From: Candidatus Poribacteria bacterium
GTDB taxonomy: Bacteria > Poribacteria > WGA-4E > WGA-3G
Assembly (NCBI GenBank): GCA_026706025.1
Contig: JAPOZO010000020.1
Coordinates: 111,064 to 175,063, forward strand
Direction of reading: 5' to 3'
DNA length: 64,000 nt
How positions within the stretch are numbered: position 1 is the first letter of the stretch; each line of letters starts with the position of its first letter. The notes under the pieces are model-generated. The model did no database searches. It was given only the letters and a program-made list of their open reading frames with translations, and was not told where the DNA came from. This document shows, in pieces, positions 1 through 64,000 of the stretch. The translations under genes and the position numbers were made by a program.

Positions 1-32
1 GATAACCGACAACTACTAAAAAGGAGATTTTT

Positions 33-356
33 ATGGCTTTTTTTGAATTAAGGCAGTACAGAACGAAACCCGGTCAACGCGAAAACTGGGTGAAATACAT
101 GGAAGAAACGGTACTCCCATTCCAGATATCTAAAGGAATGGTTGTGATTGGCAGTTTCATCGGTGAAGAAGAGGACGATCTCTACGTTTGGATCCGACGG
201 TTCGAGAGCGAAGAACAGCGAGAGCAGCTCTACGCAGCGGTCTATGAAGATGATCGGTGGAAAAACGAGATGTCACCACGCGTCGGTGAACTGATTGATA
301 GAGAACAAATCGTTGTCACACGGCTTGAACCCACTTCGCGCTCGGCACATCAATAA
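33..356 (+). CDS. NIPSNAP family protein
   Basis: Small 107-residue protein with the FELRQYR opening and the central VIGSF and YVWIRRF strands of the NIPSNAP ferredoxin-like (dimeric alpha/beta barrel) fold. A Shine-Dalgarno AAGGAG lies at 20-25, right before the ATG. NIPSNAP domains are structural or small-ligand-binding and no catalytic residue can be assigned. The gene ends 53 bp before a dioxygenase gene on the same strand, so the two may be co-transcribed. The family call rests on overall pattern; the substrate is unknown. Confidence 0.8.
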   Translation: MAFFELRQYRTKPGQRENWVKYMEETVLPFQISKGMVVIGSFIGEEEDDLYVWIRRFESEEQREQLYAAVYEDDRWKNEMSPRVGELIDREQIVVTRLEPTSRSAHQ

Positions 357-409
357 GACAGAGACTACGGCACACGGCGTGTGCCTGCTACCTTTAACGG
401 AGGTGTCTC

Positions 410-1156
410 ATGAGCCCTGAAGAAAAATATTTGTTTGATCTATGGGGATATGTGAATATTGAAGGCGTTTTAGGCGATGAAGCACTCGCGGAATTGAACG
501 CCCTGATTGATGCCCAAGATTATCCGGATCCAGTGGATGATAATGTTCATTCGCAGCGATTTGGTGGCTTCCTAAGTTGGGAAAACGACGCGTTCCGTAA
601 ACTGCTTAACCATCCGCGTATTATGCCGTGCTTAGCGGAGGTCGTCGGTCCTAAGTTTCGGCTCGATCACGTCTACGGCATCTTAATGATAGAAGGCAAC
701 CCAGGCGGAACACTCCACGGTGGCGGCACGCCTTATGATCCGTCGCAGTACTACGTCTTCCGAAACGATCGGATGTATAACGGACTAACTGTCGTCTCGT
801 GGGCGTTAACCGATATGCTGCCTGGACACGGTGGTTTCTGTTGCATCCCGGGTAGCCATAAGAGCAACTACCCGTGTCCGCCGGAATTCCGACCGGTGGT
901 AGACAACAAAACCTGCATGGCACCCGTGCATCAGAAGGCCGGCGATGTGGTGATCTTCACCGAAGCATTGACACACGGCACGCTCCCATGGACGGCTACA
1001 CACGAACGCCGCTCAATTTTATTCAAGTATTCACCAGGACACGCCTCATGGGGACAAGGCAGATACGATGACGAACTTCGCAACCTGATGTCGGAAGAGG
1101 ATCAGAAGTTAATGCTGGAACCGCCTTACGTTGCACACCGTAAACCGGTCGTCTAA
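410..1156 (+). CDS. Phytanoyl-CoA dioxygenase (PhyH) family protein, atypical metal motif
   Basis: Predicted cupin-fold Fe(II)/2-oxoglutarate oxygenase of 248 residues, slightly short for PhyH. The C-terminal half is typical: an LPGHGGFCCIPGSHKSNYP block, then ALTHGTLPW supplying the distal Fe-binding His, and HERRSILFKY supplying the Arg expected to bind 2-oxoglutarate. The proximal HxD motif is not canonical: the matching place reads LHGGGTPYD, with His and Asp five residues further apart than usual. It could use an altered ligand set or a different substrate from the two HQD-type paralogs in this window. The ATG follows GGAGG at 400-404. Confidence 0.85.
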   Translation: MSPEEKYLFDLWGYVNIEGVLGDEALAELNALIDAQDYPDPVDDNVHSQRFGGFLSWENDAFRKLLNHPRIMPCLAEVVGPKFRLDHVYGILMIEGNPGGTLHGGGTPYDPSQYYVFRNDRMYNGLTVVSWALTDMLPGHGGFCCIPGSHKSNYPCPPEFRPVVDNKTCMAPVHQKAGDVVIFTEALTHGTLPWTATHERRSILFKYSPGHASWGQGRYDDELRNLMSEEDQKLMLEPPYVAHRKPVV

Positions 1157-1198
1157 ACGTGAGTCGCGTTAACAGAGAGCGTTCTACGTCTTTCTGCT

Positions 1199-1219
1199 GG
1201 TGAGGTTTTCAACCTCGCC
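1199..1219. other. Intergenic hairpin between convergent genes
   Basis: GGTGAGGTT-TTC-AACCTCGCC forms a 9-bp stem with one G-U pair and a 3-nt loop, in the 100 bp between the convergent dioxygenase and dehydratase genes. There is no T-tract on either side, so it is not a textbook intrinsic terminator. Confidence 0.35.
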
Positions 1220-1256
1220 TACTGACTGCTGATGGCTGACTGCTGACAGCCAATCT

Positions 1257-2402
1257 CTACCAATCCGCGACGCTGCCATCGGTATCATAATAGTACTCGC
1301 CGCCGAGTTCTTCAGGGTAGGTGTTAAGTGTCTGTTCTGCCTCGTTCGCATCAATTTCAAAGCCGAGTCCGGGTTTCGTCGGCAATTCAATGTGTCCATC
1401 TGTAACCTGCCAATCCTCAATAAACAGACCGTCCCCTAACCCGGCATCAATCTGTTCTTGGATCAGGAAATTCGGCACAACGGCATCCACATGAAGGGAG
1501 GCAGAGAAAGCAACGGGACCGATAGCACAATGCGGGGCGATGTGCATATAGTAGACCTCCGCCATGTTCGCAATCTTCTTCAGTTCAGTAATGCCACCGG
1601 CATGGGAGGTATCGGGCTGTAAGTAAGCGACCGCCTGTTTCTCGAATATCTCGCGAAACCCCCAACGCGTCAGCAGCCGTTCACCCGTCGCAATCGGGAA
1701 CGGCACATGGTCGGAGATCAGTTTGAGCGCGTCTACATTCTCTTGTGGAATAGGTTCCTCGACGAACATCGGACGCATCCCTTTAAGTTCATGACAAATC
1801 TCAACGGCGAGCGCAGGGGTCATCTTACTGTGGAAGTCAAACGCAAGTTCGACTTCGGGTCCCACCCACTCGCGCATGAGATAGGCGCGTTCTACAAATT
1901 CGTCAATAACCGCGGGAGGTTCGTGTCCACGCCACTTGCCACCGGGACCGCTTTTAAATGCCGTATAACCGCCTTTTTGCTGTAAAAATTCGAGGCGTTC
2001 TTTCGCAGCAGCTTTGCCTTCGTCAGTTAAGCTCCCGATGCCCCAGTGTGCATAGACGCGGATACGGTCGCGTACAGCACCACCTAAGAGTTGATAGGCA
2101 GGTACATCGTAGTATTTGCCAGCGATGTCCCACAACGCCTGATCAATGCCGGACAAAGCGGACATCAAGATATTACCGCCTCGGAAGAATGCGGAACGAT
2201 AAACGTGTTGCCAGTGGTGTTCAATCCGTAACGGATCTTTACCGATAAAATAGTCGGCAAGTTCCGTAACAGCCATACACGTGCTTCTCGGTTTACCTTC
2301 AAGCGTGGTTTCACCCCATCCGACGATACCGGTATCTGTCGTGATCTTAACGAGCCGCGTCCGGCGACGCGGGTAAAATTGTTCAATAGTCGCAATTTTC
2401 AT
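1257..2402 (-). CDS. Mandelate racemase/muconate lactonizing enzyme family dehydratase (D-galactonate dehydratase-like)
   Basis: Enolase-superfamily protein of 381 residues, the usual length for acid-sugar dehydratases. The N-terminal capping domain begins MKIATIEQF. The barrel carries the metal ligands of the family as AFDFHSKM (Asp), VEEPIPQEN (Glu) and ATGERL (Glu); QPDTSHAGGITE and HIAPHCAIGPV supply later active-site strands, including a His expected to act as acid/base. The pattern is close to DgoD, which converts galactonate to 2-keto-3-deoxygalactonate, but the exact sugar acid cannot be read from sequence. It is divergent from the sulfatase gene downstream on the + strand. A glycerate kinase lies 1.8 kb away, which fits aldonate catabolism. 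Confidence 0.85.
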   Translation of the reverse strand: MKIATIEQFYPRRRTRLVKITTDTGIVGWGETTLEGKPRSTCMAVTELADYFIGKDPLRIEHHWQHVYRSAFFRGGNILMSALSGIDQALWDIAGKYYDVPAYQLLGGAVRDRIRVYAHWGIGSLTDEGKAAAKERLEFLQQKGGYTAFKSGPGGKWRGHEPPAVIDEFVERAYLMREWVGPEVELAFDFHSKMTPALAVEICHELKGMRPMFVEEPIPQENVDALKLISDHVPFPIATGERLLTRWGFREIFEKQAVAYLQPDTSHAGGITELKKIANMAEVYYMHIAPHCAIGPVAFSASLHVDAVVPNFLIQEQIDAGLGDGLFIEDWQVTDGHIELPTKPGLGFEIDANEAEQTLNTYPEELGGEYYYDTDGSVADW

Positions 2403-2570
2403 TTTTTAACTATGGCCTCCTGGACACCGCTCCATTTCATTACGCGGTGGTTTCTGATTAGGTCTCAACTCTGTTTGGTAATTTTGATGTTTCTTTACCT
2501 GTAGCTCGTAATGTAATGGAGAGCGGATTTACGGAATGTGCCTCAAAGGTTCAAAATCACGTTGTTTAAC

Positions 2571-2610
2571 CGCAAGGAAAATTAAAAATTCGCAAGGAAA
2601 ATTAAAAATA
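2571..2610 (+). repeat. Duplicated 20-bp ribosome-binding leader before the sulfatase
   Basis: CGCAAGGAAAATTAAAAAT occurs twice in direct tandem (2571-2590 and 2591-2610). Each copy holds an AAGGA Shine-Dalgarno core; the second is about 11 nt from the ATG at 2610. A near-identical leader (GCAAGGAATAATTAAAAAA) precedes the amidohydrolase at 21419. Confidence 0.7.
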
Positions 2611-3947
2611 TGTCCTCACAACCGAATGTTCTTTTTATGATTGCTGATGACCATCGATGGGATGCTATCGGCGGTATGGGTGACCCGACCGTTAAGACGC
2701 CTACTATGGATTCACTCATGGCACGCGGGACAACCTTCCGCCAGACACACATTATGGGTTCACTTGTCGGAGCAGTCTGTGTACCGAGTCGTGCTGCTGT
2801 CCTCACCAGTGCTAATCTTTTTCGTAGCGGCGGAAACCAGATTAACCCAGATTTGGCTGTCTGGCCACAAGTCATGCGCGAGGCAGGGTATCACACATTT
2901 TTTTCCGGCAAATGGCATAATGATAGACAAACATTTAGCAATAGTTTTGACGATGGCGGGTCAATTTTCTTCGGTGGCATGGGCAATCAATATAAAGTGC
3001 CAATTTTCGATTTTGATCCGACAGGAAAATATCCGCAAGATGATAGGTATATTGGTGATAAGTTTTCTACGGAACTGTTTACAGACTCAGCGGTGCAATT
3101 TATAGAAAACTACGACCAAACGGATCCATTTTTCCTTTACCTCTCCTTTACTTCACCGCATGATCCTCGGACACCGCCAGGAGAATACGCGACGATGTAT
3201 AAACCTGAGGATGTCCCTGTTCCAGAAAACTTCCTCCCGGAACACCCGTTTGACAACGGGGAAATGCGGATTCGTGATGAAGTGCTGGCAGAATTCCCAC
3301 GCACCCCTGAAATCGTTCAACAACATATCGCCGATTACTACGGTATGATTACCAGCCAAGATGCCGAAATGGGACGCTTGCTAAACACATTGGAAGCCAA
3401 CGGACATCTTGACAACACCATTGTCATCTATACCGCTGACCACGGACTCGCTGTTGGACAACACGGGCTGCTCGGCAAACAGAATCTCTATGACCACAGC
3501 ATCCGTGTACCTTCCATATTTGCCGGACCGGGAATCCCCGAAGGCACAACAGTTGATGCACTCACTTACCTCTACGATGTCTTTCCGACCGTCTGTGACC
3601 TAACCAGTGTCGAGTGTCCGGATACGACTGAAGGGTGTAGTTTAGTACCCCTGATGGAGGGGTGTGTGGATCAGGTTCGTCCTACAGTCTTCGCGGCGTA
3701 CAAAGATATTCACCGCACCATCAGCGATGGTCGTTGGAAACTGATCCGTTATTATGTCTCTGAAGAGACTGGTAAAGGCACAGATTACATCCAACTCTTC
3801 GATCTGGAGCAGGATCCTTGGGAAACAACAAACCTCGCGGGCCTGCCTGAGCATGCCGACCGCATCCGCTCACTTGCTGCTGATATGAAAATGTGGCAAA
3901 CCGAGGCGGACGATTTCATGAAAGACACACCGATATTGTTACAGTAG
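2610..3947 (+). CDS. Sulfatase (arylsulfatase / choline-sulfatase type family)
   Basis: Alkaline-phosphatase-fold sulfatase of 445 residues. The N-terminal metal site is IADDHRWD (Asp13-Asp14). The CxPSR signature at residues 57-61 (VCVPSRAAV) marks the Cys to be matured to formylglycine. The second metal/substrate block is TADHGLAVGQHGLLGK near residue 280. The C-terminus has the usual RWKLIRYY and LFDLEQDPWETTNLA strands. No signal peptide is evident, so it may be cytoplasmic or exported in another way. The anaerobic-type or FGE maturation enzyme is not in the window. The last codons and the TAG stop lie inside the first unit of a 41-bp tandem repeat, so the original C-terminus may have been replaced. 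Confidence 0.92.
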   Translation: MSSQPNVLFMIADDHRWDAIGGMGDPTVKTPTMDSLMARGTTFRQTHIMGSLVGAVCVPSRAAVLTSANLFRSGGNQINPDLAVWPQVMREAGYHTFFSGKWHNDRQTFSNSFDDGGSIFFGGMGNQYKVPIFDFDPTGKYPQDDRYIGDKFSTELFTDSAVQFIENYDQTDPFFLYLSFTSPHDPRTPPGEYATMYKPEDVPVPENFLPEHPFDNGEMRIRDEVLAEFPRTPEIVQQHIADYYGMITSQDAEMGRLLNTLEANGHLDNTIVIYTADHGLAVGQHGLLGKQNLYDHSIRVPSIFAGPGIPEGTTVDALTYLYDVFPTVCDLTSVECPDTTEGCSLVPLMEGCVDQVRPTVFAAYKDIHRTISDGRWKLIRYYVSEETGKGTDYIQLFDLEQDPWETTNLAGLPEHADRIRSLAADMKMWQTEADDFMKDTPILLQ

Positions 3948-4135
3948 TAGGCACGCGCCGTCGTGCCGTAAGCAGTTGGATACAGTAGTAGGCACGCGCC
4001 GTCGTGCCGTAAGCAGTTGGATACAGTAGTAGGCACGCGCCGTCGTGCCGTAAGCAGTTGGATACAGTAGTAGGCACGCGCCGTCGTGCCGTAAGCAGTT
4101 GGATACAGTAGTAGGCACGCGCCGTCGTGCCGTAA
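3941..4135. repeat. 41-bp tandem repeat with internal hairpin, 4 full copies plus a partial fifth
   Basis: Units start at 3941, 3982, 4023, 4064 and 4105; the fifth is cut after about 31 bp. Copies look identical. Each contains GGCACG-CGCCGT-CGTGCC, a perfect 6-bp stem with a 6-nt loop. The array starts in the last codons of the sulfatase gene and supplies its TAG stop. The unit length is not a multiple of 3, and the open frames through it on the minus strand are by-products of the repeat, not genes. Confidence 0.95.
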
Positions 4136-4191
4136 TGCATTAGAGAAGACTGGAAGATTAGAAGGGCAGCCTTCTTTTCTTCCCACCTTCC

Positions 4192-5340
4192 TTAACTCCC
4201 CTGTCCACTATGACCAATAGCAATCAATCGTGCAGCCTGCTCCGCGGTGTCAGCGATCAACCGCGACGCGTCTCCGACAGCATCTTCAAGAGACATCGGC
4301 TCTTGTACGATACCCAACATCGCATCAATGCCAGCCTCGTAAACGGCTTCGGCCCCTTCAGCGATACCGCCTGCAATCGCAATCACAGGGATATTATGCG
4401 TCTTTGCGACCTTTGCAACACCGACAGGTGTTTTCCCGAACGCCGTCTGAAAATCGAGTTGCCCCTCACCCGTAAAAACGACAGAAGCACCTTTCACGCG
4501 TTCCTTGAGGTCAACGGCATCAACCATAATATCAATACCGAGTTGTAATTCAGCGTTGAGAAACGCCATCAGTCCTGCTCCTAATCCGCCCGCGGCCCCT
4601 GCCCCCGGGATGTCGTTAAAGGATTTACCGAGTGTCCGTGCCAAGACTTCATCAAAATGTGCGAGATGCGCGTCCAACGTCTCAATCATTTCAGGCGTGG
4701 CACCCTTTTGTGGTCCATAAACGTGTGACGCGCCTTCGGGGCCGGTCAACGGATTGTTGACATCACAAGCGACAACGGTCTCTGTTTCAGCAACCGCTGG
4801 ATGTAAACCCGATACATCTATTGACGCTAATTGTCCGAGTCCACCACCACCACGCGAAATCTGTTTGCCGTTTGCATCCAACAACCGAACACCGAGTGCC
4901 TCCGCCATACCGGCTCCGCCATCGTTCGTCGCGCTGCCGCCGATACCGATGATTAAGCGTCTACATCCGGCTTCCAAAGCGGTGTGGATCAGCTGCCCAG
5001 TGCCGTAGGTGGTGGTGTGGAACGGATTCCGTTCATGCGGTGCGACAAGCGTGAGACCGGAAGCGGATGCCATCTCAATGACAGCGGTTTCTCCGTCTGC
5101 GAGGATGCCGAATTGTGCATCAACTTCATTTTCCAGCGGTGCAAGCACGCGTTGTATTCGGAGATGTCCCCCGGTGGCATCAACGAGCGACTGCACAGTC
5201 CCTTCGCCACCGTCTGCCATCGGGATTTTGTCAATAATAGCATCAGGAAACACGCGACGGAGCCCCTGCTCAATCGCACACGCAGCTTCGAGTGCACTCA
5301 CGCTTCCCTTGAATGAATCAGGCGCAACTACAATTTTCAT
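4192..5340 (-). CDS. Glycerate kinase (type I, GlxK/GarK family)
   Basis: Phosphorylates D-glycerate, feeding it into glycolysis. The start is set at the ATG at 5340, giving 382 residues, because MKIVVAPDSFKGS is the conserved N-terminus of the family; an in-frame upstream ATG at 5424 would add 28 unrelated residues. Diagnostic blocks: PMADGGEGT, GIGGSATNDGGAG (the Gly-rich phosphate-binding signature), FTGEGQLDFQT and GIAEGAE. It is cytoplasmic. Near two sugar-acid enzymes it likely acts at the end of an aldonate or glyoxylate-type route. Confidence 0.92.
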   Translation of the reverse strand: MKIVVAPDSFKGSVSALEAACAIEQGLRRVFPDAIIDKIPMADGGEGTVQSLVDATGGHLRIQRVLAPLENEVDAQFGILADGETAVIEMASASGLTLVAPHERNPFHTTTYGTGQLIHTALEAGCRRLIIGIGGSATNDGGAGMAEALGVRLLDANGKQISRGGGGLGQLASIDVSGLHPAVAETETVVACDVNNPLTGPEGASHVYGPQKGATPEMIETLDAHLAHFDEVLARTLGKSFNDIPGAGAAGGLGAGLMAFLNAELQLGIDIMVDAVDLKERVKGASVVFTGEGQLDFQTAFGKTPVGVAKVAKTHNIPVIAIAGGIAEGAEAVYEAGIDAMLGIVQEPMSLEDAVGDASRLIADTAEQAARLIAIGHSGQGS

Positions 5341-5537
5341 AACGGATAATCTATCACAAACACTGCAATCTGTCAAGTTCAGATGATAACTAATTATTCT
5401 TACGATTTCTCCGAGATTATGCACCTTTTTCGCTGATAAATTGTTTCATTAATAATAGGACTTACGCAAATCCCTTGTGGGTGTCAATCCACAAATTCCA
5501 GATTTTTTTCAAATTATGCGAATTTTCAGCCCAAAGT

Positions 5538-5572
5538 TTCGTCTTTAATAATAGAGGGTATGAACCGTATCG
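5538..5572 (+). promoter_or_regulatory. Shared upstream element of the ECF-fusion operons, copy 1
   Basis: TTCGTCTTTAATAATAGAGG at the 5' end followed by a GTATCG-type 3' end. It is nearly identical to 9566-9599, which stands before the second sigma-fusion gene. Weaker similarity continues downstream (CAAGATT boxes near 5590 and 9622). It ends 58 bp before the ATG. It could be an autoregulated ECF promoter with a conserved leader; the -35 and -10 cannot be assigned with certainty. Confidence 0.55.
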
Positions 5573-5630
5573 GACCGCGTAATTTTACAAGATTCGGTCA
5601 CGACCCAACTGTTCTTTAGGAGGGCACTTC

Positions 5631-7835
5631 ATGGAAAAAGAAAGCGATGTTCAACTCATTCAGAGAATATTATCGGGTGATGAAGCGGCGTTTGGTGTTT
5701 TGGTCGACAAGCACCAGAGAAGTGTCCACGCCCTTGCGTGGCGGAAGGTCGGCGATTTCCACGATGCCGAGGAGATTACACAGGACACGTTCCTTCAGGT
5801 GTACAAAAAACTACCGACACTTAAAGACCCTTATAAATTTGCTGGATGGTTGTATGTCATCGCAAACCGGCTCTGCATTGATTGGATACGGAAGAAAAAT
5901 CTTGCGATACAATCGCTGGAGGACACATCTGTGGAAGAAATTGAGAAAGCCTCTTATACCCATCACGTATCGGAGCAGTCGGAAATAACTATCTCTGAAC
6001 GTCGCCGTGAGATCGTCAAAAAACTTCTCGCAAAACTACCAGAGAGTGAGCGGACAGTCATGACGCTCCATTACCTCGGCGAAATGACCGTCAAAGAAAT
6101 TAGCAAGTTCTTGGGGGTCTCAGTCAGTGCGATTCAGAACCGACTGTATCGGGCACGAAAACGGTTAAAAGCGAAAGAAGAATCCCTCGTTCAAGAAGTT
6201 CTCGGTAGTGTGCAGATACCGGCAAGTATCAAACAAAACATCATGCGGCGGGTCGCCGACATAAAACTTACACCGTCTCCAACTCCAAAACCGTTGCTCC
6301 CATGGGTCGCTTTCGGCACCGCCGTGGTTTTGGTTGCCTTATTGCTCGGTGTCAGCAATCAACATCTCATCCGTTTTCAGAGACCCTATAGTTTTGAGGC
6401 AGCCTCTGAACCTACCATTGAGATCGTTGATACCGATATCGTTCTTGATATTGTGTCAAAACCTGCTGTGCGAAATCAGGTGGGACGTGCGACGCTTACT
6501 CGTAAAACCAATGGTGCCAGTACACAAGTTTCTCACACAGGGTCAACGCCCAACACATTAAAAAATTCACGAAGGCAGCTGTCGGTCATGGAAAAAGTCC
6601 AAACGCGTAGCCTGCCTTCCGTTACGGCACCTTGGACAGAATGGTTCGTCAATAAGCATCATCTGTCCCCTGCAGAAATGACGGTATCTCACGATATGTT
6701 TTGGAGTCCTGAGTTTGGATTACGCTTTCAAAGAACAGATGAAGGTGTTTCACTTGTCGGGGATTGGATAGAAGCACGCAGACAACAGGAAGCGTTGCTT
6801 GATTTAAATCCGAATACGATACTCCTATGTGAGGTGAATATGCGAGGGGCTGATCCTGGGTCACCCTTTTTGAAAGAACTTTATAGCAGTGATGATTTCC
6901 CCTGGATCACAGACGCATCTGGCGAAATCATTCTTGGGGTACCTGCGGAGCAATATACAGATTTACTCATAGATTTTACACACCCCATCGCCCAAGATAT
7001 TATTGTTGATCAAGCCATCGCTGTTGCTGAAAGTGGGTTATGGGATGGTATCCTTTTCGGTTACTGGGATGAAAAAGAGGTCGTACTTGAAGGTTATCGT
7101 TCTTATGCGGCAGAACAGAAGGCTCGAGAATCCATACTTAAACGTATTCGTAATGCTGTCGAAGACGATTTTCTGATAATTGTTGGCGGTACAGGTCAGT
7201 TGAGTTTTGGGACGCCTTATGTCAACGGTATTATCCTGTACAGCGACCATCAAGACTTTAGTAATGATCAACGGACGGGACTTATTGAACTCGAAAGTAA
7301 CCTGCTCTGGGCGGAAGAAAACCTACGTGAACCGAGAATCAATTATTTGCAAGCTAAAGGTGTTGCCAGTGAATTGCCATTGAACCCAACAAACCAGCAG
7401 GCAATGCGTTGTTTTACAACCCTTTCTCTGACGCATTCTGATGGATATTTTCTTTATACTATGGGTGTTGACTGGGGAGAACCGCACCGGCACGATGATT
7501 TTTATTGGAATTATCCTCACAAACATACGGATTGGGATTATTGGAACCAACATACAAATTCGCACGACACTTTTCTGCACGCGCATGGAGGTGTCCATTA
7601 TTGGTATGACTTTTGGGATGCCGACCTCGGACATCCCATTGGGAAGAAGGGGCGGTTGTACCTGAACCGGGACGGCTTATTCATCCGAGAATTCACCAAG
7701 GGATGGGTAATTTACAACCGCAGTGGGAAAGCACAGAAGATCCAACTACCAGCATTTGCGACCGGTGTCGCCAGTGGTATCATTGGCACATCACACACCG
7801 TCCCAGATTTAGACGGTGAGATTTATTTGAAGTAG
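5631..7835 (+). CDS. ECF sigma factor fused through a membrane segment to a glycosidase-like ectodomain
   Basis: A 734-residue fusion. Residues 1-90 are sigma-70 region 2 (DAEEITQDTFLQVYK, WLYVIANRLCIDWIRKK). Residues 125-185 are region 4 with a helix-turn-helix (VKEISKFLGVSVSAIQ). Residues 221-242 form one hydrophobic segment (LLPWVAFGTAVVLVALLLGV) after a basic stretch, predicting sigma inside and the rest outside. Residues 320-734 are a TIM-barrel-like domain shared with the four following genes, reminiscent of the hypothetical glycosyl hydrolase (GHL) families. Three positions conserved in the secreted paralogs are changed here: Asp to Gly477, Asn to Gly519, Glu to Tyr537. A His-rich insert lies near residues 620-660. 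Start ATG follows AGGAGGG. No anti-sigma gene is adjacent. Inferred role: membrane-tethered, substrate-responsive sigma factor. Confidence 0.9.
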   Translation: MEKESDVQLIQRILSGDEAAFGVLVDKHQRSVHALAWRKVGDFHDAEEITQDTFLQVYKKLPTLKDPYKFAGWLYVIANRLCIDWIRKKNLAIQSLEDTSVEEIEKASYTHHVSEQSEITISERRREIVKKLLAKLPESERTVMTLHYLGEMTVKEISKFLGVSVSAIQNRLYRARKRLKAKEESLVQEVLGSVQIPASIKQNIMRRVADIKLTPSPTPKPLLPWVAFGTAVVLVALLLGVSNQHLIRFQRPYSFEAASEPTIEIVDTDIVLDIVSKPAVRNQVGRATLTRKTNGASTQVSHTGSTPNTLKNSRRQLSVMEKVQTRSLPSVTAPWTEWFVNKHHLSPAEMTVSHDMFWSPEFGLRFQRTDEGVSLVGDWIEARRQQEALLDLNPNTILLCEVNMRGADPGSPFLKELYSSDDFPWITDASGEIILGVPAEQYTDLLIDFTHPIAQDIIVDQAIAVAESGLWDGILFGYWDEKEVVLEGYRSYAAEQKARESILKRIRNAVEDDFLIIVGGTGQLSFGTPYVNGIILYSDHQDFSNDQRTGLIELESNLLWAEENLREPRINYLQAKGVASELPLNPTNQQAMRCFTTLSLTHSDGYFLYTMGVDWGEPHRHDDFYWNYPHKHTDWDYWNQHTNSHDTFLHAHGGVHYWYDFWDADLGHPIGKKGRLYLNRDGLFIREFTKGWVIYNRSGKAQKIQLPAFATGVASGIIGTSHTVPDLDGEIYLK

Positions 7836-7904
7836 GTTTCATCACCAACCGATGTCAACGGTGATGGTGTTGATAATAAATTAAAAAGGATTAACGATGC
7901 ATAA
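7836..7904 (+). pseudogene. In-frame dockerin remnant after the first sigma-fusion stop
   Basis: Reading on in the same frame past the TAG at 7833-7835 gives VSSPT, then DVNGDGVDNK (7851-7880), the start of a dockerin calcium loop, then unrelated residues and TAA at 7902. The secreted paralogs have a complete two-loop dockerin at this place without the stop. Most simply a decayed dockerin; stop readthrough is possible but unproven. Confidence 0.7.
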
Positions 7905-9387
7905 AATAAAGTCTATTTTACTATTTATGATGCTTGGGTTTTTTTCCCTTTCTTCAACGCCTGCTGAAGAAGCGAAACTGTCGGTAATAGAACGGCTGAA
8001 TGCGAGAAATTTCCCCTCACTTTTCGCGGCGTGGGCTGGGTGTCACTATATACCACCGGACGCAAATTGGACTGAAAGGCGACACGATTTGGTGTGGGGG
8101 CACCGTATCCCAGAAGGACGGTTTGAAAAAATTGATGGCAAGATTGTCCTCACTGGGGATGTTGAGGCTGCAAGAGAAAGGTGGTCAGAACACCGTCGGT
8201 ATAACCCGAATATGATATTCCTCATGGATATTCCTTTCTCCGTTGCCCCACTCGAGGGTAGCAAAAACACATTATTTGGAGAAATTTTTCCAGATGATTG
8301 GCCTTTCATGATAATCCACGAAACAGGTGAGGAAGTTTTAGGGTTTACAGGTGATCACGTAAACCCACAGTCACGACTCATAGATTTCACACATATAGAG
8401 GCACAAAAAGTGATTGTCGGGATGGCGAAAGCCGTAGATGATAGTGAATTCTTTGACGGCATCTTTATTGATTGGTGGGATGAAACAGGTTTGACATTAG
8501 ATGGTTACAGAACACTTGAGGAAGAATTTGAAGCACGTATACATATCCTGCAATCTATTCGGGATGTTGTGAGCGATGATTTTCTGATCGTTGTCAATTC
8601 AAATCATGAAGGCGCAAAGTATTCTGCCCCCTATATTAATGGTGTGTTCACGGAGACGTTTCGTCATGCAATGCCTGATGACTTTGAACATCTTTCTATG
8701 CTGTGGCTTGAGGAGGGTTTCCGCTGGGTTGAATCAGAGTGTCGCTTCCCACAGATACCGTGTTTTGAAGCAGAAGGAATTGGGATTCAATCCCCGATGA
8801 GTCCTGAAAACCTACAGGCTATGCGGTGCTTAACAGCGTTGTATTTGACGCATTCGGACGGATTTTTTACTTACACGATGGGCGTTAATTTACGTGATAG
8901 ACAGAATCACGTACATGATAGTCATTGGGTTGGTGGGCCTGACCATGATGACCTACACGCAAGAAGCATTGTTCATGAGCACCATCACGAGCATTACTGT
9001 TACGATTTTTGGTATGCCGACTTGGGTCGTCCGATAGGAGAGAAATTTCAACGTTATGAGGATAGAGAAGGTCTGTTTATCCGTGAGTTCACTAACGGCT
9101 GGGCAGTCTATAATCGGAGCGGAGAAGAGCAGATTGTCAAGCTTCCCGTCAAATCAAGTGGCGTAGAAAGCCGGATTACCGCTATTGAACACACTATTCC
9201 TGATTTAGATGGCGAGATTTTTTTGAAAACCCTCATCGTGGCGGCGGATGTCAATGGTGATGGCGTGGTGAATGTCTTGGATCTCGTGATAGTCGCTAAC
9301 GCTTTTGGTGAATCCGAACCGGATCTGAATGGCGATGGGATAGTCAACGTCTTGGATCTCGTGATAGTCGCGAATGCGTTTGAGTAA
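7897..9387 (+). CDS. Secreted glycosidase-like protein with C-terminal type I dockerin
   Basis: A 496-residue exported paralog of the preceding ectodomain. Signal peptide at residues 1-23 ([16 protein letters not shown]). Residues 28-440 are the TIM-barrel-like domain with the intact candidate active-site positions Asp192 (DGIFIDWW), Asn234 (VVNSN) and Glu253 (NGVFTETF). A His-rich loop (HEHHHEHY) sits near residue 360. The last 50 residues are two dockerin calcium loops ([10 protein letters not shown] and [10 protein letters not shown]), which in cellulosome-like systems bind cohesins; no cohesin gene is in the window. Like its sigma-fused neighbour it has no leucine-rich repeats. It begins 61 bp after the sigma fusion and probably shares its transcript. 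Confidence 0.88.
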
Positions 9388-9456
9388 GAAACCAGAAATC
9401 ATAGGAGACACCTCTTCGGAACTGACAAAGTTCAAACAACACCCGCATTTTTGTTA

Positions 9457-9490
9457 GACGAGGTCATCGTGCCTCGTCTTTTCTCCTTTT
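9457..9490 (+). terminator. Intrinsic terminator of the first sigma/glycosidase operon
   Basis: GACGAGG-TCATCGTG-CCTCGTC gives a 7-bp GC-rich stem with an 8-nt loop, followed by TTTTCTCCTTTTT. It lies 70 bp past the dockerin gene and before the second upstream element, separating two operons. Confidence 0.8.
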
Positions 9491-9565
9491 TGCAAGTAGA
9501 AAACCCGCCTATATTCCTCATAAATTTACATTTTTTGCTTTTTATGCAGTTTTTCTGCTCGTAAA

Positions 9566-9599
9566 TTCGTCTTTAATAATAGAGGGGATAACTGTATCG
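9566..9599 (+). promoter_or_regulatory. Shared upstream element of the ECF-fusion operons, copy 2
   Basis: Begins with the same TTCGTCTTTAATAATAGAGG as 5538-5557 and ends with ACTGTATCG against ACCGTATCG. Upstream flanks also match loosely (TTATGC and a T-rich run). It ends 86 bp before the TTG start chosen for the second sigma fusion. Confidence 0.55.
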
Positions 9600-9685
9600 T
9601 ATTTCTTAATGCTGCAATCTTCAAGATTTGATTCAGTTTTTAGCAAATATGAACACACCGCAATTTGTTCGTTGGGAGAGGAATC

Positions 9686-12358
9686 TTGGAAAGAGTAGAC
9701 GATGTTCAACTGATTCGTAGGGTTTTATCGGGTGACGACGCAGCGTTTAATACTTTGGTTGAAAAGTATGAAAAAGGCGTTCACGCCCTCGCGTGGCGGA
9801 AGGTTGGTGATTTTCACGATGCTGAAGATATTACGCAAGATGCCTTTCTCCAAGCGTACAAAAAACTCGCGACACTCAAAAATCCGCATCAATTTGTGGG
9901 GTGGCTATATGTCATTACAAATAATCTATGCACCGATTGGCTCCGAAAGAAGAAACCTGCGATGCGATCGCTGGAGGAGATGTCTGTGAAAGAAATAGAC
10001 GATGTAACCTATGCGCGTTATGTGGCGGAACACCGTGAGTCAGAAGCGACTGAACGTCGCCATGAAATTGTCAAAAAACTTCTTGAAAAGCTGCCAGAGA
10101 GCGAACGCACGGTCGTAACCCTTTACTATCTCGGTGAAATGACGATGAAGGAGATTAGCAAGTTCTTAGGGGTCTCTGTCAAAACGATAAGTAGTCGTCT
10201 GCATCGGGCGCGCAAACGTTTAAAACAGCAAGAAGATCTCTTTGTCCAAGAGTTTCTCGGCGGTGTACAGTTATCAGCGAATGTAAGACCGAACATTATG
10301 CGGCGAATCGCTGACATTAACCCGACACCGACCGCAGCTGGAAAACCGTTGCTCCCATGGGCAGCTGTCGGTACTGCCGTGGTTTTGGTTGCGTTATTGC
10401 TCGGTGTGAGCAATCAACACCTCCTCCGTTTTCAGAGACCCTATAGTTTCGAGGCTGCATCTGAACCGACAGTCGAAATTATTGAGGCACCTATTGTGCT
10501 TGATATCGCCATAAAACCGGCCGTACGAAATCAGATCGGGCGGACCGTCGCCAGTGAAACTCGCGGTGCTGGCTTGCAAGCTGCTGACCGGGATTCAACG
10601 CCCAGTGCCGCGGAGGATTCACTCAGCGTTTCGGAGGCGCATTGGATGCCGGATCCCGCACTGCGACAGGCGATTCGCGAAAAACTTGATATTCCGTCAG
10701 ATGTCCCTTTGACCGAAGCATATCTTCAACGACGCTTGACAAGCCTTGATGTGCGAGGCAAAGAGATTGCCGATCTTACAGGTATAGAGCATGCGACCGA
10801 TTTGCAGGCACTTGTTCTGATAGAGAACAAGATTCACGATATATCACCTTTGTCCGGTCTAACGGAACTCGGTTTTCTTGATCTGGGAGGCAACCAGATT
10901 TCAGACCTCCGCCCGCTCGCAGCACTCACGCGTTTAGAGACTTTACACATTTGGCGGAACGAAATAGAAAATATTTCGCCACTCACTGGGTTAGTCAATC
11001 TGAAAAAGTTGTCAATACAGAATAACGATATTAGGGATTTTTCACCCCTCAATGGGTTGTGTCACTTAGAGGTTGTAAAAATTAAAGGCAATTTTCGGGT
11101 CGGCGATTATATACCGAGGGTTGCAGTAGCACCGCGTATCAAAGAGAGAGATTACCCGTCAATCTTTGCAGCGTGGGCGGGGAACAATATTCTCAACTTA
11201 CCAAACTTATCTGATGATGAAGCCGTCACACATCACGATCTGTTTTGGGGTGGACCGGGGTTTCACCTGCAATGGCATCCCACACCTGAAGGAATGCGGC
11301 TCTTTGGCAGAATAGACGATGCGCACTGGAAAAGAGAGTATCTTCTTTCACAAAATCCTAACTTTGTAAGACTTGTGAGTCTTGACTACACGGATGCTAA
11401 TCTTGGGGATTATCCTGAAGATTGGCCGTATTGGATAAGAGATAAGAACGGCAATCGCGTTCGCGTTTACGCTGGTGCTTCAGACTGCCTGATAGACTTT
11501 ACACACCCTGTCGTTCAGGATATTCTCGTTCAGAAAGCCGTTGCTGTAGCAAAATGTGGTCTCTACGACGGTATCTTCTTGGGGCGGTGGCAGGAAGATG
11601 AGGCTACGCTTAATAATGACCAAGGTGTTTATTATCGAAGTGTTGAAGCCGAGGGGGCGGCAAGAGTCTCTATGGTACGCCGTATCCGTGAGTTTGTTGG
11701 TGACGATTTTCTGATTATCGTCAAAACGAACCAGCGTCCAGCACCCCTTTCGGCACCCTACGTTAATGGGATGTTCATGGAAGCGATTCTGGACGAACAG
11801 GACACAGGTTACACGCATGCTGGACTCCGTGAAATTGAAAGCACGTTATTATGGTCGGAGCAGAATTTTCGTGAACCACAAATAAATGCGCTTGAAGGGC
11901 GTGGCATATCGCTTGAGCCACCAGATTCCCCGCGTAACCAGCAAAGGATGCGCCTCATTACAACCCTGAGTCTCACACATTCCGATGGCTACGTTTGTTA
12001 CAACATCGGGGTAATGGGCATCATCCATGAACATGAATACGAGATCTGGCCAGGACATGAGAGGGCGCATATAGAAGGCAAATCGCATCTTCACAACCAC
12101 CAACACTATTGGTATCCATTTTGGGATGCCCCATTGGGTCGCCCTGTGGGCAAGAAGGCGCAACTTTATCATAATAGTCAGGGACATAGGGTTGAGGGTT
12201 TATTTATACGTGAGTTCACCAATGGTTGGGCGGTCTACAATCGCAGCGGAAAGGCACGGGATATACAACTCCCCATGCAAGCCACTGGTGTCGCAAGCGG
12301 GACTATTGGTGTTAATCACACCCTCTCTGATTTAGACGGTGAGATTTATCTGAAATAG
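9686..12358 (+). CDS. ECF sigma factor - membrane segment - LRR - glycosidase-like fusion
   Basis: An 890-residue fusion. I place the start at TTG 9686, preceded by GGGAGAGG, because the protein then aligns residue for residue with the first sigma fusion through the membrane segment; another TTG lies 21 bp upstream. Sigma region 2 spans 1-90, region 4 spans 125-185, the membrane segment 221-242. A linker leads to WMPDPALRQAI and about five internalin-like leucine-rich repeats (345-475). Residues 480-890 are the barrel domain. Candidate active-site positions are Gly633 (Asp in secreted paralogs), Lys680 (Asn) and Glu699 (kept). It has a His-rich insert (HEHEYE, HLHNHQHYW). It differs from the first fusion by the LRR block, which the two secreted genes downstream also have. 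Confidence 0.9.
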   Translation: MERVDDVQLIRRVLSGDDAAFNTLVEKYEKGVHALAWRKVGDFHDAEDITQDAFLQAYKKLATLKNPHQFVGWLYVITNNLCTDWLRKKKPAMRSLEEMSVKEIDDVTYARYVAEHRESEATERRHEIVKKLLEKLPESERTVVTLYYLGEMTMKEISKFLGVSVKTISSRLHRARKRLKQQEDLFVQEFLGGVQLSANVRPNIMRRIADINPTPTAAGKPLLPWAAVGTAVVLVALLLGVSNQHLLRFQRPYSFEAASEPTVEIIEAPIVLDIAIKPAVRNQIGRTVASETRGAGLQAADRDSTPSAAEDSLSVSEAHWMPDPALRQAIREKLDIPSDVPLTEAYLQRRLTSLDVRGKEIADLTGIEHATDLQALVLIENKIHDISPLSGLTELGFLDLGGNQISDLRPLAALTRLETLHIWRNEIENISPLTGLVNLKKLSIQNNDIRDFSPLNGLCHLEVVKIKGNFRVGDYIPRVAVAPRIKERDYPSIFAAWAGNNILNLPNLSDDEAVTHHDLFWGGPGFHLQWHPTPEGMRLFGRIDDAHWKREYLLSQNPNFVRLVSLDYTDANLGDYPEDWPYWIRDKNGNRVRVYAGASDCLIDFTHPVVQDILVQKAVAVAKCGLYDGIFLGRWQEDEATLNNDQGVYYRSVEAEGAARVSMVRRIREFVGDDFLIIVKTNQRPAPLSAPYVNGMFMEAILDEQDTGYTHAGLREIESTLLWSEQNFREPQINALEGRGISLEPPDSPRNQQRMRLITTLSLTHSDGYVCYNIGVMGIIHEHEYEIWPGHERAHIEGKSHLHNHQHYWYPFWDAPLGRPVGKKAQLYHNSQGHRVEGLFIREFTNGWAVYNRSGKARDIQLPMQATGVASGTIGVNHTLSDLDGEIYLK

Positions 12359-12439
12359 GAAACCGGTTCATCTGTGGATGTCAATGGTGATGGTGTCGTG
12401 AATATACAGGATTTAGTTATTGTGGCGAATGCGTTTTGA
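12359..12439 (+). pseudogene. In-frame half dockerin after the second sigma-fusion stop
   Basis: Continuing the same frame past the TAG at 12356-12358 encodes ETGSSV, then a full single dockerin calcium loop and helix ([20 protein letters not shown]), ending at TGA 12437-12439. It lacks a start and a ribosome-binding site of its own. The sequence is undamaged, unlike the remnant after the first fusion. Confidence 0.75.
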
Positions 12440-12455
12440 ATAAGGAGATTCGCTG

Positions 12456-14480
12456 ATGACAATAAAAGAAAAATTGTGTAAATCGTTAGGGCTTCAGTTT
12501 TTGCTTTTATCCGTTATGGGCATATTTGTCTATAACACTTTTGCCTACGCAGAAAATGAAGAAGAGTGGATGCCGGATCCTGCACTCCGAGAGGCTGTCC
12601 GGGAAAAACTTGGTGTTCCCGCAGATACCCCCTTGACACAGGCGTATGTTCAACTACGCCTAACAAGTCTTCGGGCTATAAATAAGGGGATTGTTGATCT
12701 TACCGGCTTAGAGCATGCAACTGATTTGCAGTTCCTTGTTCTGCCACAGAACAAGATCAGCGATTTATCTCCTTTGTCAGGCCTAACAGGACTTGTTTTT
12801 TTGGATTTAGGAACCAACGAAATTACAGACCTATCACCGCTTGCGGGGTTAGAAAGTCTTGAATTGCTGGGATTGTCGAATAACCAAATCGTAGATGTTT
12901 CGCCGCTTGCGGGATTGGTGAACCTAAAAAAGCTTTCACTTGTTAGCAATCAGATTCCAGACCTATCGCCGCTTGTGGGATTAGAGAATCTTGAAAATCT
13001 TGAGATCTATGGCAATACAAAGAATTTGCTTTCCACGCTTCCCCTATCAAAGCTGATGCAATTCGGATACGATGAAACCTGTGACTTAGAGGGTGTCCCG
13101 ATCCCTGAGCGAGTTGAGAATCGCGAATATCCCTCAATTTTCGGAGCATTCGGGGGAGGGATAATCATCAACTTACCAGAGCTAACATGGAGGGAAGCCT
13201 GGGCATATCATGACCTGACCTGGAGTGGCCTGCTGTTTAATTCCACGATGTGGCTTTCAACATCTGAAGGTCTAAAACACTTGGTGCATATTGAAACCGC
13301 CAGGAAACAGCGGGATGACCTACTTTCTCGCAACCCGAACATGATTTTTATTGTTGCGATGAACTATTGGGCTGCAAACCCCGGTGAGTATCCAGACGAT
13401 TGGCCCTATTGGGCACGAGACGAATTGGGGAATATAATTCAGGCGGAGGATCATGGGACACTTCTTATTGACTTCACATACCCTGGATATCAAGACTATA
13501 TGGTGAGACGAGCGGTTGCGCTTGCGAAATGCGGACTCTTTGATGGCATTTTTTTCGATGTGTGGCGAGATGATTGGCGCAACAGGGAGATGGCTCCCTA
13601 CTATACTTATGATGTCCACGAAGCAGCGATTACAATGCTTCGGCGGATCCGCGAGGGAGTTGATGAAGTCAGAGACGACTTTCTGATCATTGTCAACACC
13701 AATCGCTCCAAGATCCCACGTTCGGCACCCTACGTAAATGGAACTTTCATGGAAACTATAGACCCTTATTCTCATGCAGGTCTGGCAGAGATTGAAAGCA
13801 CCTTGCTCTGGGCAGAGCAGAATCTTCGGGAGCCCCAGATCAATTGTTTAGAGGGTTGGGCAGATAAAACAGAGCCGCTTGACAGTCCAAGAAACCAACA
13901 ATGGATGCGACTTTTTACAACAATGGGTCTAACGCATTCAGACGGCTATGTGAATTTCGTCAGCGGAATCTTATCTCCAGAACATGAGCATCTTTCTGAT
14001 ATATGGAAAGAACACTCGAAAACACACGATCGAGGCATAAAACATTCGCATCTCCATGACCATATTTGGGATAACTTCTATGACGCTCCGTTGGGTCTTC
14101 CAGTCGGCGGCGATGAAACGAAGGGTCAACTTTACGAGAACCGAGAAGGTTTATTCATCCGAGAGTTCACCAACGGTTGGGCGGTGTATAATCGCAGTGG
14201 CACGGAACAGCAGATTGAGTTCTCTGAAGCGGTGTCCGGCGTTGAAAGTGGTGTGAAGGAGAAACACTCGCACGTGCTACCTGACTTAGATGGTGAGATT
14301 TATCTGAAATCAGAATCAGGGTTAGAAACCGCTCCTACCGTGGATGTCAACGGCGATGGCGTTGTGAATATCCAAGATTTAGTGATAGTCGCGAATGCGC
14401 TTGGCGAAACGGAGCCCGATCTCAATGGCGATGGTGTTGTGAATATACAAGATTTAGTGATTGTAGCAAATGCATTTTGA
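12456..14480 (+). CDS. Secreted LRR and glycosidase-like protein with C-terminal dockerin
   Basis: A 674-residue paralog with a signal peptide (FLLLSVMGIFVYNTFAYA, ending near residue 32) in place of sigma and membrane segment. WMPDPALREAV leads into leucine-rich repeats at about 80-195 (repeating DLSPLxGL units). Residues 215-620 are the barrel domain with Asp368 (DGIFFDVW), Asn414 (IVNTN) and Glu433 (NGTFMET) intact. A His-rich insert (SHLHDH) precedes the FYDAPLG strand. Residues 625-674 form a two-loop dockerin. RBS AAGGAG lies just upstream. Same LRR-plus-barrel layout as the sigma fusion before it, so likely its target or partner. Confidence 0.88.
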   Translation: MTIKEKLCKSLGLQFLLLSVMGIFVYNTFAYAENEEEWMPDPALREAVREKLGVPADTPLTQAYVQLRLTSLRAINKGIVDLTGLEHATDLQFLVLPQNKISDLSPLSGLTGLVFLDLGTNEITDLSPLAGLESLELLGLSNNQIVDVSPLAGLVNLKKLSLVSNQIPDLSPLVGLENLENLEIYGNTKNLLSTLPLSKLMQFGYDETCDLEGVPIPERVENREYPSIFGAFGGGIIINLPELTWREAWAYHDLTWSGLLFNSTMWLSTSEGLKHLVHIETARKQRDDLLSRNPNMIFIVAMNYWAANPGEYPDDWPYWARDELGNIIQAEDHGTLLIDFTYPGYQDYMVRRAVALAKCGLFDGIFFDVWRDDWRNREMAPYYTYDVHEAAITMLRRIREGVDEVRDDFLIIVNTNRSKIPRSAPYVNGTFMETIDPYSHAGLAEIESTLLWAEQNLREPQINCLEGWADKTEPLDSPRNQQWMRLFTTMGLTHSDGYVNFVSGILSPEHEHLSDIWKEHSKTHDRGIKHSHLHDHIWDNFYDAPLGLPVGGDETKGQLYENREGLFIREFTNGWAVYNRSGTEQQIEFSEAVSGVESGVKEKHSHVLPDLDGEIYLKSESGLETAPTVDVNGDGVVNIQDLVIVANALGETEPDLNGDGVVNIQDLVIVANAF

Positions 14481-14496
14481 GTCAGGAGATTATCCT

Positions 14497-16545
14497 ATGA
14501 CAATGAAAAAGATATTGTGTAAATCGTTATGTCTTCAGTTAACATTCATATCTGTTATGGGTATGTTTGTCTACAATGCTTCCATCTATGCCGAAGCTGC
14601 TGAGGCGTGGATGCCGGATCCGATTCTCCGAATGGCAGTTCGTCAGGAACTGAAAATAGATGCTGATACACCCTTGACGAAAGCGGATATGTCTCGATTG
14701 CTTGTGTTGGCATCAAATAGAGTGGACATAACCGCAGAGCTCAGTGATCTAACCGGTTTGGAGTATGCTGTAAACCTTCACTCTCTTCTTCTTTGGGATC
14801 ATCGTGTGCGGGACCTGCGTCCGATTGCGGATTTGACGAACCTCAGATTCCTTGGTTTCAACAGGGGTCCGATTTCAGATATAACGCCTCTTGCAGGTCT
14901 TGTGAACCTTGAGACGCTAACTATATGGGGCAACCAGATTGTCGATGTTTCACCGCTTGCGAACTTGGTAAACCTAAGGGTGCTCAAGCTTGCCTTCAAT
15001 CAGATTGAAGATTTCTCACCGCTTGCGGAGTTGGTGAACCTCGAATGGCTCGAAATCCAGCACAACAGGAGTAGCGATATTTCTGAGATTCCAACAGCAA
15101 AGTTGACAGAGTTCGTATACGATGAAACGTGTAACGTCCCGGGTATCCCTTTTGCTGACCGCATTGAAAATCGTGAATATCCATCCGTCTTCGGATCCTG
15201 GGCTTACGTTCCTAATAAGCTGCCAGTCATACTAAGACCAGAGACCTCCGAGATTACGCCGATGGCTTATTTCGATCTCCATTTCGGTTCACCTCAAACG
15301 CTTCAGCTCGAATGGGCATTTAATCAACCCGGTAGTGGCGAACGGGTCCGATTAATAGCAGCAGGCACAGCCAATATTGAGGATGCCAAGCAACGCCGAA
15401 AGGCGATCTTGGCGTTTAATCCAAACGCAATATTGCTTGTGCCGATTCGATATTACAGTGGACTGCCTGCCCAGCTGTATCCTGAAGATGGTGTTTTGCG
15501 AGATCTCTATCTTCGAGACAAAAATGGAAACCGTATTATAGGAGGAGATGGTGAAGTTGCGTTTTTAGATTTCACACTCCCTGAGACCCAAGAATTCGTT
15601 TTCGATCAAGTGCGAGCTATCAAAGCGTGTGGGCTGTTTGATGGCATCTTTTTTGATCATTGGAGCGGAGGGGCAGGACTCTTGGAATCCCGGACAGGTC
15701 GCACACAAGCAGAAGGATATATCGCCCGAGACCGTATTATACAAGGGGCGCGTGCCATCATAGGGGACGATATGTTAATAATGGTAAACACCGGTGAAAG
15801 CAAGATTCCGAGATGGGCAGAATATATCAACGGTGCTTTCATAGAAACACACCCTATGAGGGTGGAGGAAATTGAAGGTGTGCCTGTTCATCTCGGTTAT
15901 ACGCTGGCAAACCTTTTGGATATTGAGGACACCTTGGTCTGGTCGGAATCTAATTTTCGCGAGCCGCGTATCAACAGTTTAAACGCGTTCACTATTGATA
16001 CAGAACCCCCAGATTCTCCTCGCAACAAGCAGTGGATGCGCACTTTCACAACCATGAGTCTAACGCTTTCTGATGGCTATGTTAACTATCTCACGCTATT
16101 CGGTAAGTATGGTCCCGAGGTTTACTGGCACCCTTTCTATGATGCTCCGTTGGGTCGCCCTATTGGTGAAAAGGGGCAACCCTACAAAAATGGAGAACGT
16201 GTTGCTATCGAAGGCGTATTTATCCGTGAGTATACCAACGGCTGGGCGGTGTATAATCGCTCTGGTAAGGAGCAGCAGATTGAACTTCCAGAGAATGTAT
16301 CAGGCGTTGCCAGCGGTGTGGAAGACCAACGCTCACATACCCTCCCAGATTTAGATGGCGAAATTTATCTGAAATCAGAATCAGGGTTAGAAACCCCTCC
16401 CATAGTAGATGTCAATGGCGATGGGACAGTGAATATCCAAGACTTAGTGATAGTTGCGAATGCGCTTGGTGAAGCGGAGCCCGATCTCAATGGTGATGGT
16501 GTTGTGAATATACAGGATTTAGTGATAGTCGCAAACGCTTTTTGA
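14497..16545 (+). CDS. Secreted LRR and glycosidase-like protein with C-terminal dockerin (second copy)
   Basis: A 682-residue protein. The ATG at 14497 is chosen over one at 14470 because it has AGGAG 8 nt upstream and matches the paralog N-terminus (MTMKKILCKSL); the gap to the previous gene is 16 bp. Signal peptide to about residue 32, leucine-rich repeats at 85-195, barrel domain 225-630 with Asp387 (DGIFFDHW), Asn431 (MVNTG) and Glu450 (NGAFIET) intact, and a two-loop dockerin at the C-terminus. Unlike the other four family members it lacks the His-rich insert. It is the most diverged barrel of the set. Confidence 0.88.
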   Translation: MTMKKILCKSLCLQLTFISVMGMFVYNASIYAEAAEAWMPDPILRMAVRQELKIDADTPLTKADMSRLLVLASNRVDITAELSDLTGLEYAVNLHSLLLWDHRVRDLRPIADLTNLRFLGFNRGPISDITPLAGLVNLETLTIWGNQIVDVSPLANLVNLRVLKLAFNQIEDFSPLAELVNLEWLEIQHNRSSDISEIPTAKLTEFVYDETCNVPGIPFADRIENREYPSVFGSWAYVPNKLPVILRPETSEITPMAYFDLHFGSPQTLQLEWAFNQPGSGERVRLIAAGTANIEDAKQRRKAILAFNPNAILLVPIRYYSGLPAQLYPEDGVLRDLYLRDKNGNRIIGGDGEVAFLDFTLPETQEFVFDQVRAIKACGLFDGIFFDHWSGGAGLLESRTGRTQAEGYIARDRIIQGARAIIGDDMLIMVNTGESKIPRWAEYINGAFIETHPMRVEEIEGVPVHLGYTLANLLDIEDTLVWSESNFREPRINSLNAFTIDTEPPDSPRNKQWMRTFTTMSLTLSDGYVNYLTLFGKYGPEVYWHPFYDAPLGRPIGEKGQPYKNGERVAIEGVFIREYTNGWAVYNRSGKEQQIELPENVSGVASGVEDQRSHTLPDLDGEIYLKSESGLETPPIVDVNGDGTVNIQDLVIVANALGEAEPDLNGDGVVNIQDLVIVANAF

Positions 16546-16610
16546 GCGAGCGGCACTTACCTTCATCCCTTGGTTTCCACGTAGCGATGGTTTCCCAACC
16601 GCATCAGCTC

Positions 16611-18842
16611 TTAAAAACGCCGCCCTATTTCCAGACTCCAAAATCGCGGTTCATTGACATAGCCCGTCAGATTGTTGAAATCGATACCACCTGTCGCAGA
16701 CGTGTCGTTGAGGATGTTCCGTCCTATAAGTGCTACCTCTATGTCGCTATACGGTAATAGGCACGCAAGTCGGACACCGCCAACCAAAAGCCAATCGTCG
16801 GCAAACTCTACAGAATCGTAGAGAAAGAACCGGACTCGGCTACGATATGCCCAGTCCGTGGACGCAATGAGGCGCGCACCTGCTGGTAGGTCGAGAATAT
16901 AATGCAGTGCTATGTCTGCAATCCAACCCGGAGCCTGCGGCAGACTGTTGCCATCAATGGCGTAAATTCCATCAGCAACAGACGGATCCAACATCGTACA
17001 CGGCGCACCACACCCCTGTATCGCCAAATTCGGATCGTCAATCCGCGTCTGGTTGTAACTAAATCCCGCTGAAACCTCAAGGGCAGTGATTGGCATAAAA
17101 ATCAACTCCGCTTCAACGCCGCGTCCAATAGTGCTATCAGCGTTCACTAACCGGTTGAAATTGGTTTCGCCACCCACCGCAGTGAGTTGTTGATCCTGCA
17201 TAAAATAGTGGAACGCCGCCATATTCAGATGCAACCGCTGGTCCCACAAACGTAATTTCGTGCCGCCTTCAAAGGAGAGAATCGTCTCGGTATCCGCGAC
17301 TGTGACAGCATCACCAAACAACAAGCGTCCTTGAATACTCGGTGCCCGAAAGCCTCGCGCCGCGCGGAGATACGTCTGCACACTCGGTGCCACTTGATAG
17401 CGGAGGCTCATATCTCCGCTCCAGACGGTGTCTTCGGGGTTCTCGTGGATAGGACCGAGTGGACCTGCCCCAGTAACAGCGGGTGCTTGATCCCGCCATG
17501 CTGTATAGTCCTTCGCATCATGCGACAATCGTAGCCCCGCACCGAGTTCGAGGTTCTCAAGCATTTGGAAGGTTAACGCTGCGAATGCCGCTTGTGCTGT
17601 GGATGCCTGCTCTTGTCGCGCGACACCATCCAAAGCTCCCTCAGCGAGTGTATCATAGTTGAAATCCTCCATCTCCACGAATTCCGAAAAATAGTATAAA
17701 CCGAGCTGGTAGGTGAGACGGCGCGCGGCTGGACTCATCAAGCGTACTTCTTGGCTAAATTGTCGCAGATTCGGAATACCAGACGCGGTTTCAGAAGGGA
17801 AGGGAATCTCACCGGGACCGCTTACTGGCAGAAACGCAGCACCGTATCCGCCGTCGATGTCTCCGCGCGAGAAATTGGTCAGTCGTTCAAAGCCTGTCAA
17901 CGTCACCAGTTGGAAGTCCCCAATATCGTAGCGTACTTCAACGCTCAAACCTTGTGTGCTTAACGTCTGCTCATTACGTCCGTCATGTGCAATACTGCCC
18001 CGAGAAAAATCCTGCACCAGTCCACCTTCACCCTGTGACAGGATATTGGCGCGGAACAGGCGTGCAGTGCCGTCGAGATCGCGGGCATGGAATTTGAATC
18101 GTGTTTCCAACTCCGGGATAGGTGTCCACAACAACTGTAGGCGACCTGCAAAGTCTTGATGTCCACCTAAGGTATCATCTTCACCGGTATGTTGGTTGTC
18201 CACCCAGTCGTCTCGCCGCTGTACAAGCAATGAAAGCCGAGCAGAAAGCACAGACGGAACGATCGGACCCGATACAGCACTTTCAAAATTACTGCTGTTA
18301 AATCGACCGTAATTCACCCGTACGTATCCTTCAAGGATCTGTGTCGGACGCGCCGATTCAAATTTTACAATCCCCGCGGGCGTATTGCGTCCGAAGAGTG
18401 TACCTTGTGGGCCCCGCAACACCTCAACCCGATCCAAGTCAAAGGCGGGAAATCCCTTTAGCAAAGCGTTTTCAAGCACAACGCCGTCGTAGAGCAGCGA
18501 AACCGGCTGCGAAGCGTTGAGGTCGAAGTCCGTATTGCCGAGACCGCGGATATAAAAGCGCGGAAAGATACGTCCAAACGACGATTCGATCTGTAAACTC
18601 GGCGTGCGGTTCGACAAAAAACGTACATCCATACCCGATGAGCGTATCGTGTCGAATTTCTCACCCTGGAGTGTTGAAACGGAGAGCGGTACCTCAAAAG
18701 ATCGCTGCTCACGTTTACGTGCAGTAACCACGACATCTTCCAACCGAACAACTTCTTCGGTCTCCTCATCAGCAACAACCGGTAAAGATATAGACAACAT
18801 CATCAAGAAAGCCAACGTATAAAATCGTTTGCTAAAGTTCAT
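16611..18842 (-). CDS. TonB-dependent outer-membrane receptor
   Basis: A 743-residue receptor. The ATG at 18842 is chosen because a signal peptide follows at once (FYTLAFLMMLSISLPVVA); an upstream in-frame ATG would add 37 unlikely residues. Next come DVVVTARKREQRSFEVP (TonB-box/plug start), the plug with PRFYIRGLGNTDF and VEVLRGPQGTLFGRN, and a 22-strand-type barrel ending in FWSLEIGRRF with a terminal Phe. The ligand is unknown; the plug and barrel resemble receptors for siderophores or other large substrates. It converges on the dockerin gene. Its location next to the secreted glycosidase-like cluster would allow uptake of released glycan, but that is inference. Confidence 0.93.
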   Translation of the reverse strand: MNFSKRFYTLAFLMMLSISLPVVADEETEEVVRLEDVVVTARKREQRSFEVPLSVSTLQGEKFDTIRSSGMDVRFLSNRTPSLQIESSFGRIFPRFYIRGLGNTDFDLNASQPVSLLYDGVVLENALLKGFPAFDLDRVEVLRGPQGTLFGRNTPAGIVKFESARPTQILEGYVRVNYGRFNSSNFESAVSGPIVPSVLSARLSLLVQRRDDWVDNQHTGEDDTLGGHQDFAGRLQLLWTPIPELETRFKFHARDLDGTARLFRANILSQGEGGLVQDFSRGSIAHDGRNEQTLSTQGLSVEVRYDIGDFQLVTLTGFERLTNFSRGDIDGGYGAAFLPVSGPGEIPFPSETASGIPNLRQFSQEVRLMSPAARRLTYQLGLYYFSEFVEMEDFNYDTLAEGALDGVARQEQASTAQAAFAALTFQMLENLELGAGLRLSHDAKDYTAWRDQAPAVTGAGPLGPIHENPEDTVWSGDMSLRYQVAPSVQTYLRAARGFRAPSIQGRLLFGDAVTVADTETILSFEGGTKLRLWDQRLHLNMAAFHYFMQDQQLTAVGGETNFNRLVNADSTIGRGVEAELIFMPITALEVSAGFSYNQTRIDDPNLAIQGCGAPCTMLDPSVADGIYAIDGNSLPQAPGWIADIALHYILDLPAGARLIASTDWAYRSRVRFFLYDSVEFADDWLLVGGVRLACLLPYSDIEVALIGRNILNDTSATGGIDFNNLTGYVNEPRFWSLEIGRRF

Positions 18843-19017
18843 GTTTCCCTCAGTATAGGATATGTTAGGTTTCGTATAAAACAGTAATGTGGTTGTAGAA
18901 TCCACATCATAATATTGATAACTACGGACAATATTGTAGCATACTAAACCCAAAAGTCAACGAATAATGGATTTTTTTGTGGGAGCATAGGTGTCAATTT
19001 AAGAAAAAACGCAGCGT

Positions 19018-19265
19018 CCCGTAGGTTGGGTTGAACGGATACCCTCAAATCCCTGAAAAGGCAGAGAAACATGCAACCGCTCCATCCACCTACATTCAAC
19101 AGAAACCCAGAGAAACCCAACGTCTCGGTTTCCGATGCCATTACCAGCACAGTATGAAGTTGGGTTTCGCTGCATCCTTGTGTGGATATGATGCCATCTC
19201 GGATTTCACGTGTATTTGGAACACCTACATCCGCCTTTTCTGTTCCGCTCTACCCAACCTACGGG
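19018..19265. repeat. 248-bp element with 14-bp perfect terminal inverted repeats
   Basis: Begins CCCGTAGGTTGGGT (19018-19031) and ends ACCCAACCTACGGG (19252-19265), exact reverse complements. An inner inverted pair (GAAACCCAAC near 19110, GTTGGGTTTC near 19163) suggests nested palindromes. No transposase or convincing ORF is inside. Directly downstream are two short related stretches with TGTGGTCGCGA. Probably a non-autonomous mobile or repetitive element. Confidence 0.6.
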
Positions 19266-19337
19266 GCCCTGTGGTCGCGATTCATTGGTGGATTTTTCTT
19301 GTAGGAGCGATCTGTGGTCGCGACATTTACTGACAAC

Positions 19338-19440
19338 TATAGTGAATCCTAAAAATAAAGAGACACTTCATCCCCCCGGTAGGTTCGGTTTCCTAACCGA
19401 ACCGGTGCGGAGTGTCCTATTAATTCTAAACTTTACTATA
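19338..19440. mobile_element. MITE-like element, copy A
   Basis: 103 bp running from TATAGTGAATCCTAAAAAT to CTTTACTATA. The outer 30 bp of each end are imperfect inverted repeats, and the centre has a perfect stem (GGTTCGGTT-TCCT-AACCGAACC). Same termini as the elements at 24518 and 52988. It sits directly upstream of the LamG gene promoter region. Confidence 0.7.
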
Positions 19441-19449
19441 AAAAAATGC

Positions 19450-19479
19450 TTGACATTTGATACAAATGTGTGTCAAAAT
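19450..19479 (+). promoter_or_regulatory. Possible promoter of the LamG protein gene
   Basis: TTGACA (19450-19455) is a perfect -35. A weak CAAAAT -10 (19474-19479) with an upstream TGT follows at 18 bp. The RBS GGAGG at 19497 precedes the ATG. Confidence 0.4.
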
Positions 19480-19509
19480 CCAAAGCAAATAATCTTGGAG
19501 GTAATACAG

Positions 19510-20349
19510 ATGAGAGGTAGATATCAAAAACCGAGCATTTTCTGGTCTGTTATAGGTGCTGCCGTCCTGCTGTTTACCACGCAAGGACACACCGCAATTG
19601 ACCCCGCCACGGCAGTAGCCGTCTGGCTCTTCAACGAGGATGGCGGCGATCTCGCCAAGGACTTAACGGAAAACGCGCTCGATGCGGAGTTCTTAGACCC
19701 TGTGAAGTGGACGGATGGCAAATTCGACGGTGGATTGGAATTCAAAAGTGGTGGATTGGTTAACGCTGGCACTTCACCGCTCCTGAACGTCGGCAAAGCA
19801 AATTTTTCTATGTTAGCATGGTTCAAGTATTCTAAAACCGCCGACGATTGGCACGCAACTATTATCGAAAAGGCTGATTTCGCTATGCCGAGGCACGGCT
19901 ACCTCTTGTGCGTTCGCGGGAATCTTGATCCGAATAACAAAGGAAAACCGCTGTTTTGGTTTGGATTGGCACAAGGGGCAGGCGTTCATCTCTTTGGAAC
20001 ATCGCCTATCAACGATGGGAAATGGTACCATCTCGCTGCAACTGCTGACCGAAAGGGTGCCATGAAATTGTACCGTGATGGAAAACTGGAGGCTGAAAAA
20101 GATATTTCCGCGCAGCAAAAAGAGAATGAAGATAACCATAAACCCTTTACTATTGGGGGTGAAGCCGGTGTTGCCTCCCGAAGTCTTGTGGATGGAGCAA
20201 TAGATGAAGCGGCACTCTTCAACGTTGTGTTGACTGAGGATCAGATAACAGAAATTGCCGAAAAAGGGCTTGCGCGGACGTTGGGAGCAGAGGCGGTTTC
20301 ACCAAATGATAAATTGGCTACCACCTGGGCGAAAATAAAAAGGAAATAA
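19510..20349 (+). CDS. Secreted LamG / concanavalin A-like domain protein
   Basis: A 279-residue protein. The ATG at 19510 is chosen because it follows GGAGG by 8 nt and starts a signal peptide (FWSVIGAAVLLFTTQGHTA). Residues 35-255 match the LamG-type jelly-roll fold: VAVWLFNEDGG, FSMLAWFKY, KWYHLAATADRKGAMKLYRDGK and the closing GAIDEAALFNVVLTEDQI. These domains bind glycans or act as structural modules; no enzyme motif is seen. The longer open frame starting at 19210 runs through repeat DNA and is not credible. Confidence 0.85.
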   Translation: MRGRYQKPSIFWSVIGAAVLLFTTQGHTAIDPATAVAVWLFNEDGGDLAKDLTENALDAEFLDPVKWTDGKFDGGLEFKSGGLVNAGTSPLLNVGKANFSMLAWFKYSKTADDWHATIIEKADFAMPRHGYLLCVRGNLDPNNKGKPLFWFGLAQGAGVHLFGTSPINDGKWYHLAATADRKGAMKLYRDGKLEAEKDISAQQKENEDNHKPFTIGGEAGVASRSLVDGAIDEAALFNVVLTEDQITEIAEKGLARTLGAEAVSPNDKLATTWAKIKRK

Positions 20350-20493
20350 ACTTTCTCTTTTGAGTTGAATGTGCTGTTTGGGCTTTCGGGTTTTGGATGA
20401 GACGGTAGAATTTATAATCAACTAAACTCCGTTGCTGATGACGTTTGAAACGCCGACAGTGATGGATCGAAATTTTAGAGAAACAGGTGACAC

Positions 20494-21261
20494 ATGGACT
20501 GGCAACTGGAAACGACTGTCTCTGATGAGCAGGTCAAATTTTACAAAGAAAACGGGTATCTCGCTTATGGACGCATCTTCACGAAACCGGAGTTAGATGA
20601 ACTTCGGGATTATGTGGACGATATGATCGAAAATTTGCCGGACGGTAGGCGTCCAGAGCAGATGGATGTGCCGCATTTTGCGCATCCTTATCTGTTCAAA
20701 TACCTGACACATCCACGTGTGTTGAAGGTGATCGAGCGGTTTATCGGACCGGATATCGTCCTCTGGTCAAGCCATTTTATTAGCAAACGCGAGAACGATG
20801 GCATGGCAGTCCCATGGCACCAAGACGGGGTCTACTGGGGTGAGTCGCTTGATCCGATGCACGTTATCACGATGTGGCTGGCAGTTGATGAATCGAAGGT
20901 CGAAAACGGCTGCATGCGCGTCATCCCCGGCAGCCACAACTTACGCGATCGCCGTTATGAATCTGTTGATCGAAAAAATATGCTGTTCGGAAGCGAAGTG
21001 GTGGAAGATGACCTTGACACATCCAAGATAGTCAACTTGGAATTAGAGGTCGGCGAGTGTCATTTCCACGATGCGTGGACAATCCACAACTCAAGTCCGA
21101 ACGTTTCCGAAAAACGGCGATGCGGCTACACAATGCGCTATATGCCAGCAGATGTCCGTTACCCCGGTGCAGAGTGGCGGCGCGCACACTATATCTATCT
21201 GTTGCAGGGCAAAGATAGAACAGACGGTTTTAATACTTACACGCCTGTACCGGAATTTTAA
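20494..21261 (+). CDS. Phytanoyl-CoA dioxygenase (PhyH) family protein
   Basis: A 255-residue Fe(II)/2-oxoglutarate oxygenase with canonical motifs: VPWHQDGVYWG supplies the HxD metal pair, HDAWTIHNSSPN the distal His, and the GYTMRYMP strand the 2-oxoglutarate-binding Arg. NGCMRVIPGSHN is the typical core strand. It begins MDWQLETTVSDEQVKFYKENGY, the usual opening helix of the family. RBS ACAGGTGA is weak. Substrate unknown; a hydroxylase of small organic acids or amines is most likely. Confidence 0.9.
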   Translation: MDWQLETTVSDEQVKFYKENGYLAYGRIFTKPELDELRDYVDDMIENLPDGRRPEQMDVPHFAHPYLFKYLTHPRVLKVIERFIGPDIVLWSSHFISKRENDGMAVPWHQDGVYWGESLDPMHVITMWLAVDESKVENGCMRVIPGSHNLRDRRYESVDRKNMLFGSEVVEDDLDTSKIVNLELEVGECHFHDAWTIHNSSPNVSEKRRCGYTMRYMPADVRYPGAEWRRAHYIYLLQGKDRTDGFNTYTPVPEF

Positions 21262-21418
21262 CGGCGGAATTGCGCCCGTGGAGCGTTAAAAGAATATTAG
21301 CCAGAACGCGTAGCCCGTAGTGAAATGGAGGGGTTTTTGGTGGGGTGTTTCTTCAGCACTACGGAAAAGCACGCATTTGCTAAACTCGCCTCACCGAACC
21401 GCAAGGAATAATTAAAAA

Positions 21419-22279
21419 ATGCGTCCCTATTTTGATGTACACTGCCACATCGGCATGACCGTATCACGCGCCCCAACTATAGGGCAGAGTGTTGGACGAT
21501 GTCTCGCAAGAATGGCTTCAGCAAATGTTATCGGTGCAATTCCGTGTCCAACAGGCGGAGGACCGCAGGCACGCGGTGTATTAGATACGCGCGCCCAACA
21601 CGAGACGGTTGCCAATGCCTGCAAACTCCACCCAGAACGTTTTCCGATCGGACTCGGCAACGTTGAAGTTCGACACGAACAGGCTGGTGTGGATGAACTT
21701 GATAGAGCAATGCAAGAAGACGGTTTAGTCGGATTTATGTGTCATCCGGGACTGTCAGGACATTCCCTCGGCGGTGAGCTGCACGCATTCCTTGAAGTGG
21801 TAGCGATGCACAACGGACTCTGCCTATTACATCAGGCAGGTTCCACGCAAAACATCGCAACTTACGCGAGACGATTCCCATCAGTAACGTTTATCATCGG
21901 GCATGTTTCAATGAGCAAAGCCGGACACCTCGATGCCATTGCCCAATGTGGAATGTGTGAGAATGTCTGGTTTGACGTAGCACAGAAGCCGGAAGGCGCA
22001 GATGAAAGTTGGGACTTGGTACATCTCGTCAATAACCTCGGCAGTGATAGGATTATGTTCGGGAGCGATCTGCCCTACTACGATTTCCGGTTAGTTCAAG
22101 CACAGATTGAGGCGGCGCCCCTTGACGAGGAAACAAAAGAACGGATCGCCTATCAGAATGCGGTACGATTGGTTCAGCAATTCCGCGAGGATTGGTTGCC
22201 AACGCTGGCACCGATAACACCACCACAGATCTATTCGGAGCGTGAGATGTGGGATGCAAACGGCGCAAGACTCCGCTAA
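21419..22279 (+). CDS. Amidohydrolase family 2 protein (TIM-barrel metal hydrolase)
   Basis: A 286-residue protein with the first-strand metal motif FDVHCHIG, the strand-5/6 histidines LLHQAG and IIGHVSMSK, and the C-terminal Asp FGSDLPYYD. Together these define the PF04909-type amidohydrolases, which include decarboxylases and lactonases. The leader CCGCAAGGAATAATTAAAAAATG matches that before the sulfatase. It lies downstream of a dioxygenase gene by about 160 bp and may belong to the same pathway. The substrate is not identifiable. Confidence 0.88.
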   Translation: MRPYFDVHCHIGMTVSRAPTIGQSVGRCLARMASANVIGAIPCPTGGGPQARGVLDTRAQHETVANACKLHPERFPIGLGNVEVRHEQAGVDELDRAMQEDGLVGFMCHPGLSGHSLGGELHAFLEVVAMHNGLCLLHQAGSTQNIATYARRFPSVTFIIGHVSMSKAGHLDAIAQCGMCENVWFDVAQKPEGADESWDLVHLVNNLGSDRIMFGSDLPYYDFRLVQAQIEAAPLDEETKERIAYQNAVRLVQQFREDWLPTLAPITPPQIYSEREMWDANGARLR

Positions 22280-22282
22280 CAG

Positions 22283-23149
22283 TTACTTAACAATTTCAAC
22301 CGCACGAATCCGACGGTGGAGCACGAAGAGGCAGAGAACTATCAGCGCGAGCACGATAAGAAGCGACCAAACCCAATGTACAGCATGACTCTGTGGACCG
22401 TCAAAGAGTACTGAACCCAGAATCTCGTAGTTTGCCCAAAGCGAGACGACAGCCGTTTTACTGGTCCGGGTAATCACTTTGAGCAGTTGCTGGATGGCAG
22501 GCGAGCCAAACCATACAGCGCAGAAACCGATTGTGGCATAGCGAGGGTTTGAAGTCAGTGATGAGAAAAGTAGCATCAACAGGCTGGCAGAGAGGATAAG
22601 TAGTGCAGAATAGGCGATAATCGGAAAAGGTATCCAATAGTTCTCTTTCAGAAAGGACACGTCCGCTAACAGTGCCTGCTCCAGAAATAGCAGAAGCCCA
22701 GGCACCACCGTGAGAAAACCAAGTAGGATCCCAATGACTGCGAATTTCCCGATGAGATAATCTATCCATGAGATGGGTTTTGAGAGGTAGAGGGCGAGCG
22801 TGTTATTCTTCAGATCTGTAGCGATTAATCCCGAGCCACCGAAAATAGCGATCAGCGCGATGAGAAATGAGGTAGGGGGGCCTGTGCCGGGGTTTCGGAA
22901 TAGGAAGTTCTGAAAAAACTCGTTGTCAATGTTAAACAAAAATGCCGTTTCCGGGAACTGATTCTGGATGTAGATAAGAACTGCGTGAACCAAAATGTAG
23001 ATTGCGGGAGGAATAGCAACAATTAATCGGACAATTTTGCGTTGTGCCAGCAGTTTGAGTTCTGCTTTTGTGATAATCCACCATCGTGTGTAATGGTTAG
23101 GGTTGAGCGTTCCTTCCCAATGTCGGTAGTCCTGTGTGTGAATAGGCAT
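22283..23149 (-). CDS. ABC-2 type transporter permease
   Basis: A 288-residue inner-membrane protein with six hydrophobic segments (about 40-60, 92-112, 130-160, 172-195, 205-225, 258-280). The block GSGLIATDLKNNTLALYLSKPISWIDYLIGK is the conserved region of ABC-2 permeases that precedes the third segment. No ATPase gene is adjacent on the minus strand within the window. It runs convergent to the amidohydrolase with a 3-bp gap. Confidence 0.85.
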   Translation of the reverse strand: MPIHTQDYRHWEGTLNPNHYTRWWIITKAELKLLAQRKIVRLIVAIPPAIYILVHAVLIYIQNQFPETAFLFNIDNEFFQNFLFRNPGTGPPTSFLIALIAIFGGSGLIATDLKNNTLALYLSKPISWIDYLIGKFAVIGILLGFLTVVPGLLLFLEQALLADVSFLKENYWIPFPIIAYSALLILSASLLMLLFSSLTSNPRYATIGFCAVWFGSPAIQQLLKVITRTSKTAVVSLWANYEILGSVLFDGPQSHAVHWVWSLLIVLALIVLCLFVLHRRIRAVEIVK

Positions 23150-23285
23150 ATTTTTTAGTAGTTCCCAGTTATCGGTTTTCAGTTTTCAGTAAAAAGCGGT
23201 TGCGTTTTCTAATAACAAACGACCCTTCAAGCGGATGCGTTGGGGGACGGGGCACGGTGTGTGCTTCCTATCGTGATAAATTAGT

Positions 23286-23804
23286 TTAGAATTTATAGAT
23301 TTCAGCCTTTTCTAAGGTATCTGTGAAAGGTCCCTGCTTCTCTGTCTGGATTTCAACCGTGATGATACCTAAAGGGGTATCGCGTTCGGGGTCTTCTTCG
23401 ATAAAGGCACGTGGGATCTCCGCGGTCATGAGGCGATCCAACCTATTCAGCTCCTGCGACCAGCGGAGGTCTATCAACCGTCCATCGTAGACTTTCCGAT
23501 GTTTCTCGCCATTGCGCATAGAGTAGACTTTGACGTTAGTCGTAAAATCCGCTTCAGAGATCGTACTCACACCGACACTCGGACTGAGAATGCTTTGATT
23601 CCATATCAACGGCGTGCCATTTCTGTCAACCAAATAGATCCTTAAATCAATCCTATCGACACGCGGATCCGCATGGATCGCGATGCCTTCAAAATTCTGA
23701 ATCTCTCCACTTCCACATGAAAGCATCACAAGTACGCAGATGCTAACAAGTAAAACGCGTTGATTTTTTAATATAGGCTTGCAGAGCAAGTTAAAGCGAA
23801 ACAC
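23286..23804 (-). CDS. Putative lipoprotein of unknown function
   Basis: A 172-residue protein with an N-terminal hydrophobic segment and a lipobox-like VMLSC at residues 26-30, suggesting lipidation at Cys30. The mature part is beta-rich (FEGIAIHADPRVDRIDLRIYLVDRNGTPL) and may form an Ig-like or C2-like sandwich. I do not recognise a family. It is upstream of the ABC permease on the same strand, about 135 bp away. Confidence 0.65.
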   Translation of the reverse strand: MFRFNLLCKPILKNQRVLLVSICVLVMLSCGSGEIQNFEGIAIHADPRVDRIDLRIYLVDRNGTPLIWNQSILSPSVGVSTISEADFTTNVKVYSMRNGEKHRKVYDGRLIDLRWSQELNRLDRLMTAEIPRAFIEEDPERDTPLGIITVEIQTEKQGPFTDTLEKAEIYKF

Positions 23805-23914
23805 ATCAATCCTCCCCTTGTCGGTTTTAGGTGTACTTTACGGCTTCTCATACTGAACAGTCCGTCTAATTATTATATCTTTTTTCGGGGACAGATGTCA
23901 ATTCTAAATCTTCC

Positions 23915-23942
23915 TTGCCTCTCTTTTTGAAAGTGATATAAT
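23915..23942 (+). promoter_or_regulatory. Promoter just upstream of yjjX, possibly giving a leaderless mRNA
   Basis: TTGCCT (23915-23920), 16-bp spacer, TATAAT (23937-23942). The expected transcription start at about 23949-23950 coincides with the second ATG, and no Shine-Dalgarno is present. Confidence 0.5.
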
Positions 23943-23949
23943 AATGCCT

Positions 23950-24501
23950 ATGAAACCTACTAAAGTTTTAATCGGTTCAGAAAATAGCGTCAAAATTGAG
24001 AGTGCCCGACAAAGTTTCTCAAAATTTTTCAATCCGTTGGAGATTCATGGATTATCCGTTGACTCCGGCGTTTCTGCTCAACCCTTTAATCAAGACACCT
24101 TCGTCGGTGCCAAGAACCGTGCCGAACATACAAAGCGGATCAACGACGAACAGCATCTAAACGCCAACTTTTTCCTCGGTATTGAGGGTGGGGTACTTCA
24201 ACTACATAACAGATGGTTCCAATTTACCGTCATCCACATATTGGATCAACAGCACCGAGAAAGTGTTGGCACATCTGGCTTGTATGAATTACCAAACTGG
24301 ATCGTCGAAAAACTTTTGGCAGGCATTGAATTAGGACACATCATTGATGAACTTACCGGAGATTTCAACACGAGAGAGAAACAGAGTGCCAGCGGTTTTT
24401 TCACAAACGGTGTAGTGGATAGATTGCTGAACTACACGCAAGCCGTAACTTTTGCCTTAATCCCTTTTCTTAACGATAGCCTCTATTTTGAAAAAAAATA
24501 A
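23950..24501 (+). CDS. yjjX: Inosine/xanthosine triphosphatase (YjjX/DUF84 family)
   Basis: House-cleaning NTPase that hydrolyses non-canonical purine triphosphates such as ITP and XTP. The 183-residue product from ATG 23950 begins MKPTKVLIGSENSVKIES; an ATG two codons earlier (23944) is the alternative. Family blocks: KVLIGSENSVKIE, SVDSGVSAQPFNQ (with the DxGVxxQP signature), FVGAKNRA, FFLGIEGGV and GDFNTREKQSASGFFTNG. It is cytoplasmic and monocistronic. A perfect TATAAT just before the start and the lack of an RBS suggest leaderless translation. Confidence 0.9.
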   Translation: MKPTKVLIGSENSVKIESARQSFSKFFNPLEIHGLSVDSGVSAQPFNQDTFVGAKNRAEHTKRINDEQHLNANFFLGIEGGVLQLHNRWFQFTVIHILDQQHRESVGTSGLYELPNWIVEKLLAGIELGHIIDELTGDFNTREKQSASGFFTNGVVDRLLNYTQAVTFALIPFLNDSLYFEKK

Positions 24502-24517
24502 GTGGAATTTCACATAT

Positions 24518-24656
24518 TATAGTAAAGCCCATAATTATTTGGACACGCAGTTGCTCGTAGGGGCTGGGTGACCCCGAAGAAACACCCCAGCAAAAACACC
24601 CCTACGAGCGGGCGACGTTATCGTGGAGTGCCAACTTATTTTCGTGCTTTACTATA
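24518..24656. mobile_element. MITE-like element, copy B
   Basis: 139 bp from TATAGTAAAGCCCATAATTA to GTGCTTTACTATA. The ends are imperfect inverted repeats over about 30 bp. The interior has a long stem (CTCGTAGGGG..CCCCTACGAG) enclosing GGCTGGGTG..CACCCCAGC. It lies 16 bp before the alcohol dehydrogenase ATG, so it sits in that gene's leader. Confidence 0.75.
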
Positions 24657-24672
24657 AATCTCGGAGGGACCC

Positions 24673-25755
24673 ATGAAAGCCGCAGTATTGTATGAAACTG
24701 ACACGTACTTAAAAATTGAAGAGTTTGACTTACCGCGTCCAAGACCGAATCAGGTGCGGGTACGACTGATCGCCAGCGGTGTTTGTCACTCCGATTGGCA
24801 CGTCGTTAAAGGCGACTGGCCCTTCGTCAGGTTACCTGTTATTCTTGGACATGAAGGGGCTGGCATCATAGAAGAGATTGGCAGCGACGTAACCCAAGTC
24901 CAAGTCGGTGACCACGTTATCCTTTCATGGAAACGGAACTGCGGGTTTTGCGAGATGTGCCAGAAGGGGTATCCGAACTTATGCGCGCTTCCCGCTGACG
25001 GCTCCGGTAGACCTACCACAAAAACGGGCGGACATGAAATCGACCAGATGGCGGGGTTAGGGACCTTCGGTACCGAGACACTCGTGCCTCAAGATGCTGT
25101 CGTACCGATTGATAAAGACATGCCGTTGGCACAGGCAGCACTCATCGGATGTGGTGTGATGACAGGTGTTGGTGCCGCTATCAATACTGCTCAGGTTTCA
25201 CCGGGCAGCTCAGTAGCTGTCTTCGGATGCGGCGGGGTCGGGTTAAATTGCATCCAAGGTGCCGCACTCGCTGGGGGTGAACCTGTTATTGCCGTTGATG
25301 TCCTTGACAACAAACTCGAACTTGGTAAACAGTTCGGTGCCACGCATACCGTTAACGCCTCCGAAGTAGATCCCGTAGAACGGATTAAGGAGATTACCGA
25401 CGGACGCGGTGTCCACTACGCATTTGAAGCGATTGGGCTGATCGGGGAAACGTTCCGGCAAGCGATTCTCTGTACGCGAAGCAGAGGTGTGACGGTCTTC
25501 GTTGGACACGCACCGGAGAACACGCCTGTCGAATTTGATGCACGGATGCTGATGCCGGAGAAGATGGTTATCGGTTCAATGTACGGCACTGCACGCCCGC
25601 ATGTGGATTTCCCACGCTTAGTTTCGCTCTATAAAGGTGGGCAACTTAAACTCGACGAACTCGTTACGCGTACCTATCCGTTAGAAGGGATTAACGACGC
25701 ATTTGAAGCGTTGGCAAAAGGTGAAGTCGCACGGAGCGTTTTGGACTTAACTTAA
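24673..25755 (+). CDS. Zinc-dependent alcohol dehydrogenase
   Basis: A 360-residue medium-chain dehydrogenase. Catalytic zinc ligands are in SGVCHSDWH (Cys) and LGHEGAG (His-Glu); the four structural-zinc cysteines are CGFCEMCQKGYPNLC. The Rossmann motif is VAVFGCGGVGL near residue 180. It resembles class III / benzyl-alcohol type enzymes that oxidise primary alcohols with NAD+, but the substrate is unknown. RBS CGGAGG precedes the ATG, which lies just beyond a MITE-like element. A diverged copy of its last 30 codons lies downstream of the next two genes. Confidence 0.92.
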   Translation: MKAAVLYETDTYLKIEEFDLPRPRPNQVRVRLIASGVCHSDWHVVKGDWPFVRLPVILGHEGAGIIEEIGSDVTQVQVGDHVILSWKRNCGFCEMCQKGYPNLCALPADGSGRPTTKTGGHEIDQMAGLGTFGTETLVPQDAVVPIDKDMPLAQAALIGCGVMTGVGAAINTAQVSPGSSVAVFGCGGVGLNCIQGAALAGGEPVIAVDVLDNKLELGKQFGATHTVNASEVDPVERIKEITDGRGVHYAFEAIGLIGETFRQAILCTRSRGVTVFVGHAPENTPVEFDARMLMPEKMVIGSMYGTARPHVDFPRLVSLYKGGQLKLDELVTRTYPLEGINDAFEALAKGEVARSVLDLT

Positions 25756-25836
25756 CATGCCCTCATAATTGGGATGGAAGTTTTTCAGGCGTAATTTTTC
25801 TATTGATATTGACAATCCAATAAGTCTAACAGTTTT

Positions 25837-26154
25837 ATGACAATTCTTAATGAGATCCGAAGGAAAATAAGAAATGGACAGTTTGAGTTCTCACAACATG
25901 CTACGGATCAAAGTATTATTCGTCAGATCCGGGTGCAAGAAATTCGTGAAGTTATTGAACAGTGTGAAATAATTGAAGATTACCCGAATGATAAATACGG
26001 TCCGAGTTGCCTAATTTTGGGATTTACGCGATCAAGAAGACCTCTGCACATTCAGTGTAGTTATCCATCAAGACCCCTAGTCAAGATTATAACTTTATAC
26101 GAACCAGACCCATTACGATGGACCAATTTCAAATTGAGAGGAAAAAATGTCTAA
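25837..26154 (+). CDS. DUF4258-domain protein, possible toxin
   Basis: A 105-residue protein with the DUF4258 pattern: an N-terminal helix pair (FEFSQHATDQSIIRQI), EIREVIEQCEIIEDYP, then LHIQCSYPSRPLVKIITLYEPDPLRW. The family resembles RelE/MqsR-type mRNA interferase folds and is often encoded beside a YgiT-type protein, as here. It overlaps the next gene by 8 bp, indicating translational coupling. Toxic activity is inferred from arrangement only. Confidence 0.75.
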   Translation: MTILNEIRRKIRNGQFEFSQHATDQSIIRQIRVQEIREVIEQCEIIEDYPNDKYGPSCLILGFTRSRRPLHIQCSYPSRPLVKIITLYEPDPLRWTNFKLRGKNV

Positions 26155-26395
26155 CAAAGCAGTTTGGAATGAAACCTTAATTGAGAAGAATGTGACGTAC
26201 TCTATTGAATTGAACGGACGGTTCTTTTTAATTGAAAATGTTCCGGCTCGAGTCAACATTGAGACAGGAGAACAACACTTTTCTCCAGAGACTGTTGAAC
26301 GCTTACATCAAGCAGTATGGGAACAGTGCCAGCCTGTTCGGACCATCCAAACTCCTGTATATGAGTATACTGACCTACCCTTTGAAACGGATTAA
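26147..26395 (+). CDS. YgiT-like small protein lacking zinc-finger cysteines, possible antitoxin
   Basis: An 82-residue protein overlapping the DUF4258 gene by 8 bp. The core IELNGRFFLIENVPARVNIETGEQHFSPETVERL follows the YgiT/MqsA N-terminal zinc-binding domain, but the expected cysteine pairs are absent (for example VCxxCG is VNIETG). No helix-turn-helix domain follows, so DNA binding is not supported. Its stop codon lies inside a duplicated alcohol dehydrogenase tail, so the C-terminus may have been trimmed or replaced. Confidence 0.65.
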   Translation: MSNKAVWNETLIEKNVTYSIELNGRFFLIENVPARVNIETGEQHFSPETVERLHQAVWEQCQPVRTIQTPVYEYTDLPFETD

Positions 26396-26456
26396 CAATG
26401 CCTTTGAAACATTGACAAAGGGTGAAGGCGCATGGAGCGTGCTTGATTTGACGTAA
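26364..26456 (+). pseudogene. Duplicated 3' end of an alcohol dehydrogenase gene
   Basis: In one frame this encodes TYPLKRINNAFETLTKGEG followed by AWSVLDLT and a stop, against TYPLEGINDAFEALAKGEV and ARSVLDLT at the end of the intact enzyme (25675-25755). There is no start or upstream remainder of the gene. Together with the intact copy it brackets the DUF4258/YgiT-like pair, as if the pair had entered near the 3' end of the gene. Confidence 0.75.
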
Positions 26457-26475
26457 TAAATGTAGGCAGAGCAAG

Positions 26476-26667
26476 TTACATTGACTCCATCACGAAGCGA
26501 ACCTCGTGTCCATCAAGGATAAGAAAAATATCGAATTCCAATTCAGCATCCAAGGACTGTTTCACCGCATCAACGGCCTCGCGAACGAGCGGGGCAACTT
26601 TTGACGCGAGTTCCAACGGCGATAAGTCTGTGATAAAATCTAATTCTACTTCCAATCTACGTTTCAT
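26476..26667 (-). CDS. Small hypothetical protein
   Basis: A 63-residue acidic protein (LELASKVAPLVREAVDAVK, then ELEFDIFLILDGHEVRFV) with a plausible helix followed by two strands. I do not recognise a family. The ribosome-binding site is weak and no co-transcribed neighbour exists. It might be a small antitoxin-like or regulatory protein, but coding status itself is uncertain. Confidence 0.4.
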   Translation of the reverse strand: MKRRLEVELDFITDLSPLELASKVAPLVREAVDAVKQSLDAELEFDIFLILDGHEVRFVMESM

Positions 26668-26803
26668 TTGATTATTTTAACCTCGCTGTCATTATAGTCT
26701 ATCGTCTCTCCAATTTTTACACGCGTACTCCGAAACTTTACTCAAACTCCTAATCTAACTGTCTACTACATTTTCCCATGTAATCTGAACTTTATAAAAA
26801 TGG

Positions 26804-27613
26804 TTAGGCAAGAATACGTTCCATACGTTCACGAACCCACGTCTTGTGCTCAGGATGTGTGTGAATATAGAAGGTCCCCGTCTGAATAGCGTTATAGACA
26901 TGCTCTGCAACCTCAGTAGGTAACAGCCCCGCCTCCATCTCGGTGCGGACATTCCGTGAACCGCCAATAGTTTCCTGACGTGGTGGTGTCTCTGTCTCTG
27001 GATTTTGCAATGCATCTGGACGGTTTCGAGAGGACTCCAGAATTCCAGTGCGAACCCAACCCGGACAAAGAATATGCACCTGAATATTCGCCTCTTTCTG
27101 TTTCAATTCATCGGCGAGCGTCTCCGAAAGCACCACGACACCGTGTTTGCTCACCTTATAGATGCCTTCACCACTACCGCCCACTAAACCCAAAATGGAT
27201 GCAGTATTCACAATATGACACGCGTCGTCTTGTGCGAGCATACGCGGCACAAACGCGCGAATACCGTGAATCACACCCCACAGGTTAACACCCAACACCC
27301 ACTCCCAATCGGCAAGGGTATGCTCCCAGATCGGACGACTACAGACAACACCAGCATTGTTACAGAGAATATGCACCGCACCGAAAACATCCACCGTCTG
27401 TTCTGCAAGATTCTCGACCTCGTCAGCATTTGAGACATCTGTTTTCACAGCCAAAACGGTTGCACCTTCAGCCTTTAAGTCCGTCTCAAGATTAACTAAC
27501 GCTCTCTCTTCGACATCAGCGAGAACGACCCTCATGCCTTCCGCTGCGAACCGTTCCGCCAATCCTCTTCCGATACCACTCGCTGCGCCCGTAATAACGG
27601 CAACCTTTTGCAT
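26804..27613 (-). CDS. Short-chain dehydrogenase/reductase
   Basis: A 269-residue classical SDR. TGAASGIG binds the cofactor, ADVEE suggests NAD preference, NNAG is the structural motif, and the catalytic set is Ser in VNTASILG with YKVSK (Tyr and Lys). The C-terminal segment after CPGWVRTGILESS is extended and likely forms the substrate lid. The substrate is unknown. The gene is 5 bp from the upstream DUF169 gene on the same strand, so they form an operon. Confidence 0.9.
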   Translation of the reverse strand: MQKVAVITGAASGIGRGLAERFAAEGMRVVLADVEERALVNLETDLKAEGATVLAVKTDVSNADEVENLAEQTVDVFGAVHILCNNAGVVCSRPIWEHTLADWEWVLGVNLWGVIHGIRAFVPRMLAQDDACHIVNTASILGLVGGSGEGIYKVSKHGVVVLSETLADELKQKEANIQVHILCPGWVRTGILESSRNRPDALQNPETETPPRQETIGGSRNVRTEMEAGLLPTEVAEHVYNAIQTGTFYIHTHPEHKTWVRERMERILA

Positions 27614-27618
27614 GACTC

Positions 27619-28305
27619 TTAAATCCCTGCTTGGCGTTGCTGGTGATATTCCTCTAACGCACGATTCGCATTTACAATCGTCTCCAACTTTTCGACGAGC
27701 GCGTCAATGTGTTCACCGGGGAAAGCGAAATAGAAGTCATCGTCGGAGAGTGCAGTATACACACGGTTACCGATACATCCCAAACTGCTCACGCTCCCGC
27801 CACCTTGTATGACAGCGGGAATAACTGCACACGTCGGTCTACCCATAACCCCGTTCTCAGTACCAATGCCAGCAGCGGTCGCTGCTTCTGTTAGAAGCAT
27901 CATCTGTCTCGGTGTGCCGGAGATGATAACGACATCAGGCGTGTCAGTGGCATCCGCTAAAGGAGAATAGACAGCACTCTGAAACGGATCTTCGTGTCGA
28001 GGTATGCCCGGGACCTCTTCCATAGCGATATAACCGAGTTCTCCCATCAGTCCGAGCGTGTTTTCGAGTTCCTTCATCTGTGCATCCGGGAGTTCAACAT
28101 TGTGTGTATAACACCCGATTGGACAGTTGTAGTGGTCGGAGGCTTCGGTATAGAAAGTTTTGCCTTCCGCTGCGCGTCGCCAATAGGTACAACCGGAGGC
28201 TTCGACCTTTTCTGTCCGGGAAACACCCTCTGGTTTCGCATCGTGAAAAGTTACCGCGATAGGGGCGGTTTCCAAATTGAGTAATTGTTGTAATTGTTCC
28301 GGCAT
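27619..28305 (-). CDS. DUF169 family protein
   Basis: A 228-residue protein with DUF169 features: the opening APIAVTFHDAKPEGV, conserved cysteines in ASGCTYWRRAAEG and HYNCPIGCYTHN, and GRPTCAVIPAVIQGGGSVSSLGCIGNR near the C-terminus. The conserved Cys suggests metal or cofactor binding, but the biochemical role is not known to me. First gene of a two-gene operon with the SDR; RBS AGGAGA is 5-10 nt before the ATG. Confidence 0.85.
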   Translation of the reverse strand: MPEQLQQLLNLETAPIAVTFHDAKPEGVSRTEKVEASGCTYWRRAAEGKTFYTEASDHYNCPIGCYTHNVELPDAQMKELENTLGLMGELGYIAMEEVPGIPRHEDPFQSAVYSPLADATDTPDVVIISGTPRQMMLLTEAATAAGIGTENGVMGRPTCAVIPAVIQGGGSVSSLGCIGNRVYTALSDDDFYFAFPGEHIDALVEKLETIVNANRALEEYHQQRQAGI

Positions 28306-28516
28306 AGTTCTCCTTTATAGCCAAAATCCTAAAGTAAAAACAGATAGTTTATTAGACCTGAAATATCTCATAGAGTGTTTATTCTATCACCAAAATCGGT
28401 TATTGACAACAGAATAACTGCGTGTTTTCATAGTAAAACCCGAAAAATATAAATTCCAATAAATGCCATAAACTCAGACCACAACTATGTTTAAGAGGAA
28501 TTTTCACTCAACGTTT

Positions 28517-28534
28517 TTTCATAGTACTATGAAA
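28517..28534. promoter_or_regulatory. 18-bp perfect palindrome upstream of the DUF169/SDR operon
   Basis: TTTCATAGTACTATGAAA is an exact palindrome, about 210 bp upstream of the DUF169 ATG and 55 bp beyond the extended end of the radical SAM gene. A half-like sequence (TTTTCATAGTAAAA) occurs near 28425. It may be an operator for a dimeric regulator; no such regulator gene is adjacent. Confidence 0.35.
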
Positions 28535-28588
28535 TTTTTATGTGAAACCTGATTGGGTGGTCCGGCCAATCGGAGCAAAACGCAATCG

Positions 28589-30067
28589 TTAAAAAAATTG
28601 GATTGGGGCAAACTGCCCTTCTGTGGGTTCTGCTCAGCAGAACCATGCTTCAGTAATCCGTGGTGCGGGTTGATGTACACCTCTACTCTGTTTCGGTGAA
28701 GGTTGACTCCGCATATCCGCAGCGAGGGACCATATCCGATAAAAGGTCTCTAAGGTATCCGCACCGGCACGCGCGTCGTTTTCAACAAGGGCATTGACCG
28801 TTTTATGAAGTTCATCCATCCGTGCATCCGGATGTACCCATGTATAACTGAAAGCGGCTTCATCAAGGGTGAGTGGAAGTGCTTTTGTCTCAGGGCGGTT
28901 GCGTAGGTATGAACCCGGCGGAATTAACAATCGAACGGCATACTGCACGGGATCCACGTGATACACAAGACGATGCGTATCAACAAACTGGAATATCTCA
29001 AGATAATCATCTAAGGTTGTCCACGGCGTAAACGGCACCCACGTCGGACGGAGTGCGATACCGGTCCCCTGAACGATGTCAATTGCGGTTTCGACATCAG
29101 CACGCGTGTGATGCTTCTCCAAAATCGTTAATACTGTGTCACTCAGTGATTCGACGGCAGAGATAACAAACCTGCATCCGAGTTGTGCGAATTCTGGGAA
29201 ATGCTTTCTATGCTTCAGAATATGCTCAACCTTCGTCGTGAAATCGAAGGTAAGATTTGGATACGCTTCATGCATCGTACGGAGGATGCGAAGTCCGTGC
29301 ATCGGTCCGTTGAGGAAATCCGGATCCCCGAACGTAATATGCATTGCACCTTCAGCCACTTGTTTCTGAATCTCGTCCAGCACTATTTCCCGGTTCACAG
29401 CAAAAAACTTACCTTTATAAACAGGCGGTATAGGACAGTGTGTGCAGAGGTGCTTGCACCCGTGTGTTGTTTCCGTATACCCGACAGTCCGCACCTCGTC
29501 TTTATCCTCAAATTGGGCATACTCCTCTAACGGCGGCAGTTTCGCAGTATAGAAATCAGTCTTCTGTGTCTCAACCTGCTTTCCCTCCACAAGAGATTGC
29601 ACCAACGCAACGAGTTGCGTTGAAGTGTCCGTAGCCTGCCCCCCTGATGACGCATCCCTAACTTGCCCCCCTGATAAGGGGGGTTGGGGGGTTACTGAAG
29701 ACGGAAGGCAAAAATCGACACCGTGTGATAGCAGATAGTCAGCGTTGAGTGTCGCATAAAGTCCGTACATACATATAGAGACCTCCGGGTTGATTTGCCG
29801 GATACGGTGCAAAAGATGAACACCAAGCCGCAGTGCTGTGTGCATCGGGACTGAGATGCCGATAAACCGGGCGCGTTTGACTTTTTCAGCATCCAGAGGC
29901 TCAACAGCAATATCAGTTATGTCAGGGGCAAATCCTGCTGCCTCAAGGGCGTGGAGTGGACGCGTAAGTCCTGCGGGTCGGTGTCCGAGTTCGTAGCAGG
30001 AGATTAAAAGGATTACGCCAGGGGTGTTCATCGCTGAGGATATCCGCGCTTCGGTTTTCATGTCCAA
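28589..30067 (-). CDS. Radical SAM selenoprotein with C-U-A-E-P tail (B12-binding-like N-terminus)
   Basis: Conventional translation stops after WFC at TGA 28634-28636, but the frame continues A-E-P and 11 more residues to TAA at 28589. This matches the CUAEP/CCAEP-tail radical SAM family, in which U is selenocysteine, so I read the TGA as Sec: 492 residues in all. Residues 15-120 are a Rossmann-like B12-binding-type domain (GVILLISCYELGHRPAGL, RFIGISVPMHTAL). The radical SAM cluster is CKHLCTHCP at about 212-220 (CxxxCxxC), with FGDPDFLNGP and AVESLSD downstream. A repeat-derived low-complexity insert lies between the domains near residues 125-150. A SECIS-like hairpin follows the UGA. The reaction is unknown; such a Sec tail might bind metal or act in redox. 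Sec machinery genes are not in the window. Confidence 0.85.
28605..28636 (-). promoter_or_regulatory. UGA selenocysteine codon and bacterial SECIS-like hairpin
   Basis: On the minus strand UGA is followed after 15 nt by GGGCA-GUU-UGCCC, a 5-bp stem with GU in the apical loop at about +21, within the distance expected for bacterial SECIS elements. The UGA itself also sits between GGTTCTGC and GCAGAACC, an 8-bp perfect inverted repeat. Confidence 0.6.
29641..29700. repeat. GC-rich hairpin repeat inserted in the radical SAM coding sequence
   Basis: On the + strand TTGCCCCCCTGATAAGGGGGG contains CCCCCC/GGGGGG arms; a second partial unit (TGCCCCCCTGATGACG) lies 30 bp upstream. It is read in frame as a Pro/Gly/Ser-rich linker (QPPLSGGQVRD, SSGGQATDTST) between the two enzyme domains. 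Confidence 0.65.
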
Positions 30068-30751
30068 TAGACTAACATATAATCACGGAATTTGCAACGG
30101 AATGTTGGATGCAGGATAGGGTTATTTAGTTTTCCGTTTTTTATTCAAATTTTGAAAATCCAGACTCGATACATCTATTATCCACCCACCTATAAACTCT
30201 TAAAAATTTTTACCCATTCCTCAAAATTTTTTGGTAAACGCTAAAATTATTTCTCAACCTGTGAAGATATACTTCTTGATACCATCCTTGATTCACCTAA
30301 TGTCCGCGGTGTTTTACAATGGATTATTGACATTGGCACATTTCTTGCACATATTCTTACGGAGACGGTATTGTCTCAATAATGGTATTAGTTTCCTATT
30401 TTGCAGTTCCCGATAGGCACGGGAAACCTCGGCAAACAAAGTCGCATTGGGGGAAGTGCGCGAAAGATATTGGCTATCCTTCAAAATTTGTTGGATCGCG
30501 ACGTAGGCGCGCACAAAAATTGGGCTGGAATAAAAAAGTGTTGTAATTTATTTTCTTTTTTGCTATATTACCTTTTGGCATCCGTAAAAACCCTCTATAG
30601 GTGGTTCGGCGAGTGTGCAAGACTCCCGAACCGCGGCACTGCCAACCAGGATTGCCAGTGCATGTTTAATTATATCATATATCTCGTTTGATGTCTCTGA
30701 TATTTTAAGCAGCCTCGTAATTTTTACTTGATTTTTCTCGGAGAATCATGT
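30068..30751. other. 684-bp intergenic region without a supported gene
   Basis: AT-rich stretches at 30110-30250 and 30540-30740. Open frames here are short, have no RBS and show no recognisable protein pattern. GTGTGCAAGACTCCCGAACC near 30612 begins a GC-rich patch that I cannot identify. Near its end GGAG at 30740 serves the broken gene that follows. Confidence 0.5.
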
Positions 30752-31109
30752 ATGATTGCGAATGGACGTTGGAGACGGATTACCGAAGTAGTTCCTGCTA
30801 CCTCCCGTCTCCGCCCTCTGGCAATTGGGTATGCGTCTGAGAAGACAACGTCCAAACACCCCAATTTTTCTGGTTTTCTGATAGTGGCTCTATACTTTAC
30901 AGTCGCTTGCTGCGTCCTGGTTTCGTTGGCGATGCGCTCCGGATTGGCGCGTGAAAGAATTCATTTTTTTTCCGAGTATCTTACCCGGAGTCGTTGTAGC
31001 TCGAAAGTCCCAACTGTCTTCTCCTGCAGCACGACTTATCGGCAAATCGCCAGAATATGTAGAGACTTACAGACAAGCTTACAAAGCAAAAGTCAAAATC
31101 TTTAACTAA
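30752..31109 (+). pseudogene. Frameshifted small membrane protein gene
   Basis: ATG 30752 follows GGAG by 8 nt. Frame one encodes a basic N-terminus and one membrane segment (FLIVALYFTVACCVLVSLAM) up to RIHFF. At the run of eight T (30964-30971) the sensible sequence moves to another frame: PSILPGVVVARKSQ, SSPAARLIGKSPEYVETY and QAYKAKVKIFN, ending at TAA 31107-31109. One fewer T would join the two parts into a single protein of about 118 residues. It may be a pseudogene, an assembly error or a phase-variable gene. Confidence 0.45.
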
Positions 31110-31198
31110 GCACTGCTGTTCTGGGTGGCATCGTGAGATGTATCTCAATCCGCATAATGGGTGGTTTCTTGAGTGATCCATCAGGTTTTTGAGGAAGA

Positions 31199-31750
31199 AT
31201 GAAAATTATAGAGCATTTCTTGCCACACCGTCCTCCAGTTCTGATGGTTGAATCAATTATTGATTACGTGGGGGGTGATGTACCTACTCTTAACGCCGAG
31301 TACCTTATTCGAGGGTCGGAACCCGTGTTTTCAGGTGCCGAACAACCGTTGTACTGGCCGTCGGTATATATTATTGAGGGGTTAGGGCAAAGTTGTACCC
31401 TCATGAGTTTCTTATGGGCATGTGAGCGTAGTGGTACAGCGAAAAAATTGGAATCGGAAAATGTGAATCCTGCCTTAATGAATCTAGCGGATGCCAGCAA
31501 CGATGACATCTTAAAACGATTTTTAAGGTTTCTTGAAGAAGATACAATGAAAGAGGTTCCCCAAATAGGAATGTTAGCTTCGGTAGACGTTGAGGTCACC
31601 GGTCAGGTCCGATCGGGTGAATTGCTTCGATATAGAGTAAAACAGACGCGTATGTTCGGAGCGTTGATACATTATGCCGTACAAGCTTCTGTTGAAACAC
31701 GGGTAATTGCTCAGGGCACCTTAGTAGGTGCGGCATTTGGAGGCAGTTGA
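31199..31750 (+). CDS. FabA/FabZ-like hot-dog dehydratase, catalytic His missing
   Basis: A 183-residue hot-dog protein. The start EHFLPHRPPVLMVESI matches FabZ, and SEPVFSGAEQ with VYIIEGLGQ matches the active-site strand and helix, but the FabZ GHFP histidine motif is replaced by GAEQ. The helix Glu is present. An insert of about 40 residues follows the central helix. It is probably a non-catalytic or altered partner of the intact FabZ-like protein at 34985. Its stop overlaps the start of the next gene (TGATG). Confidence 0.85.
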   Translation: MKIIEHFLPHRPPVLMVESIIDYVGGDVPTLNAEYLIRGSEPVFSGAEQPLYWPSVYIIEGLGQSCTLMSFLWACERSGTAKKLESENVNPALMNLADASNDDILKRFLRFLEEDTMKEVPQIGMLASVDVEVTGQVRSGELLRYRVKQTRMFGALIHYAVQASVETRVIAQGTLVGAAFGGS

Positions 31751-33678
31751 TGAAAGTTGTGATTACAGGTGTTGGGGCGCACTGTGCCTTGGGCGAAAAT
31801 ACGGAGATGCTTTGGGAAGCTATAGAAGAAGGTCAGAGCGGTATTGCCCCGATCAATCACTTTAACGCTGATGGGTTTGATACTCAGTTAGGAGCGATGA
31901 TTTCTTCAAGTAGCCCCTGCGATGCCGACTTACAAACTGCCGTGGTTTATGGACGTGCCGCCGCTGCCGAAGCCCTCAAAAATGCTGGTATTGTTGATCC
32001 GAGTCGTGTTGCCTTGGTGCTTGGAACATGTAATGGATTGGGGAGGAAAGAGATACACGCTATAAGTGTTGATCTTGTAAATTGCCTGAAGCTTGGTGGT
32101 CCATCGATTACGGTTTCTACTGCTTGTGCATCATCGACGCATGCGATAGGGTTTGCAGCGGATATGGTGCGACGGGGCGTGGTAGAGTATGTTCTCACGG
32201 GGGGTGTGGATCAGCTCTACCCTGAAATTTTCGCTGGCTTTCAGAGCCTCGGCCTCTTATCGAAAACGCCTTGTGCTCCATTCAGCACAGTTATTGGAAC
32301 AACGCTCGGTGAGGGCGCTGCGTTTCTGCTCCTCGAATCCGAATCCTCCGCCAACGCGCGGGATGTCGCTCCCTTGGCTGAGTGCATGGGATATGGATTC
32401 TCCGCGGATGCTTTCCATGATACAACGCCGGATCCTTCTGGTTTCGGGATTGCGAGCGCACTCTCTACTGCGGTGGCGGATGCGGGGCTTACCCCTGAAT
32501 CTATTGATTATCTGAATGCCCACGGCACGGGTACAGCCCCAAACGATGCGGCGGAATGGCGGGGAATCCAGTCTGTCTTCGGTGATTACGCGGACCAATT
32601 ACCTGTCAGTTCAAGCAAGAGTTTCCTCGGGCATGCCCAAGGTGCTGCCGGTGCGCTTGAGGCTGTGGTTACGTTGTTGGCGATGACACACGCCGTTGTT
32701 CCACCCACCCTCAATTTTACCGAACCGCGTCCGAATTCGCCAACAGATCCTGTCGCTTCGAGAAAGCCGAGGACTCACGTCACACAGCACTCAGTATGTG
32801 CCAATGCTGCGTTTGGAGGGCTCAACGCCGCTTTAGTTTTTGGACAGCCCAATGGCGTGTTGGTGCCTCGAAGAAAACTGCCGCGTCCCATTGGGATCAT
32901 CGATGCGAGTATGGTTAAGGATTGCCACCAGATTCACCAGTACGTGCCACGCACCGAACTGCGGGGGTTAGATCCTACAGCGCGCTTTCTTGCCAGTGCT
33001 GTCGCGAATACCTTGACAGCTGCCCGGCTGAGACTGCGTTCATCAGACTGTGAAGGCATCGGAATTTTCGTCGGTCAGAACCGTCCTTCCGTGGAGAGTC
33101 TCCAAGCCTTTCAGAAAAGTGTTGAGGCACGCGGATTCGCACAACCCTCGGCATCCGCCTTCACACGAATGGCGTGTAGTTACGCGACAGGTGCTTGTTG
33201 TAGGCTTTTTGGTTTGAAAGGCCCTGCGGCAACCTTATCAACAGGGCGAGATAGTGGGCTGACAGCTCTTGTTCTCGCTGCGGACCATCTTGCTTGGCGG
33301 GACGATGTCGGTGCTTTACTCGCAGCGGCAGTTGATGAACCGTATGAGGGCGATGACTTTGATTATGATCACGGTGCCGCCAGTATCCTGCTTAAGGCAG
33401 GCACCTCGGACGCTCCTGTTCATCTTGCGAGTTGGGCACTCGCAACCGATTCTGAAGGTGCCGTTGAACGCGCCCTGGCGAAAGTCTCTCTCAACCGTGA
33501 AGAAGTTGTACCAATAGTTGTGCCGGGACCCCCTACTGTTACAGGACTTTGGGCAGTTACTGCAGCTGTAGATGCCCTAAGACAGGGTGAACCGGGCCCC
33601 TTCCTCATTAGTAACCGAGGGGACGGGTCTGCGGGGGCAGCAATTATTTTGCAAATGGAGAATGGACATGCAAGCTGA
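31750..33678 (+). CDS. Beta-ketoacyl synthase fused to a degenerate second KS-like domain
   Basis: A 642-residue protein starting at ATG 31750 (TGATG overlap). Residues 1-365 are a complete KS: Cys126 in VSTACASS, His258 in NAHGTGT, Lys290 and His295 in SKSFLGHAQG. Residues 380-640 resemble a second, shortened KS: GPAATLSTGRDSG aligns with the nucleophile loop but has Arg500 where Cys would be, and the His motifs are absent. This is like the KS/chain-length-factor pairs of type II polyketide synthases, here on one chain. Condenses acyl units on the ACP encoded next. Confidence 0.88.
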   Translation: MKVVITGVGAHCALGENTEMLWEAIEEGQSGIAPINHFNADGFDTQLGAMISSSSPCDADLQTAVVYGRAAAAEALKNAGIVDPSRVALVLGTCNGLGRKEIHAISVDLVNCLKLGGPSITVSTACASSTHAIGFAADMVRRGVVEYVLTGGVDQLYPEIFAGFQSLGLLSKTPCAPFSTVIGTTLGEGAAFLLLESESSANARDVAPLAECMGYGFSADAFHDTTPDPSGFGIASALSTAVADAGLTPESIDYLNAHGTGTAPNDAAEWRGIQSVFGDYADQLPVSSSKSFLGHAQGAAGALEAVVTLLAMTHAVVPPTLNFTEPRPNSPTDPVASRKPRTHVTQHSVCANAAFGGLNAALVFGQPNGVLVPRRKLPRPIGIIDASMVKDCHQIHQYVPRTELRGLDPTARFLASAVANTLTAARLRLRSSDCEGIGIFVGQNRPSVESLQAFQKSVEARGFAQPSASAFTRMACSYATGACCRLFGLKGPAATLSTGRDSGLTALVLAADHLAWRDDVGALLAAAVDEPYEGDDFDYDHGAASILLKAGTSDAPVHLASWALATDSEGAVERALAKVSLNREEVVPIVVPGPPTVTGLWAVTAAVDALRQGEPGPFLISNRGDGSAGAAIILQMENGHAS

Positions 33679-33970
33679 ACTTAAAGCGAAAATTAAACAA
33701 CGCGAAAACACGTATAATCGCGTGACTGAACTGCTGATCTCTTATCTGGCGTTGGATATTTCCAGCGAGCACTTGGATCCAGATACGCCGCTCTTTGGTG
33801 TTGGACTGGAACTTGACTCTATAGATGCTATCGAAATCATTATAAGTTTGGAATCGGAATTCGGGATCGTTTTAGACGACGGAGAAAGCGCGTCCTTTTT
33901 ACGGACCATCAATTCACTTGTCGATGAGGTGATGAATCGAAAGGAGGTTGAACTTGATGAAAGGAACTGA
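33668..33970 (+). CDS. Acyl carrier protein
   Basis: A 100-residue acidic carrier protein. The ATG at 33668 is chosen for the GGAG 7 nt upstream; it overlaps the KS gene by 11 bp. FGVGLELDSIDAIEI carries the phosphopantetheine attachment Ser51 in a DSI motif. A four-helix layout is visible (ELLISYLALD, AIEIIISLE, INSLVDEVMN). It delivers growing acyl chains to the KS, dehydratases and reductase of this operon. Confidence 0.92.
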   Translation: MQAELKAKIKQRENTYNRVTELLISYLALDISSEHLDPDTPLFGVGLELDSIDAIEIIISLESEFGIVLDDGESASFLRTINSLVDEVMNRKEVELDERN

Positions 33971-34988
33971 AGTCGGTTATAACGCCATTCGTAACTCGGT
34001 GGCATTTACGGAAGAATCTAACCTCTGCTGCCTCCAGTTGACAGGTAGGCAAGCGTTTGATGTCTTTGATGCGGTATGTCCATGCGATGTTTTTCTTCAA
34101 GATGGACAGATGAAGTACACACTGCTGCTCAATGAAGACGGCACCCCTTTTGCCGACATCTATGTTTGCCGGAGCGGAGAAGATGCCTATCTGCTCGGTT
34201 ATGGTCCCAGTGTTGATGCGCTCATTGATTGGATCACTGAACACAGTGCAGAAAATACTGATTTTTCGATCATTGACCTCAGCAAAACGTATGATCCCTT
34301 AGCCCTCGACGGTCCCTATGCTTGGGAATTGTGTGCGGAAGTTCTCGGACCTGATATACTCGGTTTGCCTTATTTGGGAATGAAAATTTCCGATGAGGTG
34401 CTCGTGTTTCGGGCAGGTAAGACAGGGGAATACGGGTATCATCTGCTGGTACCGACGGATCAGAAAAACGCTTGGCTTGAAAAACTGAGCACTGCTGGTA
34501 GCGCATTTGAGATGGCACATGCCGATGAGGCAGCACGGGCTCAATGTGCGCTAGAGAATTTTTTCTTTGATATTAACAGGGAGGGACAGTACGGACTTAC
34601 ACCCTTTGAGTTGCAGTTGCAGTGGCGGTTGTCTTCACAGAAGGCTGTATATCCGGGTGCTGAAGCGATACGTACGCGCCGGCAATCCGGGTGGACGCGC
34701 AGACTCACCTGTTTTTCAACACCGGATCCGGTCAAAGTTGATACGGCGGTTGTCTGTGATGATGAGGTCGTGGGACATATTTTAGCAATCGGATATTCCC
34801 CTGCGCGTGGCGATTACGTCGGTAAGGCATTGCTCCGCCGCCCATATTGGCACGCCGGATTGGATGTTTTTCAGGTTGAGGGATTCCCTTTAAAGACGCT
34901 ATCGCCACCAGTGGTTAATAACCTCAGTTGGAACATTAGCCCCTACAGCGATAGTTTTCGCACACGAGAGAAGGAGAATACCTCTTGA
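33957..34988 (+). CDS. GcvT/YgfZ-like folate-binding aminomethyltransferase-fold protein
   Basis: A 343-residue protein starting at ATG 33957 (AAGGAGG upstream), overlapping the ACP gene by 14 bp. The fold is that of glycine-cleavage T-protein: CLQLTGRQAFDVFDAV, FADIYVCRSGEDAYLLG, FRAGKTGEYGYHLLVP (the folate-contact region) and VVGHILAIGYSPARGDYVGKALL in the C-terminal barrel. No other glycine-cleavage gene is near. Inside a fatty-acid-type operon it might transfer a one-carbon unit to or from the acyl product, but this is inference. Confidence 0.8.
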   Translation: MKGTEVGYNAIRNSVAFTEESNLCCLQLTGRQAFDVFDAVCPCDVFLQDGQMKYTLLLNEDGTPFADIYVCRSGEDAYLLGYGPSVDALIDWITEHSAENTDFSIIDLSKTYDPLALDGPYAWELCAEVLGPDILGLPYLGMKISDEVLVFRAGKTGEYGYHLLVPTDQKNAWLEKLSTAGSAFEMAHADEAARAQCALENFFFDINREGQYGLTPFELQLQWRLSSQKAVYPGAEAIRTRRQSGWTRRLTCFSTPDPVKVDTAVVCDDEVVGHILAIGYSPARGDYVGKALLRRPYWHAGLDVFQVEGFPLKTLSPPVVNNLSWNISPYSDSFRTREKENTS

Positions 34989-35539
34989 GAAACGGTGAAG
35001 AATTCCGCATCGGTGCCGATGTCATCGGATACCTGCTACCTCAGCGACATCCAATGCTAATGGTGGATCAGATTATTGGTTATCGCGGTTCACCAGCGTA
35101 CCAACTTTCTGCCGAACGCTATGTGTCGGCGAATGAACCAGTATTTGTTGGGCATTTTCCAGATTTGAAATTGTGGCCCGGTATCTATACGATTGAAGGA
35201 CTCCGACAATGCTGTGTACTCTTTGATATACTTCATCAACTCGACGAGCGTGGTCTCCTTGGTGGGCTCCAGGTGCTTCAAAGATCCAAAATGCTACAAC
35301 CGCGAGTGGACAAAAAACTGTGCCAACAGGTACTTGACACCTTACCAGAGATACGCCAACTCGCACAGGGCCCGCTGAGATTGCGCGTAAAGCTGATCGC
35401 TCCCATTTTCCCAGGATGTATCCTTGTGTATCAAGTGTATCGAAACACCTTTGACATACACACGTGGTTCGTGCAAGCTGAAGTCAATAGCCGGTGCGTT
35501 GCGCAAGGAGAAATCGTGTATCCATCTGGTGTTGGGTAA
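34985..35539 (+). CDS. FabZ-like beta-hydroxyacyl-ACP dehydratase
   Basis: A 184-residue hot-dog dehydratase. It starts at TTG 34985, sharing TTGA with the stop of the preceding gene, with AAGGAG at 34971. LLPQRHPMLMVDQIIGY, NEPVFVGHFPDLKLWPG (catalytic His) and IYTIEGLRQ (Glu) give an intact FabZ active site. Removes water from beta-hydroxyacyl-ACP. Related to the His-lacking protein at 31199; the two could form a heterodimer. Confidence 0.9.
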   Translation: MRNGEEFRIGADVIGYLLPQRHPMLMVDQIIGYRGSPAYQLSAERYVSANEPVFVGHFPDLKLWPGIYTIEGLRQCCVLFDILHQLDERGLLGGLQVLQRSKMLQPRVDKKLCQQVLDTLPEIRQLAQGPLRLRVKLIAPIFPGCILVYQVYRNTFDIHTWFVQAEVNSRCVAQGEIVYPSGVG

Positions 35540-35743
35540 CTTCTTTTTCACAGTATTGTCCAAGTAACGATGTTCGGCCGTTTAAAACGGCTGTATCCAC
35601 AAAATTAGGGACGCAGTTGGGAACGCATTTTTATTAAAGACACGTCTGCGTCGATTGGTGTTACGAAAGCATTTGGATGTGATACATCAGGGATCGGAGG
35701 ACCACTATCCTATCATTTAACGAAAACCCTCACGGAGGATATA

Positions 35744-36937
35744 ATGGCAATTCAAATTGTTAAACCTCGGATACGCGGATTTATTTCTACGAATGCCCAT
35801 CCAACTGGATGTCACACGAATGTACTGGAGCAGATAGGCGAGATTAAACAGCGGATTCCTTACAGAGAAACGGGTATAAATGCGCTTGTCATCGGTGCGT
35901 CAACTGGTTATGGGCTTGCCTCTCGTATTGCTTTGACGTGGGCTTTGGGCGCGAAAACGCTTGGACTTCTTTATGAGCGACCCGCTGATGCCAGGCGGAC
36001 TGCGACAGCAGGGTACTATAATACTGTCGCCTTTCATCGGCAAGCAGCGGAGGATGGGTTTTTCGCGGAGAGTCTCAACGGAGATGCTTTTTCAGATGAG
36101 ATGAAGTCGGAGGCTATTAACCGACTTAAAGCAGCGTTTGGCAAGATAAATATCCTCGTCTATAGTATTGCCACGCCACGACGCAGGCATCCGACGACAA
36201 GGGTTACACATCAATCTGTCCTGAAACCGATTGGTACGCCGTATACAGGAAAAACGATCGATCTGAATCGGGAAGTCATCGTCCCCGTGACAATTGTCCC
36301 TGCCAATGAGCGAGAGATCTCAGACACGATCGCGGTAATGGGTGGTGAAGATTTAGAGATGTGGGTTGATGCATTGACAGAAGCCGATTTACTTGCACCA
36401 GAGGTCAGCGTTGTTGCTTATACCTACATCGGGAGTTTCTTAACCTGGCCCATCTACAAGGACGGAACTATTGGTAGAGCGAAGGATGATCTCAAAGCAC
36501 GTGTGGATATGCTTGACAAGCGACTCGCAAATATCCTCGGCGGCAATGCATATGTTTCGGTGAATAAATCCGTCGTTACACAAGCATCGGCAGCGATCCC
36601 GGTCGTACCCCTCTATGTCAGTATCCTCTATGACATTCTTAACGCCAAAGGTACCAATGAAGCACCGATTGGACAAATGCGAAGGCTTTTCTCTGAGCAT
36701 CTCGGACCTGGGCAACAACCCCAACTCGACAATGAACGCTACATCCGTCTTGATGACGAGGAATTGCAGACTGAAGTAACCGCCGCAATCGCCGAGCGTT
36801 GGGTGCGGATTGATACCGATAACTTCCGGGACCTCTCTGATTACGCAGGCTTCAGACGAAGCTTCCGAAACCTCTTCGGATTTGAAGTTGACTGTGTGGA
36901 CTACGATGAAGCGGTGGAAACGGAGTTAGTGTTCTAA
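35744..36937 (+). CDS. fabV: Trans-2-enoyl-ACP/CoA reductase FabV
   Basis: A 397-residue NADH-dependent enoyl reductase, the expected length for FabV. It opens MAIQIVKPRIRGFISTNAHP, has the cofactor loop VIGASTGYGLASRI, and the active site Y-x8-K in IYKDGTIGRAK. The C-terminal domain RNLFGFEVDCVDYDE is also typical. Catalyses the last reduction of each elongation cycle. It sits 204 bp after the dehydratase gene with its own RBS (GGAGG), so it may be separately transcribed. FabV enzymes are less sensitive to triclosan than FabI. Confidence 0.93.
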   Translation: MAIQIVKPRIRGFISTNAHPTGCHTNVLEQIGEIKQRIPYRETGINALVIGASTGYGLASRIALTWALGAKTLGLLYERPADARRTATAGYYNTVAFHRQAAEDGFFAESLNGDAFSDEMKSEAINRLKAAFGKINILVYSIATPRRRHPTTRVTHQSVLKPIGTPYTGKTIDLNREVIVPVTIVPANEREISDTIAVMGGEDLEMWVDALTEADLLAPEVSVVAYTYIGSFLTWPIYKDGTIGRAKDDLKARVDMLDKRLANILGGNAYVSVNKSVVTQASAAIPVVPLYVSILYDILNAKGTNEAPIGQMRRLFSEHLGPGQQPQLDNERYIRLDDEELQTEVTAAIAERWVRIDTDNFRDLSDYAGFRRSFRNLFGFEVDCVDYDEAVETELVF

Positions 36938-37296
36938 TGTGAGTTTGATAAAAAGTTGAGGCTCATGTCAAGAATAAGTGCTTTTAACGAGTTTTGATAT
37001 AAAATCGACAGAGACAGATTTCAGATTCATGATAAGTTCACAGATTGCGATATTCGTCATGCGAAAGCCGTTGAAATAGGAGCGATATCCTACTTATACA
37101 CCCCCGATTAACATCAACCCGCTAAATCCCTATCATCCTTGGTAAATGTCCATATTTTGATAATTCACCAAAAAATAGCTTTGTATTTCAATTGAGATGT
37201 CCTGCTGCAAGACCCTATAAGCCTGCTGAACACTCGGAAAGTGCATCCAAGTAGGTGTATAAGTGAAGGTTGTATCACAGGAGATGCTGACTCACA
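36938..37296. other. 359-bp intergenic region with an 11-bp inverted repeat
   Basis: ACTTATACACC at 37092-37102 is mirrored exactly by GGTGTATAAGT at 37254-37264, 151 bp apart and 33 bp before the permease ATG. It could bound a small repeat element or form a leader structure. No gene is seen. Confidence 0.4.
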
Positions 37297-38772
37297 ATGC
37301 TTTGGACGCTGATTCGACATGAACTCTTAATGAATTTAATGACGTTCCGTTTCTTGGTTGCGGTTATCGCGGCTATGGCACTGGTGCTGGCGGGGAGCAT
37401 CGTCTTAACGGACAATTATGAACGGAGACTCGCGAGTTACAATGAAGATTTCCAGAGGCACCAAGAAGGGAACTTTAGCGGAAAAACGTATTCCTCTTTC
37501 AGGCCGGATCTTGACAGAGCACCCAATCCACTGAGCCTCTTTAATCAAGGACTTGACAAACGCTCGAAAAACTCGCTCCAAATCAGAATTGGAGAGATCC
37601 CCTTTTTATGGGGTAATGTCAGCCGTAATACAGGGTTCAGCAATCCTTTCCGATACCTACTCGCCGATATAGATCTGGTCTCTATTTTCCAAATCCTTTT
37701 CAGCCTCCTCGCGCTGGTTTTCGCATACGATGCAATCGCTGGCGACCGCGAGAACGGTACGTTACGTCTAATCCTTGTCAATCCCGTTGGACGCGGATTA
37801 ATTGTATTGGCAAAGTATCTGGGTGCCATGCTCTGCCTTACACTACCGCTGTTAATGAGTTTTCTGTTGACACTACTGCTCCAACTGCAATCTAATGCTA
37901 TCCATTATGGTGCCGACGACTTTCTTCGGATTGGCGGTATTTTTCTCACAACAGTCATCTATACCTCCACGTTTTATCTTATCGGATTGTTTATCTCCAG
38001 CCTGATTCACCGCACAGCAACATCCCTTATCGTATCAATGTTTATTTGGGTGGTGTTGACACTGCTTTATCCGAATGTGAGCCTGTTCCTCGTCAACCGC
38101 TTCATTGATACGGAGGAGAGAGTAAAGCAAGCGGATCAAGCAATTGACCAAGTTTTGGAACAATTCTATTGGAATGAAGTAGTGCCTGGGGACCCATTTG
38201 AGAACCCACCATTACTAAAGGACAGTAAATCAAGTGGTGGGAGTTCCAGTTACACACATCTAAAGAAAGATATTACGTTCATTCCAGATGCGTCGGAAGT
38301 CCATGTTCCAACGGTTAAAGCCTATTTTCAAGAACTAACATCTGGACGGATTCGGACTGCTAACAAAGTCTGGCAAATACGAGAGACAACCTTTGCTGAA
38401 ACCTATATTCGTAAATCAAATATTGCTCGAAACGTGCTTCGATTTTCCCCCGCAGGCTTATATCACCTCTCAACAGAGGCGTGGGCTGGGACGGGTCTCG
38501 CGAGAATGCAAGACTTTTTTAAAGCGGGACGACAGTATAGAGAAACAATATTGGACTATTTCTACGATAAAAAGGCATTCAGTTCACGGCAATGGTTTGC
38601 GAGCGACAGAGGAGCCGTCCGCTGGGACGATGCCCCACGGTTCTCTTATCAACCGCCGAGTGTGTTTAAAGATGCCAGTAACCGCGCCCTCCGCGACCTA
38701 CTTCTACTTTTCACTCTGAATCCAATACTACTTATGATAACCTTCGCGGTTTTCAGTCGGCAGGAGATCTGA
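37297..38772 (+). CDS. ABC-2 family permease, type A, copy 1
   Basis: A 491-residue inner-membrane protein. One membrane segment near the N-terminus (FLVAVIAAMALVLAGSIVL) is followed by a large external region, then four to five segments between about 125 and 275. The block FAYDAIAGDRENGTLRLILVNPVGRG is the ABC-2 permease signature. A second soluble stretch (280-460) and a last segment follow. It ends 1 bp before the type B permease gene. No ATPase gene is in the cluster. The transported substrate is unknown. Confidence 0.82.
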   Translation: MLWTLIRHELLMNLMTFRFLVAVIAAMALVLAGSIVLTDNYERRLASYNEDFQRHQEGNFSGKTYSSFRPDLDRAPNPLSLFNQGLDKRSKNSLQIRIGEIPFLWGNVSRNTGFSNPFRYLLADIDLVSIFQILFSLLALVFAYDAIAGDRENGTLRLILVNPVGRGLIVLAKYLGAMLCLTLPLLMSFLLTLLLQLQSNAIHYGADDFLRIGGIFLTTVIYTSTFYLIGLFISSLIHRTATSLIVSMFIWVVLTLLYPNVSLFLVNRFIDTEERVKQADQAIDQVLEQFYWNEVVPGDPFENPPLLKDSKSSGGSSSYTHLKKDITFIPDASEVHVPTVKAYFQELTSGRIRTANKVWQIRETTFAETYIRKSNIARNVLRFSPAGLYHLSTEAWAGTGLARMQDFFKAGRQYRETILDYFYDKKAFSSRQWFASDRGAVRWDDAPRFSYQPPSVFKDASNRALRDLLLLFTLNPILLMITFAVFSRQEI

Positions 38773-38773
38773 G

Positions 38774-40201
38774 ATGCTTTGGCATGTTGTGAAACGAGAA
38801 TTGTTTGAGCAAGTCAATAGCCTCCGTTTTGCACTCGCTATGCTGCTCACTGTTTTTTTAATGCTCGTCAACGCCGTCGGGCACATTGACGAATATAGAA
38901 CACGACAAGCGGAATATGGGCAGCAGGTTTCAGCGTACTCGGCGAGACTTGAAGGGAATAGTAATAATCTTTACAAACTCGTTTTAAACGGTCCCGGCGA
39001 ACTTCACAAGAAGCCTTCACCCCTCTTTTTCTGCGCGCACGGCAGTGAAAATAATCTGCCGAAATTTGCATCAGGGGAGCGCGCTGGATGGGGAACGATC
39101 TATAACGTCTCTGGTATCTGGCGATTAAAATATAGTGGATTTCCATCCATAAAAGCGAAAGATATTTTCCCGGTGTTCCTAAAAATTGACTGGATCCTCA
39201 TCATCTCCAATGTCCTGAGTTTTCTCGCCCTCGTTTGGACGTTTGACGCGATTTCTGGTGAAGTAGAACACGGCACCCTCCGATTGACGTTATCTAACTC
39301 TATTGCGCGTCGAACGGTACTTACCGGTAAATTCTTAAGCTGTCTCATAAGTCTCGGTGCTGTTTTTATGAGCGGTGTGTTGGTTAACCTCCTGTTACTT
39401 CACCTCTCTGGAACCCTCCAACTCAATGCCCAAGAATGGAGCAGAATCGGTGGTATTTTCGTTGTCGGTTTAATGTATATCGCTGTCTTTATCGCCTTAG
39501 GGTTTCTCATATCCACGCTCGTTAACAACGCCTCAACAAGCCTTGTAATTCTACTGCTGATATGGGTAATTTGGGTTATTCTCGTGCCGTCAATGCTTGG
39601 GACAATTATGAGTGGGCTGAACCAGCCATCAATCCGCCGGGGGCCGAGTCCGGTATATTTCAGACGTAGTGGACTCCAAGAACGCTATAGAGCACGCGGA
39701 TTAGAAGACGAAGCACCCACCCGTGAACGTCCACCGACACCCGCAACACTGCTCTGGGCTGAGTTTCTAAATGAGGAGGCAAGAGAAGGCGCGAGATTGC
39801 ACAGAGCCTACTTAAACGCACAGGTAAACCAGATTCAGATTGCCAGAGAGTTCAATCGTATCTCGCCGACAGCAATTGCACAATATGCCATTGAATCCTT
39901 GGCAGGAACGGGGTTCCAAAGACATTTGGATTTCTTGAAAAACGCCGAGCGTTATGCCGACGCATTCAACGATTTTCTCATCGCTGCCGACCGCGCGGAT
40001 CCAGACAGCCTACACGTTCCTTTCGTCAGAGAGGGCATGTCCGATAAACCCGTCTCCTTTGAAAGCATTCCCAAATTTCAAGACAGCGTACGTTTAGGGG
40101 AAGCGTTCAAAGGCGCGATGTTAGACGTGATGCTATTGTTGCTCTTTTTTACGGCGTTATTTGCGGCGGCACACGTCTCCTTCCAGCGCAAAGAGATATG
40201 A
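38774..40201 (+). CDS. ABC-2 family permease, type B, copy 1
   Basis: A 475-residue membrane protein with the same plan as its neighbour: an N-terminal segment (FALAMLLTVFLMLVNAVG), a periplasmic domain, then FTFD-type block VWTFDAISGEVEHGTLRLTLSN and further segments. RBS AGGAG overlaps the end of the previous gene. Types A and B are diverged from each other and likely form a heterodimeric channel. Its last 120 residues are almost identical to those of copy 2. Confidence 0.82.
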   Translation: MLWHVVKRELFEQVNSLRFALAMLLTVFLMLVNAVGHIDEYRTRQAEYGQQVSAYSARLEGNSNNLYKLVLNGPGELHKKPSPLFFCAHGSENNLPKFASGERAGWGTIYNVSGIWRLKYSGFPSIKAKDIFPVFLKIDWILIISNVLSFLALVWTFDAISGEVEHGTLRLTLSNSIARRTVLTGKFLSCLISLGAVFMSGVLVNLLLLHLSGTLQLNAQEWSRIGGIFVVGLMYIAVFIALGFLISTLVNNASTSLVILLLIWVIWVILVPSMLGTIMSGLNQPSIRRGPSPVYFRRSGLQERYRARGLEDEAPTRERPPTPATLLWAEFLNEEAREGARLHRAYLNAQVNQIQIAREFNRISPTAIAQYAIESLAGTGFQRHLDFLKNAERYADAFNDFLIAADRADPDSLHVPFVREGMSDKPVSFESIPKFQDSVRLGEAFKGAMLDVMLLLLFFTALFAAAHVSFQRKEI

Positions 40202-40506
40202 ACCAGAGAACATATCCTTTCATACGCATGATTTGCAATGAAGATTAATTTTTTACTTCGGTAATTTCTCAACGTGCGATTAAATCGCACAATGACAAGG
40301 GGACCGGTTCGTAGTAGGGCAATTCTGCGGCGTACTCACCCAAATGCGACGTGCATTATTTTTTTACACACATGGCAACCTATAACAACTATATTCTATA
40401 CTCAAGAAAAAATGGGGGTAAATGAAAATTTGCGGTTGACTTTGGCATCAGAATGGTATAGACTCTACCCAAGTTGCCACCGAAAGGGTTAAGGAAAACA
40501 GATACG
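40202..40506. other. 305-bp spacer between the two permease pairs
   Basis: No gene. TTGACT (40436) and TATAGA (40457) could be a promoter for the second pair, but the spacer is only 15 bp. ATTAAATCGCACAATG near 40276 belongs to a short low-quality frame without support. Confidence 0.4.
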
Positions 40507-41964
40507 ATGCTTTGGACGCTGATTCAACGAGAGATTTTAGCGAATCTGATGACATTCCGCTTTCCCATTGCGGTTATTGCGTGTGTCATACTTGGACTTA
40601 CAATTACCGCCGCCTTAACGGACAATTACGAGCGACGACTTGCCAGTTACAACGAAGCATTTCAAACGCATCAGGAAAAAAACTTCAGTGCTAAAACTTA
40701 TTCAGGTCTGACCCTACAGTTGGATCGACCCCCCAATCCATTGAGCCTTTTTAACCAAGGACTTGATAAGCGCGCCGCGAATTCTGTTCGACTTCGCCGT
40801 GACAAGGTGCCTTCCGTGTGGGAAGATAACTATTTCAGCACCGGCTTTGATAATCCGTTCCGACACCTTCTTGCGTCCATTGATATTGTGACTGTCTTCC
40901 AAATCTTTCTCAGTCTGCTTGCACTTGTTTTTGCCTACGATGCAATAGCCGGGGAACGTGAAAATGGAACACTTCATCTAATACTGGCAAATCCTGTAGG
41001 ACGCGGTCTCATAGTGTTATCAAAGTATCTGAGTGCCATGATCTGCCTCATGCTGCCAGTTCTTATGAGTTTTCTATTAGCATTAATGCTGCAGCTTCAA
41101 TCCCCTGTTATTGATTACAGCACTGCTGATTTCCTCCGAATCGGTGGCATTTTATTAATCACTATCATTTATGTTTCCGCCTTCTACCTTATTGGCCTCC
41201 TCATTTCATGTATCAGTCGCCGCACAGCGACATCACTGATTAGCTCAATGTTCATTTGGGTAGTTTTGACGTTCATCTATCCAAACGCGAGTCTCTTTAT
41301 GGTGAATCACTTCATTGAGACAGAAGAGAAGATAGAACAAGCCGATCGCGAAATCTCGCAGATAATGGAAGGTTTTCAGCGCGAAAAGGCGAAACTCAGA
41401 GATCCGTTTGCGTTCCCCTTCCTATTGAAAGGACACTGGGGCGGAGGCTCAATTTCTAAGGATGTCACACACATCGAAGCAGCATCCGAATTGGAAATCC
41501 CGACTGTTAAAGCCTATTATCAAGAATTAGAACCTCAGCGGCTTCGTGCCGTAGAGGCTGCGTGGCTGGTGCGAAAACAGGCCTATTCTGAAACCTTCGT
41601 TCACAGATCAACAACCGCCCGAAACGCGCTCCGACTCTCACCTGCGGGGCTCTATTACCTGGCGACGGCCGCATACGCAGGCACCGATCTCGCTGCAATG
41701 GAGGCTTTCTTCAAAGCGGTTCGGCAGTATCGGCAAACGATATTGGACTATTTCTATGACAAAAAGGCATTCAGTTCACGACAGTGGTTTGCCAGTGACA
41801 AGGGGGCAGTCCGATGGGATGACCTGCCCAGGTTTTCTTATCAGGCTTTAAGGGGTTTAGCGGAGGATAGTTCCCGTGCCTCTGGCGAGTTACTGCGGCT
41901 TCTCCTCCTAAATCTTGTGCTGTTGATAGTAGCCATTGCGGTTTTCAGTAGACAGGAGGTGTGA
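40507..41964 (+). CDS. ABC-2 family permease, type A, copy 2
   Basis: A 485-residue paralog of the protein at 37297. The ATG at 40507 is chosen because MLWTLIQRE matches the paralog start; an ATG at 40474 would add 11 residues. Conserved stretches include TDNYERRLASYNE, NPLSLFNQGLDKR, FAYDAIAGERENGTLHLIL and YFYDKKAFSSRQWFAS. The insert after the central segments differs most. It ends 1 bp before the type B copy, repeating the layout of the first pair. Confidence 0.82.
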   Translation: MLWTLIQREILANLMTFRFPIAVIACVILGLTITAALTDNYERRLASYNEAFQTHQEKNFSAKTYSGLTLQLDRPPNPLSLFNQGLDKRAANSVRLRRDKVPSVWEDNYFSTGFDNPFRHLLASIDIVTVFQIFLSLLALVFAYDAIAGERENGTLHLILANPVGRGLIVLSKYLSAMICLMLPVLMSFLLALMLQLQSPVIDYSTADFLRIGGILLITIIYVSAFYLIGLLISCISRRTATSLISSMFIWVVLTFIYPNASLFMVNHFIETEEKIEQADREISQIMEGFQREKAKLRDPFAFPFLLKGHWGGGSISKDVTHIEAASELEIPTVKAYYQELEPQRLRAVEAAWLVRKQAYSETFVHRSTTARNALRLSPAGLYYLATAAYAGTDLAAMEAFFKAVRQYRQTILDYFYDKKAFSSRQWFASDKGAVRWDDLPRFSYQALRGLAEDSSRASGELLRLLLLNLVLLIVAIAVFSRQEV

Positions 41965-41965
41965 G

Positions 41966-43399
41966 ATGCTTTGGCACATCGTCCAACGCGAATTATTTCA
42001 ACAGTTCAACAGCCTCCGTTTTATGTTCGCACTTCTCCTCATCGTTTTTCTGATGATTCTCAATGCTATTGGACATGTTAAGCAATACAAAACGCGACAA
42101 ATAGAATACGGTCAGCAGGTGTCTATCGCCTCGGAACGTTTGAAAAAAAACAGCGATAATCTCTACAATCTCGTTGTGCGTGGCCCGGGCGGACTTAACA
42201 AACAGCCTTCAAAACTCGCTTTCTGTGCACAGGGTAGTGAAGATTATCTACCGACATCTGTATTGGGTTGGAGCGCGGGATGGGGAAGAAGTGATCCTAC
42301 CTACCAAGCATCAGGATTATGGCGGCTCATGTATGATGTCTCACCACCGATAACCGGCACAGATATTTTTCCAACGTTCCTAAAAATCGACTGGGTACTT
42401 ATCATTTCCGTTGTGCTCAGTTTTCTGGCACTTGTTTTTACCTTTGACGCGATTTCTGGAGAGGTGGAACGGGGAACACTCCGTCTCACGTTGTCTAATT
42501 CTGTTGCGAGAGGCACCGTGTTCGCTGGCAAGTTTTTAAGTATCCTGATGAGTCTCGGCGTCGTGTTCCTGATCGGTATCTTGATGAACCTACTGCTGCT
42601 CTCTGGGACCCTTGAATTAAACGGACAGGAATGGGGGCGAATCGTAGGGCTTTGTGTCGTAAGTTTGATATATCTTTCCATTTTTATCGCGCTTGGGCTT
42701 TTCGTCTCTTCACTCACGAACCGCTCCGCGACAAGTCTCGTCATTCTTTTACTTCTATGGGTTATTTGGGTGCTGCTGATACCCGCAACATTTGGGACGA
42801 TTTTGAGTGGATTGAACCAACCCTTAAGCACGCAAGATTACAAGGCACAACGTTCAAGCCAGCGGAAAGAGATCACAGAACGTTATGAAGCGCGTGGATT
42901 ATACGATCATGTGCCGACGCGCGTCCGACCGCCAACGGACGCGACGTTGCTCTGGGCGGAGTTTTTGAACGAAGAGCGGCGGGCTGATTTCCGATTAAAT
43001 AAAAACTTCTTAGCAACACGGATACACCAGATCCAAGTTGCAAGAGAGTTCAATCGTATCTCACCGACAGCAATTGTGCAGTACGCCGTTGAATCCCTTG
43101 CAGGAACAGGGTTCCAAAGGCATTTGGATTTCTTGAAAAACGCTGAGCGTTATGCCGATGCATTCAACGATTTTCTCATCGCTGCCGATCGCGCAGATCC
43201 AGACAGTCTACATGTCCCCTTCGTTAAAGAAGGCATGTCTGATAAACCCGTCTCCTTTGAAAGCATTCCCAAATTTCAAGACAGCGTACGTTTAGGAGAC
43301 GCATTCAAAGGCGCGATGTTAGACGTGATGCTATTGCTACTCTTTTTTACAGTGTTATTTGCGGCGGCACACGTTTCATTTCAACGGAAAGAAATATAA
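41966..43399 (+). CDS. ABC-2 family permease, type B, copy 2
   Basis: A 477-residue paralog of the protein at 38774. ATG 41966 follows AGGAGG; an earlier ATG at 41936 lies inside the preceding gene. The first 350 residues are moderately diverged from copy 1 (for example in the external domain), while residues from FNRISPTAI to the end match with only a handful of changes, and the DNA there is more than 90 percent alike by eye. This suggests recent gene conversion. Confidence 0.82.
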   Translation: MLWHIVQRELFQQFNSLRFMFALLLIVFLMILNAIGHVKQYKTRQIEYGQQVSIASERLKKNSDNLYNLVVRGPGGLNKQPSKLAFCAQGSEDYLPTSVLGWSAGWGRSDPTYQASGLWRLMYDVSPPITGTDIFPTFLKIDWVLIISVVLSFLALVFTFDAISGEVERGTLRLTLSNSVARGTVFAGKFLSILMSLGVVFLIGILMNLLLLSGTLELNGQEWGRIVGLCVVSLIYLSIFIALGLFVSSLTNRSATSLVILLLLWVIWVLLIPATFGTILSGLNQPLSTQDYKAQRSSQRKEITERYEARGLYDHVPTRVRPPTDATLLWAEFLNEERRADFRLNKNFLATRIHQIQVAREFNRISPTAIVQYAVESLAGTGFQRHLDFLKNAERYADAFNDFLIAADRADPDSLHVPFVKEGMSDKPVSFESIPKFQDSVRLGDAFKGAMLDVMLLLLFFTVLFAAAHVSFQRKEI

Positions 43400-43409
43400 T
43401 CACGGGTGC

Positions 43410-44783
43410 TTATTCTGCAAGCCTGCGCAGAACATTATGTGTAATCTGTTCAACGATAGCGTCGCCACCGGCTAATCCGTGCGACCAGTCGGTTGTGGCA
43501 GCAGTGAAGACCGTCCCGCCTTGTGTATAGATGCCCATCGTTGCGGCACCGGTTCTCCCTCTTTCCCAACGTTCGTACCATTCACAGTCATCCGGATGCC
43601 ATCGGACAGGCGCGGTCGCGAGGATCGTGAAGCTTTCAGGCGTGCCGTCTTGATAGGTCGGCACCGGTAAACCGTTTTCAAGGGTCCACTCGCACCCGTC
43701 GCACTCGTAGCCGACAATCGTATTTGCACCACCAAAAGTATCGTCTCGCAAGAGGTCTGTCCCTTCAAAGACCCAATGTTCCGGACGGTGGACTGTGTAT
43801 TCTCCCGCACCGTCCATAAACTGCCCATGACTCAAATGATACCCACCCTGCAGAAAACCTACACCCGTTAACTCATTTTCGGGGCGACCCACCAGATAGT
43901 GACTCCATAGCGTACTGAGCGTGCTGTGATCATCAGTCTTGTAGACGGGATCTTGATTGTAGGTCTGTTTCCAGCAGACGAGTGCCCTGCCGTCATCTTC
44001 AGAACGCACCTGCCAACAGACGGAATTCCCGCTGAAGAAGGCGGCGTTCCCGCCATTGGCGATGAATGCCTCAAGATGATCGCGCATCGGGGCAGACCAG
44101 TATTCATCATGTCCAACACTCAAGACGAGTTTGTAATGTTCCAAAATTTCAGGGTGAAATTCCAAATCGGAGTTCGCAGCATAATCAAGCGTATACCCGT
44201 TTTGTTCCGCCCAGACAATAAAAGCCGACTCCCAGTTGCTGAAGATACCACGAGTAGGGCGGTCAAACGAGACGCGGTTTCCCTGTATCTTGCTTGCGCC
44301 GTGATATCCGTAGAGACTGAAGCCACCCCAGTTGTTGTAGGCGTTATAGGTGTTAGTAGAGAGTTGGAGAAGCATCGGCGTGTTTGCGCCGGGCTTCGCG
44401 GGACGAACAATAAAGAAGAGCGTGCTTTCGGCAGTGCGGTGGTTCCTATAAATAGTGTCTCCGCCACCGTCTGTTGCGCGGAGTGTGCCTTCATAATAAC
44501 CACTCTGCCATGTTTCAGGCACTTCAAGGCTAAAAACGGGTGACCATCCACATCCCTGCGATGACGCGTCTGCGGGAATCGGTTGTGCTTCACCGGGCAG
44601 CTCCGCCTGGCTCCAAACGACTTCACGCGTCGCACCGATGCGGGCAATCTCAAGTGAGTAGCTGCCTGCGCTCGTTGAAATGTGGAATGCAATTTCTTCA
44701 CCGGGGGCATAACTGAGTTGATGGGTATATCCATCAATATAGAGCGGTCTGATTCGGTTTTCGGTTTGCGTTAAAGTTGCCAT
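43410..44783 (-). CDS. N,N-dimethylformamidase beta-subunit-like protein
   Basis: A 457-residue protein. The start at ATG 44783 is chosen for its strong GAGGAGG; the upstream in-frame ATG adds 29 residues without an RBS. The N-terminal Ig-like sandwich (PLYIDGYTHQLSYAPGEEI) and the flavodoxin-like core (LQLSTNTYNAYNNWGG, VLSVGHDEYWSAPMRDHLEAF, NGGNAAFFSGNSVCWQVR) match the large subunit of dimethylformamidase, which hydrolyses DMF with an Fe site. The family also has members of unknown substrate. No small-subunit gene is adjacent. It converges on the permease cluster. Confidence 0.85.
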   Translation of the reverse strand: MATLTQTENRIRPLYIDGYTHQLSYAPGEEIAFHISTSAGSYSLEIARIGATREVVWSQAELPGEAQPIPADASSQGCGWSPVFSLEVPETWQSGYYEGTLRATDGGGDTIYRNHRTAESTLFFIVRPAKPGANTPMLLQLSTNTYNAYNNWGGFSLYGYHGASKIQGNRVSFDRPTRGIFSNWESAFIVWAEQNGYTLDYAANSDLEFHPEILEHYKLVLSVGHDEYWSAPMRDHLEAFIANGGNAAFFSGNSVCWQVRSEDDGRALVCWKQTYNQDPVYKTDDHSTLSTLWSHYLVGRPENELTGVGFLQGGYHLSHGQFMDGAGEYTVHRPEHWVFEGTDLLRDDTFGGANTIVGYECDGCEWTLENGLPVPTYQDGTPESFTILATAPVRWHPDDCEWYERWERGRTGAATMGIYTQGGTVFTAATTDWSHGLAGGDAIVEQITHNVLRRLAE

Positions 44784-44949
44784 CCTGCCTCCTCTTTCGG
44801 TGTGTGACGGACCATCTGCTAAACAAAATATCAATGCGATCGGGCTATTTTCTTTGACTCTTTTCGCCAAATATGCTATTATTTTACAATCTTTTCGACT
44901 TTTGTCATCTTAATTCTCAGAATCATCCAAACTTTGGAATTGAATAAAA

Positions 44950-45807
44950 ATGAAAAGCGATCAAAAACAGGTAACCCCACTGTCACCCGAACAGATGGAT
45001 CAGTGGGAAAACGATGGCTATTTATTGCTAAAAGACGTTGTCCCGGAATCTGCTATCAATGGTGTGCGCGACAGTTTTGCCCGTGTCGTAGATGGCATCA
45101 TTTGCGAGTTGAAAGCAGACGGGATTATCGAAGATGAAGGGTTAGAACTTCCATTTGAAACGCGATTCGCACAAGTCGCTGGTGAACATGCCAACCGCTT
45201 CGGTCGTTCTTGGCGTGACCAAGTTGCGACACCTGAAATTTTCGAGATACATCACGCGCCGCCACTCGTGGACGCAATCGGACAACTCACAGGTACAGAT
45301 GTCATCGGACACCCCGTTTTCAATGCGCGTCCGAAACTTCCCGGTCAGCAATTGACGGTGGTCCCGTGGCATCAGGATAGTGGCTATTTCGGCACAGTCA
45401 GCGAAAGTTCCCTCATCCCGACTGCATGGATACCGTTGGTGCCAGTAGATGAGACCAACGGCTGCCTACAAGTGGTTGCGGGTTCACATCGATTAGGTGT
45501 GGTTGATCATCGGACAGAAGAACGGGAGGGAAGATTTCTTGAGGTAATGGACGAGCTTGTGGATACGTCTCGTATTGTCACGTGTCCTATGGAGTTGGGA
45601 GATGCCTTAGTATTCCACAACCTGACATTTCACCGATCGCTACCACACACCACAAGTAATATAGTCCGTTGGGCGATTGACATCCGGTATTTGCGAGATG
45701 GTGACCATCCCGGCACAATCTATTGGGGAGATCCTGATTTCAAATGGGTCATCCGTAGCGAAACACAGTCGGTGACACCTCTGACACAATGGCTCGAAAT
45801 GTGGTAG
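44950..45807 (+). CDS. Phytanoyl-CoA dioxygenase (PhyH) family protein
   Basis: A 285-residue Fe(II)/2-oxoglutarate oxygenase. VVPWHQDSGYFGT carries the HxD pair, VFHNLTFHRSLPH the distal His, and VRWAIDIRYLRDGD the Arg. NGCLQVVAGSHRLGVV is the core strand. First gene of an operon with a YiaK-type dehydrogenase, a Gfo/Idh/MocA oxidoreductase and an FAH-family hydrolase, so it may open or modify a substrate that the other three then degrade. Confidence 0.9.
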   Translation: MKSDQKQVTPLSPEQMDQWENDGYLLLKDVVPESAINGVRDSFARVVDGIICELKADGIIEDEGLELPFETRFAQVAGEHANRFGRSWRDQVATPEIFEIHHAPPLVDAIGQLTGTDVIGHPVFNARPKLPGQQLTVVPWHQDSGYFGTVSESSLIPTAWIPLVPVDETNGCLQVVAGSHRLGVVDHRTEEREGRFLEVMDELVDTSRIVTCPMELGDALVFHNLTFHRSLPHTTSNIVRWAIDIRYLRDGDHPGTIYWGDPDFKWVIRSETQSVTPLTQWLEMW

Positions 45808-45856
45808 CGGCTATAATAAAAAGCAGCCAATGCTGGCATAACAGTTACGATAACGT

Positions 45857-46876
45857 ATGAAACGTGTGCCTTTCCAAACTTTACACGACGAATTTTATCG
45901 TGTGCTCGCTTCAGTCGGTTTTGCCGATGAGCGAGCAGTGCTATGTGCGCGACTCTTCGCCGAAAATCAACGCGACGGAGTCTATTCGCACGGACTCAAC
46001 CGCTTTCCCGGATTCGTCGCTGGATTGGCGAGTAAACAGATCGACTTCCGCGCGCAACCCGAGAAAACCGAGAGTTTCGGAGCGTTAGAACGCTGGGACG
46101 GTAAGATGGGGGTCGGTCTCGTCAACGCCCATATCTGTATGCAGCGTGCAACGGAACTCGCTGAAATACACGGCATCGGGTGTGTTGGGCTTTCAAACAC
46201 CAACCACTGGATGCGCGGCGGTGCTTATGCCCTACAAGCCGCAGAAGCCGGATACATCGGCATCTGCTGGACCAACACGACCCGACTTATGCCACCGTGG
46301 GGTTCCGCTGAAAAGAAGATCGGAAACAATCCGATGGCAATTGGCATTCCGAGAGAAGAAGGGCACATTTTGCTGGACATGGCGATGAGCCAGTATTCAA
46401 ACGGGAAATTAGAGGTACTGCAGCTCCAGAAAAGAGAACTCCCACTACCGGGCGGATATGATGCAGACGGAGAATTGACCGTTAATCCTGGCGATATCCT
46501 TGATTCCAAAAGAGCACTTCCGATCGGCTATTGGAAAGGGTCAGGACTGGCACTGGTGCTTGACACAATGGCATCCGTTATCTCAGGCGGCCAAGCGACC
46601 CACGAAATCGGAAAGCAGAATTCGGAATACGCTGTTTCCCAAGCGTACATCGCGATTAATGCCACGGGATTGATGGGACAAGCAGCACTAAATGAAACAG
46701 TCGCGGCAATTATCAACGATTTCCATGCGGCTACACCTTTAGATGAAAATGAAAAGGTCCGGTATCCGGGAGAAGGTATGCTGCGGACACGGCATGAGAG
46801 TCTCGAAAAAGGTGTTCTCGTAGACGAAACACAGTGGCAGGCATTGCTTGAAATGAATAAAACAGGCACAAACTAA
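45857..46876 (+). CDS. 3-dehydro-L-gulonate 2-dehydrogenase-like (YiaK/DlgD, LDH2 family)
   Basis: A 339-residue NAD(P)H-dependent oxidoreductase of the malate/L-lactate dehydrogenase type 2 fold. It follows the E. coli YiaK pattern closely: DGVYSHGLNRFPGFV, NTNHWMRGGAYALQAAEAG, YIGICWTNTTRLMPPWG, NNPMAIGIPR and LPIGYWKGSGLALVLD. YiaK reduces 2,3-diketo-L-gulonate in L-ascorbate/lyxose-type catabolism. Second gene of a four-gene operon, 49 bp after the dioxygenase. Confidence 0.9.
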   Translation: MKRVPFQTLHDEFYRVLASVGFADERAVLCARLFAENQRDGVYSHGLNRFPGFVAGLASKQIDFRAQPEKTESFGALERWDGKMGVGLVNAHICMQRATELAEIHGIGCVGLSNTNHWMRGGAYALQAAEAGYIGICWTNTTRLMPPWGSAEKKIGNNPMAIGIPREEGHILLDMAMSQYSNGKLEVLQLQKRELPLPGGYDADGELTVNPGDILDSKRALPIGYWKGSGLALVLDTMASVISGGQATHEIGKQNSEYAVSQAYIAINATGLMGQAALNETVAAIINDFHAATPLDENEKVRYPGEGMLRTRHESLEKGVLVDETQWQALLEMNKTGTN

Positions 46877-46891
46877 ATTTGGGGGAAATTG

Positions 46892-48016
46892 ATGACATTA
46901 CAAGTAGGCATTGTCGGTTGTGGCGGGATTAGTAAAAGCCACGCCGCAGCGCACGCGAACTTGGAAGGGATTGATCTCGTCGCAATGTGCGACATCAATC
47001 GCGATGCCCTCAACAACCGCGCCGATGAATACGGGGTCTCAAAACGATACGCTGACTATGAGGAGATGTTTGCACAGGAATCCCTTGATATCGTAAGTGT
47101 GTGTACACATGCCCCGCTACATGCCCCGATTGCGATTGCTGCCGCAAAAGCAGGCATCCACGTTTTATCTGAGAAGCCGTTGTCTGTTGATTTAGAAACA
47201 GCCGATCAGATGCTTGCGGCGTGTCGTGAGGCAGGTGTACACTTGGCTGTCAGTCATCAATTTCGATTTACACCGCTCTTTCGGCACGCGAAAGTCTTGA
47301 TTGATGCAGGCAAAATCGGTGAACTCCGTTCAATTCGGGAAGTCGGCAAAGGCCGCGAAGCCGGGTTTGAACTGATGGAAATGGGGGTCCACTATTTTGA
47401 CGAGATGGATTTCTTCTTGGACGGTATCTCTTGGATCCAAGCACATATTACCTATCAAGGACACGATGTAACGGACGCAGACATTATGCACAGCAGTGAA
47501 TTGTGCAAAACCGACCGCCGCGACAACGGCATCGTCGCAGGCGATACGATGCTTGTGCATATTGGTGGCGCGAGTGGTGCCTACGGTATTATGGAACTTT
47601 ATTGCCGCGAACCGAGACATGGATGGATGATGGGACCCCATCTGCTCGGTTCGGAAGGACAACTGATGATAAAACCGAGCCCGGACACAGGTATAGATGA
47701 GATGTGGTACTGTCCCTTTGATGTCTCGTTTGCAGCACACACACCCGTATGGGAACGGATAGAACTTGATGCGTCAGCATTTCTCATCTCTGGAAAAGCG
47801 TGGCAGTCTCGCCACACTATCTGGAGTGCAAAAAATATGCGAGACGCAATTCTTAACGGAAATCAACCAGAACTCGGCGGACGCAACGCACTTACATCCC
47901 TTGAGTGTGTGAGTGCCACCTACGTATCCCATTTTAGTGGAGCGAAGGTGCATCTGCCGTTAAAGGAGCGGAACCATCCGCTTGCAAAACGTCTTAACAC
48001 AGGAGCAAATAACTGA
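46892..48016 (+). CDS. Gfo/Idh/MocA family oxidoreductase
   Basis: A 374-residue sugar or inositol-type dehydrogenase. ATG 46892 follows GGGGGAAA; a TTG one codon earlier is less likely. The Rossmann motif is VGIVGCGGISKSHAAAH, the cofactor and catalytic Lys motif is SEKPLSVD, and the C-terminal sheet contains GVHYFDEMDFFLDGI. Oxidises or epimerises a sugar-derived substrate with NAD(P). Its stop directly abuts the next ATG. Confidence 0.9.
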   Translation: MTLQVGIVGCGGISKSHAAAHANLEGIDLVAMCDINRDALNNRADEYGVSKRYADYEEMFAQESLDIVSVCTHAPLHAPIAIAAAKAGIHVLSEKPLSVDLETADQMLAACREAGVHLAVSHQFRFTPLFRHAKVLIDAGKIGELRSIREVGKGREAGFELMEMGVHYFDEMDFFLDGISWIQAHITYQGHDVTDADIMHSSELCKTDRRDNGIVAGDTMLVHIGGASGAYGIMELYCREPRHGWMMGPHLLGSEGQLMIKPSPDTGIDEMWYCPFDVSFAAHTPVWERIELDASAFLISGKAWQSRHTIWSAKNMRDAILNGNQPELGGRNALTSLECVSATYVSHFSGAKVHLPLKERNHPLAKRLNTGANN

Positions 48017-48865
48017 ATGAAATTTGCATTCTTTAATGACTATCAGCTCGGTGTAATAACAGCAGATGGAATTGTTAACATCAGCGATGCCCTGACTGGT
48101 ATTTCGCATCATACACCGCAAGAATTGATACGGATGGTGATTGAGGATTTCGATAATCTACGTCCAGCAATAGCGGATGCTGCTGAAAATGGAACTGCTA
48201 CCGCTTTAGACAGTGTTAGTTTCAAAGCCCCGCTACCGCGCCCAGGTCAGCTCGTATGCCTCGCTGGCAATTACATTGAGCCGGACAGCCCGTCTCGCGG
48301 TGAGTTTAACGCCTTTCTAAAGTCGCCAACCGGTATCGTTGCCACAAAAAACACGGTCGAATTACCAGAAGCAGATGTTACTGTATTCCATTTTGAACCC
48401 GAATTGGCAATCGTCATCGGCAAAACAGCGAAACATCTCTCCGAAGAAAATGCCTTAGACTGTGTATTCGGTTATACGCAATTCATTGATGTGTCTGCAC
48501 GGGGGCTACCCGGTGGATTCTTCTTAGGGAAAAGTTGGCATACGTTTGCCCCGATGGGACCCGCGCTCATCACCGCTGACGAAGTGGCTGACGGGAACGC
48601 CCTCGGCGTGCAACTCTGGATCAATGACGGGTTGCAACACGATTTTTCCACGAATTCCATGGCACGCTTCATTCCAGAATTGCTGGCAGAGGTGACCAAC
48701 GTTGTAACACTGGAACCGGGGGATGTCGTCTCTACAGGCACACATCATGAGGCACTCACCGCTGTTGGTGACGGAGACACAGTGAGATTGGCGGTAGAAG
48801 GCTTCGGTCCAGACCTCACTGTCTCTGTCCGAGACCCGTTAAAGCGGACAAGTTGGCGCGGTTAA
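48017..48865 (+). CDS. Fumarylacetoacetate hydrolase family protein
   Basis: A 282-residue FAH-fold enzyme. FEPELAIVIGKTAKHL supplies the metal-binding Glu residues, YTQFIDVSARGLPGGFFLGKSWHTFAPMGP is the central strand-loop, and EPGDVVSTGTHHEALTAVGDGDTV the closing block. Members cleave acylpyruvates or dehydrate 2-keto-3-deoxy sugar acids. As last gene of this operon it likely performs the C-C cleavage or hydration step. The start ATG directly follows the stop of the previous gene. Confidence 0.9.
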   Translation: MKFAFFNDYQLGVITADGIVNISDALTGISHHTPQELIRMVIEDFDNLRPAIADAAENGTATALDSVSFKAPLPRPGQLVCLAGNYIEPDSPSRGEFNAFLKSPTGIVATKNTVELPEADVTVFHFEPELAIVIGKTAKHLSEENALDCVFGYTQFIDVSARGLPGGFFLGKSWHTFAPMGPALITADEVADGNALGVQLWINDGLQHDFSTNSMARFIPELLAEVTNVVTLEPGDVVSTGTHHEALTAVGDGDTVRLAVEGFGPDLTVSVRDPLKRTSWRG

Positions 48866-48908
48866 GGCTTTACCGAGCAAGGGTTTGCTTGTAAATTCGG
48901 AAAAAATG

Positions 48909-48938
48909 TTGACAACTTTACCAATTTAGGTGTATAAT
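48909..48938 (+). promoter_or_regulatory. Consensus sigma-70-type promoter of the TIG lipoprotein gene
   Basis: TTGACA (48909-48914), 18-bp spacer, TATAAT (48933-48938). Both hexamers are perfect. The predicted leader is about 170 nt long. Confidence 0.85.
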
Positions 48939-48995
48939 AATTTAAGGTGTAATTTAGAGGCTTCCTTCTAATCCACGAGATTCTACTTTGTAGTA

Positions 48996-49060
48996 GCAAG
49001 TTTTGGAGACCAGTCAGCTGCGCGACTTCTTTACAGCAAGTTTTGGAAATCAGCAAGCTG
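48996..49060. repeat. Two direct repeats in the leader of the TIG lipoprotein gene
   Basis: GCAAGTTTTGGAGACCAGTC (48996) and GCAAGTTTTGGAAATCAGCA (49036) recur with a 40-bp period, each followed by AGCTG. They lie between promoter and start codon and could be a leader element. Confidence 0.55.
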
Positions 49061-49115
49061 CACCAAAACCGCGGTACGGAATGAGACTTTTTCTGACGAT
49101 AAGGAGACTGAATTA

Positions 49116-50042
49116 ATGAAAAAACCCAGAAATATAGCCGTTCTGGCTATCCTCACGATTGTCTGCGCGTGGATGGTAGGCTGCGGCGGCTGTAATCCAG
49201 AACCGCTGCCGAGCGGGATGAACCCCACACAAGGACCCGAAACCGGTGGGACAACCGTCCAGATTACCGGCGAAAAATTTGATATGAAAAATGGGGTAAC
49301 CGTGACGTTCGGCGGGAAAAACGCTACAAGCGTGACGGTTCCAAGTGAAACCCAAATTACGGCAGTGACACCCGGCGGCATGGCAGGAGAATCCGTCTCT
49401 GTTGTCATTACCAACAAAGGGAAACCCGAAGTCCCGGTCACGCTTTCACAGCAGTTTACATACACCGACGCAACACCACCAACCGTGACGATGAACGAAC
49501 CCGCTGATGGCACAGTCATCTCTGAATATGAGGATTCACTCAATGTGATGAACAGCGTGTCGGTCTCGTTTAGTGAAGCCGTCAATAGCGATAGCGTCTC
49601 AATAAGTGTAGCCGTCGCGAAAACGGAAGATTCGATGAGCGAACCGATGGATGCAACGCTGGCAGGGACAGTGAGTGGGACTGGCGATTCTGTAATGTTT
49701 ACATCCGACATGCCGATGCGGGCAGGGCGGATGTACACCGTCACCGTCACCGGGGCTGCCGATATGGCAGGCAATACCCTCGTAAGTCCACATAGCTTCA
49801 GCTTCAGCATTACCAGTCCGGAAAAACTTGACAGATACCGTGTCCAAGAAGAGGATATTCAGGAAGCAAATGGCGAAGCGGCTCTCAAACGCATCGCTGC
49901 ACGTCCTGAGATTTTCGATAACCCAGAGATGTGGGAACGGTTAGTCGCAGCGAACCAAGATGATTATATCTTTGACCGGACGAAACTGAGTGTCGGACAA
50001 CGCTTATGGATTCCACGCGGGGCCGCTTGGGGCGATAAATAA
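49116..50042 (+). CDS. Lipoprotein with IPT/TIG, Ig-like and LysM-like domains
   Basis: A 308-residue envelope protein. Lipobox AWMVGC places the lipidated Cys at residue 23. Residues 30-118 are an IPT/TIG domain (MNPTQGPETGGTTVQITGEKF). Residues 122-232 are a bacterial Ig-like domain of the Big_5 type (PADGTVIS, VSVSFSEAVNSDSV, YTVTVTGAADMAGN). Residues 240-300 look like a LysM-type or tail-X domain (DRYRVQEEDIQEANG, AANQDDYIFDRTKLSVGQRL), which would bind peptidoglycan. Probably an outer-membrane-anchored structural protein. Strong promoter upstream and strong terminator downstream. Confidence 0.85.
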   Translation: MKKPRNIAVLAILTIVCAWMVGCGGCNPEPLPSGMNPTQGPETGGTTVQITGEKFDMKNGVTVTFGGKNATSVTVPSETQITAVTPGGMAGESVSVVITNKGKPEVPVTLSQQFTYTDATPPTVTMNEPADGTVISEYEDSLNVMNSVSVSFSEAVNSDSVSISVAVAKTEDSMSEPMDATLAGTVSGTGDSVMFTSDMPMRAGRMYTVTVTGAADMAGNTLVSPHSFSFSITSPEKLDRYRVQEEDIQEANGEAALKRIAARPEIFDNPEMWERLVAANQDDYIFDRTKLSVGQRLWIPRGAAWGDK

Positions 50043-50067
50043 GTCAATTCGTAACGGAAATAAAAAA

Positions 50068-50095
50068 GCCGTGTACTCGCGACACGGCTTTTTTT
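50068..50095 (+). terminator. Intrinsic terminator after the TIG lipoprotein gene
   Basis: GCCGTGT-ACTCGCG-ACACGGC followed by seven T; preceded by AAAAAA. Perfect 7-bp stem, so it may also work in the other direction. Confidence 0.92.
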
Positions 50096-50145
50096 GTTGC
50101 TTGGAACATGCAACAAATCACACGATTAGGACAACAGAGGATATT

Positions 50146-51906
50146 ATGTTTGGCTCCCAAAAGGATTTTGATAATCGGACCGCTGAATACCGAAGCAATT
50201 TAGGAGGCATTAAGCATCTGCACCGATTGGGTAGGCAGTCTGAATCGCCGACGCGCCCTCAACCCGACCAACCCATCACGCTCCACGTGACAACATCTGG
50301 CGGTATCGCTTACGATTCGGTTCGCTGTTGGATGAATGTAAATGGTGAAGAGATTACATTTGAATTCGTCCCAGGCGAATCCGCATGGAATACACTTGAA
50401 TGGCGATATGTTCGCTATTGGCGCGGGCAGGTCCCACCGCAAGCAAGCGGCGCGACATTACACTACCGCATCGGCGGACGCGTCGTAGGGACGGATAGAT
50501 GGATCTTCGCGGATAATCAAGCGCGCGTGTTATCGGAAGCAACCGAATTCGCTATCTCAGTTGATGATTACGATACCCCAATGTGGGTACGTGATGCCGT
50601 TATCTATCATGTTTTCTTGGATCGTTTCTATCCGGGTGACGGTGTCTCGTGGAAAGAACCGACAAATCTCTCCGGGTTTTTCGGTGGAACGCTCCGCGGT
50701 GTAATTCAGAAACTTGACTACATTCAATCCCTCGGATGCAACGCTATTTGGCTCTCACCACTCTTCGCAAGCCCAACACACCACGGCTACGATGCAACAG
50801 ACTACTACACCGTTGAACCCCGATTCGGCACGAACGCGGATCTAATCGAACTGATTAAAAAAGTGCATCAGCGTGGGATTCGGGTTATTTTGGACTTTGT
50901 TGCCAATCACTGGTCCAACCAACATCCGACATTTCAAGCAGCACAACGTGATGAAAACAGCGAATACCGAGCGTGGTACACATGGCAGCGGTGGCCCGAT
51001 GAATACACAAGCTTCTTCGGTGTGAAGGGGATGCCCCAATTAAACTTAAGGCACAAACCCGCAAGTGACTACCTATTAGCGTGTGCCCAGTATTGGCTAA
51101 AAAGCGGCGTTGATGGTTATCGGCTTGACTATGCACCCGGACCGCCGCACACTTTCTGGGCAGACTTTCGCCAAGCATGTAAAGAGGTGAATCCTGATGT
51201 TTTTCTTGTCGGGGAGGTGGTCCGTCACTCGGAAGGAATAGCCGCTTACGTTCCGCACTTTGATGGATGCCTTGATTTTCTGCTTGCGGATGCACTCCGA
51301 CGAACCTTCGTCCTTGAAACTTCTACACTACTGGAGTTTGAAGCATTTTTAGCGGCACATGAGGCTTACTTTCCACAGGATTTTTCACTCCCAGCGTTCT
51401 TAGACAACCACGACATGACACGCATCCTCTATTCGGCAGGTGAAGATAAGGCAAAGGTCCGGTTGGCAGCATTAGTGCTGTTCACACTTTCCGCGCCACC
51501 GATAATTTACAACGGTACTGAAGTAGGCGTTTCGCAACGAAACCCGCTTGGACGCTTTGAGGAAGCACGTTTGCCTATGCTATGGGAAGATAAACAGGAC
51601 AAAGATTTGCTAACCTATTTCCGACGTTTGGGTGCATTAAGAAAACAGTTTCTGGTACTCGCTTCCGGTAAGCGAGAGGTTGTCCATCTAAATGTTCAAC
51701 AAGGAACTTACGCCTACCTACGCGCTTCAGAAACCAATTCTGTCTTGATCGCATTGAATACAAGTCGGTGTACGCAAACGATTGAAGTTCCAAATGTATT
51801 GTTCCAAACTTCCGCCAAAGACCTGCTCAATGAGAATCAAGTGACAGTATCAGAAGATTCCGTAAAGGTCTTGCTCGCAGCACAAAGTGGTGCATTTATC
51901 GCCTAA
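50146..51906 (+). CDS. GH13 alpha-amylase family glycosidase (neopullulanase/cyclomaltodextrinase-like)
   Basis: A 586-residue enzyme. ATG 50146 has AGAGG upstream; the longer frame from 49990 overlaps the preceding gene and terminator. Residues 1-135 form an N-terminal beta-sandwich (CBM34-like). The barrel starts with VIYHVFLDRFYPGD. Conserved GH13 regions: DFVANHW, GYRLDYAPG (nucleophile Asp), FLVGEVVRH (acid/base Glu) and FLDNHDMTR (third Asp). A C-terminal beta-domain ends the protein. No signal peptide, so it likely degrades maltodextrins or cyclodextrins in the cytoplasm. Confidence 0.93.
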   Translation: MFGSQKDFDNRTAEYRSNLGGIKHLHRLGRQSESPTRPQPDQPITLHVTTSGGIAYDSVRCWMNVNGEEITFEFVPGESAWNTLEWRYVRYWRGQVPPQASGATLHYRIGGRVVGTDRWIFADNQARVLSEATEFAISVDDYDTPMWVRDAVIYHVFLDRFYPGDGVSWKEPTNLSGFFGGTLRGVIQKLDYIQSLGCNAIWLSPLFASPTHHGYDATDYYTVEPRFGTNADLIELIKKVHQRGIRVILDFVANHWSNQHPTFQAAQRDENSEYRAWYTWQRWPDEYTSFFGVKGMPQLNLRHKPASDYLLACAQYWLKSGVDGYRLDYAPGPPHTFWADFRQACKEVNPDVFLVGEVVRHSEGIAAYVPHFDGCLDFLLADALRRTFVLETSTLLEFEAFLAAHEAYFPQDFSLPAFLDNHDMTRILYSAGEDKAKVRLAALVLFTLSAPPIIYNGTEVGVSQRNPLGRFEEARLPMLWEDKQDKDLLTYFRRLGALRKQFLVLASGKREVVHLNVQQGTYAYLRASETNSVLIALNTSRCTQTIEVPNVLFQTSAKDLLNENQVTVSEDSVKVLLAAQSGAFIA

Positions 51907-51927
51907 GACATTGGTAGAAAGGAAAAA

Positions 51928-51964
51928 GGGGATCGGCAACTATAGAATGTTGTTACCGGTCCCC
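51928..51964 (-). terminator. Terminator for the P460 cytochrome gene, probably bidirectional
   Basis: GGGG-A-TCGG-CAAC arms pair with GTTG-TTACCGG-T-CCCC around an ATAG-type loop. On the minus strand the stem is followed by TTTTT; on the plus strand only by TTCTTATTT. It lies between the convergent GH13 and cytochrome genes. Confidence 0.75.
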
Positions 51965-51996
51965 TTCTTATTTGAAGGTGTTGTGAGATAGAACTA

Positions 51997-52824
51997 CTAG
52001 GCACCGTTACCAGCACCAGCACCGTTGCCATTACCACCATTGCCATTACCACCATTGGCATCAGCGTCAGCATCAGCATCAGCATCAGCGTCAGCATCAG
52101 CATCGGCATCAGCGTCAGCATCAGCATCAGCATCAGCATCAGCATCGGCATCAGCATCAGCATCAGCGTCAGCATCAGCGTCAGCATCAGCATCAGCGTC
52201 AGGCGTTTCTGGTGTCTCAACAGCTTTCATGGGAAGCGACACAAAGACACTGTCAGTTGCAACTGGTACCGATACCGAGGCTTTTGCGTGGCAATCGTGA
52301 CATCCTTGAGCCATTTCCACGGTAAGCTGGTGTGGCATCATTAACTCTTCTGTCTCTGAAGCACGCTGGGTTGCACCGTACATCCATCCGTTATGCGCTG
52401 CATACATCGGGTCGTCGCTTTTCATCATCGTTACGACTTGCATAACAAACATCTCGGTAACATCCATGACTTCCTTGACAATCATGGTACCTACCGGATA
52501 CTCTGCGGGGGATACTATGCCTGCCCTATTCGCCATGGCACCAACTTCGTTGAAATAGACAGTGCGACTGCCCATGCCGTGTGCTGCACCAGTTCCGCCA
52601 GGATTCATAGCTGCAGCAGCTTCCTCTACGGTCATCGTCGGTGCTGGAAGCTTAACATGATCCCATGACTTGTGCGCGGCCTCTTCCATCGTCGTTTCCA
52701 TTGCCGTTTCCATGGGTGCTTCCTCGGTAACCGGATCATCTAAACCAGGCTGCATCCGGCCGCAAGATAGGAAAGCCATACAACCAACCAAAATGATAGA
52801 CAAAGCTATCTGAAATCTAAGCAT
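51997..52824 (-). CDS. Cytochrome P460 family lipoprotein with an Asp-Ala repeat tail
   Basis: A 275-residue lipoprotein. ATG 52824 is chosen since it starts the signal (IALSIILVGCMAFLSC, lipobox Cys21); a longer frame to 52935 has no merit. Residues 50-200 follow cytochrome P460: RTVYFNEVGAMA, YPVGTMIVKEVMDVTEM, HNGWMYGAT, then the haem-c motif CHDCH in QGCHDCHAKA and SVFVSLP. A Lys that could cross-link the haem cannot be assigned. The C-terminus is 24 Asp-Ala dipeptides and a Gly-Asn-rich tail, an acidic, probably unstructured or Ca-binding extension. Periplasmic or surface redox role inferred. Confidence 0.82.
   Translation of the reverse strand: MLRFQIALSIILVGCMAFLSCGRMQPGLDDPVTEEAPMETAMETTMEEAAHKSWDHVKLPAPTMTVEEAAAAMNPGGTGAAHGMGSRTVYFNEVGAMANRAGIVSPAEYPVGTMIVKEVMDVTEMFVMQVVTMMKSDDPMYAAHNGWMYGATQRASETEELMMPHQLTVEMAQGCHDCHAKASVSVPVATDSVFVSLPMKAVETPETPDADADADADADADADADADADADADADADADADADADADADADADADANGGNGNGGNGNGAGAGNGA
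52058..52201. repeat. 24-copy hexanucleotide repeat coding for Asp-Ala
   Basis: About 144 bp of 6-bp units (GCATCA, GCGTCA, GCATCG on the + strand). It lies inside the P460 cytochrome gene and is in frame. Third-position variants are interspersed, so the repeat is not freshly expanded. Confidence 0.9.
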
Positions 52825-52987
52825 TATAATGCTCCTTCCTCTGTATTTGAAAAAGAATTGACGAAGAGTTTCGAGCTTAATGCAACAAAGCTCATTCATT
52901 TCAGAATTTAACTCTTCTGGTTTATGTATACACAACCTTATTAAATAGTACTATACTTCGTTTTAATTTTCAAGAAAAAAATAATAT

Positions 52988-53090
52988 TATAGTAGATTCT
53001 GTAATTATTTATACACTCAGCATCGGTGCGGTTAGGAAACCGCACCTACCGGGGGTTGAAAGTGTGTATTTATTTTTGGAATTTACTATA
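52988..53090. mobile_element. MITE-like element, copy C
   Basis: 103 bp from TATAGTAGATTCTGTAATTA to GGAATTTACTATA. Inverted termini over about 30 bp and a central perfect stem (GGTGCGGTT-AGGA-AACCGCACC). Same size as copy A; the stem sequence differs but the architecture is the same. It lies between the cytochrome and TPR genes. Confidence 0.75.
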
Positions 53091-53098
53091 AAGAGTCA

Positions 53099-54769
53099 CT
53101 ACTTATCGGTTTTTAGAATTTGTGCGCGAATTTTTAGGACATAAGGGTGTTTACGGGCTTGCGTAAAAGCCACTTCAATTTCACGTTTCGCATCGGACAC
53201 ACGCTTGAGGCGGTAGTAGACAAAGGCAAGCGTGGCACGGTGTGCCGGTCGGTTATCCCTTTTAACGACAGTCTCCGCAAGTGTAAGTGCCTCAGCAAGT
53301 TTCCTATTTTCCATCGCGAGTAGGGATGCCAACGCTTCTTTCGGAAATGGCACATCCGGGGCAAGTTGGATCGCATGACGGAAATCGGTTTCCGCAAGGT
53401 CAGACGCATGCTGTTTTTGGTAAATCTTTCCACGCCATAAATAACCGGGTGCCCATGTCGATGCGTGTTCTATTCCCATCGTAAGTGCTTGCTCGGCCGC
53501 TGCTAAGTCTCCCGAGTGCTCATATAAATTGGCGAGTTGCACGTAGGTATCCATAAAATCAGGATTGTGTTTGATGAGCGTGAGATAGTGTGCTGCGGCA
53601 TTCGTCACGTTTCCGAGCTTACCTTCTATCATGCCGAGATGTAAAAGTGCCTGACGGGAGGTCGGCTCTACGGTTAGAACACGCTGATATGTCTGCTTCG
53701 CGGCTGCCAGTTTGCCGAGTTGCATCTGGACATACGCATAATCTTTAAGTGCTGACATAAACGTATCGTCCGTTTCAAGTGCCTTCTTGAGAGGTTCTAA
53801 GGCACGCTGCAGCTGCTGTTTCTCAATGAACCAATGGGCTTGACGGAGATAACGTTCAGCAAGTGTTCGGCGGTACCGCGCTTCAGAGGCTTCGGCTGCT
53901 TCACTGTTTCCCATACCGCGGAGGACATCTGTGAGTGATTTGTGAAATGTGGGTTCGTCCGGCGCGTGTTGGATAGCATGTTTGTAAAAATGACGGGCAA
54001 CATCAAGGTGTCCACGGCTTACGCCTACCTCACCGCGTCCGAACGCCGCACTCGCAAGCGTTTCGTCTTGGGTGAGTGCTTCCCTAAATACGGCATCGGC
54101 TTCGTCAATACGGTTGAGTTTGAGAAGGACATGCCCAAGATTGTTGTATGCAGCAGTTGTGTCCGGCTGCAGTTGCACAGCGACGATATAGTATCTGCGT
54201 GCCTGCTCTAAATTCCCACGCTCGGTTTCAATTTGTCCTAAAGCCACATACCACGCCACCGGTGCGTCCTCACCAGCACCTTTGATGGCTTTTTGGAACC
54301 ACATGTCGGCTTCATCAAGCTGCTTATTGCGATGATACGCCGCAGCAAGTTTGGCTTGTACGATGAATCGCAGGCGCGCGATCGCGATGTCGGCGTGCTG
54401 TTGCGTTGAGAGGCGTTGCAAGGCACGTTGGAAAGCAGTAATCGCGGTCGGATAGTCTTTCAGTTTTGCGGCGGCATCTCCTTTACCAATATGAGCAATC
54501 GGCAATTCTGGTGCCTCTTCAGTGAGGACTTGATATAAATGGAATGCCTCCTGCCACTGTTCGGCTTGAAAGGCGCGTTGTGCGTCTTTCAACTGCTCCT
54601 GAAACGTTTTAGGATAGGCTGTTATATCCCCTCGCAATATATCTCCAGACACCCATGTGGCGAACATAAACAGAAGCATGCCGATGACGCAATGCTTCCA
54701 CTTCACCTGAGGAACAGTCCCGCGTGATCGTCTATTTTCGTGATGAATCAAACCCTGATGATCCCACAT
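53099..54769 (-). CDS. Tetratricopeptide repeat protein
   Basis: A 556-residue protein. The first 40 residues contain a hydrophobic segment (HCVIGMLLFMFATWVSG), a signal peptide or membrane anchor. From about residue 55 to the end there are some 12-13 TPR units (for example AAYNNLGHVLLKLNRIDEADAVF, QALLHLGMIEGKLGNVTNAAAHY). TPR proteins act as scaffolds; no enzyme domain is present. It starts 4 bp after the SurA-like gene, so the two are translationally coupled and may cooperate in outer-membrane protein handling. Confidence 0.88.
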   Translation of the reverse strand: MWDHQGLIHHENRRSRGTVPQVKWKHCVIGMLLFMFATWVSGDILRGDITAYPKTFQEQLKDAQRAFQAEQWQEAFHLYQVLTEEAPELPIAHIGKGDAAAKLKDYPTAITAFQRALQRLSTQQHADIAIARLRFIVQAKLAAAYHRNKQLDEADMWFQKAIKGAGEDAPVAWYVALGQIETERGNLEQARRYYIVAVQLQPDTTAAYNNLGHVLLKLNRIDEADAVFREALTQDETLASAAFGRGEVGVSRGHLDVARHFYKHAIQHAPDEPTFHKSLTDVLRGMGNSEAAEASEARYRRTLAERYLRQAHWFIEKQQLQRALEPLKKALETDDTFMSALKDYAYVQMQLGKLAAAKQTYQRVLTVEPTSRQALLHLGMIEGKLGNVTNAAAHYLTLIKHNPDFMDTYVQLANLYEHSGDLAAAEQALTMGIEHASTWAPGYLWRGKIYQKQHASDLAETDFRHAIQLAPDVPFPKEALASLLAMENRKLAEALTLAETVVKRDNRPAHRATLAFVYYRLKRVSDAKREIEVAFTQARKHPYVLKIRAQILKTDK

Positions 54770-54773
54770 TTGT

Positions 54774-55745
54774 TTATTCTACCTCGTTTTCCGTTCGCGT
54801 CAGTTCATCATCTAAAATATGCCAGGTTTTCTCTTCTTTCTGTCTGGTTAACCACGTTTTAAACGCTTTTTCTGCTTCCGCTTGTCGAATCCGATCTGTG
54901 ATCTCCTCACTGACCTCTGAATATGCTTTTTGATACGCCGGGTTATGCCGAATGCGTTCAACAATCTGGTATCCTTGCGCGACCATGATCGGTTGACTTC
55001 GCGCAGAAGTTTTCAATTCGGTTACAATGTTCCCCAACGGCGTGTCTGTCTCAACTGTCGAGACCGAAAATCTAAGTGTCAGCTGCGTCTCGTAAGTTTT
55101 ACGCACCGCCTCAAATGTTTTCCCTTGCTGCAAATGTGCACTGAGTTGGTGTACCAGGTCCACCATGTTCTGATCTTCCGCTTCTGATATATCTGCAGGA
55201 GCGACTATAAGGAGCGAGTTGAAGGTGACCGTGGGGGGGACGACAAATTCGGCACTATTCATATCATAGTGTGATTTGGCTAATTTTTCGACTTCTGCAC
55301 TGTTGACAGCATTGAAAAATTTACGCCGGAAAAATTCATCGTAAATGAGCTGTTCATAAACCCACATTTTCAAGGTTTCGGTTTCCAACCGGTAGTGCTG
55401 TAAAACGCTCTGGAAATCTGCCATAGAAGCATGCCTTGTGCGGATCTCCGTAATCTTTCCCGCAACTTCATCATCGCGCTCGGCAACCACAATTCCGATT
55501 CGGTCCGATTCTTGTAAGACGAATTTACGGTTGATGATAGTCTCTAACACGGCGCGTTTTTCGGCAGATGTTGGTGCCTCGGCACGAGGCTTCCCCATGA
55601 TAGCAGCGATACGAAATTCATTTTCGAGTTCGCTGCGCGTGATAGCATCCGTATTGACAACCGCGATAACCGAATCAATAAGCACTTGCGCGTTCGTGTT
55701 ACCGCCGATACAAAGCAAGAGAAAACAAGTGATGTAGCGCAGCAT
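54774..55745 (-). CDS. SurA-like periplasmic chaperone / peptidyl-prolyl isomerase-like protein
   Basis: A 323-residue exported protein: signal peptide (CFLLLCIGGNTNA), then the SurA N-domain pattern (VLIDSVIAVVNTDAITRSELENEF, LETIINRKFVLQESDRIGI). The centre (FVVPPTVTFNSLLIVAPA) resembles a parvulin domain but is degenerate. The C-terminal helix (DRIRQAEAEKAFKTWLTRQKEE) completes the chaperone module. It likely escorts outer-membrane proteins. It is 1 bp from the RhmD-like gene upstream. Confidence 0.82.
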   Translation of the reverse strand: MLRYITCFLLLCIGGNTNAQVLIDSVIAVVNTDAITRSELENEFRIAAIMGKPRAEAPTSAEKRAVLETIINRKFVLQESDRIGIVVAERDDEVAGKITEIRTRHASMADFQSVLQHYRLETETLKMWVYEQLIYDEFFRRKFFNAVNSAEVEKLAKSHYDMNSAEFVVPPTVTFNSLLIVAPADISEAEDQNMVDLVHQLSAHLQQGKTFEAVRKTYETQLTLRFSVSTVETDTPLGNIVTELKTSARSQPIMVAQGYQIVERIRHNPAYQKAYSEVSEEITDRIRQAEAEKAFKTWLTRQKEEKTWHILDDELTRTENEVE

Positions 55746-55746
55746 A

Positions 55747-56916
55747 TTATCGCGGATTTCTCGGTGTCAACCACTCCTCTTCAATATGCAGACCGAGTCC
55801 AGGCCCGTTGTTTGGAGCGATATAACTATCTGTCGGGAGAGTTTCGCCTTCAAACAACTTTGTCTCCTCCAACGGCACACCCGGTGGGACACCGAGATAG
55901 TATTCTACCCAAGGTGTATTTGGCATCGCAGCAGAAAGATGGAGTCCAGATTGTCGGAGACCACCCCCGTGAAAAATAACAGTCAGTCCTGCAGCGTCTG
56001 CGAGATGACAGATTTTGACGCATTCGGTGATGCCACCTACCCAGAAGGTATCGGGTTGCAAGATGTCCAAGCATCGTCTCTCAATAATCTGTTGAAACGG
56101 GAAGCGAGTATAATGATGCTCGCCACTCGCTAAACTCACCCAATCAACAGCCTCTCTGACCTTCACTAAACCGTCAATGTCTTCGGGGATGAGGAACTCC
56201 TCGATCCACTTGAGACGATACGGACGGAGCCGGTGTGCCAAGCGGATGGTGTAATCGACATCAAACGCCATATAACAATCAAGCATAATCTCAACATCAT
56301 CGCCAACGGTCTCTCTCGTTTTTGCCACCAGTTTTTCGTTCTCTTTCAAGCCCCATTCGCCGTCTACGGGTCCATACGGACATGCTAACTTTACTGCCTT
56401 GAATCCGAGCTCCAACTGCCAATCGGTATCGTTACCCGTGGCGTAAGCGAACATCTTCTCACGCAAGGGGCCACCGAGGAGTTCATAGACAGGTTGGTTC
56501 TTAATCTTGCCGTTCAAATCCCATAGGGCAATATCAACCCCGCTCATCGCACAACTCGTTAAACCCTGTGAACCGTAGGGTTTGGACATACGGAACATCA
56601 TATCCCAAATCTTCTCAACGGCGAAGCAGTTTTCGCCAATCAGCATCGGTGCGAAATGCTCATCAATAATCGCCGCGACCGGTGTACCGAACGAAGTTTC
56701 ACCTATCCCCCAAGTTCCGTCTTCAGCGGTGACTTTGACGTAGACGGTATCCCACTTCGGCATCCAACTCGAACGGTGGCGTTTGTATTGCGGGTAGCGC
56801 GACATCGGGTTCGCGACTTCGGCGTGTGCGTTCCACGCTTCACGGCGCGGCTCCGTGCGTTTGATGTCTCGCGGTGGTACGTTGATTCGGACGGTCTGTA
56901 TGTCTTTGATTTTCAT
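55747..56916 (-). CDS. L-rhamnonate dehydratase-like enolase-superfamily protein
   Basis: A 389-residue MR/MLE enzyme. ATG 56916 starts the conserved MKIKDIQTVRINVPPRD; the longer frame is rejected. The pattern PQYKRHRSSWMPKW is typical of RhmD. Metal ligands: IMLDCYMAFD (Asp), WIEEFLIPED (Glu), ASGEHHYTR (Glu), with the catalytic His in VIFHGGGLRQ. Converts L-rhamnonate or a related 6-deoxy sugar acid to a 2-keto-3-deoxy acid. No other rhamnose genes are adjacent; the operon-like link to the SurA/TPR pair (1 bp) may be fortuitous. Confidence 0.87.
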   Translation of the reverse strand: MKIKDIQTVRINVPPRDIKRTEPRREAWNAHAEVANPMSRYPQYKRHRSSWMPKWDTVYVKVTAEDGTWGIGETSFGTPVAAIIDEHFAPMLIGENCFAVEKIWDMMFRMSKPYGSQGLTSCAMSGVDIALWDLNGKIKNQPVYELLGGPLREKMFAYATGNDTDWQLELGFKAVKLACPYGPVDGEWGLKENEKLVAKTRETVGDDVEIMLDCYMAFDVDYTIRLAHRLRPYRLKWIEEFLIPEDIDGLVKVREAVDWVSLASGEHHYTRFPFQQIIERRCLDILQPDTFWVGGITECVKICHLADAAGLTVIFHGGGLRQSGLHLSAAMPNTPWVEYYLGVPPGVPLEETKLFEGETLPTDSYIAPNNGPGLGLHIEEEWLTPRNPR

Positions 56917-57072
56917 ACGCTTACTCCGTTGAAGGTTTGTGGCATCGTAGCATAACTCGATGTTTAATTCAAGGGGTTTGCCAAGAATGATAGGGTTGTT
57001 CAGTTTCGACTTTTTAAGCAATTTGATTGGACGGTCGTGACTGGGGAGGCCCCTCCTACAGCAGAGATAATT

Positions 57073-58299
57073 TTATTTTATCAACTCAATCAAACCACAG
57101 CCAATCCGAGCTCCGCCGCCTGTCCTAACTTGTACGTCTTTAAGCACGTTAACAATCCACACACCAAACGCCACATCGTCCCCTTGGAAATAGCCTAACA
57201 TCCACGCAGTCGTCCGTGCATCCAGAAACGTGATGAGGAGTTGGTTGTAACCCACTAAGTCTGTAGGGTTCTCAAAATCGATGCCGGATGAAATGTAGAG
57301 GTGTGTTAACCGCATCCGCATCTCCTGCTCAAATGCTTCAGGTGCTTCGGTCGGAAAGGTTTGGCGATACTGATTGGTGAAGAAATCGGGATCGATAGGC
57401 GTGCCTTGAGAACGAAAAAATTCGTGGTAGGCAGCTAAGCTGCGCTGTTCACTTGCCAAGAGTGCTTGAAACTCCGGCGATTCTGTCATCTGAATCACAG
57501 GCAAAAACGCCAGGTCCAGCAGTTGTTCAGCGGTAAAGAAACAATTCAGCAGTAGTTCCGACGGGTCATGGCTATGCTGATCCACGGTTTGACCCGGAAG
57601 ATGGTGATCGAGTTCCAAGTCAACTTGTTGACCAAGTACCGTCAGCGTACAAACGTGTGCGGCTTCCGCCATCGCCATTTCCGTTTCCATCTGCATCTGT
57701 GCCATATTGTGGGTATGCCCGGCTGTGCCTGCATCAGCGGTAGGCATCTCTGACATCGCCATTGCTGTATGGTGTGCATGGGGATTGGTCTGGAACGTGT
57801 CGCCTGTTTCGTGGATAAGTAACAGTTTACTGAGAATATCGGTATTCGGATCGCCGCCAAGCGACCAGAGCGGCGTTTTAAATTCTAAGACACCTGTTCC
57901 ATCTTCACCAACTGGAATGTTGCCGATTTCACCGACACCGATAGGCGGTGCCTCAGGTGTCGCCTCGGCGACGGGGATACCGACTGTCCCTGCGGGAACC
58001 GCCATAGGATGCCAATGTGGGCCCACGTCGGCGCAGGTGCCTTCGTGGAGATGCGCTGCGTGCAAACCGGGGACCGCATGCTGAATCTCAATCCTGACGT
58101 GAACTGCTCCATCCATTTCCGTGAACGCGGCTTTGCCCGTCAGACCGCTTCCGTCTTTCTCAGAGATGACGGCAACTGCGACTTTTTCAGCAGGTTCCGT
58201 GGGAATAACCTGTGTCGGAATTCTTTCACAACTGCTCAGAAGACATGCCGTGATAATGAGCGTTATTAACGCTGCGTGCGTGTTGTATTTTATGCGCAT
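57073..58299 (-). CDS. Superoxide dismutase-like copper lipoprotein with a 220-residue insertion
   Basis: A 408-residue lipoprotein (lipobox LLSSC, Cys24). Residues 38-173 follow Cu,Zn-SOD: LHAAHLHEGTCADVGPHWHP carries the HxH copper pair and the conserved Cys, and LLIHETGDTFQTNP the later copper His. The zinc-loop His residues expected after it are not seen (GVGEIGNIPVG stands where HxGDLPN would be). The last SOD strand GGGARIGCGLIE occurs only at residues 394-405. Between lie about 220 residues: a Met/His-rich stretch (HTHNMAQMQMETEMAM) and a helical domain without recognisable family. A SOD fold interrupted by a domain, perhaps a copper-binding protein. Confidence 0.8.
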   Translation of the reverse strand: MRIKYNTHAALITLIITACLLSSCERIPTQVIPTEPAEKVAVAVISEKDGSGLTGKAAFTEMDGAVHVRIEIQHAVPGLHAAHLHEGTCADVGPHWHPMAVPAGTVGIPVAEATPEAPPIGVGEIGNIPVGEDGTGVLEFKTPLWSLGGDPNTDILSKLLLIHETGDTFQTNPHAHHTAMAMSEMPTADAGTAGHTHNMAQMQMETEMAMAEAAHVCTLTVLGQQVDLELDHHLPGQTVDQHSHDPSELLLNCFFTAEQLLDLAFLPVIQMTESPEFQALLASEQRSLAAYHEFFRSQGTPIDPDFFTNQYRQTFPTEAPEAFEQEMRMRLTHLYISSGIDFENPTDLVGYNQLLITFLDARTTAWMLGYFQGDDVAFGVWIVNVLKDVQVRTGGGARIGCGLIELIK

Positions 58300-58351
58300 A
58301 GATAGTTAGGTTATCCTTTCAGTTTTGTGGAGTGCTGGTAAAAAACATTTA

Positions 58352-59698
58352 TCATAACCCGAAAGCGTATTGCCAACCGGCAACGATTATCCAGTCGAAT
58401 TCGGAGATATAGACATCGGTAAGGTACAGGAAATTGCGCGAACCCACAACGACTGTCCAGTCGAGTTTCATCTGTGCCCCATCGGGATTCTGATCAAGAG
58501 GGTATTGCCAACCGGCGACGATTGTCCAGTCGATATAGTGAAGTAGCATGAAATTTTGCCAATCGGGAAGGGTTGTTGCGTCGAGTGCCATCTGCAGTCC
58601 GTCAAGGTTTTCATAGACAGGCATCTGGAATTCAAAAGTGAACCGTTGGCCTGCTAAAATTCCGCCGGGTGTGTCGGGGAAGATGAAGTTCACACCGGCG
58701 GACATGCTTCCGCGCCTCCCCCCTTGAAGATTTGGATCCATCGTCGGAGATGTATAGTCAGATCGTGTCGTTCCGGTGAGTGCGGCGTACCTATCGTGGG
58801 ATACCATCTCTTCTTCCGAGGTGAACGTGGTAATGTTCCCCCAATTTTCAAATGAACCGCGGAGGTAAATGCTAAGAGAGTCGTTAAGCCTGCGTGCACT
58901 CCAAAGCGTGGAACCGATAGTGGGTGCTAATCTGTAATCGCGCTTGTTTTTGTTGAGCCGGATCGCACCGCGTGCTTGAGCACCATAAGACCAAGCACCG
59001 TGCGTTGCTGCAAAGGTGAGTCCCGGTCTGAGTTCAAAGGAGCCAGATCCCACCTGCATCGGGTAATGAAGACCGGTTACGCCGGTGCTGCTGGTGTACG
59101 CGCCTCTTGCAGAAATAATAGATCCTGTCGGTATAGAGACACCGGCGTTGAGGCGGAGATCGGCGTTTGACGCGTTGAGCAGTGGAATGAGGGCGGCAAG
59201 TGTAATATCCCCGAATCCGGCGATCGTCCCTGACGGATCTCCTATGATGTGATGGTGTCCTACGGGCCCGTCTCCTCCGGGACTGTGGAGGTGTGCCCCT
59301 TTCATTTGTATGAAGTTGTTCCGATAACTCATCATTGCCATGAGCGTAATCCTGTCGTGCGGAGCAAACATCGCTCCGAACATGTGCGTTCGCATCCGCA
59401 TTCTGACGGGTACCATCAGGTAGTCGTCAAGTGTTTCTTCGATTGAGATGGCGTTCCCGTCTTGAAGTCCGTCCATTGCCATCTCGATGGAACGGTATGA
59501 CAACATCATCTCTCCTGCCCTGTGCCCATGGTCTCCCATAACACCGAGTGGTGGATAGCTATCAGGGCGAGCGGCGGCTATCTGCTCAGTCGATTCTTTT
59601 TTTGATGCGGCGTGAGTGCCATTCGCAAATACGTTTACGATGTTTCCACAGAGGAAAAGAATGAGGAGAACAAGGCTCCCCTTTTTATCCGTTTTCAT
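58352..59698 (-). CDS. Outer-membrane beta-barrel protein, putative transporter
   Basis: A 448-residue exported protein: signal peptide (LVLLILFLCGNIVNVFA), then PPLGVMGDHGHRAGEMMLSY and MFGAMFAPHDRITLMAMM, a pattern I associate with barrel proteins annotated as transporters near metal genes. Alternating hydrophobic strands fill the rest. The N-terminal part is rich in Met and His. It is the upstream neighbour of the copper-site SOD-like lipoprotein (52 bp), which supports a metal-related role. The C-terminal strands are duplicated, see the findings. Confidence 0.7.
   Translation of the reverse strand: MKTDKKGSLVLLILFLCGNIVNVFANGTHAASKKESTEQIAAARPDSYPPLGVMGDHGHRAGEMMLSYRSIEMAMDGLQDGNAISIEETLDDYLMVPVRMRMRTHMFGAMFAPHDRITLMAMMSYRNNFIQMKGAHLHSPGGDGPVGHHHIIGDPSGTIAGFGDITLAALIPLLNASNADLRLNAGVSIPTGSIISARGAYTSSTGVTGLHYPMQVGSGSFELRPGLTFAATHGAWSYGAQARGAIRLNKNKRDYRLAPTIGSTLWSARRLNDSLSIYLRGSFENWGNITTFTSEEEMVSHDRYAALTGTTRSDYTSPTMDPNLQGGRRGSMSAGVNFIFPDTPGGILAGQRFTFEFQMPVYENLDGLQMALDATTLPDWQNFMLLHYIDWTIVAGWQYPLDQNPDGAQMKLDWTVVVGSRNFLYLTDVYISEFDWIIVAGWQYAFGL
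58368..58533. repeat. Duplicated 32-bp segment at the 3' end of the barrel gene
   Basis: GTATTGCCAACCGGC-ACGATT-TCCAGTCGA occurs at 58368-58399 and 58502-58533 with two mismatches; a shorter ACGACTGTCCAGTCGA lies between. They encode DW(T/I)IVAGWQY strands. Confidence 0.75.
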
Positions 59699-59865
59699 AA
59701 AATGATCGATTCTGTTTTAGAGATATAGTTGTATTGGAAGGTATTATATCATATTTCTCGCACAAAATCCATATCCGATCAGAGCCATCAGGTTTATACT
59801 TTAGGCTTGACATTCCACTCTATATTGATAGAATAGAAATATATCACATACATGGAGGGAATGAG

Positions 59866-60714
59866 ATGGGATATAAGTTCGATCCGAAAGCAATGTACCG
59901 GATGCCGACGCATTTTGGACCGAGGACAGGCCCGAGATACGGACCCGATGGCAGAAAATTTGAGTGTAAAGATAACCCGAAATCAACGTCAGTTTCGGTG
60001 AGTTTCCTGACAAATAGCGAGCAATTGGAGGCTTTTCTACCGCCGGGATTTTCGCTTAACGGTGAACCCGTCGTATCCGTGTCAGGCGGCTACATGAAAG
60101 AAATTGAGTGGTTGGCAGGACGCGGTTATAATACCCTCGGTGTTAGTTTTCCAGTCGTTTTCGAGGGTGAAGTAGACCGAGCGACGGGATCGTTTTTGAC
60201 AGTGCTCTGGGAAAATCTGACAGATCCGATTTTGACGGGACGCGAGGAATTAGGTTTCTCCAAAATCTATTGCGAACTGCCAGATCCGCTGACGTTTAAT
60301 GGTGAGACACACTGTACCGCCAGTTGGCTCGGCTTTAAGTTTATGGACATGCACGTCCGAGCGACAGAACAGGTTCCAATACCAACCACGTCCCCTTCAC
60401 CGCAACAGACGACTGGCGAACAACCGCTCACCGGCACGCTCCATTATAAATATATGCCAAGAACCGGCGAATGGGGCACTGCCGACGTTACTTACGCCGT
60501 GCTAACGCCTGCGAGTACCCCGAACCGAGTTGTGAAGGAGCATTGGCGCGGTGAAGGCACAGTGCAATTCCACAAAGCGCGCTGGGAAGACCTACCGACA
60601 CAATACAACATTGTCAACGCCTTCCACGAATTGGAAGTCAAGGAGTGGCGTGGCGCGTCTATCGTCAAAACAGTCGGTGGGAAAGACCTCAGTGATCAAC
60701 GCATCTTGCGTTAA
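59866..60714 (+). CDS. Acetoacetate decarboxylase (ADC) family protein
   Basis: A 282-residue protein. ATG 59866 follows GGAGGG by 6 nt. The ADC core is visible: FLTNSEQLEAFLPPGFSL, GRGYNTLGVSFPVVFEG, FLTVLWENLTDPILTGREELGFSKIYCELP (region of the Schiff-base Lys) and TASWLGFKFMDMHV. Only one Lys (FSK) is present where classical ADC has a pair, so decarboxylase chemistry is uncertain; many family members act as other lyases or aldolases. It converges on an SDR gene with a 3-bp gap. Confidence 0.82.
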   Translation: MGYKFDPKAMYRMPTHFGPRTGPRYGPDGRKFECKDNPKSTSVSVSFLTNSEQLEAFLPPGFSLNGEPVVSVSGGYMKEIEWLAGRGYNTLGVSFPVVFEGEVDRATGSFLTVLWENLTDPILTGREELGFSKIYCELPDPLTFNGETHCTASWLGFKFMDMHVRATEQVPIPTTSPSPQQTTGEQPLTGTLHYKYMPRTGEWGTADVTYAVLTPASTPNRVVKEHWRGEGTVQFHKARWEDLPTQYNIVNAFHELEVKEWRGASIVKTVGGKDLSDQRILR

Positions 60715-60717
60715 TTT

Positions 60718-61554
60718 TCAGTCCATCACTGTGCCGCCTGAAACAGTGATAGAGACCCCTGAAAGATAAGCGGCTTCGTCTGAGGCGAGGAAAGCAGCCA
60801 TCTTGGCGACATCTGCTCCCTCGGCGAGTCGCCCAAAGGGTACATTTGCTTCGGATTGGCGTGTGTATTCCGAGAGTTGCTCATCAGCGGAAAGATTATC
60901 CGGCATTAGCACAGATGCCAGATGTGTAACGCGTTCTGTGTCTACAAGTCCAGGACAAATGGCGTTGACGTTGACCCGATAAGGGGCAAGTTCACAGGCG
61001 AGCGATTGTGTGAAACCGATCACAGCGAATTTCGAGGCACTGTATGCGGCAAAGCGCGCTGACCCGCGTTTCCCAGTAACAGAAGACATATTGATGATTT
61101 TACCCCCGGTTCCCTGCGCAATAAGATGGCGTGCCACCGCTTGTGAACAGAGGAATACGCCTTTCACATTGACCCGCTGGACTCTGTCCCAATCTTCTTC
61201 AGTCAGATCTACGACAGGCACACGATCCTTACCAGCGATTGTTCCGGCATTGTTGACGAGAATGTCGATTTTACCGAAGTGTGCAACGGTTTTGTCAACC
61301 ATCTCTTTTACCTGTTCTGCGTCCCCAACGTCCGCGACAACGCTGATGGCATGTCGTCCCATCGCTTCAATTTCGTGAACAACATCAGGTAAACCCTGCC
61401 ATTCTGTCTGATCTGCAGCGTAGGGATGCTCGGTGATGTCATTAACAGCAACATCAGCACCCTCTTTCGCCAAGCGCGTCGCAATTGCCCGTCCGATGCC
61501 ATTTTTGCCTCCCGCGCCTGTTACCAAAGCGACTTTTCCATGTAGGTTGTACAT
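60718..61554 (-). CDS. Short-chain dehydrogenase/reductase
   Basis: A 278-residue SDR with TGAGGKNGIG as the slightly extended cofactor loop, NNAG, and the catalytic Ser (NMSSVTG) and YSASK. CPGLVDTERV and the closing YLSGVSITVSGGTVMD are typical of 3-oxoacyl-ACP-reductase-like members. The N-terminal insert PYAADQTEWQGLPD is longer than usual. Substrate unknown; it is about 80 bp downstream of the WD40 gene on the same strand. Confidence 0.9.
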   Translation of the reverse strand: MYNLHGKVALVTGAGGKNGIGRAIATRLAKEGADVAVNDITEHPYAADQTEWQGLPDVVHEIEAMGRHAISVVADVGDAEQVKEMVDKTVAHFGKIDILVNNAGTIAGKDRVPVVDLTEEDWDRVQRVNVKGVFLCSQAVARHLIAQGTGGKIINMSSVTGKRGSARFAAYSASKFAVIGFTQSLACELAPYRVNVNAICPGLVDTERVTHLASVLMPDNLSADEQLSEYTRQSEANVPFGRLAEGADVAKMAAFLASDEAAYLSGVSITVSGGTVMD

Positions 61555-61631
61555 TCAGATATAACTCCCTTGAATTGTATCATTTATTTCTGTAGTTTCC
61601 CCTATGGAACTAAACTTTCTGTCCTGTGAAG

Positions 61632-63587
61632 TTACCAGAGGAATGGCAAAAGTGCCCATAAATAGATAATAACCTCTGTTGACTTCAATACGATCGACCT
61701 CAATACCGATGTAGGGGAAGGAATATACCAGAGTAGAATTGTCCCGTCGTAACTCACGCTGGCGATCGTATTTCCATCTGGAGAATACACAACGGATGTG
61801 ACATCTGATGTATGTCCCTCAAGTGTAAATTTATGTTCCCCTGTCGTGCTATCCCACAAGTGTATTACCTCCCCACTTCCGCTTGCGATTGTTTTTCCAT
61901 CTGGAGAATATACGAGAGAAGATATAGTAGCTATTTGCTCGAATTTTGATGTTGTAGTTCTGGCGACTCCTGTGGCAACATCTAATAACTGCAACCCTTT
62001 AAAACCAGCCCCACTTGCGATTGTTTTTCCATCCGGGGAATACGCTATTGACTGAGAACTGTTCCTACCCATACGTGTACCTATTTCCCATCCAGAGTTG
62101 ATATCCCATAAACGTATTGTCTTATCACGACTTGCACTTGCGATTGTTTTTCCATCTGGAGAATATACTACCGAATTGACCGCACCTGTATGCCCATTGA
62201 ATATGGATGCGGTGCTTGTCGCAGGCTCCCATATCCTAACCGTTTTATCTCCACTCGCGCTTGCAATTGTCCTACCATCTGGGGAATAGCATATACTACT
62301 GATATATCCCGTATGCCCTCTGAGCATTCCCAACTGATGTTCTATGGTAGGATTCCACAACCGAACGGTTGTATCCCCACTTGCACTTGCGATTGTTTTT
62401 CCATCTGGAGAATATGCTACAGATGTGACATTATCTGTGTGTCCTCTAAGTGTTGCTTTGTGTTCTCCGGTCGTTGCATCCCACAATCGCACTGTGTGGC
62501 TATAATCCCCAGTTGCGAGAGTCTTACCGTCTGGTGAGTACGCCACAGTATAAAAAGCACTGGTATGTCCGGCGAATGTTGCTGTGTGTTGTCCGGTCGT
62601 TGTGTCCCATAAACAGACCGTCCCGTCCCAGTTTGAACCTGTTGCGAGGGTTTCTCCGTCCGGAGCATAGGTTAAAGACTGAACCCATCCGGTATGTCCT
62701 CTGAGCGTCGCTTTTTGCTGCTCTGTAGCAACATTCCACAACCGTACAACGCTGTCGTAACAAGCACTTGCGAGGGTTCTACCATCCGGGGAATACGCTA
62801 CGGAAGAAACACGTCCCTCATGTCCTTTGAACGCTGCTTTCTCCTGTCCTGTGGCAGCATCCCACAACCGTACGGTTTTGTCATCACTACCACTTGCGAT
62901 TGTTTTTCCATCCGGAGAATATACTACAGAGTGAATAGCCTCTATATGTCCTCTGAGTGTTGCTTTGTGTTTTCCTGTAGTGGCATCCCACAGCCGAACG
63001 GTTTTGTCCCCACTCCCACTCGCAATAGTCGTACCATCCGCGGAATACGCCACGGCATAGACATAACCCGTGTGTCCTCTGAGGGTTGCTTTATTTTTCC
63101 CTGTAGCGGCATCCCACAGCCGGACGGTCTCATCCCTACTTACACTGACAATAGTCCTACCATCCGGAGAATACATTACGGAAAAGACTCTCTCTGTATG
63201 TTCTTTGAGTGTTGCTTTGTGTCTCCCTGTGGTTGCATCCCACAGATTTACTTCCCAATGCCCGAATCCACCACTGGCAATTGTTCTGCCATCAGGTGAA
63301 TACGCTACAGAAAAGATGGAACCGATGTATCCAGTGTCTCTAGCGAGTAGATTTAGTGCTTCCCCCCTCTGTGTATCATAAATCCAAATTCCAATGTCGG
63401 TTGCTGCTGCCAAACGAGTCCCATCTGGGGAATACGCGATTGCTTGTATTGAACCCTTACCAAATCGGGCTTTGGCACCTTTTGGTAAACGCAATTGTGT
63501 ATGCGGTTGGTACTGGGCGAAAGTATCGGTTAAACTTACGGATAGAACAATGGGCAGGATTAACCAGAAAAAGATTTCCCGTTTCAT
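61632..63587 (-). CDS. Secreted WD40 double-propeller protein
   Basis: A 651-residue protein. ATG 63587 is chosen for its GAGGAAG and the signal peptide directly after it (FFWLILPIVLSVSLTDTFA); nine more residues are possible upstream. About 14 WD40 units of 42 residues follow (YSPDGKTIASGSxDKTVRLWD pattern), enough for two seven-bladed propellers. A hydrophobic stretch ends the chain (VIIYLWALLPFLW). No enzyme or kinase domain is attached. Likely a periplasmic or surface scaffold. Confidence 0.9.
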   Translation of the reverse strand: MKREIFFWLILPIVLSVSLTDTFAQYQPHTQLRLPKGAKARFGKGSIQAIAYSPDGTRLAAATDIGIWIYDTQRGEALNLLARDTGYIGSIFSVAYSPDGRTIASGGFGHWEVNLWDATTGRHKATLKEHTERVFSVMYSPDGRTIVSVSRDETVRLWDAATGKNKATLRGHTGYVYAVAYSADGTTIASGSGDKTVRLWDATTGKHKATLRGHIEAIHSVVYSPDGKTIASGSDDKTVRLWDAATGQEKAAFKGHEGRVSSVAYSPDGRTLASACYDSVVRLWNVATEQQKATLRGHTGWVQSLTYAPDGETLATGSNWDGTVCLWDTTTGQHTATFAGHTSAFYTVAYSPDGKTLATGDYSHTVRLWDATTGEHKATLRGHTDNVTSVAYSPDGKTIASASGDTTVRLWNPTIEHQLGMLRGHTGYISSICYSPDGRTIASASGDKTVRIWEPATSTASIFNGHTGAVNSVVYSPDGKTIASASRDKTIRLWDINSGWEIGTRMGRNSSQSIAYSPDGKTIASGAGFKGLQLLDVATGVARTTTSKFEQIATISSLVYSPDGKTIASGSGEVIHLWDSTTGEHKFTLEGHTSDVTSVVYSPDGNTIASVSYDGTILLWYIPSPTSVLRSIVLKSTEVIIYLWALLPFLW

Positions 63588-63835
63588 GAAGATGTCTTCC
63601 TCTTTCACGTTCACCGACGTGAGTTCGAGAAAAAATAGGAGTATGTTTCATACAAAGCACGGTTATCGTGTAATGTTTATTATATCACTTTTCTGCAAGA
63701 TTGACGATTTTTTTCTTCGCGATGTACGTACTTTTCAAAGGATAGAATATTGGGTTTCACTGATTTTCAACAGAAAAGTTTCTCTTTAATTTTAAATGTT
63801 ACTATAAATAGCCCTATTAGACAGCCCAAAAACCT

Positions 63836-63864
63836 TTGATTTTTCGTGGAACCTATGATATACT
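63836..63864 (+). promoter_or_regulatory. Promoter of the Phd/YefM-like gene
   Basis: TTGATT (63836-63841), 17-bp spacer, TATACT (63859-63864). It lies 51 bp before the ATG. Upstream at 63799-63806 is TTACTATA, resembling a lone MITE end. Confidence 0.65.
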
Positions 63865-63915
63865 TTGTAATATATTTCCTACCTTGTACACTAACAACAC
63901 TAATCGGAGAGAACA

Positions 63916-64000
63916 ATGAGGAAAGAAGTTTCAACAACGGAATTACATCAGAGGCTTGGTGAATTGCTCGACGGAGTCTACCGAAATGGGGATCGGCTGA
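63916..64000 (+). CDS. Phd/YefM-type antitoxin, partial
   Basis: The window cuts the gene after 28 codons. MRKEVSTTELHQRLGELLD is the opening of Phd/YefM antitoxins, whose N-terminal half binds DNA and represses its own operon. A toxin gene is expected just beyond the window. A GGAGAG ribosome-binding site and a near-consensus promoter are present. Confidence 0.7.
   Translation, partial: MRKEVSTTELHQRLGELLDGVYRNGDRL

What the first reader, a model, noticed from the sequence alone, without database searches (positions are those of the whole stretch)
5538..16545. Two operons of membrane-tethered ECF sigma factors fused to a glycosidase-like ectodomain, each followed by matching secreted paralogs
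Seen: five tandem genes share one barrel domain. Two carry an intact N-terminal ECF sigma factor and one membrane segment; three carry a signal peptide and dockerin instead. Architectures match within operons: operon 1 (5631-9387) has no LRR in either gene, operon 2 (9686-16545) has LRR in all three. Known: the clostridial SigI/RsgI system uses a separate anti-sigma factor with a glycan-binding ectodomain. Inference: here sensor and sigma are one chain, probably released by proteolysis, and each drives its own set of secreted enzymes. No anti-sigma gene is adjacent.
Basis: partly seen in the sequence, partly recalled or inferred. Interest (0 to 1): 0.93.

Follow-up and report, generated by a model that had tools for sequence, protein, structure and literature searches.

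The report
Sigma factors with dead-enzyme sensors
In Poribacteria, gene-switch proteins (sigma factors) with a predicted membrane anchor are fused to copies of predicted sugar-cutting enzymes, often encoded right beside them, and most of these fused copies have lost the predicted cutting residues, so they likely serve as outside sensors that would switch on the working enzymes.

Summary
The anatomy is confirmed. Two ECF sigma factors each carry one predicted membrane helix and a GHL15/GH168-like barrel, and are followed by secreted dockerin-bearing paralogs. Such fusions occur in 26 of 38 genomes of this Poribacteria genus, including one-contig genomes.

The main finding is new. The fused barrel is an altered copy of the secreted enzyme. 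The Asp and Glu that align with the GH168 nucleophile and acid/base are both intact in 5 of 38 fused barrels but 101 of 104 unfused ones. The rest of the fold is kept, and dN/dS is 0.18-0.34. On a supported tree, fused and unfused barrels interchange eight times, and loss of the dyad follows fusion. No fused ORF (0 of 42) has a dockerin, yet an in-frame dockerin remnant follows the stop of both window fusions.

Sigma fusions to an M61 peptidase, an S9 peptidase and three TlpA-like domains in this genome also lack catalytic residues; two other sigma-enzyme fusions are intact.

I read these as single-chain receptors with a pseudoenzyme sensor. Sensing, proteolytic release and autoregulation are inferred. 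The rule that operons keep matching LRR layouts does not generalise (17 of 31 pairs), and a shared promoter motif argues against separate regulons.

The parts
5517..5557 (+). ECF-type promoter-like element of operon 1: TGCGAATTTT, 12 nt, TCGTCTTTAATAATAGAGG
   Evidence: kept in other species. Function not tested
5631..7835 (+). Operon 1 fusion: ECF sigma (aa 24-180), predicted TM helix (nt about 6291-6380), barrel (aa 323-734)
7059..7061 (+). Gly477 at the predicted catalytic Asp position; the predicted acid/base Glu position is Tyr537 (7239-7241)
7836..7895 (+). In-frame dockerin-like remnant (VSSPTDVNGDGVDN...) directly after the fusion's stop codon
7897..9387 (+). Secreted barrel-dockerin paralog; Asp192 and Glu253 kept
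9545..9585 (+). ECF-type promoter-like element of operon 2: TGCAGTTTTT, 12 nt, TCGTCTTTAATAATAGAGG
9665..12358 (+). Operon 2 fusion: ECF sigma, predicted TM helix (nt about 10346-10435), LRR, barrel (aa 491-897)
11582..11584 (+). Gly640 at the predicted catalytic Asp position; the predicted acid/base Glu706 (11780-11782) is kept
12359..12439 (+). In-frame half-dockerin remnant directly after the fusion's stop codon
12456..14480 (+). Secreted LRR-barrel-dockerin paralog; Asp368 and Glu433 kept
   Evidence: barrel modelled
14470..16545 (+). Secreted LRR-barrel-dockerin paralog; Asp396 and Glu459 kept

Best explanation
The two window genes encode ECF sigma factors whose predicted outside part is a copy of the neighbouring secreted GH168/GHL15-like glycosidase that has lost its predicted catalytic aspartate, and this dead copy likely works as a substrate sensor that would release or activate the sigma to transcribe the operon of live enzymes. 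Shown by sequence: one chain of sigma, hydrophobic helix and barrel; eroded catalytic dyad on an otherwise conserved fold; dockerin remnants after the stop codon; a shared promoter-like motif upstream. Inferred: membrane topology with sigma inside and barrel outside, binding of a sulfated-fucan-like glycan without cleaving it, release of the sigma (probably by intramembrane proteolysis), and transcription of its own operon. The live secreted enzymes would destroy the ligand and switch the system off.
For: Dyad intact in 5 of 38 full-length fused barrels against 101 of 104 unfused. Among 63 columns at least 93% conserved in unfused barrels, only three fall below 0.5 in fused ones: the Asp (0.99 to 0.26), the Glu (0.99 to 0.47) and an N-terminal Cys (0.94 to 0.18); most others stay at or near 1.00. 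The Asp and Glu align with residues of MeGH168 (PDB 9nhf) spaced like Asp167 and Glu237, its predicted nucleophile and acid/base (PMC12210190, passages and section 3.2). FunA mutants D206E and E264Q are inactive (PMC7401878 passages); Gln stands at the Glu position in 7 of 38 fused barrels. AF2 model of the secreted barrel (pLDDT 90.7): of the 17 best Foldseek hits 15 are named GH168, endo-1,3-fucanase or PbFucA and two are an unnamed planctomycete protein; Asp and Glu sit at the ends of strands 146-149 and 211-215. Careful tree of 96 of the 142 rows without the two columns: 8 fused/unfused changes, all forced by supported branches; in 8 independent pairs loss goes with fusion in 6.6, against it in 0.1, no difference in 1.3; median p 0.016, range 0.008-0.22. 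dN/dS of 10 fused pairs 0.18-0.34. Dockerin pattern in 0 of 42 fused against 74 of 106 complete unfused ORFs; in-frame pattern at or after the stop in 10 of 40 fused genes, other five frames 0, 5, 0, 0, 0. Motif score at least 15 of 19 upstream of 20 of 41 fusions, 0 of 820 shuffles. Other sigma-enzyme fusions without catalytic residues: M61 motif lost in 23 of 24, S9 Ser to Gly in 11 of 11 against 0 of 19 free, TlpA-like Cys lost in 3 of 3.
Against: Five of 38 fused barrels keep both residues (6 of 41 if short rows are counted). Two own-genome sigma-enzyme fusions are intact: transglutaminase L023:12683 and M61 L023:6480. Only 20 of 39 fusions have an unfused barrel in the same run of genes, one of these (L119) being a piece of the fusion itself; others are followed by LRR/cytochrome or other proteins. 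One unfused barrel outside the genus has also lost the Asp (L328). The sign-test range reaches 0.22. M61 and S9 are each mainly one ortholog group, so they add few independent events. The 19-mer searched came from the window, and the general promoter consensus was drawn from the same sequences it was scored on; the two window fusions score only 15 with it, under the 16 used there. No ligand, topology, cleavage or transcription was tested; TM calls are by hydropathy only.
Confidence: 0.6

Rival explanations
1. Passive anchor: after fusion the barrel no longer needed to cut and is kept only as a folded outside domain. The sigma is controlled otherwise or acts from the membrane, and catalysis was lost by relaxed selection rather than to make a sensor.
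For: The replacements are diverse (G, N, S, A, R at Asp; Q, Y, K and others at Glu), as expected of loss without a required substitute. Five fused copies keep both residues.
Against: dN/dS 0.18-0.34 and near-complete conservation of the other conserved columns, including W, N, R and H, suggest that the cleft is still selected. Eight fused/unfused changes on the tree suggest that the domain's specificity matters.
Confidence: 0.2
2. Product or partner sensing: the dead barrel recognises the secreted paralog, a cohesin/dockerin complex or hydrolysis products rather than the polymer, and reports on export or activity of the enzyme set.
For: LRR domains, common protein-binding modules, are shared by fusion and secreted copies of operon 2. 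One relative's operon encodes a cohesin protein.
Against: Conservation is of the enzyme fold, and no dockerin is left in any of 42 fusions.
Confidence: 0.13
3. Artefact or decaying gene: the fusions are assembly chimeras or pseudogenes on the way out.
For: Some relatives have interrupted copies (G001/L077, G015/L119, G008), and C52 holds a sigma-less remnant of an operon 1 type fusion.
Against: Long intact frames in many genomes including one-contig genomes, purifying selection, conserved promoter-like motif.
Confidence: 0.02

Closest known systems
SigI/RsgI of Clostridium thermocellum
   Same: Carbohydrate-sensing ectodomain on one TM helix controlling an alternative sigma that makes dockerin-bearing enzymes (PMC12203970 passages). 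[quoted passage not shown] that RsgI5/RsgI6 carry GH5/GH10 and that the GH10 is active is recalled.
   Different: There the anti-sigma is a separate protein and the sigma is of the SigI group. Here sigma and sensor are one chain, no anti-sigma domain was found, and the enzyme-like sensor has lost predicted catalytic residues.
ECF52 (SCO4117, Streptomyces) and ECF48/ECF53
   Same: ECF sigma with C-terminal TM region and, in SCO4117, a carbohydrate-binding outside domain; proteolytic activation proposed (PMC5826349 passages; PMC8999054 section 3.5 part 1).
   Different: ECF52 is reported as Actinobacteria-only, has a zinc-finger domain and a proline-rich stretch. Here no zinc finger is matched, and the outside domain is a copy of an enzyme encoded next to it.
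IutY (ECF243, Pseudomonas putida)
   Same: Single-chain membrane sigma activated by Prc and RseP proteolysis (PMC8999054 section 3.5 part 1).
   Different: IutY is fused to an anti-sigma of a siderophore signalling system; here no such domain is matched.
BlaR1/MecR1 and yeast Gal3/Gal1 (recalled, no call)
   Same: A sensor derived from the enzyme it induces, with impaired catalysis.
   Different: Different protein families and outputs; neither is a sigma factor.
GH168 endo-fucanases (Pfam GHL15)
   Same: Fold and catalytic Asp/Glu positions of the secreted copies.
   Different: Sequence identity to the 17 best solved hits is low (11-18%); activity and substrate are unknown; most fused copies lack the dyad.

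Membership tests
ECF sigma factors | Regions 2 and 4 matched; superfamily model above cut-off | tested here: met
   PF04542, PF08281; TIGR02937 111.5 and 118.7 bits against 42.9
SigI/RsgI | Separate RsgI anti-sigma gene beside the sigma gene | tested here: not met
   Neighbours are the barrel genes and nine flanking genes such as sulfatase, glycerate kinase and TonB receptor
ECF52 | Zinc-finger domain between sigma and TM; Actinobacteria only | tested here: not met
   No zinc finger in Pfam at E<=0.1; about 40 aa linker; relatives are Candidatus Poribacteria
ECF243 (IutY) | C-terminal fused anti-sigma of the iron cell-surface signalling type | tested here: not met
   No such domain in Pfam at E<=0.1 or among the 25 best NCBIfam hits shown
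GH168/GHL15 | TIM barrel related to solved GH168 enzymes | tested here: met
   Profile E 2.9e-12 to 8rg5 and 1.9e-9 to 9nhf; Foldseek E 2e-15 to 8rg3 and 1.1e-14 to 9nhf
GH168/GHL15 | Catalytic Asp and Glu (window's three secreted copies) | tested here: met
   Asp and Glu present in all three
GH168/GHL15 | Catalytic Asp and Glu (window's two fused copies) | tested here: not met
   Gly in both at Asp; Tyr at Glu in one, Glu kept in the other
GH168/GHL15 | Hydrolysis of sulfated fucan | not testable with these tools
   No assay possible
Cellulosome-type complexes | Dockerin partner cohesin in the same genome | tested here: inconclusive
   Cohesin found in one relative's operon protein (L111); not searched in the window's genome

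The most novel reading that the evidence does not exclude
Poribacteria have turned enzymes into receptors many times over: an ECF sigma with its own membrane anchor repeatedly captured copies of neighbouring enzymes, lost the dockerin, killed the active site and kept the cleft, giving a genome-wide set of single-chain sigma-pseudoenzyme receptors (glycosidase, M61, S9, TlpA-like), each sensing the substrate of the live paralog that it switches on.
Probability: 0.5. Interest if true: 0.92.

Novelty: new variant of a known kind. Interest (0 to 1): 0.82.

Why it matters
If right, one protein does the work of receptor, anti-sigma and sigma, and the sensor's specificity comes ready-made from the enzyme it controls. 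Repeated capture followed by loss of catalysis offers a natural experiment on how enzymes become receptors. It would also let the ectodomains of the sigma fusions (54 in the stretches taken from this genome) tell what these bacteria sense, and gives a design for substrate-gated promoters in laboratory strains.

Tried and rejected
Assembly chimera: rejected. Strict match of LRR layout within operons: rejected as a rule (17 of 31 pairs; one pair is L119's own fragment). Separate regulons for the two sigmas: not supported, because the same 18-mer stands before both (5 exact genome hits and 1 with a mismatch, 0 for the reversed pattern). Sigma-PurC, sigma-DnaN and sigma-FtsZ frames looked like more dead-enzyme sensors. 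PurC is 89% identical to the free copy with no obvious loss, and all three have a Met inside the frame where the second protein starts, so they are left apart. FtsZ was recognised by eye from its motif (recalled), PurC and DnaN by Pfam. Sigma70 promoter and terminator scans gave numbers near the shuffles. The second AF2 job, pdb_via, the protein-database searches and the virus, phage and plasmid collections were not used.

Dropped rows. One search used 142 of 164 distinct barrels: 4 fused rows under 330 residues (L085, L086, L119, L129) and 18 unfused rows, 16 short and two known fusion pieces (L077 and L160, unfused by ORF, Asp lost). One search used 96 of those 142 (all 38 fused, 58 of 104 unfused; three long-branch rows left out on purpose). 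In one search, of 26 M61 rows labelled fused I set aside L022:13045 (not M61) and L271 (motif not covered). Of 22 unlabelled rows, nine reach the HE of the motif and keep it (three cover all of HExxH; two of the nine are the same gene), eight end before it, and five lacking it (L266_2, L267_4125, L268, L269, L270) look like pieces of fusions and were set aside.

Full report
WHAT IS THERE. The window lies in a 6.27 Mb genome of 103 contigs. Named relatives that carry the fusion are Candidatus Poribacteria. Genes 5631-7835 and 9665-12358 are ECF sigma factors (Sigma70 r2 and r4) followed by a linker of about 40 residues, one hydrophobic helix and a barrel, with an LRR block in the second. Genes 7897, 12456 and 14470 start with a hydrophobic stretch and end in a dockerin. 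A third operon of the same kind is at C31 (L025:2341-11768: sigma-LRR-barrel, then three LRR-barrel proteins with a dockerin-type end). A sigma-less remnant of an operon 1 type fusion is at C52 (L060:7368-8072). The genome has 83 Sigma70_r2 matches; in the stretches I took there are 54 distinct sigma ORFs of at least 380 aa. Pfam on 30 of them shows propeller, LRR, binding-protein and enzyme domains, or nothing beyond sigma.

THE FUSION IS REAL. 42 distinct sigma-barrel fusions are in the fetched loci. By handles and contig lengths they lie in 26 of the 38 genomes of the genus, including one-contig genomes G033, G035 and G036, and in one genome of another genus (G070, L151/L302). A search of 24 genomes of other genera gave 57 listed barrel matches; in the 30 loci returned, only L302 has a sigma in the same frame. 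The sigma-plus-helix N-terminus matches at E<=1e-75 in 38 of 38 genomes of the genus, 20 of 20 others of the family, 4 of 14 others of the order and 0 of 12 beyond it.

WHAT THE BARREL IS. Pfam calls it GHL15. By profile it matches solved GH168-type enzymes (8rg5 E 2.9e-12, 9nhf 1.9e-9). An AF2 model of the secreted barrel (48 sequences, pLDDT 90.7) has as its 17 best Foldseek hits 15 chains named GH168, endo-1,3-fucanase or PbFucA and two chains of an unnamed planctomycete protein. GH168 enzymes cut sulfated fucans (PMC7401878 and PMC12210190, passages). A sulfatase, an enolase-superfamily enzyme and a TonB receptor lie nearby, but the substrate here is a guess.

THE FUSED BARREL IS DEAD BY ITS RESIDUES. 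In own-genome barrels the Asp of the DGIFxDxW motif is replaced in all three fusions (G, G, N) and kept in all 18 others that cover it; the Glu is kept in two of the three fusions. Over relatives, 38 full-length fused barrels keep Asp in 10, Glu in 18 and both in 5; 104 unfused ones keep Asp in 103, Glu in 102 and both in 101. The profile alignment to MeGH168 places the two residues on an Asp and a Glu 70 apart, as are Asp167 and Glu237, its predicted nucleophile and acid/base. Changing D206 or E264 of FunA abolished activity; that these are the equivalents rests on the MeGH168 paper's comparison with Fun168A. Of 63 columns conserved in unfused barrels only those two and an N-terminal Cys fall below half in fused ones. 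Ten fused ortholog pairs have dN/dS 0.18-0.34 and two free pairs 0.16-0.17, so the fused domain is kept, not rotting. One unfused barrel of another genus (L328) also has Gly at the Asp position.

IT HAPPENED REPEATEDLY. On a careful tree of 96 barrels built without the two catalytic columns the fused/unfused label changes eight times, all forced by supported branches; loss of the dyad follows fusion in 6.6 of 8 independent pairs, goes the other way in 0.1 and does not differ in 1.3 (median p 0.016, range 0.008-0.22). A quicker tree of 142 rows gives 8 changes, 7 pairs and median p 0.031. In L131 the fused barrel is sister to an unfused one of the same locus. Where the fused genes came from is still visible. 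A dockerin pattern is in 0 of 42 fused ORFs against 74 of 106 complete unfused ones. Yet in frame at the stop codon a dockerin-like pattern is found in 10 of 40 fused genes with enough sequence, against 0, 5, 0, 0 and 0 in the other five frames. Looking at each: eight of the ten are clear remnants after the stop, both window genes among them; L227's stands just before its stop; L116's lies 41 residues on and is probably chance. Of the five in the other frame, three (L117, L126, L127) stand right after the stop and look like frameshifted remnants.

OTHER ENZYMES. Ten own-genome sigma fusions with a recognisable enzyme domain were found among those examined (PurC, DnaN and FtsZ left apart). Eight lack catalytic residues: three barrels, one M61, one S9 and three AhpC/TlpA-like. 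Two are intact: M61 L023:6480 and transglutaminase L023:12683. Across the genus the sigma-M61 fusion is full length in 24 of 38 genomes, and HExxH is absent in 23 of 24 fused copies examined; the one intact copy is the paralog L023:6480. In the window's genome the gene after the dead M61 fusion is a 65% identical free copy with HEICH. The sigma-S9 fusion occurs in 11 of 38 genomes, with Ser to Gly in 11 of 11 against 0 of 19 free S9. These are mostly single ortholog groups, so they widen the range of enzymes rather than the number of independent events.

PROMOTERS. Upstream of own-genome sigma fusions a TGCAACCTTT-N12/13-GCGTC element scores at least 16 in 25 of 55 against 2.5% of shuffles; the consensus was drawn from the same sequences, and the window fusions score 15. 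I recall -35/-10 elements of this kind as typical for ECF sigmas. The barrel fusions have a special form ending TCGTCTTTAATAATAGAGG: 20 of 41 fusions, the window's two included, score at least 15 of 19, against 0 of 820 shuffles. Both window operons and the C52 barrel cluster share it exactly, the C31 fusion with one mismatch. Autoregulation is likely, and cross-talk too.

OPERONS. In 39 fusions with at least 2300 nt downstream, 20 have an unfused barrel in the same run of genes (19 without L119, whose hit is its own fragment); LRR presence agrees in 17 of 31 pairs. Others are followed by large LRR/cytochrome proteins, one with cohesin and dockerin (L111).

MECHANISM. Sigma in the cytoplasm, a dead enzyme outside. 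The ligand binds and is not cut; the chain is cleaved or rearranged; the sigma transcribes its own operon; live enzymes remove the ligand. The first two steps rest on homology and on the conserved but dead cleft. The proteolytic step rests only on analogy with IutY and RsgI and on two full-length M50 matches in the genome.

NOVELTY. Searches of the held open-licence library listed no paper whose title or abstract start describes Poribacteria sigma fusions or a sigma factor with a pseudoenzyme sensor. The 2021 ECF reclassification paper is not held, and most subscription papers are absent. Fused ECF sigmas as such are known: ECF52, IutY and at least 26 groups with extensions (PMC8999054 section 3.5 part 1).

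Noticed in passing
L012:13529-15070; L013:4839-6569; L017:9690-10901: ECF sigma frames run without a stop into extra copies of housekeeping proteins: PurC (2 copies in the genome, fused one 89% identical to the free one), DnaN (4 copies, fused one about 55% identical to free ones) and a truncated FtsZ (recognised by eye). They could be sensors for drugs that hit those targets, or simple read-through with an internal start.
   Followed up: partly
L022-L024 (C56:35000-78000): Ten sigma-TM fusions with different ectodomains stand close together on one strand of about 43 kb of one contig.
   Followed up: no
window 19210-20349; L040, L043, L045, L048 and others: Many secreted proteins near sigma fusions (the window one is a laminin-G/ConA-like protein) end in a shared C-terminal motif, roughly L(T/A)TTWGxxK. 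It looks like a sorting or processing tag.
   Followed up: no
L060:7071-8072 (C52): Promoter-like motif kept, sigma gone, C-terminal half of an operon 1 type fused barrel left, followed by live-looking secreted barrels: an operon that may now be served in trans.
   Followed up: partly
L173, L175, L176, L178-L180, L182, L184, L185, L197: Barrels about 48-51% identical to the query, all with the dyad intact and no sigma in frame, occur in Chloroflexi metagenome bins, suggesting transfer between phyla or mixed bins.
   Followed up: no
L111:6106-10320: A protein in a sigma-barrel operon combines planctomycete-type cytochrome c, LRR, cohesin, dockerin and FlgD-Ig domains, a possible scaffold for the dockerin-bearing enzymes.
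   Followed up: partly
barrel column 13: A Cys before the barrel is kept in 94% of unfused and 18% of fused copies, perhaps a disulfide tied to the secreted form.
   Followed up: no
window 37297-43399: Two tandem pairs of proteins that by their N-termini resemble the membrane proteins following several helix-less sigma fusions elsewhere in the genome, here without a sigma.
   Followed up: no
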